Origin: Luteitalea sp.
GTDB taxonomy: Bacteria; Acidobacteriota; Vicinamibacteria; Vicinamibacterales; CAVVIG01
DNA length: 37,810 nucleotides
Direction: 5' to 3'
Assembly: GCA_009380045.1 (NCBI GenBank)
Contig: WHSN01000017.1
Location: 1-37,810 of the forward strand
Shown: in pieces, positions 1-37,810 of the stretch
Position numbering within the stretch: position 1 is the stretch's first letter
Layout: each line of letters opens with the position of its first letter
Notes under the pieces: generated by a model
Told to the model about the DNA's origin: nothing
Databases searched by the model: none
The model's input: only the letters and a program-made list of their open reading frames with translations
Made by a program: the position numbers and the translations under genes

Positions 1-1
1 G

Positions 2-127
2 CAAGGGTGTTACTACTACGCCGCGATGCCGGCTATGCCTCATGACCGCCTCGAACCACTTATCCAGCGATTCGCCGAGTACGTGCTGCGCGAGCCGGTG
101 TACGTCCTCAGTTTCGGTCTCAAATGA
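2..127 (+). CDS. C-terminal end of an unidentified protein (5' partial)
   Basis: An open frame enters from the left edge and ends at TGA 125-127, giving about 41 residues. It contains an aromatic stretch (CYYYAAMP) and then an amphipathic helix (RLEPLIQRFAEYVLREPVYVL). Its composition looks like a real protein end rather than a shadow, and codon third positions are mostly G or C. I do not recognise the family. It overlaps the 3' end of the minus-strand glycosyltransferase fragment by a few bases, so the two are convergent. With only 41 residues visible the call is weak. Confidence 0.35.
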   Translation, partial: QGCYYYAAMPAMPHDRLEPLIQRFAEYVLREPVYVLSFGLK

Positions 128-515
128 GGGGATGCCTCAGCTCACCGCCCACCACTGACACCGAGTCGTCCAAGAAAGGAACAAGCAGCGCCTCGAGCCA
201 CCCGTTGTCGTAGACGCAATCGCCGTCCGCAAACACGACCACGTTACCGGTGGTCCCGTTGAGGCCCTCCATCTTCAGCTCTTCGTACCCGGTGCTGCTT
301 GGGAAGCGCAGGACGCGAATCCAGGGGTACACGTTCAACGTCTGCTGCAGCACCTCGTCGGGCACGTCACCGCTGTCTACGATCACGACGGCGTTCGCAT
401 GCTCCATCGGCACCGACTGCTGAGACATCGATTCGAGCGTACGTTGAAGGCCTGTGAGTTCAGCCTTCGACAGGTTAGCGGTTTCGATGACAATCGAAAA
501 GGTCGGACGCTTCAC
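120..515 (-). CDS. Truncated family 2 (GT-A) glycosyltransferase
   Basis: The product is 131 residues with a GTG start. A GGAGGAAAGG ribosome-binding site lies about 10 bases upstream on the minus strand. The N-terminus has the GT-A opening strand (PTFSIVIETAN), a helix, a nucleotide-sugar-binding region (VVIVDSGD) and the metal-binding DxD-type motif FADGDCVYDNGWLEAL near residues 95-110. GT2 domains usually run past 220 residues. Here the protein stops just after VVGGELRH, so the acceptor-binding half is missing. It may be a remnant cut by a rearrangement, because a different gene end lies immediately beyond on the other strand. Donor and acceptor cannot be predicted. It lies 338 bases downstream of the membrane glycosyltransferase on the same strand. 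Confidence 0.6.
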   Translation of the reverse strand: MKRPTFSIVIETANLSKAELTGLQRTLESMSQQSVPMEHANAVVIVDSGDVPDEVLQQTLNVYPWIRVLRFPSSTGYEELKMEGLNGTTGNVVVFADGDCVYDNGWLEALLVPFLDDSVSVVGGELRHPLI

Positions 516-853
516 GCGATACCTTTCCTCCGACGATCAGCCTCATCCGACGGCGCGCGAAACGGGTCACCCGCGACGCGTCCGAGGCCGCTCGGAGCCT
601 TCCGCCGGGCAGCACATTATAGACGTGGGTTCCGGAGCCGGTGGCTGACTCGCTGGCCCGCGCTCCCTGTCGCCACCAGCCACGCCTTTCCGGAACAAAA
701 TCACCGCGGTCGAACGATGCGATCTCCACGTCTTGCTTTCTATGGCACAGGGCGTTCCGCCGAAGTGTTCCCCGCGGCCGCGCCGCGATACCCGACAGAT
801 TCGTCCAGATGCATGGACACCGCGGCAGATGCGTGCGTCGCTTTCAAGCGGGG
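516..853. other. Intergenic gap between the two glycosyltransferase genes
   Basis: No convincing gene is seen on either strand. The only notable site is a perfect -10-like TATAAT on the minus strand at 621-616, about 100 bases upstream of the GT2 fragment. No good -35 is found at the right distance (CCACCG lies there), so a promoter here is only possible. Confidence 0.3.
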
Positions 854-2386
854 TCAGCGAAGGCGAGCGGGGTGGAGGGAGGAGCGCGGCGGCGCCGGCG
901 ACAGGAATGGCTGTAACTCTTCGAAGGCCAGCCCCGGCACCACCACGCAGAGGACGGCGCCATCAGCGGTCTGAACACGGTGCAGCGTGTCCGGCCGGGT
1001 GGCGAGACCGGTAACACCCGCGACCGAACCCCGACTGAGTTGCACATTCAGATGACCCCGGCTCGGGTGGGTGAAATAGAGCTCAGGGAAGCGCTCCGCA
1101 TCGAGTTGCACGAGATGCGCTGGCGTGCCAGAAATAGCGATCGGCCGGCCAGAAAGTCGGGCCATTCGTGCGCTCCAGGCGACAGCATCAAACACGCAGT
1201 TGCCCCAGTAGTCCATGTCGTATTTCGCGAAGGCCCCTCGCGGGCCGCCGACCAACTGGTTGAAGTAGACCCCCTGGTTCGGGTGAAAACGAACGTCGAA
1301 TACGATCACCTCGACGAGTCCCGCGGCCAGCAGGACTGCAGCGGCGCCGCGCAGCCATCGGTACTTTCGCTGTGACAACCACGCAGTCCATCCCGAAGCC
1401 GCCAGCACCACGATTGTCGGATAGATGAACAGGAGGTGACGAATCCCGTCGTACAGCGTCGTGCCTTTGAGGATTACCAGGAGCACCGGCAAGGCAGCAG
1501 CCCCGCAGAGGGCCGTGCGTACCCGGGCCTCCGTTCCGCGCCGTTGTAGCCGGAACAGCGCGAGCGTCGCTCCCGCGATCACCACCGGCGGGGTCGAGAT
1601 GAGCAACCACCATGGTGCGTAATACCACGGCAGGTCAGGAGCGGCGTAGGCGACGCCGTTGAACAGCACTCCACCGGCCCACGGGTAGTTCGCTAACCCG
1701 AGGAACGCCTCGAACGGCCGCGTCAGAGGCGCGCCCTGTGCCCATGGCCAGAAGAGCGTACCCAGCAGCAGGGCTGCGACGAGCACCGCCCCAAGGCGCA
1801 CCGTAATGACGGCCAGGCGACGCGGCTCTGTATCCCGGTTCACGATCATCAGCAGGACAACAACGACGCCCAGATAGCCGACATAGAGCAGTGCCGCCGC
1901 ACGGACATTCAGCGCGAGCGCGATCGCGAACACGATCTTGGCCGCTGTCGCCCACGAGAGGTACGGCCACCGTGGAGAGACCGTCGAGATGTAGTACATC
2001 GCCATCGCGGTCAACGCCGCGAACGGCAGATCCTTGGGATTGTTCATCGAATCGGCGAAGTAGCGCGGGGACACGGCAAGGAGGACCAGCGCCAGCACGC
2101 CCGCCCATGTTCCGAACAGTCGCGACGCCAGGCGGCCGCAGTACAACACCCCGATCCAGCCGAAGGCCGCATTGACAACGTGGCGGATGACGTACCGGTT
2201 GGCAGGGAACCATTGTTCGAGAGCAACGCAGATTACGTCGAACAGGCCGCCATAGAGATGGCCGCCGCCGTCCCCCGAGAAGGAGGCGCGATCGCGGGTA
2301 CCGACGAGGAACTCCCAAATCAGCTCGCCGTTCCGGTGGCGCGCTTTTTCGTCCCAGGTGACGCCGAAGTCGAACGACGCGAGCAC
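854..2386 (-). CDS. Polytopic membrane glycosyltransferase, family 39-like (GT-C fold)
   Basis: The visible frame from GTG 2386 gives 510 residues. It is an integral membrane protein expected to move a sugar from a polyprenyl-phosphate donor onto a lipid or protein on the outer face of the membrane. The GT-C hallmark is the acidic TWDE at residues 10-13, which follows the first membrane helix in this family. About ten hydrophobic segments follow, then a soluble C-terminal part containing FHPNQGVYFNQLVGG and KYDMDYWGNC, stretches seen in ArnT/PMT-like proteins. The first helix (WTFAIIALSLLQVFVLASF) is encoded upstream of the GTG in the same frame. That extension meets a TGA at about 2491-2489 without an ATG. 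An ATG at 2492 lies in another frame, so the real start was probably lost to a one-base indel. Substrate is unknown. Confidence 0.8.
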   Translation of the reverse strand: MLASFDFGVTWDEKARHRNGELIWEFLVGTRDRASFSGDGGGHLYGGLFDVICVALEQWFPANRYVIRHVVNAAFGWIGVLYCGRLASRLFGTWAGVLALVLLAVSPRYFADSMNNPKDLPFAALTAMAMYYISTVSPRWPYLSWATAAKIVFAIALALNVRAAALLYVGYLGVVVVLLMIVNRDTEPRRLAVITVRLGAVLVAALLLGTLFWPWAQGAPLTRPFEAFLGLANYPWAGGVLFNGVAYAAPDLPWYYAPWWLLISTPPVVIAGATLALFRLQRRGTEARVRTALCGAAALPVLLVILKGTTLYDGIRHLLFIYPTIVVLAASGWTAWLSQRKYRWLRGAAAVLLAAGLVEVIVFDVRFHPNQGVYFNQLVGGPRGAFAKYDMDYWGNCVFDAVAWSARMARLSGRPIAISGTPAHLVQLDAERFPELYFTHPSRGHLNVQLSRGSVAGVTGLATRPDTLHRVQTADGAVLCVVVPGLAFEELQPFLSPAPPRSSLHPARLR

Positions 2387-2492
2387 GAAAACCTGGAGTA
2401 GCGACAGGGCGATAATCGCGAACGTCCAATCGCCTGGCGGGCCAAACCTTCTGGTCCCGGGGTCGGATGGAAGTGCGCCCGCCGGTGTTCAT

Positions 2493-2822
2493 GCGGTCAC
2501 TGTGAATGTCAGGCTCCAGAGAAGTCCGGCGTTTCTGGCGTGGCCAGCTGGCCCCTCTGCAGCAACATTATCGGCCGCGACGCGGAATACTCCAAGTGGA
2601 AAGGCAGAAAGCTGCCAGGTGGTGAGCTGCTGGGAAAAAGACGCGACCTTCTTCCCAGTCAGCTCCGCTGCACTGTCAGGTTAGGAATGGGGTGTTGCGC
2701 GACCTGACCCCATGTGCCGCGCGGGGGCGGCTGTTTCAGGGAGTGTCGACACACATGACCGACAACGATGCGTCCAGAACGTCGGATGTCGCATCAACCG
2801 CTTCGACCTTTCTGCCCAGGAC
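2493..2822. other. Intergenic region with inverted repeats
   Basis: No gene is seen. The stretch holds a strong imperfect hairpin (2624-2665), a second inverted repeat (2675-2708), and the perfect palindrome GTGTCGACAC at 2743-2752. It lies between the 5' end of the membrane glycosyltransferase gene and the 3' end of the small secreted protein gene, both on minus. Confidence 0.5.
2624..2708. repeat. Two adjacent inverted repeats (REP-like candidate)
   Basis: The left arm 2624-2640 and right arm 2648-2665 pair over about 17 positions with one bulge and one mismatch around a 7-base loop (ACGCGAC). Ten bases further on, GTCAGGT (2675-2681) and ACCTGAC (2702-2708) form a second, longer-looped inverted repeat. 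There is no T-tract, so this is not a classic terminator. The paired layout resembles a REP/BIME-type element, but no second copy is visible in this window and no transposase is nearby. Confidence 0.45.
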
Positions 2823-3257
2823 TTAGAAGGTGTGCGTGCCTGAGCCGTTCAGACCGTTGTTGTTCCTGATATTGGTGAAACGCAGCGTCGTGCTGACGGG
2901 CTCGGAATTGGCATCATTGACACCTGCATTGTTCACGAGCTCCAGTATCCGCTCAGACCCACCGTTGGTAACAGGGTTGGCGTCGTTGCGCGCCAGGACA
3001 AACCGGTACTGGCTCACGAGGCCTTCGGCGCCCGCATGAGCCATGTCGGCACTGGCGGTGGCGACGCAACCGTGAGCCGCACCATCGCCAGCAGGAACGG
3101 TCACACTCGCGCTCCTGATTACGTCCCAGTTATTGGCATCGTTCAGGGTGACGTTGCCATTGGAGCTTTGGCCCACCACGAAATTGTTTGCCAGCACGGG
3201 GGCTGACAGGGCCAGGAGCCCGGCGATTGTAGCAGACGAAAAGACTTTTCGCTTCAT
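2823..3257 (-). CDS. Small exported protein of unknown function
   Basis: The product is 144 residues when started at ATG 3257, preceded by AGGAAG about 8 bases upstream. A GTG 33 bases earlier would add an implausible N-terminus before the signal peptide. Residues 1-19 (MKRKVFSSATIAGLLALSAPVLA) form a standard Sec signal peptide. The mature part is rich in Asn, Gly, Ser and Thr (NNFVVGQSSNGNVTLND..., then SERILELVNNAGVNDANSEP, ending SGTHTF). It has a single Cys and a beta-strand-like pattern. No catalytic motif is visible. It may be an envelope or surface protein. It is transcribed alone, with an AT-richer leader of several hundred bases upstream. Confidence 0.65.
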   Translation of the reverse strand: MKRKVFSSATIAGLLALSAPVLANNFVVGQSSNGNVTLNDANNWDVIRSASVTVPAGDGAAHGCVATASADMAHAGAEGLVSQYRFVLARNDANPVTNGGSERILELVNNAGVNDANSEPVSTTLRFTNIRNNNGLNGSGTHTF

Positions 3258-3909
3258 GACAGATCTTCCTTTCGAAGTACGATACTCCACTATGACAATT
3301 CAGTTCCCTGGAATCGGATTCGTTTTACAGGTCGGCCACGAAAACAGTCATGGTGTTTCTCCTTGAAAGCGGCCGGCTAGGTCGAAACCGAGGTCGATGC
3401 CGGCCCTTAATTAAAGACCCCAGCTGCTTTATTGGCGACTGCCCCGCGCCGCCGCCTGGCAACCTCGCGCTTTTCAGGCGCGTCGTTGCGTCTCCGAATG
3501 GCTGCGGCCGCATTGATGTCAACGCACAGGAGTCCTCGCCTGAACACCAGTGGGCCCACAACGGCAGGGCGCCTGGATCAGCGCAGTTCAGCGGGCTGGG
3601 ATGTGCCTGGTAGAAACGGCGAATGGCACGTCACGGTCGGGGGACGATCGATCCAGGTTCGGGAAGGGGCCTGTACATCCGACAAGAGGCCCAGGCACGG
3701 ACGAAAGTGGGAGGCCACAATGGGAATCGGCTCGGCGCAGAGTATGAGCGCCGCGAAAAGAAGGTATTCCTGGCACCAGGGTCGTCTTCTCGCACGTTGT
3801 CGGTCTACCGGCTTCCAGCCCTCCGACCACGACAGAGCCCAGAGGTGCGTGCGAGTCTCGGCGCAGCGCTCCGCTGCTGGCTCTGTCGTGACGCCATCAT
3901 TGCCTTCGT
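3258..3909. other. Long leader/intergenic region upstream of the small exported protein
   Basis: No full gene is supported. On the minus strand an AAGGAGA site (3364-3358) precedes a 9-codon frame, ATG 3351 to TAA 3325, encoding MTVFVADL. Just upstream, GGCCGGC and GCCGGCC arms of 7 bases flank a roughly 20-base spacer, and an AT-rich patch (TTTAATTAA on minus) lies near 3407-3415. Together these suggest a 5' leader with its own translated mini-frame, but nothing matches a riboswitch I know. From about 3450 to 3909 I see nothing clear. Confidence 0.3.
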
Positions 3910-4563
3910 TCAGGGCAAGCCGAAGCGGATCCCGCCATCGCTCTGCACCTGGATGGTGGGGCAAATCGGCTGGCCGGTGTCGAGCTTGTAGTTGAAGGGG
4001 GGGATCGTCACTGTGTTGAACACCCCGAACAGGCGACCGACCGCTGTGAGAATGTCCCCCACCACGACGTATCGTAGCGGAGGTTCTCCGCACGCACCGT
4101 GACGGTCCCCGCGGCGCACGAGAGTCGCAGGTTGAACGCGACGTCGACCTCCGGATCGGGAGCACGGGGATGGAGTACGAAAGGTCGACATTCATGCGAA
4201 CGACCTTCTTCGCCTTGTACGACGCGTCCACCCATGTCGACCGTCGCGACCTCCCCAATACAGGTCGTTGGCGTGGATGAAATCGCCGACAATCGCTTGC
4301 ACCCGGCTCTCCATTTCGAGCCCCGGCACGTAAAACGGGGGGAAGGTGAGGCCTGTACCCGACCCACTGCGCGTGTGCGCGGAGCCTCGAACCGCTGATC
4401 TTGTAGGTCCGTGAATCCCCGTTCTCGTTATCGAACCATCGTCCGCCCGTGCGAAATCCTGGCTGTAGATGGCCCTGCCGTTGACATACAGCTTCAGCAA
4501 GCGGAGATTCCATCCGTCGCTGCCGGTCTTCGAGATTCTGAGGGACGCGATATCGCTCAGCCG
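3910..4563 (-). pseudogene. Frameshifted remnant of a PLAT-like/secreted protein gene
   Basis: Coherent protein pieces appear one after another on minus in changing frames. First comes SDIASLRISKTGSDGWNLR with LKLYVNGRAIYSQDF (about 4560-4440), then WFDNENGDSRTYKISGS, then LTFPPFYVPGLEMESRVQAI with VGDFIHANDLYWGG, then VDLSYSIPVLP, then PEVDVAFNLRLSCAAGTVTV, and finally YKLDTGQPICPTIQ ending RFGLP and TGA at 3910. At least four frame changes are needed within 650 bases. The first part resembles a PLAT/LH2-type beta-sandwich that binds at membranes, but this is tentative. The 5' end is missing at about 4563, where an unrelated plus-strand remnant begins. Confidence 0.6.
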
Positions 4564-4579
4564 ACGAACGTGTCGGGCG

Positions 4580-5123
4580 CGCCAGGCCGGGGACCGGCGT
4601 GGTGCGTCCATGTGCCTGAACAACCTGGAGGAACTGTCCAGGGAGCGTGGCGAATTCACGGCCGCACGCCCGTTGTACGAAGACGCGCTCACCGAAGCCC
4701 GCTTCGGCGGAGACCCGGGAAACGTGGCCCTCTGCCTGCAGAACCTGGCGCTACTGCTGCTGCAGGACGGGGACCTGGAGGGAGCGGGCATGCGTAACCT
4801 CGAGGCGCTGCACATCGCGCGTGAGCTCGGCCTGCGAGCCTTGGGCGTGGGGATCATCGAGACCACGGGGGAATCGTCCTTGCGTCGGGAGCTCTGGCGC
4901 GCGGACTAACGGCTCGGCGGCGCGTCCCAGGCCCTTTTTTCAGGCCATGGGTCTCAGGCGAGCCCCAGTGAACGAGCGGATGCGCGCGCAGTTCGTGGCA
5001 TCGGTGCGTTCGATGCTGAATCAGCAGGCGCACGCGCAGGAAGAGGCCCAAGGCGCAGCGCTCGGCTACGAGGCAGCGATCGAGGAGGCGCGGGCCTGGC
5101 TCGAAAGGTTCTGCCGCATCTGA
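4580..5123 (+). pseudogene. C-terminal remnant of an AfsR/LuxR-like TPR regulator (frameshifted)
   Basis: The frame from about 4580 reads GDRRGASMCLNNLEELSRER, then RPLYEDALTEAR, then VALCLQNLALLLLQDGDLEG, which are two tetratricopeptide repeats. It continues GLRALGVGIIETTG and hits TAA at 4907-4909. The rest continues in another frame (PFFQAMGLRRAPVNERMRAQ, then LGYEAAIEEARAWLERF) to a stop at 5121-5123. The order of TPRs, a helical linker and a final EAIEEA-type helix matches the C-terminal end of large ATPase/TPR transcriptional regulators or predicted ATPases. The DNA-binding and NTPase parts are absent. It is therefore a decayed tail, abutting the minus-strand remnant at about 4565-4580. 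Confidence 0.65.
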
Positions 5124-5320
5124 TCTTTGAACCGGATCGGTGCGATGATGAGCAAGAGGGTCTCCGATGCGCCAGCCACGAGGACAACGACGGTCTACCA
5201 AATATCTGATCCGGCGCCCGGGCGTTCGACCGGATGGGCAACCCGACCTGACGCCGGCCGTCGCCTCCCCGAATCGTTCGCGGCGTCACGTGGTTCGTAC
5301 GGAGGCCGCACGATAACCTG

Positions 5321-6292
5321 GTGTCAACTCTCGTTCTCGCGCAAGGCGAGATGCTCCAACGCATGCTCGACGCGACCTACGCGGTGTGGCACGAAGGCCT
5401 CACACGGGTCAACTACGGCAGGTTCCAGGCGGCACAGACGCAAACACCGTGGGGTGCCGATCACCTGCGGATGTATGCCCTGGTCGACGGCGACCGCCTC
5501 CTCGCGAGCGCGAAGCGGTACGATCTGAGGGCCGTCATCGGCGGCAAGCCGGCGCGCGTCTGCGGCCTGGGAGCGGTGTTCACCGATCCCGCACAGCGTG
5601 GCCGCGGGTGGGCGGCCGAACTGATAGCCCGCCTGCTCGCCGAAGCTCGCGACGACGGAGCATCCATGGGCCTGCTGTTCTCGGAGATTGGTTCCGAGTA
5701 CTACGCACGACAGGGCTTCGTGGAGATCCCCACGCCGCCGATGGTGACGATCCGCGTCTCCGAGTCGCCGCGGTACGGCGCGCCGATGACGATGATTCGC
5801 GGTGGCGACACGCGGGATCTCGACGCCATGGCCGCCATGGGCCAGGCTCGTGACCAACCGGTGCCGTTTCACCTCGATCGCGACGTCGGTTTCATCCAGT
5901 ACAACATTACTAGGAAGCGCCTGCTCGCCGGTCTCGGACGTCCCGGCACGCGAGAAGTGCACTTCTTCATCGCCGAAGAAGGCACGACCGCGGCCGCCTA
6001 TGTCGTCGTGAGCGTCGCGTCTTCGGGGTGGACGATTGAAGAATGCGGCGACCGCGATCCCACCGGGGCGCGGGTTGGCGCGATCCTCCAGGCGCTGATT
6101 GCGCGCGAGCCGCACGAACGCCGCCCCCAGATCTCCGCCTGGCTGCCCTTCGGGTTCACGCCTCCGCAGGTGACGCTCGAACCGGCCACTGCCACCGCGG
6201 AAGTGATGATGATGCGTTCCCTGGATCCGGACAGGACGGTGCCTCGGCTGTCAGTGGCGGATGTGTCGTACTGGCGGGCCGACCTGTTCTGA
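5321..6292 (+). CDS. GNAT-family N-acetyltransferase
   Basis: The product is 323 residues from GTG 5321. A GGAGG at 5301-5305 is somewhat far (15 bases). The acetyl-CoA pyrophosphate-binding motif is clear: GAVFTDPAQRGRGWAAEL, with Q92-RGRG-W97-A, preceded by the beta-strand VCGLGAVF and followed by GLLFSEIGSEYYARQGFVEI, the usual motif B. The protein is about twice the length of a minimal GNAT, so the C-terminal half (from about residue 165) is probably a second, degenerate GNAT-like or sterol-carrier-like domain, as in Eis-type enzymes. Substrate is unknown. It stands alone, 82 bases before gcvT on the same strand, with no functional link to glycine cleavage evident. Confidence 0.82.
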   Translation: MSTLVLAQGEMLQRMLDATYAVWHEGLTRVNYGRFQAAQTQTPWGADHLRMYALVDGDRLLASAKRYDLRAVIGGKPARVCGLGAVFTDPAQRGRGWAAELIARLLAEARDDGASMGLLFSEIGSEYYARQGFVEIPTPPMVTIRVSESPRYGAPMTMIRGGDTRDLDAMAAMGQARDQPVPFHLDRDVGFIQYNITRKRLLAGLGRPGTREVHFFIAEEGTTAAAYVVVSVASSGWTIEECGDRDPTGARVGAILQALIAREPHERRPQISAWLPFGFTPPQVTLEPATATAEVMMMRSLDPDRTVPRLSVADVSYWRADLF

Positions 6293-6315
6293 GCGGCAGT
6301 CGGGGCCTTCGTTCC

Positions 6316-6336
6316 TTGACGGTGCACGAATGTGCA
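6316..6336 (+). promoter_or_regulatory. Possible -35 box with overlapping palindrome upstream of gcvT
   Basis: TTGACG (6316-6321) is directly followed by the inverted repeat TGCAC-GAAT-GTGCA (6323-6336). No good -10 is found 16-18 bases downstream (only TAGTAC/AGTACC-like). The palindrome sits where an operator for gcvT would be. The 82-base gap is too short for a full tandem glycine riboswitch and I see no glycine-aptamer signature. Confidence 0.25.
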
Positions 6337-6374
6337 TAGTACCGTTGAACGTCCCCAATCATTACACTTCCCTC

Positions 6375-7490
6375 ATGGAACAGACTGCCGACCCGTCTCT
6401 GAAGAAGACCGCGCTCCACGCACGTCATCGCACCTCCGGAGCCCGTATGGTCCCCTTCGGCGGCTGGGACATGCCTGTCGAATATTCCGGCATCGTCGCC
6501 GAGCACCTGGCGGTGCGCGAGCGCGCCGGCATCTTCGACGTCAGCCACATGGGACAGATCGAAGTGGCCGGGAAGAATGCGCTCGAGGCGGTGCAGCGGA
6601 TCTCCTGCAACGACGCCGCGAAGCTGCAGGTCGGGCAGGCGCAGTACTCGGGCCTGCTCACCCCCGACGGTACGTTCGTCGACGACATCCTCGTCTATCG
6701 GCTGGCGCCGCAGCACTTCATGCTGGTGGTGAACGCCTCCCACATCGGGAAGGACTACGAACACATTGCCGAAGGAATCAAACCGGCGGGCGATGCAGTC
6801 GCCGTGGACGCGAGCTCGCGCTACGCGCTGGTCGCCGTCCAGGGGCCGCAGGCCCGCGAGGTCGTTCAGCCGTTGACCGCCGTCGACCTCGGCGCCATGA
6901 AATACTACTGGTTCGCTCACGGAGAGGTCGCCGGCATCCGCGCCACCGTGTCGCGGACGGGGTACACCGGCGAGGATGGCTACGAGATCTTCGTGCCGCC
7001 GCCGCAGGCCGACCGGCTGTGGCTGGCGCTGCTCGAGTCTGGACGAGAGGTCGGGCTCATTCCGTGCGGGCTTGGCGCGCGCGACACGCTCCGGCTCGAA
7101 GCGTCGATGCGGCTGCACGGCAACGACATCGACGAAACGACCACCGTGCTCGAAGCGGACCTCGGATGGATCGTCGGCTGGAAGAAGCCGGACTTCGTCG
7201 GCGCCGAGCGCCTGCGCCGGCAGAAAGCCGAGGGGATCGCCCGGCGGCTGGTCGGCCTCGAGATGCAGGAGCCGGGAATCGCACGGGCCGGCCACGACGT
7301 GTATGTCGGTGACAGCAAGGTGGGAGCGGTGACCAGCGGAACGCAGACTCCATACCTGAAGAAAGCCATTGCCATGGCTTACCTGCCGGTTGCCCAGGCG
7401 ACGGCCGGCAGCGAGGTCGAGGTCGACATCCGCGGACGTCGCGCTCGCGCCACGGTCGTGCCGATGCCCTTCTACAAGAGGACACAATGA
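6375..7490 (+). CDS. gcvT: Aminomethyltransferase (glycine cleavage system T protein)
   Basis: The product is 371 residues, close to the usual 360-370. It releases ammonia from the aminomethyl-lipoyl H protein and passes the one-carbon unit to tetrahydrofolate, giving 5,10-methylene-THF. Family hallmarks are FGGWDMPVEYSGI and HLAVRERAGIFDVSHMGQIE near the N-terminus, then TPDGTFVDDILVYRL with the conserved acidic residue, NASHIGKDYEHI, and SRTGYTGEDGYEIF. ATG 6375 (MEQTADPSLKKTALH) is chosen because the family starts with such a short lead into the L-H-A-R-H segment. The 38 upstream codons in the same frame look non-coding. Its stop overlaps the gcvH start by four bases, so it is the first gene of a gcvTHP operon. 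Confidence 0.96.
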   Translation: MEQTADPSLKKTALHARHRTSGARMVPFGGWDMPVEYSGIVAEHLAVRERAGIFDVSHMGQIEVAGKNALEAVQRISCNDAAKLQVGQAQYSGLLTPDGTFVDDILVYRLAPQHFMLVVNASHIGKDYEHIAEGIKPAGDAVAVDASSRYALVAVQGPQAREVVQPLTAVDLGAMKYYWFAHGEVAGIRATVSRTGYTGEDGYEIFVPPPQADRLWLALLESGREVGLIPCGLGARDTLRLEASMRLHGNDIDETTTVLEADLGWIVGWKKPDFVGAERLRRQKAEGIARRLVGLEMQEPGIARAGHDVYVGDSKVGAVTSGTQTPYLKKAIAMAYLPVAQATAGSEVEVDIRGRRARATVVPMPFYKRTQ

Positions 7491-7864
7491 TGGCTTACCC
7501 TGCCGGCTACAAGTACTCGAAGGACCACGAGTGGATTGACATTTCCGGAGACCGCGGCAAGGTGGGCATCACCGATTTCGCACAGAAGCAGCTTGGCGAC
7601 GTGGTCTACGTCGAGCTTCCCGAGGTTGGCGCGCAGCTCAAGGCCGGGCAGTCGTTCGGCACCATCGAATCGGTCAAGGCGGTGTCCGAATTGTACGCGC
7701 CGGTCTCCGGCGAGGTGGTGGAAGTGAACGGTGGTCTCAAGGACAAGCCGGAAGCGGTGAACGCCGATCCGCACGCGACCTGGATGGTGAGCATCAGGCT
7801 GTCGGATCCGGACGAAGCAGGGTCCCTGCTCGACGCGACGCAGTACGCAGATCTGGTGAAATGA
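7487..7864 (+). CDS. gcvH: Glycine cleavage system H protein (lipoyl carrier)
   Basis: The product is 125 residues, the normal size. It carries the aminomethyl group between P, T and L proteins on a lipoyl arm. The lipoylated residue is K64 in the motif GTIESVKAVSELYAPVSGEV. Other family blocks are YSKDHEWI near the N-terminus, VGITDFAQKQLGDVVYVELP, and NADPHATWMVSIRL. Two ATGs (7487 and 7490) lie in frame, and both overlap or abut the gcvT stop, showing translational coupling. The last four bases overlap the gcvP start. No L protein (dihydrolipoamide dehydrogenase) gene is present here. As in most bacteria it would be shared with other complexes. Confidence 0.97.
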   Translation: MMAYPAGYKYSKDHEWIDISGDRGKVGITDFAQKQLGDVVYVELPEVGAQLKAGQSFGTIESVKAVSELYAPVSGEVVEVNGGLKDKPEAVNADPHATWMVSIRLSDPDEAGSLLDATQYADLVK

Positions 7865-10749
7865 CGATTTTCGATCCCGAAGCCTTCGAGTCGCGCCATA
7901 TCGGTCCCGATCAGGTGGACACCGCGGCGATGCTCGAATCGATCGGTGCTTCGTCGCTCGATGCGCTGATCGACGAGGCGATTCCGGCACGCATCCGGCT
8001 CGCTCGGCCGCTCAACCTGCCGGACGGGCTGCCAGAGCATCGTTTCCTGCGGGAGCTGCGCGTCACGGCGGCCCGCAACCAGCTGTTCACGTCGTACATC
8101 GGCCTGGGGTACTACGACTGCGTGACACCAAGCGTGATTCAGCGGAACGTGTTCGAGAACCCCGGCTGGTATACGCCGTACACACCGTACCAGGCAGAGA
8201 TCGCGCAAGGACGCCTGGAAGCGCTGCTCAATTTTCAGACAATGGTCCGCGACCTCTCGGGGATGGAAATCGCGACCGCATCGCTGCTCGACGAGGCCAC
8301 GGCAGCCGCCGAGGCGATGACGATGCTGCACCGGGTGCAGAGCCGGCGGATCGAGACCACTGGCGGTGCCGCGCAGTTCTTCGTGGCCGACTCATGTTTT
8401 CCCCAGACGATCGAGGTGCTCCGATCGCGCGCTGACCCGCTCGGGATCGAGCTCGTCATCGGCGATCTGCGAACCGCCGCGTTCGGCGGTCAGGTGTTCG
8501 GCGCGCTCGTGCAGAGCCCCGACGAGGCGGGCGCGGTCCACGATCTTCGCGACGTGATGGTCCGGGCCAAGGCGCACGGCGTGCTCGTCGCAGTCGCCTC
8601 CGACCTTCTGAGCCAGGCGGTCTTGACGCCACCGGGCGAGCTCGGGGCCGACGTCGTCCTCGGCAACTCGCAGCGGTTTGGCGTCCCGATGGGATACGGC
8701 GGTCCCCACGCCGCATTCTTCGCCACGCTCGAGAAGCACATGCGCCAGGCGCCTGGACGCATCATCGGCGCCTCGATCGACGCCGAAGGGGACACCGCCT
8801 ACCGGATGTCGCTCCAGACGCGGGAGCAGCACATCCGGCGCGAGAAGGCAACCTCGAACATCTGCACGGCGCAGGCGCTGCTGGCGAACATGGCTGGCTT
8901 CTACGCGGTCTACCACGGACCCAAGGGCCTCACGGCGATCGCACAGCGCGTCCACGCGATCGCCAGCCTCCTCGAGCATCAACTCTCGACGCTCGGGGTC
9001 AGACAGCTGAACGAAGTGTATTTCGACACCCTGCGGCTTCAGGTGCCCGACCCGGATCGTGTCCGCGCGGCGGCTGTTGCCGCCCGGCTGAATTTCCGGT
9101 ATCGCGACGATGGCACGATCAACATCGCGGTGGACGAAACCACCGATCCGGCGGACGTCGATGCCATCGCCGACGTGTTCGCAGCGGCGCTGGACAAGAC
9201 GCTGCAGCCGCTCGACCGTTCCGCCTGGGGCGTCGTCGTCGACTATCCGGCGGGGCTGGCGCGGACATCGCCGTTCATGACGCACCCGGTCTTCAACACG
9301 CATCATTCGGAGACCGAGATGATGCGGTACGTGCGGGGACTGGAACGAAAGGACATCGGCCTCGATACGTCGATGATTCCGCTCGGCTCGTGCACGATGA
9401 AGCTGAACGCGGCGTCGGAAATGCTGCCGATCACCTGGCCGGAGTTCTCGAAGCCACATCCGTTCGCGCCGGTGGATCAGATGGAAGGGTATCAGCAGGT
9501 CTTCCGCGAGCTGGAAGCCGCCCTGTGCGAGATCACCGGGTTTGCCGCGGTGTCGCTGCAGCCGAACTCCGGCGCGCAGGGGGAGTACGCCGGGCTGATG
9601 GTCATCCGCGCCTACCATCACGATCGCGGCGACCACGCGCGCGACGTCGTGCTCATCCCCGCATCGGCGCATGGCACCAATCCGGCGAGCGCGATCATGG
9701 CCGGCATGCGGGTCGTCGTGGTGGCGAGCACGAAAGACGGCAATATCGACGTCGGGGATCTCGAAGCCAAGGCTGCCGCGCACCAGACTCGGCTCGCGGC
9801 GTTGATGGTGACCTATCCATCCACGCACGGGGTCTACGAGGAGAGCATCCAGGACATCTGCGCGACGATCCATACGCGCGGCGGGCAGGTGTACATGGAC
9901 GGTGCGAACATGAACGCGCAGGTGGGCCTCACCAGTCCGGCCACGATCGGCGCCGACGTCTGTCACTTGAACCTGCACAAGACCTTCGCGATTCCACATG
10001 GCGGCGGCGGCCCCGGCATGGGGCCGATCGGCGTCGCCGGTCACCTGGCGCCGTACTTGCCCGGTCATCCACTGGTCCGGACCGGCGGCGACCGCGCAAT
10101 CCACGCGCTGGCTTCTGCCCCGTGGAGCAGCGCCAGCATCCTGCTGATCTCGTACGCGTACATCAAGATGCTCGGCGGCGGCGGGATGAGCAACGCCAGC
10201 CGCTACGCGATCCTCAACGCCAACTACATCAAGGCACGCCTGGAGCCGCACTATCCGGTCCTCTACACGCGCCCGAACGGGCGGGTCGCGCACGAGATGA
10301 TTTTCGACCTTCGCGCGCTGAAGCAGGCGAGCGGCGGCCTGGTGGACGAGTCGGATGTCGCGAAGCGGCTGATGGACTACGGTTTCCACGCCCCGACCGT
10401 GTCGTTCCCCGTCGCCGGAACTCTGATGATCGAGCCGACCGAGAGCGAGCCCAAGGAGGAGCTCGATCGGTTCTGTGACGCCATGATCGCGATTCGGCGG
10501 GAGATTCAGGCGGTCGTCGACGGCAAAGTCGACCCGAAAGACAACGTGCTCAAGAACGCGCCGCACACGGCCGGGGTCGTGGCCGCCAGCACCTGGTCGC
10601 ATGGCTACACCCGCGAGCAGGCGGCGTTTCCGCTGCCATTCGTCCGCGCGCGCAAATTCTGGCCGACGGTCGGACGCATCGACAACCCGTACGGCGACCG
10701 AAACCTCATGTGCGCCTGCCCGCCGGTTGAAGCCTTCGCTGACGTGTAA
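7861..10749 (+). CDS. gcvP: Glycine dehydrogenase (decarboxylating), single-chain P protein
   Basis: The product is 962 residues, the length of the one-piece P protein (as in E. coli), rather than the split GcvPA/GcvPB form. It is PLP-dependent, decarboxylates glycine and loads the aminomethyl group onto lipoyl-GcvH. The PLP lysine is K707 in CHLNLHKTFAIPHGGGGPGM. Other markers are FESRHIGPD at the start, TSYIGLGYYDCVTPSVIQRN, PYTPYQAEIAQGRLEALLNF, SGAQGEYAGLMVIRAYH, and IPASAHGTNPASAIMAGM. The C-terminal NPYGDRNLMCACPP ends the protein. The start codon overlaps gcvH (ATGA). It is fully intact over 2.9 kb, which is relevant to judging whether frameshifts elsewhere in the window are assembly errors. 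Confidence 0.97.
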   Translation: MTIFDPEAFESRHIGPDQVDTAAMLESIGASSLDALIDEAIPARIRLARPLNLPDGLPEHRFLRELRVTAARNQLFTSYIGLGYYDCVTPSVIQRNVFENPGWYTPYTPYQAEIAQGRLEALLNFQTMVRDLSGMEIATASLLDEATAAAEAMTMLHRVQSRRIETTGGAAQFFVADSCFPQTIEVLRSRADPLGIELVIGDLRTAAFGGQVFGALVQSPDEAGAVHDLRDVMVRAKAHGVLVAVASDLLSQAVLTPPGELGADVVLGNSQRFGVPMGYGGPHAAFFATLEKHMRQAPGRIIGASIDAEGDTAYRMSLQTREQHIRREKATSNICTAQALLANMAGFYAVYHGPKGLTAIAQRVHAIASLLEHQLSTLGVRQLNEVYFDTLRLQVPDPDRVRAAAVAARLNFRYRDDGTINIAVDETTDPADVDAIADVFAAALDKTLQPLDRSAWGVVVDYPAGLARTSPFMTHPVFNTHHSETEMMRYVRGLERKDIGLDTSMIPLGSCTMKLNAASEMLPITWPEFSKPHPFAPVDQMEGYQQVFRELEAALCEITGFAAVSLQPNSGAQGEYAGLMVIRAYHHDRGDHARDVVLIPASAHGTNPASAIMAGMRVVVVASTKDGNIDVGDLEAKAAAHQTRLAALMVTYPSTHGVYEESIQDICATIHTRGGQVYMDGANMNAQVGLTSPATIGADVCHLNLHKTFAIPHGGGGPGMGPIGVAGHLAPYLPGHPLVRTGGDRAIHALASAPWSSASILLISYAYIKMLGGGGMSNASRYAILNANYIKARLEPHYPVLYTRPNGRVAHEMIFDLRALKQASGGLVDESDVAKRLMDYGFHAPTVSFPVAGTLMIEPTESEPKEELDRFCDAMIAIRREIQAVVDGKVDPKDNVLKNAPHTAGVVAASTWSHGYTREQAAFPLPFVRARKFWPTVGRIDNPYGDRNLMCACPPVEAFADV

Positions 10750-10834
10750 CGAACACGGCCATCCCTATCCCGAAATTTGGATCGCGCGCGCTCTGGCCGC
10801 GAACCGACAGACTCCAACCCGCGGAGAATACCGC

Positions 10835-10864
10835 TTGTGGAGTACGGGCACCGATTGCTAAACT
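10835..10864 (+). promoter_or_regulatory. Weak sigma70-type promoter candidate for the quinoprotein gene
   Basis: TTGTGG (10835-10840) and TAAACT (10859-10864) are separated by 18 bases. The start point would fall near 10871, giving a 5' UTR of about 50 bases that ends in a GAGGAGAG ribosome-binding site. The match to consensus is moderate and position-based only. Confidence 0.3.
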
Positions 10865-10923
10865 CCGCCGCAATTGCTGAGGAGGTCAGCAGGACTGTGA
10901 CCTCGCGGTAGAGGAGAGTTCCC

Positions 10924-12972
10924 ATGATGAGCGATTCGCGGTGGCGCCTGATCGGCGTGGTTGTGGTAGTCGTGGGCGCGGTCCTCTCCGGGCGGGCGCA
11001 GACCGGCCCGGTCCCTTCGACCTCTCGCGGCGAGTGGCCCACTTACGGCGGCGATCTGGCCAGCACGAAATACTCGCCGCTCGATCAGATCACCGGTGAC
11101 AACTTCGCGTCGCTGAAGATCGCGTGGCGCACGAAATCGCCTGACGCGTCGCTCAGCATGACGCTCGAAGGCGGCGGCGAATGGCAGGCCGACTCGAAGA
11201 CGATCTTCGGCGAGCTGAACCGGATCAACCCGAAACGCTGGCGCGACGGCCAGCCGCCGTTCATTGGCAACTTCAAGGCGACGCCGTTGATGGTGAACGG
11301 ATCTCTCTACGTCAACTCGCCGGCGTCGGTCGGGGCTGCGCTCGACGCGAAAACCGGCGCCGTGCGATGGGTCTACAACCCCAAGAGCTACGAGGCCGGG
11401 ACGACGACGATGAGCGCGCGCTGGAACCAGCGGGGCGTGGCGTACTGGACCGACGGGACCGAGGAGCGGATTTACTGGGGCACCGGCGACGGATATCTCG
11501 TTTCGGTCGACGCGAAGACCGGTCGGCCCGTACCCGGGTTCGGCGTCAATGGCCGCGTCGACCTGATGGAAGGCGTTCCTCGCGCCAAGCGCGGGGATCG
11601 CGACTACCTGAACGCGCTCACCTACTCGGTGCAGTCGCCGCCGCTCGTCGTGCGCGACGTCGTGATCACGCCGGCGTCGATCTCGTCCCTGGTGAGCAAG
11701 AAAGAACAGATTCCGGGTCATATCCGCGCGTTCGACGTTCGCACGGGGAAGGTGAAGTGGACCTTCAAGACGATCCCGTCGCCCGGTGAGTTCGGCAACG
11801 AGACCTGGGAGAACGACTCGTGGTCCTACTCGGGCAAGGTGACCGTCTGGTCGATGATGAGCGCCGACCCGGAGCTCGGATACGTCTATCTTCCCACCAA
11901 CACCGTCGCTCCCGACTACTACGGCGGCCACCGTCTCGGCGACAACCTTTTCGCCGAAAGCGTCCTGTGCCTCGACGTCGAGACCGGCAAGCGGGTCTGG
12001 CACTTCCAGACCGTTCACCACGGTCTCTGGGACTACGACAACCCGGCGGCGCCGAACCTGCTCGACGTGAACGTGAACGGCAAGCCGATCAAGGCGGTGG
12101 CGCAGATCACCAAGCAGGGCTTCGTCTACACGTTCGATCGCGTGACCGGCGCGCCGGTGTGGCCGATGGAAGAACGGCCGGTGCCTCCCTCCGATGTCCC
12201 TGGCGAGCGGGCGGCGCTGACGCAACCGTTCCCAACCCGGCCCGCGGCGTTCGAGTATCAGGGCGTCACGGTGGACGATCTGGTGGACTTCACACCCGAG
12301 ATTCGCGCCATGGCCGAGAAGTCGATTCAGGCCTTCAAGATCGGCCCCCTGTTCACACCGCCGTCGACTCAGGGCACGATCCAGCGGCCCGGCACCGGTG
12401 GCGGCGGCAACTGGTCGGGCGCGGCCGTCGATCCGACAACAGGAAGGCTTTACGTGCCGTCGCGGCACGCCTGGGCCGTGAATCGCGTCGTGCCGCCAGA
12501 GCCGGAGCTGAAGAGCAATCTCCGCTACGTGCAGCGGCAGCGGGGAACCGCGGCGCTGCCGCAGGGGCTGCCGCTCTTCAAGCCCCCGTACTCGCGCATG
12601 ACCGCAATCGACATGAACACAGGCGCGCACGCGTGGATGGTTCCGACCGGGAATGGCGACCGTACGCGGAACATTCCCCTCCTCAAGCCGCTGAACCTGC
12701 CGCCGGTCGGAGGCGACGCCACGCTGAGCGGCCCGCTGCTGACGAGAACCGTGCTCGTTCACGCGCTCACCGCCGGCGGCAGCGACAACGGCCCTCGTCT
12801 GGTCGCGTACGACAAGGCGACCGGCAAGACGCTCGGGTCCGCCGATCTGCCTGGCACGCCGATCGGAACGCCGATGACCTACTCGGTGGCGGGGAAGCAA
12901 TACATCGCACTCACCGTGCAGCCTCAGCCGACCGGCGAGATGCCGGAGGTGGTGGCGCTTACCCTCCCGTAG
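10924..12972 (+). CDS. Exported PQQ-dependent dehydrogenase (quinoprotein, glucose/alcohol dehydrogenase-like)
   Basis: The product is 682 residues with a signal sequence (hydrophobic core LIGVVVVVVGAVLSG, cleavage near GRAQ) and a GAGGAGAG site 6 bases before ATG 10924. It is an eight-bladed beta-propeller expected to oxidise an alcohol or sugar in the periplasm and feed electrons to quinone. Typical pieces are WPTYGGDLASTKYSPLDQI, repeated tryptophan-docking blades (LDAKTGAVRWVY, FDVRTGKVKWTF, LDVETGKRVWHF), TVHHGLWDYDNPAAPNLL, GGGNWSGAAVDPTTGRLYVP and a final propeller-closing region. There is no C-terminal heme c motif, so electrons must leave by another carrier. The WDYD signature carries Gly where many relatives have Asp (HHG versus HHD). 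It is likely its own transcription unit. Confidence 0.88.
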   Translation: MMSDSRWRLIGVVVVVVGAVLSGRAQTGPVPSTSRGEWPTYGGDLASTKYSPLDQITGDNFASLKIAWRTKSPDASLSMTLEGGGEWQADSKTIFGELNRINPKRWRDGQPPFIGNFKATPLMVNGSLYVNSPASVGAALDAKTGAVRWVYNPKSYEAGTTTMSARWNQRGVAYWTDGTEERIYWGTGDGYLVSVDAKTGRPVPGFGVNGRVDLMEGVPRAKRGDRDYLNALTYSVQSPPLVVRDVVITPASISSLVSKKEQIPGHIRAFDVRTGKVKWTFKTIPSPGEFGNETWENDSWSYSGKVTVWSMMSADPELGYVYLPTNTVAPDYYGGHRLGDNLFAESVLCLDVETGKRVWHFQTVHHGLWDYDNPAAPNLLDVNVNGKPIKAVAQITKQGFVYTFDRVTGAPVWPMEERPVPPSDVPGERAALTQPFPTRPAAFEYQGVTVDDLVDFTPEIRAMAEKSIQAFKIGPLFTPPSTQGTIQRPGTGGGGNWSGAAVDPTTGRLYVPSRHAWAVNRVVPPEPELKSNLRYVQRQRGTAALPQGLPLFKPPYSRMTAIDMNTGAHAWMVPTGNGDRTRNIPLLKPLNLPPVGGDATLSGPLLTRTVLVHALTAGGSDNGPRLVAYDKATGKTLGSADLPGTPIGTPMTYSVAGKQYIALTVQPQPTGEMPEVVALTLP

Positions 12973-12983
12973 TCGGTCGAGCC

Positions 12984-13292
12984 AGTACGTGGATGGGCCA
13001 TTCGGTCGGCCGGTGGGAGGGTGATACGCTGGTCGTCGATGTCACCAATTTCAACGACCGAACCTGGTTCGACCGGGCGGGGAACTTTCACAGCCGACGC
13101 GTTGAAGCTGGTCGAGCGCTCCACGCCGATGTCGGCCGACATCATTCGCTATGAGGTGACGATCGAGGGTCCGAACGTGTTCACGCGTCCATGGCGGATC
13201 ACGATGCCGCTCTATCGACGGGTCGAACGGAACATGCAGTTGCTCGAATACCGCTGCACGGAGTCCGCCGAAGAGTTCATGTGCGGTAAATC
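12984..13292 (+). pseudogene. Decayed 3' fragment of a secreted DTLVVDVT-family gene
   Basis: Twelve bases after the quinoprotein stop, the frame reads STWMGHSVGRWEGDTLVVDV and TNFNDRTWFDRAGNF. It then shifts by one base near 13093-13095 (an extra C) and continues DALKLVERSTPMSADIIRYE, VFTRPWRITMPLYRRVERN and LLEYRCTESAEEFM. This matches, almost block for block, the C-terminal 100 residues of the intact gene at 14316-15158 (TWMGWSRGRWDGDTLVVDVT, FTRPW-type block, EYKCVEFVEELMYG). The first roughly 170 codons are missing. The second frame stays open to 13335, but past 13292 it is antisense to the next gene. Confidence 0.7.
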
Positions 13293-14270
13293 TCAGCGTT
13301 GCTGCTGTGGGCTCGGCGCGCCGGCTTTCTCCTGAACGCGAGCGCCCTTCAGGATGCCCTCCATGGCGTAGTTGCCCTCATGGCAGGCGTATTCGAAGAT
13401 GCTGATGCCGTCCGTCTGGCGCCGCATCGGCCGTGACACGGTCCACGGTTTCGTGAATGTCGTGGCGTCGTTGACCGTGAACTGGTAGTCGAGGGTGTTG
13501 GCGTCGAGCGGGGTATAGCGTTCGACCAGCTTCAGGGTGTCGCGCGACCCTCTGTAGCTCGTTTTCGGGTCGAAATTCGTCGTTTCGACGACCAGCGTAT
13601 TCCCTTCCCAGCGCCCGCGTGAGTCTCCCAGCCACTGGCCGACGCCTTGCGGGAGATGTGGACGTCCATCCAACGGGATGATGCGGGGTTCGTGGATGAG
13701 CTCCTGCAGCACCACGACGTAGCCGGGCGACTGAAAGATCTGATAGTTGCTGCTGTACCAGCTGCCGATACCGTTCCAGCCGCGCGAGATGCAGCGCGTC
13801 CACAGGCTCAGATCCGCGTAGGTGTCCGCCGGACCGCGCTGGCTCCTCGCCGCTCGCTCGGCGACGGCCCGCTTCTCGGCTTCCGGCGTCAGGGGAGGTA
13901 CCCTGCCGTCCGACGGATCGATGATCAGCGACGTTCGCGTCAGGCCCTTTCCTTCGTCACGCCAGAAGGCATTGTAGGTTCCGGGATCGCCGGCCCTCGG
14001 AGCTTCATCGAAGCTTTGTCGCGCCTCGTTCTCCAGCGTCTCGGCTTCCTCGTCCGAAAGCTCCTGCTTCCCGGCAAGCTCGCCTGTCAGAGGTCGTTCG
14101 AGCGGCGTGGAGGTCTGGCTGTTCCACTGCCCCTGGATGTCCGGATCGCCCCATGATGTCTTGGGCGGCGTCCACTTGGCCCCGGTCTGGCCGGACACTG
14201 GCGCCGACAGCCAGACGAAAGCAACCGCGATGACCAGGCCGGAGATTGACGCGAGCAACCCCTTCCGCAT
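13293..14270 (-). CDS. Exported protein, GDPD(I/L)QG-W family, unknown function
   Basis: The product is 325 residues from ATG 14270, which has GAGG 8-11 bases upstream. An ATG 21 bases earlier lacks a ribosome-binding site. The signal peptide is MRKGLLASISGLVIAVAFVW, cleaved near VSGQ. Conserved blocks shared with the protein at 30558-31604 are SWGDPDIQGQWN, APRAGDPGTYNAFW, LWTRCISRG, IHEPRIIPLDGRPHLP, GDSRGRWEGNTLVVETTNF and EYACHEGNYAMEGIL. Two Cys (in RCISRG and YACHEGNY) are conserved between the two. There is no known catalytic motif. The many Trp, Asp and Glu residues suggest a beta-rich binding or hydrolytic domain, which is inference. It lies downstream of its distant paralog at 14316 in the same direction. 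Confidence 0.75.
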   Translation of the reverse strand: MRKGLLASISGLVIAVAFVWLSAPVSGQTGAKWTPPKTSWGDPDIQGQWNSQTSTPLERPLTGELAGKQELSDEEAETLENEARQSFDEAPRAGDPGTYNAFWRDEGKGLTRTSLIIDPSDGRVPPLTPEAEKRAVAERAARSQRGPADTYADLSLWTRCISRGWNGIGSWYSSNYQIFQSPGYVVVLQELIHEPRIIPLDGRPHLPQGVGQWLGDSRGRWEGNTLVVETTNFDPKTSYRGSRDTLKLVERYTPLDANTLDYQFTVNDATTFTKPWTVSRPMRRQTDGISIFEYACHEGNYAMEGILKGARVQEKAGAPSPQQQR

Positions 14271-14287
14271 TTCAAGCACCTCACCGA

Positions 14288-14324
14288 TCATATGGCTACT
14301 GACCGTCTCATATGGCTACTGACC
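14288..14324. repeat. Short tandem duplication (17-base unit, 20-base period)
   Basis: TCATATGGCTACTGACC occurs at 14288-14304 and again at 14308-14324 without mismatch. The second copy covers the stop codon of the 14316-15158 gene. The first covers an ATG that is in frame with, but upstream of, the chosen start of the 13293-14270 gene. It looks like a small slippage or duplication event at the gene junction. Confidence 0.85.
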
Positions 14325-15158
14325 CGACGTCGGCTTTTTCACCAGATGCCCGTACATCAATTCTTCGACGAACTCGACGCACTTGTACTCGACCAGTTGC
14401 GCGTTCTGCTCCATGCGACGGTAGATCGGCATACTCATCTTCCACGGGCGCGTATACAACTGGGGATCCTCGATGGTGACCTCGTAACGCAGCATGTCTG
14501 GGCCCGTCGGCGTGAACCGCTCGACCACGTGCAGGGTCTCGCTCTGGAAATTACCGGCGCGATCGAACCAGCTCTGGCCGTTGAAGCTCGTCACATCGAC
14601 GACGAGCGTGTCGCCGTCCCAGCGGCCGCGCGACCATCCCATCCACGTGTCGGTCGGACTCTCGGCCTTGCTGTTCATGCGAATGATCCGGCTGGCGCTG
14701 GCGAACTCGTAGGTGACCAGGATATCCGTGGCCGCGCCCGCCTGCACGATCTGGAAGGGATACGGCATATACGTCGCGCGCGGCAGTCCCGGCATGTAAC
14801 ACTTGATTTCAGGATCTGCCGTCAGCCACTGTGCTGCGTTCTGCTTCTGTTTCGCCAGCGCCTCCGGTTTGTACGGGATCGCGTCGCCTTCGACGACGCC
14901 CAACCCGCCCGGAACGCTGAAGGCCGCGCCGAGCGCCATGACCGGACCCTGCCGTGCCTTGTGCGTGAGAACGTCCCAGTTGGCCGTGTTGTTGACCTGC
15001 CAGATGCCGTTCAGATTGGGTTTGCCGTCAGCCATCCGTCGCACCCCGGCCGCCGGCGACTGAGCTGTCGTGAAGGTTGCCGCGACGGCGATCGCGGCGA
15101 TCGCGGCGGCCGCCGCGCCGATGGTCGCCGCGGGTCCACGACCACGCCAAATGTTCAT
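14316..15158 (-). CDS. Exported protein of the DTLVVDVT/FTRPW family, unknown function
   Basis: The product is 280 residues. GAGGAGAG sits 8 bases before ATG 15158. An Ala-rich signal peptide (MNIWRGRGPAATIGAAAAAI and following) ends near TTAQS. The mature protein opens with GKPNLNGIWQVNNTANWD, the counterpart of GDPD-QG-W in its relatives. It then carries YMPYPFQIVQ, TWMGWSRGRWDGDTLVVDVT, FDRAGNFQSETLHVVERFTP, EDPQLYTRPWKMSMPIYRR and YKCVEFVEELMYGHL. The same block order as in the proteins at 13293 and 30558 shows common descent, though this is a more divergent subgroup. A decayed sister copy lies at 12984-13292. It is divergent from the CRTAC-type gene across a 245-base gap. Confidence 0.75.
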   Translation of the reverse strand: MNIWRGRGPAATIGAAAAAIAAIAVAATFTTAQSPAAGVRRMADGKPNLNGIWQVNNTANWDVLTHKARQGPVMALGAAFSVPGGLGVVEGDAIPYKPEALAKQKQNAAQWLTADPEIKCYMPGLPRATYMPYPFQIVQAGAATDILVTYEFASASRIIRMNSKAESPTDTWMGWSRGRWDGDTLVVDVTSFNGQSWFDRAGNFQSETLHVVERFTPTGPDMLRYEVTIEDPQLYTRPWKMSMPIYRRMEQNAQLVEYKCVEFVEELMYGHLVKKPTSGQ

Positions 15159-15336
15159 CGGCTGCGCTCTCCTCTCCCCGAAGACCGTGACCGCATACAG
15201 GCAGGCGTCGTGCCGACCGGAGGCCGGTCCAGGGTGGACACGCTACACCGGCCACCGGTTCCGGTCAACGAAAAATCCGTTGGCTCTGCGACAGCGACGT
15301 GGCGTCGCGGCTCGACGACACCATGATGGCTGATGC

Positions 15337-15358
15337 GGCGGCTGCAGTCGCAGCCGCC
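15337..15358. promoter_or_regulatory. Perfect 9-bp hairpin in the divergent upstream region
   Basis: GGCGGCTGC (15337-15345) and GCAGCCGCC (15350-15358) are perfect inverted arms around the loop AGTC. It lies between two divergently read genes and 46 bases before the GTG start of the plus-strand gene. There is no T-tract. It could be an operator or a 5' UTR structure. If the earlier start at 15299 were real, it would instead lie in a low-complexity Ala stretch. Confidence 0.45.
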
Positions 15359-15403
15359 TCTCTGAAGTATCATCACAACCGCATTCCGAGAGCTTGTCAT
15401 ACC

Positions 15404-17194
15404 GTGAGAGCGCCCTCGCTCACTTCCGCCATCAGCCTCTTCCCGCTGCTCCTCGCTCTCACGCTGCTGGCTGGTTGCGGGGGCGAGCGGAGCAGCGTCC
15501 CTCATTCGAGCGGGTCGCGGGACCACGACGAGTGGTTCACGGACCAGACCGCAGACACAGGCCTCGACTTCGTGCACTTCAACGGCATGTCGGGAGAGTT
15601 CTATTTCCCCGAGCACGTAGCCCCGGGGGTGGGAGTGCTGGACTACGACAGCGATGGGGACCTTGATGTCTTCCTCGTGCAGGGCCGGATGCTCGGGGCG
15701 GGCAAGACCCTGAAGGACGCCACGGCCCCGCCGCAGGAAAAACAGTTGCCGCTGAGAGGTCGATTGTACCGGAACGATCTGGAGGTCGACTCCACCGGGA
15801 CGCGCACCGTGCGGTTCACCGACGTGACGGAGGAAAGCGGCATCGACGCGCGTGGGTACGGCATGGGAGTGGCCGCGGGCGATTTCACGAACGACGGCTG
15901 CGTGGACATCTATGTGACCAATTTCGGGTCGAACCAGCTGTTTCGCAACGATTGCGATGGAACGTTTACCGACGTGTCACGCGCCAGCGGAGTGGATGAC
16001 CCCGGCTTCAGCGTGTCGGCCGCGTTCCTGGACTACGACCGCGACGGGTGGCTGGATCTCTACGTCGGGAACTACGTGCACTTCAGCGTCGAGGCGAACG
16101 TCATCTGCCGGGGGTTGATCGGCGGCCGGGACTACTGCTCGCCGCGCGTCTTTCGGGCGCAGCCGGACCGGCTCTATCGGAACCAGGGGGACGGGACGTT
16201 CATCGACGTGACCGCCCCGGCATTGGTGGGGGGCCACTTCGGCCCGACGCTCGGTGTCGTCGCCGGTGATTTCAACGGCGACGGTTGGATGGACATCTTG
16301 GTGGCGAACGATGGCGAAGCGAGTCAGCTCTGGATCAACCAGCGCGACCGGACCTTCCAGGATCGGGCGCCGCTCGCCGGTGTGGCGCTCAATCGGGACG
16401 GGAACGCGGTGGCGGGGATGGGCGTGGACGCTGGCGATTTCGACAACGACGGGGACGAGGACGTGTTCCTCACGACTCTCACGACTGAAGCCAACACGCT
16501 GTACGTCAACGACGGGACCGGCGTGTTCGAAGACCGGACGGCTCGCTCGGGCCTCGGCGCTCCGAGCCTTGCCTATACTGGCTGGGGGACGGCGTGGATC
16601 GACTTCGACAACGACAGCTGGCTCGATCTCCTGACCGTGAACGGAACCATACAGGCCCAGGAAGGCCGCGGCGACAACCCGTTTCCCTACGACCAGCTCA
16701 AACAGTTGTTCCGCAATCTTGGCAACGGGCGATTCGAGGAGGTCACCGGCCAGGCCGGCGCCGTGTTTCAATTGTCCGAAGTGGGACGCGGCGCAGCGTT
16801 CGGCGATCTCGACAATGATGGCGCCACCGACGTGGTGGTCGCCAACGACAACGGACCCGCTCGTGTACTCATGAACCAACAGGGCCGCCGAAACCATTGG
16901 CTCGGAGTCAGACTGCTGGGCGGGTCGAACACACCGCGCGACATGCTCGGGGCGCGCGTTGCGGTTCTCCGGAGCAGTGGACCACCCCTGTGGCGCCGGG
17001 CACACGCGGACGGGAGCTATGCGTCCGCCAACGATCCCCGGGTACTGGTCGGTCTCGGGGCGTCGGCCGAGGCCCCGCGCCTGCGGGTGTTCTGGCCGAG
17101 CGGACGCGTCGAGGAGTGGCCCGCGGCGCCAATCGATCAGTGGACGACGTTGCAGGAAGGCCGCGGCCGCCCGCAGGAGGGCGACGGCCGGTGA
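15404..17194 (+). CDS. CRTAC1/ASPIC-UnbV lipoprotein with FG-GAP/VCBS repeats
   Basis: The product is 596 residues from GTG 15404, chosen because it places a compact lipoprotein signal (SLFPLLLALTLLAGC, lipid Cys 25) at the N-terminus. A start at 15299 would add 35 low-complexity residues. The body is a seven-bladed-type propeller with calcium-binding FG-GAP loops: DYDSDGDLDVFL, DFTNDGCVDIYV, DYDRDGWLDLYV, DFNGDGWMDILV, DFDNDGDEDVFL, DFDNDSWLDLLT and DLDNDGATDVVV. The C-terminal ASPIC/UnbV domain follows (NHWLGVRLLGG, GARVAVL, LVGLGASAEAPRLRVFWPSG). It is probably anchored at the outer membrane. The stop overlaps the TPR gene start by four bases, a pairing common in environmental bacteria. 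Molecular role is not established. Confidence 0.88.
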   Translation: MRAPSLTSAISLFPLLLALTLLAGCGGERSSVPHSSGSRDHDEWFTDQTADTGLDFVHFNGMSGEFYFPEHVAPGVGVLDYDSDGDLDVFLVQGRMLGAGKTLKDATAPPQEKQLPLRGRLYRNDLEVDSTGTRTVRFTDVTEESGIDARGYGMGVAAGDFTNDGCVDIYVTNFGSNQLFRNDCDGTFTDVSRASGVDDPGFSVSAAFLDYDRDGWLDLYVGNYVHFSVEANVICRGLIGGRDYCSPRVFRAQPDRLYRNQGDGTFIDVTAPALVGGHFGPTLGVVAGDFNGDGWMDILVANDGEASQLWINQRDRTFQDRAPLAGVALNRDGNAVAGMGVDAGDFDNDGDEDVFLTTLTTEANTLYVNDGTGVFEDRTARSGLGAPSLAYTGWGTAWIDFDNDSWLDLLTVNGTIQAQEGRGDNPFPYDQLKQLFRNLGNGRFEEVTGQAGAVFQLSEVGRGAAFGDLDNDGATDVVVANDNGPARVLMNQQGRRNHWLGVRLLGGSNTPRDMLGARVAVLRSSGPPLWRRAHADGSYASANDPRVLVGLGASAEAPRLRVFWPSGRVEEWPAAPIDQWTTLQEGRGRPQEGDGR

Positions 17195-18831
17195 GGCGGG
17201 ACAGGGACATGGAGCACACGCTCGTGGCAGGGCTGTGGGTACTGCTGGCCCTGCTCGTCGCTGGCTGCGCGAGTGACGTGGAGCATGCGTCTTCGGCGGA
17301 CGCGGACGCGACTTCTCCTGGCGGTGGAACGTTGCGGGCCGTGGCGCTACCCGACATGTCGCGCATCGAGGAGCCGGTGCAGGGACAACTGAGCGAGCAG
17401 TTCAAGGTCTTGACGCAGAAGCGCGAGACCACCGGGACGCCGCCGCTCGAGGTCGCCCACGCGTATGGGGAGATGGGGAAGCTGCTCATGGCGGCGAAAT
17501 ACTTCGATCTGGCGGAACCCTATTTCCTGAATGCGCACACGCTGGCCCCGCGGGAGCACCGCTGGCCTTACTATCTCGGGCACCTGTACAGGACGAAGGG
17601 TGCGCTGGAGTCGGCGTCAGCGTTTTTCGAAAGGGCCATGGAGCAACGCCCGGACGACGTGCCCACACTCATCTGGCTGGGTGACGTGCACCTTCTCGAG
17701 GGGCGTCCGGCGGAAGCGGCGCCCCTGTTTTCCAGGGCCGCCGCCGCGCAGCCCCAGAATCTCGCGGCGCGGTTCGGCCTGGGCCGCGCGGCGCTGGCGC
17801 AAGATGATTTCCTCGGCGCCGTCGCACACTTCGAGGGCGTGCTGGCGCTCAACGCGCAGGCGGTGAATGTCCACTATCCGCTCGCCCTGGCCTACCGGGG
17901 GCTGGGCGAGACGGCCAAAGCGGAAGCGCACCTGCGCCAGCGCGGTGCGTCCGAGCTTCTTCCAGCCGATCCCTTGATGGAGGAGCTGCTTGAACTGTTA
18001 CAGAGCGCGATCGCGTACGAGATTCGCGGGACGCGAGCGCTGAACGGCGCCGATTGGAGCACCGCGGCGGCGCAATTTCGCCAGGGCCTCGCGCTCGAGC
18101 CCTCCAACCCGACTTTGCGGCACAAGCTGGGCACGGCGCTGTACCAGTTGGGCGAGGTTCGCGGGGCGGAGGACGCGTTCGAAGAAGTCGTCCAAAAGTC
18201 ACCGGAGTACGCGCGGGCGCACTACAGCCTGGGGGTGCTCCTGGAGGAGGGCGGGCGGTATCAGGAAGCCATCGCGCGGTATTCCACCGCTGTCGCCCGC
18301 GAGCCCGGCTACGTCGAGGCGCGCGTCCGCCTCGCCGAGCTGTTGCGCCGGAGTGGCAGCTCGCGAGCGGCCCTCCCGCACTACGAGCATGTGCTCGCGA
18401 TCGACCCGCGGATCTCCGAGGCGGCGTTCGGGCACGCGATGGCACTGGTCAGCCTCCGGCGGTATCAGGAGGCTGTCGAGCGACTGCGCGCGGCTGCCCT
18501 GATACACCCCGATGAGCCGGTGTTCTCGCACGCGTTGGCCCGCATCCTGGCGGCTGCGCCAGATGATCGGGTCCGCGACGGCCGCCAGGCGCTGGCCGTC
18601 ATGCAGGCGATGTCCGAGCCGCAGCAGCGTTTGGATCTGGGCGAGGCGATGGCGATGGTCCTGGCCGAGGTGGGACGCTACGGAGAAGCGACCGCCTGGC
18701 AGCGCGGCGCGATCGCGGCGGCCGATCAGATGGGTGACACGGACCTGGCCGAGCGCATGGCCGGAAACCTTCGGCTCTACGAAGCGGGCCGGCCCGTTCG
18801 GACGCCGTGGCGAGAAGAAGACATGCCGTGA
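17191..18831 (+). CDS. Tetratricopeptide-repeat lipoprotein
   Basis: The product is 546 residues from GTG 17191. AGGAGG (17175-17180) lies 10 bases upstream and the start overlaps the previous stop (GTGA). An ATG at 17209 is the alternative. The lipoprotein signal is LVAGLWVLLALLVAGC with lipid Cys 26. At least eight TPRs follow in two blocks: AYGEMGKLLMAAKYFDLAEP, YYLGHLYRTKGALESASAFF, LGDVHLLEGRPAEAAPLF, LGRAALAQDDFLGAVAHFEG, then after a linker (residues about 275-295) LGTALYQLGEVRGAEDAFEE, LGVLLEEGGRYQEAIARY and further repeats. It is likely a periplasm- or surface-facing scaffold partner of the CRTAC-type propeller encoded just upstream. Confidence 0.85.
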   Translation: MRRDRDMEHTLVAGLWVLLALLVAGCASDVEHASSADADATSPGGGTLRAVALPDMSRIEEPVQGQLSEQFKVLTQKRETTGTPPLEVAHAYGEMGKLLMAAKYFDLAEPYFLNAHTLAPREHRWPYYLGHLYRTKGALESASAFFERAMEQRPDDVPTLIWLGDVHLLEGRPAEAAPLFSRAAAAQPQNLAARFGLGRAALAQDDFLGAVAHFEGVLALNAQAVNVHYPLALAYRGLGETAKAEAHLRQRGASELLPADPLMEELLELLQSAIAYEIRGTRALNGADWSTAAAQFRQGLALEPSNPTLRHKLGTALYQLGEVRGAEDAFEEVVQKSPEYARAHYSLGVLLEEGGRYQEAIARYSTAVAREPGYVEARVRLAELLRRSGSSRAALPHYEHVLAIDPRISEAAFGHAMALVSLRRYQEAVERLRAAALIHPDEPVFSHALARILAAAPDDRVRDGRQALAVMQAMSEPQQRLDLGEAMAMVLAEVGRYGEATAWQRGAIAAADQMGDTDLAERMAGNLRLYEAGRPVRTPWREEDMP

Positions 18832-19018
18832 GCGTCGGGCGGCGGCGCGACGTCATGGGGTTTCACAGATGGCGCGGGCGACGCGATTCGGCGCCGTTCT
18901 TCATATACTACGCCGTGGGAGTACGGCTCGCATCGGAGCACGGGACCCGTGGTATCCGAAGCACGCATCGCAGGCGCAGCGAAACGCAAAATGCACATTC
19001 TCCTACGTGTGACCTGAC

Positions 19019-20959
19019 ATGTCTCTGAGTAAATCGGTCAGCCGCGCGTCGATTGTGCTGGGTGTCTCCCTGCTCGCCTCCGGCGCCGTGGGTTACCTCG
19101 GGGTCGCCTCTCGAGAGCCGTCCCCGCCTGAACAGCACGTCAGCTATCGGCCGATCCAGGTGAACGCGGATGGCTACACGTCCTCGCAGACCTGCAAGGC
19201 CTGCCATGCGCCGCAGTACGACGCGTGGTACGGCTCCTACCATCGCACGATGACGCAGGTGGCGACACCTGACGCGGTGCGCGCGGATTTCGACGGCGTG
19301 CGGGTGACCGAGGTGCCCGGGCGGCCGATGCAGCTCGAGAGACGGGGAAGCCAGTTCTGGGCGGAGTTCGACGATCCGGATGGGGCCATCAGCGGCCTGC
19401 CGTCCGCTCGCATCTCGCGGCAGATCGTCATGACCACCGGTTCGCACCATCAGCAGGTGTACTGGTATCGAACCGATCGCGGGCGCGTGCTGGGGCAGCT
19501 TCCCGGGATGTACCTGATTGCGGAGCGGCGGTGGATCCCCCGATCGGCAGCGTTTCTGGCTCCGCCCATTGGCAAGACCGCCTCGGAGACCGGACGCTGG
19601 AACGTGGTCTGTATCAACTGTCACGCGACACACGGGAAGCCGGAGCTCGAGGCGATGTTGATCGCGCCGCTGGAGGCGCCGGCGGTGGACACGCAGGTGG
19701 CAGAGTTGGGCATCGCCTGCGAAGCCTGTCACGGACCTGGCAGGGCGCACGTCCAAGCGAACCGCGACCCGCTGCGCCGGTACGGCCTGTATCTGCGGGG
19801 CACGGCCGATTCGACGATCACGCAGCCGGTCCGCCTGAATCCGAAGCTCTCCTCGCAGGTCTGCGGCCAGTGCCACGGCATCTCGACCTTCTTCGATCAA
19901 CAGGACGAGCAAGCGGCGCATGCGGCCGGCCTTCCGTACAAGCCCGGCGACGACCTGGCGAAGACCCGCTTCGTGGTGCAGCCGACGCAGAATCTCGGCG
20001 CACCGACGATGCAGAAGCTGCTCGCCAGCGATCCGGACTACATCAAGCGCTCGTTCTGGGCCGACGGCATGGTGCGTGTCTCAGGGCGGGAGTACAACGG
20101 CTTGATCGACTCGCCGTGCTTCACAGACGCACGCGAGGAGACGCGGACGCTCTCCTGCTTCTCGTGCCACACGATGCACAAGCGGCCCGAGGATCCGCGA
20201 TCGGTTGGCGAATGGGCCCAAACCCACCAGGTCTCGATGGGCCTGGACGGCAACCAGGCCTGCGTGCAGTGCCATCCCACCTTCAAGACGAATCTGACTG
20301 CGCACACCAGGCACCGCGCCGATTCAGAGGGGAGCAGCTGCTACAACTGCCACATGCCGTACACGACTTACGGTCTGCTGAAAGCGCTGCGGAGCCATCA
20401 AATCAGCAGTCCGACCGTGGCGGCGAGCGTCCAGACTGGCCGGCCGAATGCCTGCAACCTGTGCCACCTCGACAAGACGCTTGCGTGGACCGCCGATTCC
20501 CTCGAGCGATGGTTCGCCACGCCGAAGGTCGAGTTGACCGGCGACCAGGCGACGGTCGCAGCCTCACTCTTGTGGCTGATGACCGGCGATGCCGGTCAAC
20601 GCGCGCTCGTCGCCTGGAGCATGGGCTGGCGGCCGGCGCAGCAGACCTCGGGCGCTGGCTGGATGGGTCCCTACCTGGCGGAGCTCCTGAACGATCGGTA
20701 CGATGCCGTTCGATCGATTGCCTATCGCTCGTTGCGCACCTTGCCAGGCTTTGCGGATTTCCCGTACGACTTCGTGGCGCCCCCCGACCAGCGGCTGGCG
20801 GCCGCCGTACGCGCGCTCAAGATCTGGCAGAGTGAGCCGCGCCGGGACCGGCGGGCCGACCGGGAGCTCCTCTTCAGCTCGGAAGACTACGTGGACATGG
20901 AAGCGGTCGGACGCCTCTTGCGGCAGCGCGACAACCGTCAGATCCTGCTCAGAGAATAG
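19019..20959 (+). CDS. Octaheme c-type cytochrome, exported
   Basis: The product is 646 residues with an N-terminal signal or anchor (SIVLGVSLLASGAVGYLGV). Eight CxxCH heme-attachment motifs are present at residues 59 (CKACH), 198 (CINCH), 234 (CEACH), 282 (CGQCH), 380 (CFSCH), 415 (CVQCH), 441 (CYNCH) and 479 (CNLCH). The wide gap between hemes 1 and 2 holds a beta-rich insert. The last 165 residues have no heme and look like helical HEAT-type repeats (YDAVRSIAYRSLRTLPGF). This resembles the cytochrome c554/multiheme superfamily but I cannot assign a substrate. It probably moves electrons across the periplasm or acts as a reductase. An isolated -10-like TATACT lies at 18904-18909 in the 187-base upstream gap without a good -35. 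Confidence 0.9.
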   Translation: MSLSKSVSRASIVLGVSLLASGAVGYLGVASREPSPPEQHVSYRPIQVNADGYTSSQTCKACHAPQYDAWYGSYHRTMTQVATPDAVRADFDGVRVTEVPGRPMQLERRGSQFWAEFDDPDGAISGLPSARISRQIVMTTGSHHQQVYWYRTDRGRVLGQLPGMYLIAERRWIPRSAAFLAPPIGKTASETGRWNVVCINCHATHGKPELEAMLIAPLEAPAVDTQVAELGIACEACHGPGRAHVQANRDPLRRYGLYLRGTADSTITQPVRLNPKLSSQVCGQCHGISTFFDQQDEQAAHAAGLPYKPGDDLAKTRFVVQPTQNLGAPTMQKLLASDPDYIKRSFWADGMVRVSGREYNGLIDSPCFTDAREETRTLSCFSCHTMHKRPEDPRSVGEWAQTHQVSMGLDGNQACVQCHPTFKTNLTAHTRHRADSEGSSCYNCHMPYTTYGLLKALRSHQISSPTVAASVQTGRPNACNLCHLDKTLAWTADSLERWFATPKVELTGDQATVAASLLWLMTGDAGQRALVAWSMGWRPAQQTSGAGWMGPYLAELLNDRYDAVRSIAYRSLRTLPGFADFPYDFVAPPDQRLAAAVRALKIWQSEPRRDRRADRELLFSSEDYVDMEAVGRLLRQRDNRQILLRE

Positions 20960-21247
20960 AACCGCCCCAGGGCCGCCGCGCACACGCTCTCGCGGTTCCA
21001 GGATTGTGGCCTGGTCACCTTCGCCAGACGCGAATCCATGCCTGGCTTGGCGGCGCCGAACGCCTTATAGTACCAAGCCACGCGCCAACGACCGTCGGGG
21101 AACGTCCACGATCGTCTCGCCGGTCAGGACATGGGTAGCCGGCCTCGCGCCAGACACCCGCGGCTGAGCGTCCACGCGTTCGCGTAACCGCCCAGGGTGC
21201 CAGCGCTCACGTCACGCGGTCGGGGGTCGAGTCAGGTATACAGGGAA

Positions 21248-22431
21248 ATGGAGCGCATCGGACAGCAAGCGACGGCAGGCGTGGCGGTCCTGAACGGACC
21301 AGCGTTGCAAGTGGACGCGGCGGTGCGCGTTCAGCAGTCAGCGCGGCCAGCCATCATCACCCCCTGGGTCGATTTCCTCTGCGTCGGCGGCCTGGTCGTT
21401 GTTCCGTTTGCGGTGATTTACGCTCTGGACGTGCCGTTCTCCGAGTTCCGTTACTGGAACAGCACGGTGCTCCTCAGCCAGGTCCTGTTCAACTACCCGC
21501 ATTTCATCGCTTCGTATCGGCTGCTGTACCAGTCCAAGGAGATCATCCAGCGGCACCCGTGGGCATCGATCTATCTGCCGATCATCCTGGTTTCGTACAT
21601 TCTCTTCTGTCTCATTCATCCCCTGATTTTCGGGGAGCCGATCAACATCAAGTACTGGCACTTCGCGGATCTGATCTCGACAAGCTATCTGGCGATTCAC
21701 TACACCGGCCAGGCGTGGGGAATGGTGGCGAGCTTTTCGTATCTCGGTGGGGCGCTGCTGACCAAATCCGAGCGCCATGCGGTTCGCGGCACACTGTACG
21801 TCTTCATGGTGTGGCACATCGCGATTGCGAACGTGGTCGCGCCCGAGTACTCGATTTTCTTTCCCGGCATCGGCGACTTCCTGAAGTGGCTGCTCTCGAC
21901 GACGACCGTTCTCGCGCACGTCGGCATGGCCGCCGTCGTCGTCGCGTTCCTGTCGGTGGCCCGCCGAATCGGACGGGTGCCGCCATTGGCGATGCTCGTT
22001 CCGGTGCCGGTGCTGTATTTCGGCTACATGATTTTGACGCGTGGACGTGAAGGGATCATTCTTCTGCAGCTCGCTCATGCGCTGCAGTACCTGATCTTCC
22101 CCCTCCGTGTCGAGATGAACCGGACCGAAGTCTCCTCACCACGGCAACGCGTGTTCCATGTGCTCATGTACATCACCGGCATCGCCGTCGTCGGCAATCT
22201 CGTCTTTGTCGGGACCAGCTCGATCCCGTCCAGCCGGTGCTGTTCGCCGCAATCCTCCTGGCCGCAATGGTGAACATCCATCACTACTATATCGACGGGT
22301 GTGTGTGGAAGATCAGCACGCCGGAAGTGCGCAACGATCTCTTCAAACACCTCCCCTCCAAAGCCGCCACGCAGCCGGCGGTCGGCTTCGCCCAGCCGCG
22401 ATCGCTGAGGAAGTCTCGAGGGAAACACTGA
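21248..22431 (+). pseudogene. Polytopic membrane protein with NYPHF and HHYYIDG motifs, one frameshift
   Basis: It reads from ATG 21248 (a GTG at 21197 is an alternative) through about eight hydrophobic segments: FLCVGGLVVVPFAVIYAL, LPIILVSYILFCLIHPLIF, LYVFMVWHIAIANVV, VLAHVGMAAVVVAFLSV, LAMLVPVPVLYFGYMIL and ITGIAVVGNLVFVG. Conserved-looking motifs are FNYPHFIASYRLLY, IHYTGQAWGM and, after a frame change, VNIHHYYIDGCVWKISTPEV. The frame breaks at the GGG at 22211-22213. One added G would give VFVGDQLDPVQPVLFAAIL, a continuous helix, and the stop at 22431. So this is either an assembly indel in a real gene or a young pseudogene. The His-rich membrane motifs suggest metal or heme binding, which is inference. 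The MBL gene follows 12 bases later. Confidence 0.7.
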
Positions 22432-22443
22432 GTCGGAGGGCAC

Positions 22444-23352
22444 ATGTGGCAGCACGTACTATCGCGGCGTCAGACGCACTTCGCCGCGATCGGGGCCGGC
22501 GTTCTCATCGCCGCGGCGTGCGCGGTCACGACGGTTGTCGAGGCGGCGGCGGGTCCCCAGACGCTGACGGTGCCGTCCGTTCGGCTGTATGTGCTGGACT
22601 GCGGGCTGCTCAAACGCGGTGAGCCCAAGAACTACCAACTGACAACGGAGGAGGTTGGCGGCGTCACCGATTTCTTCAACGCCTGCTATCTCGTCGTCCA
22701 CCCGAAGGGGACGCTCCTGTGGGACACCGGGATCGTTCTGGACGCGCTGGTCCGGCCGGGCGGCGTCGAGATACCAGGAAACAACTTCGCCTCCAAGACG
22801 CTGCGGTCGCAGCTCGGGGAGGCCGGATACGCCGCCGCGGACATCACCTATCTCGCGATGTCCCACTCTCACGCTGATCACATTGCCAACGCCAACGACT
22901 ACGCCGGCTCGACGTGGCTGATCCAGCGGGCCGAGCACGCGACACTCTTCGGCGGACGTCCACAGGCGCCCGGGCAGGCGCCCTCTCGCATCGGTCCGGA
23001 AGCCAACTACATCGCGCTCAAGGACGCGAAGACCGTGCTCCTCGACGGCGATCACGACCTGTTCGGCGACGGCGTGGTCGTGATCAAGTCAACACCAGGT
23101 CACACGCCGGGGCACCAGTCGCTCTTCGTCAAGCTGGCGCAGACCGGGCCTGTTCTCCTCAGCGGCGATCTGTATCACTACGCGGCCGAGCGAACGCTGA
23201 AGAAGATTCCGGTCAACGACAACCAGGAACAGACGCAAGCCTCCAGGGACACCATCGACGCTCTCCTCGAGCAGACCGGTGGGCAGCTCTGGATTCAGCA
23301 CGACTTCGTCGCCAGCACCAGGCAGAAACGGTCGCCGGCGTACTACGAGTAG
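22444..23352 (+). CDS. Exported metallo-beta-lactamase-fold hydrolase, lactonase-like
   Basis: The product is 302 residues, with GGAGGG just before ATG 22444. A hydrophobic N-terminal segment (FAAIGAGVLIAAACAV) ends near VEAAAG and acts as signal peptide or anchor. The two-metal site is complete: H141-x-H143-x-D145-H146 (MSHSHADHIAN), H220 (STPGHTPGH), D242 (LLSGDLYHY) and H286 (WIQHDF). The overall pattern, including LDCGLL near the start and NACYLVVHPKGTLLWDTG, is that of the N-acyl-homoserine-lactone lactonase-like group. Quorum quenching is one possibility, but many relatives act on other lactones or esters. It probably shares a transcript with the membrane protein upstream. Confidence 0.87.
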   Translation: MWQHVLSRRQTHFAAIGAGVLIAAACAVTTVVEAAAGPQTLTVPSVRLYVLDCGLLKRGEPKNYQLTTEEVGGVTDFFNACYLVVHPKGTLLWDTGIVLDALVRPGGVEIPGNNFASKTLRSQLGEAGYAAADITYLAMSHSHADHIANANDYAGSTWLIQRAEHATLFGGRPQAPGQAPSRIGPEANYIALKDAKTVLLDGDHDLFGDGVVVIKSTPGHTPGHQSLFVKLAQTGPVLLSGDLYHYAAERTLKKIPVNDNQEQTQASRDTIDALLEQTGGQLWIQHDFVASTRQKRSPAYYE

Positions 23353-24121
23353 TGCCGGCGGCCGGCGGCGAGCGTCTATTGGGCGATGAGCTGTCCCAGC
23401 ATCCAGGGGTGCGGCCGAGCGGGAGACCAGGCAAGGCGAGTCGACCTGGTCAGCTCCGGGCGCCACGCACTGGCACGGCTCGGCCCCGGATCAGGCCGCC
23501 AAGATGTACCAAAATCAGCTGCGGGCTGACCACCTGGTTGGAGCCGGCCACCGAACAAGACTACTCGGCGCCGCCGAAACGATGACCCTTTCGGTCGTGG
23601 AGTAGAGGACCGCCGGCGGTGCTCAGCAGGTCGCGGCCTCCCAGGTGCACCCGGCCGCATTCGCGAATCAGTATTCGGAGCTCTTCGACCGCGTCACGTG
23701 CTCATCGGGTTGTCACCGGAGATCCGTCCCGGGAGCAACAAAGGGCCAGCAATCGGTAATCAGTGGCGCAGCTCCCGGTGTCCCTCCGCAATCCAAACAG
23801 AGACAAGCGACTCCCGCGGCCGTGGACTGCGATCAGGCTGGCTCATCTCCCGTGAGGCGAGACAGCAGCGATACGGAAGATTGGTCGAAACCACAATCCT
23901 GGTCATCGAAGACGGCGGAGCGTCGCGGTTTGCGCTTGACATCGAACGAGGCGGAGCAGACGATTCGTCCGATCAGCAGGTAACAAGCGGTTGGCTATGC
24001 GTCGCAATCAGGCTACCCGGCGGATGCGTTGCGGGCGGAAGGATCTCTCGGCCCGATCTTCCGGCGGGAGTTCGTTTTCCACACTTGAGTGAAGCACGTA
24101 GCAGACGGTAGGAGGTGTCAG
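23353..24121. other. Long gap without a recognisable gene
   Basis: The stretch is about 770 bases. Short open frames exist on both strands, but none has a supported start, family motif or steady codon pattern. The plus-strand frame around 23467-23605 (HWHGSAPDQAAKMYQNQ and following) and the piece VETTILVIEDGGASRFALDI near 23885-23945 read like eroded protein. Neither is convincing. Only the last bases (GTAGGAGGTGTCAG) are clearly functional, as the ribosome-binding site of the next gene. Confidence 0.4.
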
Positions 24122-27100
24122 ATGAGACACGCAAGCCTCGCGCGACCGAGCGTCGTGAGTATTGTGGCCGTCGTGTGTTTGCTCGCGGCGCCCGCGTGGG
24201 CGCAGGCGCCGACGAGCGGCATTGCCGGCGTGGTGCGCGATACGTCTGGGGCGGTCCTGCCCGGCGTGACGGTTGAAGCCGCCAGTCCTGCCTTGATCGA
24301 ACAGGTCCGCGTCGTCACGACCGACGGCCAGGGCCGGTACAACGTCGTCGATCTGCGGCCGGGCGTTTACAGCGTCAGCTTCGCCCTGCCCGGCTTCAGC
24401 ACCATCCGGCGGACCGGTATCGAGTTGAGCACAGGCTTCACGGCGTCGGTCAACGTCGAGATGACCGTCGGGGCTCTCGAGGAGACGATTACCGTGGCCG
24501 GCGCTGCCCCGCAGGTGGACGCGCAGAGCGTCCGGCAGCTGACGGTGGTGAGGAAGGAGTCGCTCGACGCGCTGCCGCTCGGCCAGGCGAGCACGAGCTC
24601 GTTCGTGGCGCTCATTCCGGGGATGTCGGACGCCGGGAAGGTCGATATCGGCGGTACGGGCGGCCACTGGGAAGGAGGGCGGGCCACGTACGGCACCTAC
24701 CACGGCAAGCGTGGGCTCAGGACGACCTTCGACGGCATGCGGACGCAGAACACCGGGACCGGACAGGCGCCGGGCTACACCGTGAACACGCATTTCGTGC
24801 AGGAAGTGTCGCTCGAGACCGGCGGCCTCACGGCGGAAGGCTCCTCCACGGGGATGGCGATGAACATGGTTCCCAAGGATGGCGGCAACAGCTTCAGTGG
24901 CCTGTTCGCCGGCAAGTACATGAACAAGAGCATGCAGAGCAGCAATCTGACCGACGCGCTGCGTGAGCGCGGCATGACGACGGACCAGAAGGTCAGCAAG
25001 CTCGAAGATATCGGAGGGTACGTCGGCGGTCCCATTCGGCAGGACCGGTTGTGGTTTTATGCCGGCGCCCGGAGGTGGGGGTTCGACAGGCAGATTCCCG
25101 GTCTCTTTGAGAATGCGACGCTCGGCACGATGTTCTACACGGCAGATCCGAGCCGGCCAGTGATCTTCGATGAGTTGAATCAGTCGTACGGGGGGCGCCT
25201 CACGTGGCAGGCATCGACGAAGAACAAGGTCGGTTTCTTCGTGGACTACCAGGACCTCTGGGGATCTCACGGCCGTGCCGGGAGCCCGACAACGGCTCCA
25301 GAAGCGCAGAATCCACAACGCCTCCGGCCGAGCGGAATCGTGCAGGGCACGTGGCAGTCGGTCCGGACGAGCAAGCTCCTGCTCGAGGCGGGCGCAGGGT
25401 GGATGATCTGGCACAACCACAGCGGCCTGCAGCCGTCAGTGTCGCAAGACGCCATTTCCATCATGGAGCAATCGACCGGCATGAGGTACAACGCACCCCA
25501 GACGTACTACGGGGGCGGCGACTGGAGCGATCCCTGGGTCGTTGACCGGTACGTCCAGCGGTTCGGCGCGTCCTACGTCACCGGCTCCCACAACTACAAA
25601 GTCGGGATCCAGTTGGAGCAGGGCGACATCCGCGGAGGCGTCCGAAGGAGCACCGGTCCGAATGGCGGCGCCCTGTCGTACACGTTCAATAATGGCATTC
25701 CGGTATCCCTCCGGATGGACAACACGCCGTTCGAAGAAAAGGCGAAGATGGGCGCGGATCTCGGGCTCTACGCCCAGGACCAGTGGACCATCGACCGGCT
25801 GACGGTGAGTTATGGCCTCCGCTTCGAGTACTGGAACGGCGAGGTGCCCGCGCAGACGGTGCCCGCCACCCGGTTCCTGCCCGAGCGCGCATTCGAGGCG
25901 GTGCGCGACGTACCCAGCTACAAGGATCTCAACCCGCGTTTTGGCGCGGCCTACGACCTGTTCGGTAACAGCCGGACGGCTCTCAAGGTGTCACTGGGCC
26001 GATACTCCGACCTGACCGGGGTCTTCTATACCCAGGTCAACGATCCGCAGCGAACCTCGATCAGCTCGGTCACCCGGGCGTGGAACGACTCGTTCTTCGG
26101 CCCCGGCGATCCGCGCACTGGAAACTTCGTCCCGGACTGCGATCTCAATAATTTCGGGGTGAACGGCGAGTGCCGCCAGATCAACAACAGCGCCTTCGGA
26201 CAGTTCAATCCAAACACTGTTCGCTTTTCCGACGAGGTCATGCGCGGCTGGCACAAGCGCAAGTACACATGGGATATCGCGGCGGAGGTGCAGCACCAGA
26301 TTACCCAGGGGCTGTCGATGACCGCGGGGTATTACCACAACTGGGATGGCAACGTGCGGGCGCTCGTGAACGAGGCGGTGACCCCCGCGGACTACGACCC
26401 CTACTGCATCACGACGCCGGCCGATTCGCGGCTGCCCGGCGGCGGCGGCCAGCAGGTGTGCGGTCTCTATAACATCAACGAAGCGAAATTCGGCCAGGTT
26501 GCGGATGTGTGGGTGCAGTCGAACAACTACGGGAAGGGCTCGACGCGCGTCTCAGATTTCGTCTCCCTTGCAGCGGATGTACGCCTGTCCTCGGGTATCC
26601 GTTTCGGTGGCGGCGTGGACACGGGACGAACCGTCAACGACACGTGCTTCGTCATCGATTCCCCACAAGCGACTCGTATCGTCAGCGTGACGGCGAACGT
26701 CGGCGAACGAGCGGTTGAGCAGCGGTTCTGCCATGAGGTCCTCGATTTGATGGCCAACCTGCAGATCAAATTCAATTCGGTTGTGCCGCTGCCCGGCGGC
26801 TTCACGACGAGCATCACGTTCCAGAACCTGACGGGTGACGAAATTCAGGCGAACTACACGGCGACCTCCGCGCAGATTCGACCCTCGCTGGGCCGACCGC
26901 TGTCGGGCGGCGTGAACACCGTCTCGATACCGCTGATCGCACCCGGAACGGAGTTCGAGGAACGGCGCACGCAGGTCGATCTGCGGCTCACCCGGACCTT
27001 CGCGGTAGGTCCGACACGTCTCGAGGCCAACGCCGAGTTGTACAACATCTTCAACGCGAATTCGGTGTTTGCGCCCAACGCCGCTTATGGTCCATCGTGG

Positions 27101-27163
27101 CTGCAGCCGGCGAGTGTTGTGCCTGGCCGCATGCTCCAGCTTGGCGGCAAGCTGACCTTCTGA
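24122..27163 (+). CDS. TonB-dependent receptor, Oar-like, with carboxypeptidase-regulatory-like domain
   Basis: The product is 1013 residues from ATG 24122, with GGAGGTG 5 bases upstream. An earlier ATG at 24089 would put residues before the signal. The signal peptide is about residues 1-28 (VVSIVAVVCLLAAPAWAQA). Residues about 33-118 form a carboxypeptidase-regulatory-like beta-sandwich (SGIAGVVRDTSGAVLPGVTV, GRYNVVDLRPGVYSVSFALP). A plug domain follows (EETITVAGAAPQVDAQSVRQ), then a long beta-barrel with aromatic-rich strands, ending in LQLGGKLTF with a terminal Phe as outer-membrane barrels require. It imports an unknown ligand using TonB energy. Many loops are large, suiting a bulky substrate. 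A strong hairpin lies just downstream, so it is probably monocistronic. Confidence 0.9.
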   Translation: MRHASLARPSVVSIVAVVCLLAAPAWAQAPTSGIAGVVRDTSGAVLPGVTVEAASPALIEQVRVVTTDGQGRYNVVDLRPGVYSVSFALPGFSTIRRTGIELSTGFTASVNVEMTVGALEETITVAGAAPQVDAQSVRQLTVVRKESLDALPLGQASTSSFVALIPGMSDAGKVDIGGTGGHWEGGRATYGTYHGKRGLRTTFDGMRTQNTGTGQAPGYTVNTHFVQEVSLETGGLTAEGSSTGMAMNMVPKDGGNSFSGLFAGKYMNKSMQSSNLTDALRERGMTTDQKVSKLEDIGGYVGGPIRQDRLWFYAGARRWGFDRQIPGLFENATLGTMFYTADPSRPVIFDELNQSYGGRLTWQASTKNKVGFFVDYQDLWGSHGRAGSPTTAPEAQNPQRLRPSGIVQGTWQSVRTSKLLLEAGAGWMIWHNHSGLQPSVSQDAISIMEQSTGMRYNAPQTYYGGGDWSDPWVVDRYVQRFGASYVTGSHNYKVGIQLEQGDIRGGVRRSTGPNGGALSYTFNNGIPVSLRMDNTPFEEKAKMGADLGLYAQDQWTIDRLTVSYGLRFEYWNGEVPAQTVPATRFLPERAFEAVRDVPSYKDLNPRFGAAYDLFGNSRTALKVSLGRYSDLTGVFYTQVNDPQRTSISSVTRAWNDSFFGPGDPRTGNFVPDCDLNNFGVNGECRQINNSAFGQFNPNTVRFSDEVMRGWHKRKYTWDIAAEVQHQITQGLSMTAGYYHNWDGNVRALVNEAVTPADYDPYCITTPADSRLPGGGGQQVCGLYNINEAKFGQVADVWVQSNNYGKGSTRVSDFVSLAADVRLSSGIRFGGGVDTGRTVNDTCFVIDSPQATRIVSVTANVGERAVEQRFCHEVLDLMANLQIKFNSVVPLPGGFTTSITFQNLTGDEIQANYTATSAQIRPSLGRPLSGGVNTVSIPLIAPGTEFEERRTQVDLRLTRTFAVGPTRLEANAELYNIFNANSVFAPNAAYGPSWLQPASVVPGRMLQLGGKLTF

Positions 27164-27186
27164 ACGGACGTCCGAATCGAACGTCC

Positions 27187-27220
27187 CGCGAGCTGCGCCG
27201 ATATCCCGGCGCAGCTCGCG
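27187..27220 (+). terminator. Strong hairpin after the first TonB-dependent receptor gene
   Basis: Arms 27187-27200 and 27207-27220 pair perfectly over 14 bases (CGCGAGCTGCGCCG and its complement) around the loop ATATCC, 23 bases after the stop codon. There is no run of T after it, so it may be a weak or Rho-assisted terminator, or a 3' end stabiliser. Confidence 0.6.
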
Positions 27221-27248
27221 CCTGACTGCTCCACGAGATCGATCGTAT

Positions 27249-27282
27249 TTCGTGTGTTCTGGTGGGTGGATTCGTGTGTTCT
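27249..27282. repeat. 12-base direct repeat in the intergenic region
   Basis: TTCGTGTGTTCT occurs at 27249-27260 and 27271-27282, 22 bases apart. That is close to two helical turns, a spacing suited to paired protein-binding sites. It is part of a repeat-rich 475-base gap between the two receptor genes. Confidence 0.6.
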
Positions 27283-27345
27283 TCGCGGGCGGAGCCTCGA
27301 GACGGAGGACCGGCGGGCGCGCGGAACAACCTGATCGTCGCCCCG

Positions 27346-27407
27346 GATTCGCACGAATCGATCAATCGGTACGCCGCTCGATCAATCGGCACGCCGCGAA
27401 CAACCTG
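27346..27407. repeat. Tandem 20-base repeat with flanking palindrome
   Basis: TCGATCAATCGGTACGCCGC (27358-27377) is followed directly by the same unit with one T/C change (27378-27397). Immediately upstream is the inverted repeat GATTCG-CA-CGAATC (27346-27359). GAACAACCTG occurs both at 27324-27333 and at 27398-27407. This clustering suggests a regulator-binding region upstream of the second receptor operon. Confidence 0.6.
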
Positions 27408-27543
27408 TGTTCGTTGATCAGCCGGCCATAGAACCCTCGCCAATCATCCGGCGATGACTTCGAAACCCTGCGGCGTGACCCGGCTGCGATATGGCCGGCC
27501 AACCTGCCGCCATGACTGCCTCGATCGAGTCTCACACCAAAGG

Positions 27544-27572
27544 TTGAAGCACGGGCGCACTAGGAATACCAT
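27544..27572 (+). promoter_or_regulatory. Sigma70-type promoter candidate for the second receptor operon
   Basis: TTGAAG (27544-27549) and TACCAT (27567-27572) are separated by exactly 17 bases. The expected start is near 27579, about 60 bases before ATG 27640. It lies downstream of the repeat cluster at 27346-27407, so those repeats could act as operators or activator sites. Confidence 0.4.
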
Positions 27573-27639
27573 TCTGGCCGAAGGCCGGCCATCATGAATC
27601 ACGCTTCAACGACCCGCCCACAGAGTGAAGGAGGCAGAA

Positions 27640-30537
27640 ATGCCGTCGAGAGCAATCGCGTGCGTGTTCGTGTCGCTCCTCCTGGCGTTCAGTTCGACGC
27701 TCGCCGCGCAGACGGTGAGAACCGGATCGATCACGGGAACGGTGACCGATGAAAGCAAGAGCGCCCTGCCCGGTGTGACTGTCACGGTGACCGGGCCGGC
27801 GCTGCAAGTTCCGCAAATCGTTCAGGTGAGCGACGAGCGAGGTGACTACGCGATCAACGATCTACCTCCAGGCACCTACCAGATCGTGTTCGAGCTCACC
27901 GGCTTCGGAAGGTTGATCCGGCAGGGCATCGTGCTGACCACCGGGTTTGTCGCGCGGATCGATCAGGCGCTGAAGATTGCATCGGTTGAAGAGACCGTGA
28001 CCGTGACGGGACAAAGCCCCCTGGTTGACGTCGAGACGACCAGGGGTGGTGCGACGGTCAGCAGCGAGGTCCTCACGGCGATCCCGAACAACCGGAACTA
28101 TCAGGACATCCAGAACCTGACGCCTGGAATGGTCACAGTGGTGCCGCCTCAGCCGGGCGTGATCGGGATGAAGGGGGAGGCCAACGGGTTCAAGAACTAC
28201 GGCTTGAGCGGCAACGAGCGGACCACCATCGAAGGCATCGACATGCACTCGAACGAGAATCCCGACTTCGCGGCGGTCGAAGAGGTGGACGTCAAGACCT
28301 TTGGCAACACCGCCGAAGTGCCGACACCCGGGGCGGCGATCCAGCTGATCGTCAAGTCTGGCGGCAACGAATTCCACGGTCGCTACCACGAACAGTACAT
28401 GACCGACAAGCTGCAGTCGAACAACATCGACGCGTCCTTGAAGGCGCAAGGGATCGCGGCTGGCGATGCCGCCGTGTACTACCAGGATTTCTCTGGCGAT
28501 CTCGGCGGCCGGATCGTCCGCGATCAGCTGTGGTTCTACGGTGCGATTCGGGACAAGCGCAGCAAGCGGACCTTGCCGGGGTACTCCGCCGATCCGGGAC
28601 CGGATGGCGCCTACGGAAACGCGGACGATACCACCGGGCGTCCGGTCGTCATCGAAAAGGATCAGCTAGTCAAGCTCTCGTACCAGCCATCGCCAAAGCA
28701 CCGGTTCGTCGGGTTCTATTCGCGGAACAAGTGGGACGAGAAACAGTTCATCGGCAACGCCGTCGGCACGGCGCGTTTCTCGCCGGTGGAAGCCACGCCG
28801 TACCTCCGCTACTACAACTATCAGACGAAGGGCGAGTGGAACGGGACGCTGAGCGATCGACTGCTCGTCAACGTCCTGTTCGGCAACGGCTGGTACGTCG
28901 CCGAGTACACCAACGAGTGCGGCATCCCCGATCGGGCGCCCTGTACGCCAGGGAAACCCGCGGCGATCGATCTCGCGACCCAGATTCTGACCGGCACTCC
29001 GTATGTGAACGGGCTGTTCCGCCGACCGCGCGATCGTTATCAGTTGGCCGGCACACTCAGCTATTACCCGGAGAGCTTTCTCGGCGGCTCCCATGAGTTC
29101 AAAGTGGGCTATACGCAGTGGTGGGAACGGTTGGAGCTCTCCATCCCTGACCGCGGCGCGGCCGGCAACTACCAGCTGCAATTCGACGGCGGCGCGCCCA
29201 GCCGCCTGGTCACCGCAAACTTCCCGGTGGACGGGAAGGCAGCGACCGACAGCAACGCCGCCTTCATCACCGATAACTGGCGCGCGACCAGACGCCTGAC
29301 CGTCAACGTCGGGCTGCGGGCGGAGTACTCGGATGCGTATGTCCCGCCCCAGACCAAGGTCCAGGGGGTCTTCGGCACCTCAGGCACCTTCGACCGGATC
29401 GAGGGCGGAACGTGGTTCACCTGGGCGCCGCGTGGCGGATTCGCCTTCGACGTGACCGGGAACGGCAAGACGGTCGTCAAGGGGACGTACGGCTGGTACA
29501 ACGAGCTGCTCTCGGATGGCTTCGCCAACGCCTACAACCCGAACACCCAGACCAGCACGACCTACCGGTGGCGCGACCTGAACAACGACAACTTGTACCA
29601 GGAAGGAGAAGTGGACCTGAGCCTCAACGGCCAGGACTTCATCAACGTCACCGGGGGCAGCACGACCATCCCGAATCTCGATCTGAGAAAGCCGCACGTG
29701 CACGAAGTGACCGGGTCGATCGAGCGCGAGTTCGCTGGAACGATGTCGATCCGCGGCCTCTATGTCTACAAGACGGAAATCGACCGCACGTCCACCGTGA
29801 ACACACTCAGACCCTACAGCGCCTACTCGATTCCGGTGACCCGCAGGGATCCAGGGCCCGACGGCGTCTACAACACCGGCGACGACGGCGGGCTGGTCAC
29901 GCTGTGGGACTACACGGCGGCCTACAGGGGCGGCGCGTTCGTGCGCAATCAGATCGTCAATCCCGATCCGTCAAGAAACGATCGCTTCGACTCGTTCGAG
30001 GTGACGCTGGTCAAGCGCCCGTCCACGAGCCGGTGGTTTGCCACGACGGCGTTTCTCTTGACGAAGAATCACCGCTACCTGGTGACAGCCATTCAGAGTC
30101 CCAACGACGAGGTGTTTGCCGTCGACGACACGTGGGAGTGGAATTATCGCCTGGCGGCTGCGTATCGCGCTCCGGCAGATGTGAATATCTCGTCCCTGTT
30201 CACCTTGACCAACGGTCGGCCTGGCCAACGTACGTACATCTTTCGCGGCACCGATGCGGTGGGAGGTGCGCCGATCACCAACACCGGGAATATCACCCAG
30301 CGGCTCGAGCCGTTCGGTTCCCAGCGAGGCCCGGTGCGCCCGAACTGGAATCTCAAGCTGTCGAAAGGCTTTCGGCTGCAGCAGGCACAGCGGATATCAC
30401 TCGATTTCGACCTGCTGAACGTGCTGAACTCGAATCCATCCTGGAACACCAACTATGCCTCGGGTCCGGCATTCGGGCTCATCACCTCCGTGCAACCGCC
30501 GCGCATCGCGCGGTTCGGTGTCGCGTATGAGTTTTGA
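27640..30537 (+). CDS. TonB-dependent receptor, Oar-like (second copy)
   Basis: The product is 965 residues from ATG 27640, with AAGGAGG about 7 bases upstream. A GTG at 27625 is an unlikely alternative because it overlaps that site. The signal peptide is residues 1-23 (SLLLAFSSTLAAQ). The carboxypeptidase-regulatory-like domain spans about residues 28-110 (GSITGTVTDESKSALPGVTV, DYAINDLPPGTYQIVFELTG). The plug starts at EETVTVTGQSPLVDVETTRG. The barrel ends RIARFGVAYEF with a terminal Phe. It is clearly a paralog of the receptor at 24122 but not a recent duplicate. It leads an operon with an exported GDPD-family protein, a tannase-type esterase and a YceI-like protein, which suggests import of an ester-containing, possibly phenolic, compound. 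Confidence 0.9.
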   Translation: MPSRAIACVFVSLLLAFSSTLAAQTVRTGSITGTVTDESKSALPGVTVTVTGPALQVPQIVQVSDERGDYAINDLPPGTYQIVFELTGFGRLIRQGIVLTTGFVARIDQALKIASVEETVTVTGQSPLVDVETTRGGATVSSEVLTAIPNNRNYQDIQNLTPGMVTVVPPQPGVIGMKGEANGFKNYGLSGNERTTIEGIDMHSNENPDFAAVEEVDVKTFGNTAEVPTPGAAIQLIVKSGGNEFHGRYHEQYMTDKLQSNNIDASLKAQGIAAGDAAVYYQDFSGDLGGRIVRDQLWFYGAIRDKRSKRTLPGYSADPGPDGAYGNADDTTGRPVVIEKDQLVKLSYQPSPKHRFVGFYSRNKWDEKQFIGNAVGTARFSPVEATPYLRYYNYQTKGEWNGTLSDRLLVNVLFGNGWYVAEYTNECGIPDRAPCTPGKPAAIDLATQILTGTPYVNGLFRRPRDRYQLAGTLSYYPESFLGGSHEFKVGYTQWWERLELSIPDRGAAGNYQLQFDGGAPSRLVTANFPVDGKAATDSNAAFITDNWRATRRLTVNVGLRAEYSDAYVPPQTKVQGVFGTSGTFDRIEGGTWFTWAPRGGFAFDVTGNGKTVVKGTYGWYNELLSDGFANAYNPNTQTSTTYRWRDLNNDNLYQEGEVDLSLNGQDFINVTGGSTTIPNLDLRKPHVHEVTGSIEREFAGTMSIRGLYVYKTEIDRTSTVNTLRPYSAYSIPVTRRDPGPDGVYNTGDDGGLVTLWDYTAAYRGGAFVRNQIVNPDPSRNDRFDSFEVTLVKRPSTSRWFATTAFLLTKNHRYLVTAIQSPNDEVFAVDDTWEWNYRLAAAYRAPADVNISSLFTLTNGRPGQRTYIFRGTDAVGGAPITNTGNITQRLEPFGSQRGPVRPNWNLKLSKGFRLQQAQRISLDFDLLNVLNSNPSWNTNYASGPAFGLITSVQPPRIARFGVAYEF

Positions 30538-30557
30538 CGCGTGAGGGAGGATTCACC

Positions 30558-31604
30558 ATGAACCGTCGATATGTCTCGCTAATCGGTATGGCGACGGCCG
30601 CCGTCGCGGTCGTCGCGACGCCGCCGGTGCCACTCGCGGGCCAGAGCGCGCCGCCCAGTTCGAACAGGACACCGATCGGGAACATTGGCGGTCCAGTGAG
30701 GACAGCGTGGGGCGATCCTGACTTGCAGGGCATATGGAACGCGTCGGGAGCGACCCCGATGGAACGACCGGCAGCGTTGGAGGGAAGGACGACTCTGACC
30801 GACGAAGAGGTCGCGCAATTGGAGAGCGCCGACCAGGCTCGCGCCGATCGCGCTCCCCGGGCCGGCGACCCTGGCACCTACAACGCCTTCTGGACCGACC
30901 GTGGACGCCGCAGCGGGCAAACCTCGATGGTGGTGGATCCACCGGACGGGAAGTTTCCGCCGCTCACCGCAGTCGGCCAGCAGGCCCAGAAGAGCCGGGC
31001 CCGCGGCGCCGACTCATGGGAGGATCGGCATCTGTGGGAACGCTGCATTACGCGCGGAGGAATGCCGAACGCGATGTTTCCCCGGGCGTACAACAACAAC
31101 GCTCAGATTTTTCAGACTCCTGAGTACGTGGTGATCCTCCTCGAGGAGATCCACGAAACGCGCATCATCCCGCTGGATGGACGAGCCCATCTGCCGCAGC
31201 AGGTCCGCCAATGGATGGGAGACTCACGCGGCAGTTGGGAGCAGGATACGCTGGTCGTAGACACCACCAATATCGCCGGCAAGGTGAGCGCGCTCCAGCC
31301 GTGGGCCAACTTCAATTCGATCGACGGCTCCCAGCAGACATTGCACACGGTCGAGCGCTTCCGGCGCGTCGACGCGAACACCATCTCGTACACGATCACA
31401 GTCAACGATCCTCAGATGTACACGAGGCCCTGGACCGTCGAGTTTCCAATGGAGAAGACGGCGGAGCTGCTGTACGAATACGCATGTCATGAAGGAAACT
31501 ACGGCATGTTCGGTATCCTCACCGGCGGCCGCGCTGATGAAAAAGTCAACCCGGAAGCCGCCAGCAGTGGACAGCCGGGCGCGCCGGAACGGAGGCCTCG
31601 ATGA
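30558..31604 (+). CDS. Exported protein, GDPD(I/L)QG-W family, unknown function
   Basis: The product is 348 residues from ATG 30558, with GAGGGAGG 7 bases upstream, 20 bases after the receptor stop. The signal peptide covers about residues 1-28 (MATAAVAVVATPPVPLAGQS). Blocks shared with the protein at 13293-14270 are AWGDPDLQGIWNASG, APRAGDPGTYNAFW, LWERCITRGG, IHETRIIPLDGRAHLP, MGDSRGSWEQDTLVVDTTN and YEYACHEGNYGMFGIL. The shared Cys residues are in RCITRG and YACHEG. No established catalytic motif is visible. Its stop overlaps the tannase-like gene start by four bases, so the two are translationally coupled and probably act on the same pathway. Confidence 0.8.
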   Translation: MNRRYVSLIGMATAAVAVVATPPVPLAGQSAPPSSNRTPIGNIGGPVRTAWGDPDLQGIWNASGATPMERPAALEGRTTLTDEEVAQLESADQARADRAPRAGDPGTYNAFWTDRGRRSGQTSMVVDPPDGKFPPLTAVGQQAQKSRARGADSWEDRHLWERCITRGGMPNAMFPRAYNNNAQIFQTPEYVVILLEEIHETRIIPLDGRAHLPQQVRQWMGDSRGSWEQDTLVVDTTNIAGKVSALQPWANFNSIDGSQQTLHTVERFRRVDANTISYTITVNDPQMYTRPWTVEFPMEKTAELLYEYACHEGNYGMFGILTGGRADEKVNPEAASSGQPGAPERRPR

Positions 31605-33223
31605 GTCATCGCATCGTCGCGTCATTGTCAATCGGCGCCGCCATGGCGATCGTGGCCGGCGCGGTCGTCACCGTCGCCGGTCAGGACGGCGCCAGGGGGG
31701 CCGGCGCGAAGATGGAATGCGCCGATTTGACCAGCCTGACATTCGAGGGACAGACCACCATCGCAGCAGCCAGCCTTGTCCCCGCCGGGCCGTTCGTCAC
31801 GCCCGCGGGTCAGACATTGACTGGACTCCCGGCGTTCTGCCGCGTGGTTGGGGTCAGCCGGCCGACCAGCGACTCGAACATCAACTTCGAGGTCTGGTTG
31901 CCTTCCAGTTCCTGGAACGGCAAGTTCCTGTCGTCGGGTGAAGGCGGTTACGCGGGGACACTCAACTACACCCGGTCGGGACTGGATGGCGGCCTGGACG
32001 AGCTGATTCGACGGGGTTATGCGACCGCGTCCACCGATACCGGCCATCTTTCCTCAGACAACGATTGGGCAATTGGCCATCCGGAAAAGGTCATCGACTA
32101 CGCGTATCGCGCGAAGCACCTGGTGACGGTCGCCGCCAAGGGGGTGGTCGCGGCGTTCTACGGCAAGCCCGCGAGCTATTCGTATTTCAATTCCTGTTCG
32201 AACGGCGGACGGCAAGGACTGATGGAGGTGCAGCGGTATCCCGAAGACTACGACGGGGTGGTCGTCGGCGCCCCGTGGAATTTTCAGTCGCATTCGAATG
32301 CGGGATTCGTCTGGGATGCCCAGGCGCTGGGCGCGGCGGGTGCGGAGATACCCCCCGCCAAGTTGCCGGCGATTCAAGCGGCTGCGATCGCCGCCTGCGA
32401 CGCCGACGACGGTCTCGCCGACGGCCTGATCGAGGATCCGAGCACGTGCGCGTTCGAACCGGCGACACTGCTGTGCAAAGGGGCTGACGCCGACACCTGT
32501 CTGACCGCGGCGCAGGTCACGGCGCTTGGCAAGCTGTACGACGGCCCAAAGAACCCGCGCACCGGCGCGCAGATCTATCCGGGCTGGGCCCGAGGCGGCG
32601 AGATGGGCTGGGCGCGATCGGTCGTCGGCCGTGACGTCACGAACCTGGGTCGCACCTACTTTTCGCGCCTGGTGTTCGAGAACCCGGCATGGGACTACCG
32701 CACCTTCAACTTCGACACCGATCTGTCGCTGGCTGAGTCGAAGGTCGGCAAGCTCGCAGATGCCATCGAACCGAATCTCTCGGCCGCGAAGCGGCAGGGC
32801 GCGAAAATCATCCAGTATCACGGGTGGAACGACCAGACGTTGCAACCCGGCAACAGCCCTGCGTATTATGAGCGTGTGATCGCGGCAATGGGCGACCTCG
32901 CGAACACGCAAGACTTCTACAGACTGTTCATGGTTCCGGGCATGGCACACTGCTACTTCGGCCCCGGTGCCAGCAGTTTCGGAGGAGTGGGGCAGCAGCG
33001 CCCGCCAGCCCGGGATGCCCTTCACGATGTTCAGACCGCTCTGGAGAACTGGGTGGAAAAAGGCGTCGCGCCGAATCAGCTCGTCGCCACCAAGTACATC
33101 GACGACGCTGCCGCGACATCGACGGTCAAACTGACGCGGTTGCTGTGTCCCTATCCGTCGGTGGCTCGCTACAAATCTGGCAGCCCAAACGATGCGAGCA
33201 GCTTCGTTTGCACGACGCCATGA
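31601..33223 (+). CDS. Tannase/feruloyl esterase-family hydrolase, exported
   Basis: The product is 540 residues with a signal peptide (SLSIGAAMAIVAGAVVTVAGQ). It is an alpha/beta-hydrolase that should cleave esters of phenolic acids such as galloyl or feruloyl esters. The family CS-D-HC arrangement is complete: nucleophile S200 in FNSCSNGGRQG preceded by C199, D411 in YHGWNDQ, and H450 followed by C451 in PGMAHCYFG. C199 and C451 are positioned to form the disulfide that ties the catalytic Ser and His regions together in this family. Also typical are WNGKFLSSGEGGYAG and GYATASTDTGH. A lid-like insert occupies about residues 235-330. Substrate choice between tannins, feruloyl esters and others cannot be read from sequence. 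Its ATG overlaps the previous stop. Confidence 0.9.
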   Translation: MSHRIVASLSIGAAMAIVAGAVVTVAGQDGARGAGAKMECADLTSLTFEGQTTIAAASLVPAGPFVTPAGQTLTGLPAFCRVVGVSRPTSDSNINFEVWLPSSSWNGKFLSSGEGGYAGTLNYTRSGLDGGLDELIRRGYATASTDTGHLSSDNDWAIGHPEKVIDYAYRAKHLVTVAAKGVVAAFYGKPASYSYFNSCSNGGRQGLMEVQRYPEDYDGVVVGAPWNFQSHSNAGFVWDAQALGAAGAEIPPAKLPAIQAAAIAACDADDGLADGLIEDPSTCAFEPATLLCKGADADTCLTAAQVTALGKLYDGPKNPRTGAQIYPGWARGGEMGWARSVVGRDVTNLGRTYFSRLVFENPAWDYRTFNFDTDLSLAESKVGKLADAIEPNLSAAKRQGAKIIQYHGWNDQTLQPGNSPAYYERVIAAMGDLANTQDFYRLFMVPGMAHCYFGPGASSFGGVGQQRPPARDALHDVQTALENWVEKGVAPNQLVATKYIDDAAATSTVKLTRLLCPYPSVARYKSGSPNDASSFVCTTP

Positions 33224-33253
33224 AGGCGCGCGATCATCGCTCTTTTAAGATTC

Positions 33254-33259
33254 AGGAGA
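33254..33259 (+). promoter_or_regulatory. Ribosome-binding site that decides a TTG start
   Basis: AGGAGA at 33254-33259 is 8 bases before TTG 33268. The only other reasonable start, ATG 33220, overlaps the previous stop but lies upstream of this site and would put about 16 non-signal residues before the signal peptide. Confidence 0.55.
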
Positions 33260-33267
33260 TAGCGAAT

Positions 33268-34023
33268 TTGAAAACTTACGTTGCTCTTTGTGTGCTGGTC
33301 GCCGGTATCACCGTGGCGACACTGAACGATTCAGAGACGGTCCTGGCGAGCGCGGCCGGACCTGGTCGGGACAATGCATTGGCGGGGCAGACTGCCGCCC
33401 CGCCCGGCGGAGGCGCGGCGCCACCGCAAGGAGCGCCCCCGGCGGCGCGGCCACCGCTGGCGACATTCGATACGACCAAGCCGGCAAAGCTCGACATTGT
33501 CGAGGCCAAGGGCACCTACAGGGTGCAGGAACAGCTGGTCGGGATCAATTTCATGAGTGATGCCGTGGCGCCGACCGACAAGGTCACCGGCACCCTGATA
33601 TTCGCGCCGGACGGCTCGATGGGCAGCGGGTCGAAGATCTCAGTGGACCTGCGAACGCTGACGAGCGATCAGGAGACGCGCGACAACTACCTCCGCACTC
33701 GAACGCTCGAAACCGACAAATACCCGATGCTCGAGTTCGTGCCGAAGCGTACCCAGGGGCTTCCGACGCCGCTGCCCAGCCCGCCGCAGGCGCAGGCGCT
33801 CGGGTTTCAACTCATCGGCGATCTCACGCTTCACGGAGTCACTAAAGAAGTGGCGTGGAGCGCGATTGTCACGCTTCGTGGCGCCACCGTCGCCGGTCGC
33901 GCCACGACCAGCATTCTCTTCGCAGACTTCAAGCTTCCAAAGCCGTCTGTTGCCCTGCTGTTGAGCGCCGACGAAAAAATTCAGCTCGAGGTCGACTTCA
34001 GGCTGACGCGATCGGTCCTGTGA
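33268..34023 (+). CDS. YceI-like exported protein (lipocalin-like, isoprenoid-binding type)
   Basis: The product is 251 residues from TTG 33268 (alternative ATG 33220, 267 residues). The signal segment is MKTYVALCVLVAGITVATL. A Pro/Gly/Ala-rich linker (APPGGGAAPPQGAPPAARPP) precedes the YceI domain from about residue 85. The domain shows VTGTLIFAPDGSMGSGSKIS, VDLRTLTSDQETRDNYLRT, LETDKYPMLEFVPKRT, GDLTLHGVTKEVAWSAIV and FADFKLPKPSV, in the order expected for the beta-barrel that binds polyisoprenoid or other amphiphilic ligands in the periplasm. It is the last gene of the receptor-esterase operon and could carry a hydrophobic product or a quinone. A convergent gene ends 63 bases beyond. Confidence 0.88.
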   Translation: MKTYVALCVLVAGITVATLNDSETVLASAAGPGRDNALAGQTAAPPGGGAAPPQGAPPAARPPLATFDTTKPAKLDIVEAKGTYRVQEQLVGINFMSDAVAPTDKVTGTLIFAPDGSMGSGSKISVDLRTLTSDQETRDNYLRTRTLETDKYPMLEFVPKRTQGLPTPLPSPPQAQALGFQLIGDLTLHGVTKEVAWSAIVTLRGATVAGRATTSILFADFKLPKPSVALLLSADEKIQLEVDFRLTRSVL

Positions 34024-34086
34024 CGATCCAGGCGTACCACCTCACGCTTACCGTTGCCGCCCTGAATTTCGACCGGCGGGACCGGT

Positions 34087-34872
34087 TCAGGGAACCACGA
34101 CCGAGCGGTTGATCCACAGGATGTTGTCCCAGCTCAACATCTGCTCCGTTCCGTCGAACAGCTTCGCGTAGCTGCCACCCCCGCCCTTGAACGTGAACTC
34201 TTTCACGCGATCGGGCGGTGTGGTGGTCACGTTCTTCAGGATGTCGAGCACCTGCTCCTGTTTCGAGATCTGGAAGAACGTCGGGGTCTTGGCGGAATAG
34301 AACTTCGGTTCCGACGGGTTCCCCTTGTTCGCGACGCCGCGTTCGAACTTGATGTGCATTTCCAAGCGCTCGCCCCCCGCCGCGGCGAACACCCAGTCCT
34401 GCGAATCGAGGATCGGTCCGGTGCTGCTCGACGTGGATCGCTGCATCGTATGCGTCGTCGCCAGCAGATAATTGCCGAACGGGCCAGGCGCGTCGGCGGG
34501 ATCCTCCGTCAGGCCGCCAATCACCAGCTGCGCGTTCGCGCCGCTCTGGTCCTTTACCGGTACGGCGAGGTACACCAGCCGGTTGCTGCCTTTCCCGACC
34601 GGCTTTCCGTCCGGGCCGTTGATCGTGACGCGATCGACGAAGATGACGCGCAGGTTGCAGTCCTTCGCCGGACCCTGGGTTGCGACGTTCATCGCCCAAC
34701 CGGCGGGCAGGAACGAGGTGACGGCGGCGTCCGGAACCCGGACGTCGAGCTGAAACCGCGCTTCGTGGCTGTATTCCACCAGGCTCTCCGCCCGCGCGTA
34801 CAACCCGCAAGCGGCGATCGCCACCAACGCCGATAGCACCCCGGTTACTCCGCGGACACGCTGCACTGTCAT
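34087..34872 (-). CDS. Exported protein of unknown function
   Basis: The product is 261 residues from ATG 34872, with GGGAGGACG about 6 bases upstream. A longer frame to 34953 would include the upstream gene end. The signal peptide is GVLSALVAIAACGLYARAE. The mature protein begins LVEYSHEARFQLDVRVPDAA, then SFLPAGWAMNV, NLRVIFVDRVTINGPDGKPV, LVYLAVPV, ILDSQDWVFAAAGGERLEMH and, near the end, LSWDNILWINRSVVVP. The opening resembles small-molecule-binding proteins of an acetoacetate-decarboxylase-like type, but no catalytic Lys is evident and I do not assign the family. It lies 55 bases downstream of the MBL-fold lipoprotein gene on the same strand and is probably co-transcribed. Confidence 0.7.
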   Translation of the reverse strand: MTVQRVRGVTGVLSALVAIAACGLYARAESLVEYSHEARFQLDVRVPDAAVTSFLPAGWAMNVATQGPAKDCNLRVIFVDRVTINGPDGKPVGKGSNRLVYLAVPVKDQSGANAQLVIGGLTEDPADAPGPFGNYLLATTHTMQRSTSSSTGPILDSQDWVFAAAGGERLEMHIKFERGVANKGNPSEPKFYSAKTPTFFQISKQEQVLDILKNVTTTPPDRVKEFTFKGGGGSYAKLFDGTEQMLSWDNILWINRSVVVP

Positions 34873-34927
34873 ATCGTCCTCCCGGAAAATGGCTTCCCCG
34901 TGAACCGGATCGAAGCGGGACCCGCCG

Positions 34928-36412
34928 TCAATTCGTCGTCGTGGCCGCCGCACCGGCCGCCGCTCGCAGGTCCGCCAGCGTCGCGATCCGTGGACCGTGA
35001 AGCGCCGCGATCTGACGGACGTCCAGCTTCAGCCGCTGGATGTTCTCGTACAGGTTGACGGTATAGGGGTTCACCGTCGCCGGCGGCGGCGCGTTGGCCG
35101 CCGGAGGCGTATACGCGTCGACTTCGATCAGAATCCGCTCCCTCGGCAGATACACCATCGCAAACGCATCGTTGTGACCACCGCCGGCGATCTGATGAAT
35201 CTCGACCGGTCTGCGGCCGTCCGTCAGCACGTGCTTGTCGGTAAAGGTTTCGAACATGGCGTCCTTGGGCTCCTTCGCGAGCCGATCCGGATTGAGCGTC
35301 CGCGGCGCCGCCCATGCCTTCTCGTAGTACGGCTGGTTCATTTCGTGCGTGACGATGGTCGCGCCCTCGGCGACATAGGTGCGCAGCCCGCCCGAGTGAT
35401 CGAAATGGGCGTGCGAGTTGATCAGGTAGCGAATCGGCTTGTCCGGGATGATCTCCTTCACCTTGGCGATGACGGCGGTCGATCGCGCCTCATTCTGAGG
35501 CGCCTCGACGACGATGATGTGATCGCGTTGATCGATGGCGACGCTGTGGTGGCTGCCGCCCTTCAGGTAGTGAACGCCATCGGCCAGTTTCTCAACTTCC
35601 ACGGTGACGGCGGCGGGAGTCGCAGTGCGAACCTGGTCGGGGACAGTGATGTCCGCGGCCGGATTGGCGGTGACGCTCGAGACCGAGATCTCCAGGACGG
35701 GATGGTTCCCCTGAGTTCGCACGATCCTCGACGGGAACATCACGCCGCCAAAGTCCTGGTAGTCCGAATACACGATCTCGACGGGCGTGTCGCCAAGCAC
35801 CGTGTTGTCGAGCGTCGTCTGGACCCGTTCGACCTGATTCTGGGCGTTGATTTGGCCGACATAGCGGTACTTCCCGTTGATCGTGAACGACACTTCGGAG
35901 CCGCCATTCGCGGGTGCGGACGTGGCGTTGTTCGCGGCGGCCGCCTTCAAGAACCCGTGCGGAGTCGTCCAGATCTCCATGATCCGCTCCTCGACGGTGT
36001 CCGGCTGCGGCTGCGGTGCTGGCGCGGTGGCCGCCGCGGCGCCCGGCGCAGGCACCATGTTCCACGCGAAGCTGCCGCTGACGACCTGAACCGGCCGCTG
36101 CGTCACTGGGGTTGGGCGAACGCGCCCGGGCTCAACGACCTGGCTGCGCACCATCTGCACGCGCGCGGCAGGCGTTTCGTAGTTGATCGTCGCGGTGAAG
36201 CTGCTCACATCGAACGGCGGCCACGGAAGAGTCGGGTTCGGCGCTTGTCCAAACTGGAACCAGCGACCGGTGCCCGCGTATTCGATCCCAGTCAACTCCT
36301 GCGCGCCAAGCGCCTCGGTAGCTGCCTGCAGGGAACCCGCCGGCTCCTGGGAGGCACATGCCGGCAACACAGCGGTCGCAAGGAACAGCGTCAGAACTGA
36401 TACTGCACGCAT
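34928..36412 (-). CDS. Metallo-beta-lactamase-fold lipoprotein with N-terminal extra domain
   Basis: The product is 494 residues, with GGAGGTG 6 bases before ATG 36412. A lipoprotein signal (VLTLFLATAVLPAC, lipid Cys 19) anchors it in the envelope. Residues about 30-260 form a beta-rich domain (GTGRWFQFGQAPNPTLPWPP, YSDYQDFGGVMFPSRIVRTQ) like the outer-membrane lipoprotein-sorting or LolA-type folds. The MBL domain starts near DGVHYLKGGSHHSVAIDQ. The metal motif is H334-x-H336-x-D338-H339 (INSHAHFDHSGGL). GGGHNDAFAMVYLP carries a further His, and IEVDAY takes the place of the usual GDxY loop. An Ala/Pro/Gln linker (GAAAATAPAPQPQPD) lies inside the first domain. The substrate is unknown. Confidence 0.85.
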   Translation of the reverse strand: MRAVSVLTLFLATAVLPACASQEPAGSLQAATEALGAQELTGIEYAGTGRWFQFGQAPNPTLPWPPFDVSSFTATINYETPAARVQMVRSQVVEPGRVRPTPVTQRPVQVVSGSFAWNMVPAPGAAAATAPAPQPQPDTVEERIMEIWTTPHGFLKAAAANNATSAPANGGSEVSFTINGKYRYVGQINAQNQVERVQTTLDNTVLGDTPVEIVYSDYQDFGGVMFPSRIVRTQGNHPVLEISVSSVTANPAADITVPDQVRTATPAAVTVEVEKLADGVHYLKGGSHHSVAIDQRDHIIVVEAPQNEARSTAVIAKVKEIIPDKPIRYLINSHAHFDHSGGLRTYVAEGATIVTHEMNQPYYEKAWAAPRTLNPDRLAKEPKDAMFETFTDKHVLTDGRRPVEIHQIAGGGHNDAFAMVYLPRERILIEVDAYTPPAANAPPPATVNPYTVNLYENIQRLKLDVRQIAALHGPRIATLADLRAAAGAAATTTN

Positions 36413-36445
36413 TCTTCACCTCCGGATAGGAAGATAACGCATGTG

Positions 36446-36474
36446 AATGTGTCGCCCAACCTTTTGAGTGTCAA
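36446..36474 (-). promoter_or_regulatory. Promoter candidate for the MBL-lipoprotein operon
   Basis: On minus, a perfect -35 TTGACA (36474-36469) is followed 17 bases later by CACATT (36451-36446), a weak -10. The start point would be near 36439, about 27 bases before ATG 36412. It lies in the 106-base gap after the aminotransferase gene. Confidence 0.4.
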
Positions 36475-36518
36475 GGGATATTTCGAAGATTCCTTCAGGA
36501 GGTGGCGACGCGCTCTGA

Positions 36519-37436
36519 CTAGTGGGACGGGGCGGCAGCCGCCACGCCGCCGGCCATTCCGACGGTCGATTTCCGCGCACCGTTCCTGTACGCCGCCAGC
36601 AGCGCCGCGGTCACCAGTCCGGGCCGGCCCGACCCAATCGCGCGATCGTCGACCTGGACGATCGGCAGGATCTCGCGGGTGGTGCTGGTCAGGAACGCTT
36701 CATCCGCCTCGAGCAGGTCGGCGTCCTTCAGCACCGCCTCGCGGACCTCGATGCCCACCGACGCGCCGGTCTCCAGCACGAACTCTCGGGTGATACCGGC
36801 GAGCAATCCGGCATCGATCGGCGGGGTCAGCGCCTCGCCGTTCCTGACGACGAAGAGGTTGGCGGTGGTGCACTCGGCCAGTTCGCCGCGATAGTTCCTC
36901 ATCACACCTTCGAACGCGCCTCGGCGCACTGCCTCCTGCATGCCGAGGGCGTTGTTCAGCAGGTTGTTCGACTTGATGATCGGGTTCACCGACCCGGGGT
37001 GGTTGCGGACGATGTCGACCAGCGCCACCTTGACGCCGCGGCGGTACATCTCCTCGGGAAGCTCCTCGAGAGGTTTCGCGATGACGACGATCGACGGCGC
37101 CGGGCAGGCGGCGGGATCGTAGGTCAGCTCACCGATCCCGCGAGTCACCAGGATGCGAAGGTAGGCCTCGGGCCCGCCGGGGCCGATTGCCGCCGCGGCC
37201 ATGGTTTCCTGGAAGCGGCTCGCGATTTCTCCATCCGTGAGCGGAACCGTCAGCGCGAGCATGGATGCCGACGCCCGCAACCGCCGGATGTGCCGATCGA
37301 GGAGGAACAGCTCGCCGTTGTAGGTTCTGAGTGTCTCGTAAACGCCCTCGCCATAGAGAAAACCGTGGTCGAACACCGAGATCACCGCATGCTCCTGGTC
37401 GAACACGCGGCCGTTCACATTCACCGTCGCACCCAT
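36519..37436 (-). CDS. PLP-dependent class IV aminotransferase (IlvE/D-amino-acid transaminase type)
   Basis: The product is 305 residues from ATG 37436, near the usual 290-310. A longer frame reaching 37739 runs through eroded sequence and is not used. It is a fold-type-IV PLP enzyme. The Schiff-base lysine is K155 in NPIIKSNNLLNNALG. Other markers are SVFDHGFLYGEGVYETLRTY near the N-terminus, AYLRILVTRGIGEL, ELAECTTANLFVVR with the conserved Glu, GLLAGITREFVLE, and EAFLTSTTREILPIVQVD. It could be a branched-chain, D-alanine or aminodeoxychorismate-lyase-type member. The motifs favour a branched-chain or D-amino-acid transaminase. No other amino-acid genes are adjacent. Confidence 0.87.
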   Translation of the reverse strand: MGATVNVNGRVFDQEHAVISVFDHGFLYGEGVYETLRTYNGELFLLDRHIRRLRASASMLALTVPLTDGEIASRFQETMAAAAIGPGGPEAYLRILVTRGIGELTYDPAACPAPSIVVIAKPLEELPEEMYRRGVKVALVDIVRNHPGSVNPIIKSNNLLNNALGMQEAVRRGAFEGVMRNYRGELAECTTANLFVVRNGEALTPPIDAGLLAGITREFVLETGASVGIEVREAVLKDADLLEADEAFLTSTTREILPIVQVDDRAIGSGRPGLVTAALLAAYRNGARKSTVGMAGGVAAAAPSH

Positions 37437-37810
37437 GGGGGTCAGCGTACTGCCTGTGCTATTCTGCGTGCAACAGGTGGCCGGTCGACGCTGAGCGGCG
37501 ATCGGATTCCGGGGCGCGATGCCCGGATAGTAAGGCGGGACGACCGCCGCATACCTGGATGCTGCCGGGCGGACGCGTCGCCCGAGCCGCATGGGTCCAT
37601 GTGGGGCCCGAAACGCGGCAGCCGCGGAGTGCAGGAGGTTTCGCCCGGAAGCCAGTCCTCGAGCGGCGTCGCCAGGCCAGTGGCGTCGGTCCGGCGCCGG
37701 CGCTCGTCCGCCCGCAACGTTCGCAGCAGGCGAACCCAACGGATGCGCATACTCAACTCAGCGCAGATGCGCGAAGCCGACCGGCGCACGATCGAAGAGA
37801 TCGGCATCCC
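37437..37810 (-). pseudogene. Decayed PAS sensor-domain fragment running off the edge
   Basis: On minus from the right edge, one frame reads DADLFDRAPVGFAHLR and stops. The next continues ELSMRIRWVRLLRTLRA and later ATPLEDW. A third gives GRNLLHSAAAAFRAPHGPMR and then PPYYPGIAPRNP. In order these match a PAS fold: the FDRAPVGFA opening, an R-x-V-R-x-N-R-x-L-type strand, a GR-x-L helix and a YYP strand. At least two frame changes are needed and no kinase or other output domain follows, because the aminotransferase start intervenes. It is a decayed sensor-protein piece. The match is from pattern memory and the remainder lies outside the window. Confidence 0.45.

Follow-up and report, generated by a model that had tools for sequence, protein, structure and literature searches.

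A receptor-esterase gene run in Luteitalea and an expanded family of exported proteins with a predicted FABP-like barrel

Lignin-derived aromatics are known to be taken up through TonB-dependent receptors: DdvT of Sphingobium SYK-6 is thought to import such a compound for catabolism (PMC6874591). A full CS-D-HC site is described for the esterases AoFaeB and MHETase (PMC6461665). In Myxococcus xanthus, the receptor Oar, which has a carboxypeptidase-regulatory-like N-terminus before its outer-membrane barrel, secretes the protease PopC (PMC6434023). The FABP/CRBP proteins and NanoLuc fold into a barrel of ten strands in which helices separate the first strand from the rest. These proteins are the nearest comparisons for four co-directional genes, spanning 27640-34023, of a Luteitalea contig of which we analyzed a 37,810-nucleotide stretch, here called the window. 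The four genes, and two other members of the family to which the second gene belongs, are as follows.

27640..30537, + strand: Oar-like outer-membrane receptor, 965 aa (PF13620 and PF25183)
30558..31604, + strand: 348-aa exported protein of a hugely expanded family (paralogues, alignments, structure model)
31601..33223, + strand: exported esterase of the tannase/feruloyl-esterase family, 540 aa (PF07519)
33268..34023, + strand: 251-aa exported protein of the YceI type, read from a TTG that AGGAG precedes (PF04264)
13293..14270, - strand: another member of the 348-aa-protein family within the window (325 aa), which gave an independent structure model
14316..15158, - strand: 280-aa member of a shorter subfamily of the 348-aa-protein family (homology to the family)

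All four reading frames open at these coordinates and every start is preceded by a GGAGG/AGGAG-type ribosome-binding site. The intergenic distances are 20, -4, and 44 bases with the YceI start taken as the TTG at 33268; the alternative start, an ATG at 33220, lacks a ribosome-binding site. The tight run with gaps or overlaps of -4 to 44 bases that a first-pass annotation had described is thus correct. The genes are probably co-transcribed, judging from their spacing, as no promoter or terminator consensus at the locus exceeds chance. The lack of such signals counts against reading the four genes as a cassette. The G+C content is uniform.

In Pfam, the receptor matches PF13620 (54.4 bits, 1.6e-14) and the PF25183 barrel (128.5 bits, 4e-37). 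A signal peptide, the N-terminal carboxypeptidase-regulatory-like domain, a plug-like region and the beta-barrel follow one another. It therefore has the PF13620 domain and outer-membrane barrel by which Oar-like receptors are recognized, and its annotation as an Oar-like receptor holds. Like M. xanthus Oar, it has the carboxypeptidase-regulatory-like N-terminus before the barrel (PMC6434023), but the barrel is PF25183, with neither the PF07715 plug nor the PF00593 barrel matched in Pfam at E 0.01, and the proteins encoded with it appear to have signal peptides. A paralogue on another contig of the genome (C167) does match PF00593. A pattern search found EETVTVTG at residue 117, which resembles a TonB box. 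The role proposed for this receptor, aromatic uptake through the outer membrane, is like that of DdvT; unlike DdvT, the window receptor is Oar-like and its gene stands with those for a periplasmic esterase and two exported barrel proteins, and its import role is presumed.

The esterase matches PF07519 over positions 1-489 of 490 (383.9 bits against a cut-off of 29.8, 1.6e-114). Its site is complete, with C199-S200, D411, and H450-C451 in register with those of feruloyl esterase 8bhh, as expected from its annotation as a tannase-type enzyme with a full CS-D-HC site. It aligns lengthwise with the solved feruloyl esterases 8bhh, 6fat, and 3wmt and with MHETase, and has a calcium-site-like CDADDGLADG at residue 266. 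The site, the calcium-site-like loop and the whole-length match are common to AoFaeB and IsMHETase. Compared with these, the window enzyme is bacterial and encoded beside an outer-membrane receptor, and the class of ester it cleaves is one we infer. The last gene was rightly called YceI-like: after a Pro/Ala-rich linker its product matches PF04264 (68.6 bits against a cut-off of 23.7, 1e-18), partially, over positions 20-148 of 150.

Neither Pfam nor NCBIfam (E 0.01) nor the PDB sequences gave a hit to the 348-aa protein. At E 0.001 no model of the two family databases is matched by any of 90 aligned relatives, and the profile of the 90 found no sequence relative in the PDB, its best matches (E 0.5-0.9) being noise. 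It had been called a GDPD-family protein. As no phosphodiesterase domain was matched by the protein or its relatives, we reject a GDPD phosphodiesterase identity; the label is a misnomer that can rest solely on the letters of the motif WGDPDLQG. The family's conservation is pronounced: C163, C310, E196, G221, L232, E266, E307, and E312 are invariant in the 90 relatives, and R162, R202, H311, and N314 nearly so. The only two cysteines of the 348-aa protein are C163 in an insertion and C310 in YEYACHEGNY, and a disulfide between them tying the lid to the C-terminus would be the simplest reading. Export without a lipid anchor is the rule for the family, since a lipobox-like motif is present in just two of 41 paralogues, and a lipoprotein identity was rejected on the same count.

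The AlphaFold2 model of the 348-aa protein, made with 90 natural relatives in the alignment, has a pLDDT of 83 and a pTM of 0.80. The second window member (13293..14270), modelled from a separate alignment of 57 rows, came out with the same architecture (pLDDT 84). One strand is followed by a long helical insertion, nine strands and a C-terminal helix. The top structural matches of both models were all FABP, CRBP or NanoLuc, with Z of 8.2-8.9 for one and 9.1-9.9 for the other; the best (8.9 and 9.9) superpose with an rmsd of about 3 Å over 112-117 residues. The best Foldseek E for the 348-aa protein model was 1.4e-3. These Z values are above those of typical orphan models, yet modest. The two paralogues are thus predicted to fold as FABP-like barrels of ten strands whose lid is enlarged. 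Pfam and PDB searches found no sequence relationship to the FABP families, so the likeness is one of fold alone. While the models share with FABP/CRBP and NanoLuc the ten-strand barrel and the helices inserted after the first strand, they differ in sequence (8-17% identity), a lid region of about 115 residues, the C-terminal helix, the invariant cysteine pair, and bacterial export. The structure prediction that the first-pass annotation had proposed for this product has yielded a predicted fold, in two paralogues.

We surveyed the family in the genome of the window and in those of relatives. In its own genome (4.3 Mb, 90% complete), 55 family matches were reduced to about 44 genes after gene calling, 36 of the long form and eight of a shorter subfamily; a profile search gave 45 matches. 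Among 20 relatives the number of matches ranges from zero to about 100. Two genomes (G012 and G019) gave 104 each, every scored candidate matching, and the real count may lie above this or, if genes are split, somewhat below it. Seven of the 20 have none, two of these from the same taxonomic family. Across the phylum, 38 of 297 genomes carry the family at E 1e-20. The best 80 loci from a separate collection come mostly from Acidobacteriota, while a few carry the label of Gammaproteobacteria or of other taxa; a plasmid collection gave only three distant Novosphingobium matches, two annotated as hypothetical protein and one unannotated. In a tree, 34 of the genome's own paralogues are spread over 22 distinct clades among sequences from other genomes, with few recent duplicates, and the expansion is therefore mostly old or exchanged. 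The annotation of a conserved exported protein of unknown function was borne out and can be widened to these paralogues. The family is among the larger gene families of some Acidobacteriota genomes while not being covered by Pfam or NCBIfam models. Expanded, patchy and predicted to form an FABP-like barrel, it is worth specialist attention; learning its ligand or substrate would account for a visible share of the periplasm in abundant soil bacteria.

Neighbourhoods were analyzed in stretches of genome with genes called by a simple codon-score caller. An Oar-like receptor adjoins 16 of the 44 family members in the own genome, where 6.7 are expected; with labels permuted within the same family-rich stretches, two of 5000 shuffles reach 16. 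The adjacencies are co-directional in 14 of 17 cases; in nine of these the receptor gene lies immediately upstream, which is also the window arrangement. In the best 80 loci from other genomes, receptors beside the family are much rarer. The commonest partner there is DUF6152, which in 25 of 31 cases lies directly downstream of the family member and on its strand; PQQ-type quinoproteins come next. The receptor link is a feature of the window's own lineage and the DUF6152 link the wider one.

About 50 matches homologous to the window receptor occur in its own genome, and 25 further genomes from the class have relatives of it at 36-49% identity. Their neighbours, on either side, include amidohydrolases, M28 peptidases, PQQ proteins, an alpha-L-fucosidase and a gamma-glutamyltranspeptidase among others; one (in G072) has a tannase two genes away. 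An Oar-like receptor with some exported hydrolase is a general arrangement that accepts any ester, amide or peptide enzyme. The receptor/esterase operon is one more such cassette and by itself ordinary. Conservation of this receptor clade with the 348-aa-protein family was considered and rejected, a family member lying two genes away in one of 38 stretches with a receptor relative.

How often the tannase keeps this company was also determined. The own genome encodes two whole tannases and an N-terminal tannase piece on contig C112. Each of these three sequences has a family member no more than two genes away and an Oar-like receptor nearby, but the order differs from one to the next. In the window, receptor, 348-aa protein, tannase and YceI follow in one direction. 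On contig C167 a tannase is followed by a family member on the opposite strand and then by a receptor in the tannase's direction. On contig C112 the order is receptor, family member, an SLC13-type carboxylate symporter (PF00939) that adjoins the tannase piece, and the piece itself. Under random genome-wide placement, three of three would arise with a chance of about 9e-5. Within family-rich stretches the proximity is not significant, being reached in 322 of 5000 shuffles, and clustering of accessory genes can therefore explain it.

Beyond this genome, the order receptor/348-aa protein/tannase/YceI is seen at none of 61 tannases sampled from other genomes. These genomes are from the same class, with the genus represented by the window genome alone. 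Within two genes of the 61 tannases there is a family member in four cases and an Oar-like receptor in three; a single case has both. The arrangement in that case (G011) is similar to the window's: a receptor directly precedes the tannase with family members on both sides, the receptor being non-orthologous (27% identity). The four closest tannase orthologues (65, 60, 60, and 58% identity) have none of the partners. Among 21 genomes, YceI adjoins a tannase solely in the window; in one other the two are about 4.6 kb apart on opposite strands. Tannase and family counts correlate over the 21 genomes (Spearman 0.50, p 0.02) with clear exceptions: one genome (G013) has 79 family matches and zero tannase, and another (G015) nine tannase matches and zero family members. 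As the two families occur independently, we reject a tannase-specific role for the 348-aa family, and, for the sampled set, a conserved four-gene system. Recurrence of the order beyond this contig had been set beforehand as a check on the annotated operon, and among the sampled genomes the order was seen in the window alone. A second check, whether the family lives apart from tannases and receptors, came out divided: its members are mostly away from tannases (three of about 44 are beside one) but are significantly linked to Oar-like receptors in the own genome, if not across the wider phylum. The recurrent unit there is a receptor with a family member, into which the tannase came. The claim of a four-gene system is weakened by these results, while that of the 348-aa family is strengthened and widened.

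With a little less than even confidence, we read the locus as a cassette put together locally that would capture an aromatic ester and cleave it in the periplasm, the 348-aa protein being a ligand-binding or ligand-modifying partner. The receptor would take up an ester-containing aromatic compound through the outer membrane, or alternatively an oligosaccharide or lipid bearing an aromatic ester. The exported tannase-family serine esterase would split the ester in the periplasm, and the two exported barrels, the FABP-like 348-aa protein and YceI, may bind or further modify the hydrophobic substrate or product. Of the similar scheme in the first-pass annotation (capture, de-esterification, product binding), the gene identities, the esterase site and the spacing stand, a receptor with a periplasmic esterase is still the likeliest reading, and the set as a whole is not conserved in the sampled genomes. 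Alternatively, the four could be independently useful genes for exported proteins that met in an accessory catabolic region and share a promoter at most. The absence of the order from all other sampled genomes, the tannase-YceI pairing confined to the window, the many family members and receptor matches (about 44 and 50) that make meetings likely, and the tannase link within reach of shuffling are all consistent with such a chance neighbourhood. We nevertheless consider it unlikely, though a serious contender, given the -4 overlap and short gaps, the excess of receptor adjacencies and the placement of all three own-genome tannase sequences beside the family. It is also conceivable, though we regard it as highly doubtful, that the receptor works outward and exports the esterase or the 348-aa protein from the periplasm. 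The PF13620 domain shared with Myxococcus Oar and the varied exported hydrolases flanking its relatives would fit export; however, the Oar architecture is found in 28% of TonB-dependent transporters, so that domains alone do not separate import from export (PMC6434023), and PopC is suggested to lack the signal peptide that the window partners appear to carry.

The part played by the 348-aa protein can itself be taken in more than one way. It may be an enzyme, a calycin-type barrel whose conserved polar center converts the esterase product. Strict conservation of E196, E266, E307, and E312, with R162, R202, H311, and N314 near-invariant, would be unusual in a protein that does no more than bind many ligands; PQQ-type quinoproteins and other enzymes often neighbour the family in other genomes; and the fold is shared with NanoLuc, an enzyme with its active site inside the barrel. 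That Foldseek and VIA-align list no enzyme family is no argument against one, but the protein lacks the catalytic motif of any known family, and we think this conversion of the esterase product possible at well under even. For the family as a whole, an enzymatic role appears about as likely as pure binding because its charged residues are so strictly conserved. More broadly, these exported FABP-like barrels with their lid might form a class of their own, each member partnering an Oar-like receptor for a specific substrate and doing in the periplasm what SusD-like lipoproteins do outside the cell; the expansion to about 100 paralogues per genome would then give some Acidobacteriota their substrate range; we offer this as speculation that is quite unlikely at present.

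DUF6152 (PF19649) is, like the 348-aa family, uncharacterised. In the literature searched, nothing was found on DUF6152 or on the motifs of the 348-aa family, which may stand under another name. Acidobacteriota DUF6152 genes often directly follow a family member, whereas the window has none. The own genome encodes eight, with copies beside the family on contigs C135, C112, C194, and C43, the last a partial match, and on C112 the DUF6152 match sits between the receptor and the family member.

Among the 80 best loci from other genomes (L076-L155), the most common direct downstream partner of the family of the exported 348-aa operon protein is DUF6152 (PF19649). It is encoded at +1, on the same strand as the family member, in 25 of 31 cases. 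A search of a literature library turned up no paper on DUF6152. Copies of the exported-protein family range from 0 to about 100 per genome inside one bacterial taxonomic family (G001-G020, the relatives searched).

DUF6152 is also encoded on contig C112 of the Luteitalea sp. genome itself:

L042 (C112) 762-5641: receptor, DUF6152, member of the exported-protein family, SLC13-type carboxylate symporter (PF00939), tannase piece

The tannase on C112 is an N-terminal piece only (143 aa), and the locus is possibly a decayed sister of the window operon.

The window also codes for the following, a second pair of family members among them:

10924-12972: PQQ-type quinoprotein, adjoining the pair below
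13293-15158, (-): two further members of the family, one of 325 aa and one a 280-aa subfamily form
24122-27163, (+): second Oar-like receptor, directly upstream of the operon's own
34087-36412, (-): 261-aa and 494-aa proteins, convergent to the operon

Across two thirds of its length, the upstream Oar-like receptor shares about 31% identity with the operon's own. The 261-aa protein is without a Pfam match, and the C-terminal part of the 494-aa protein contains a metallo-beta-lactamase-fold domain.
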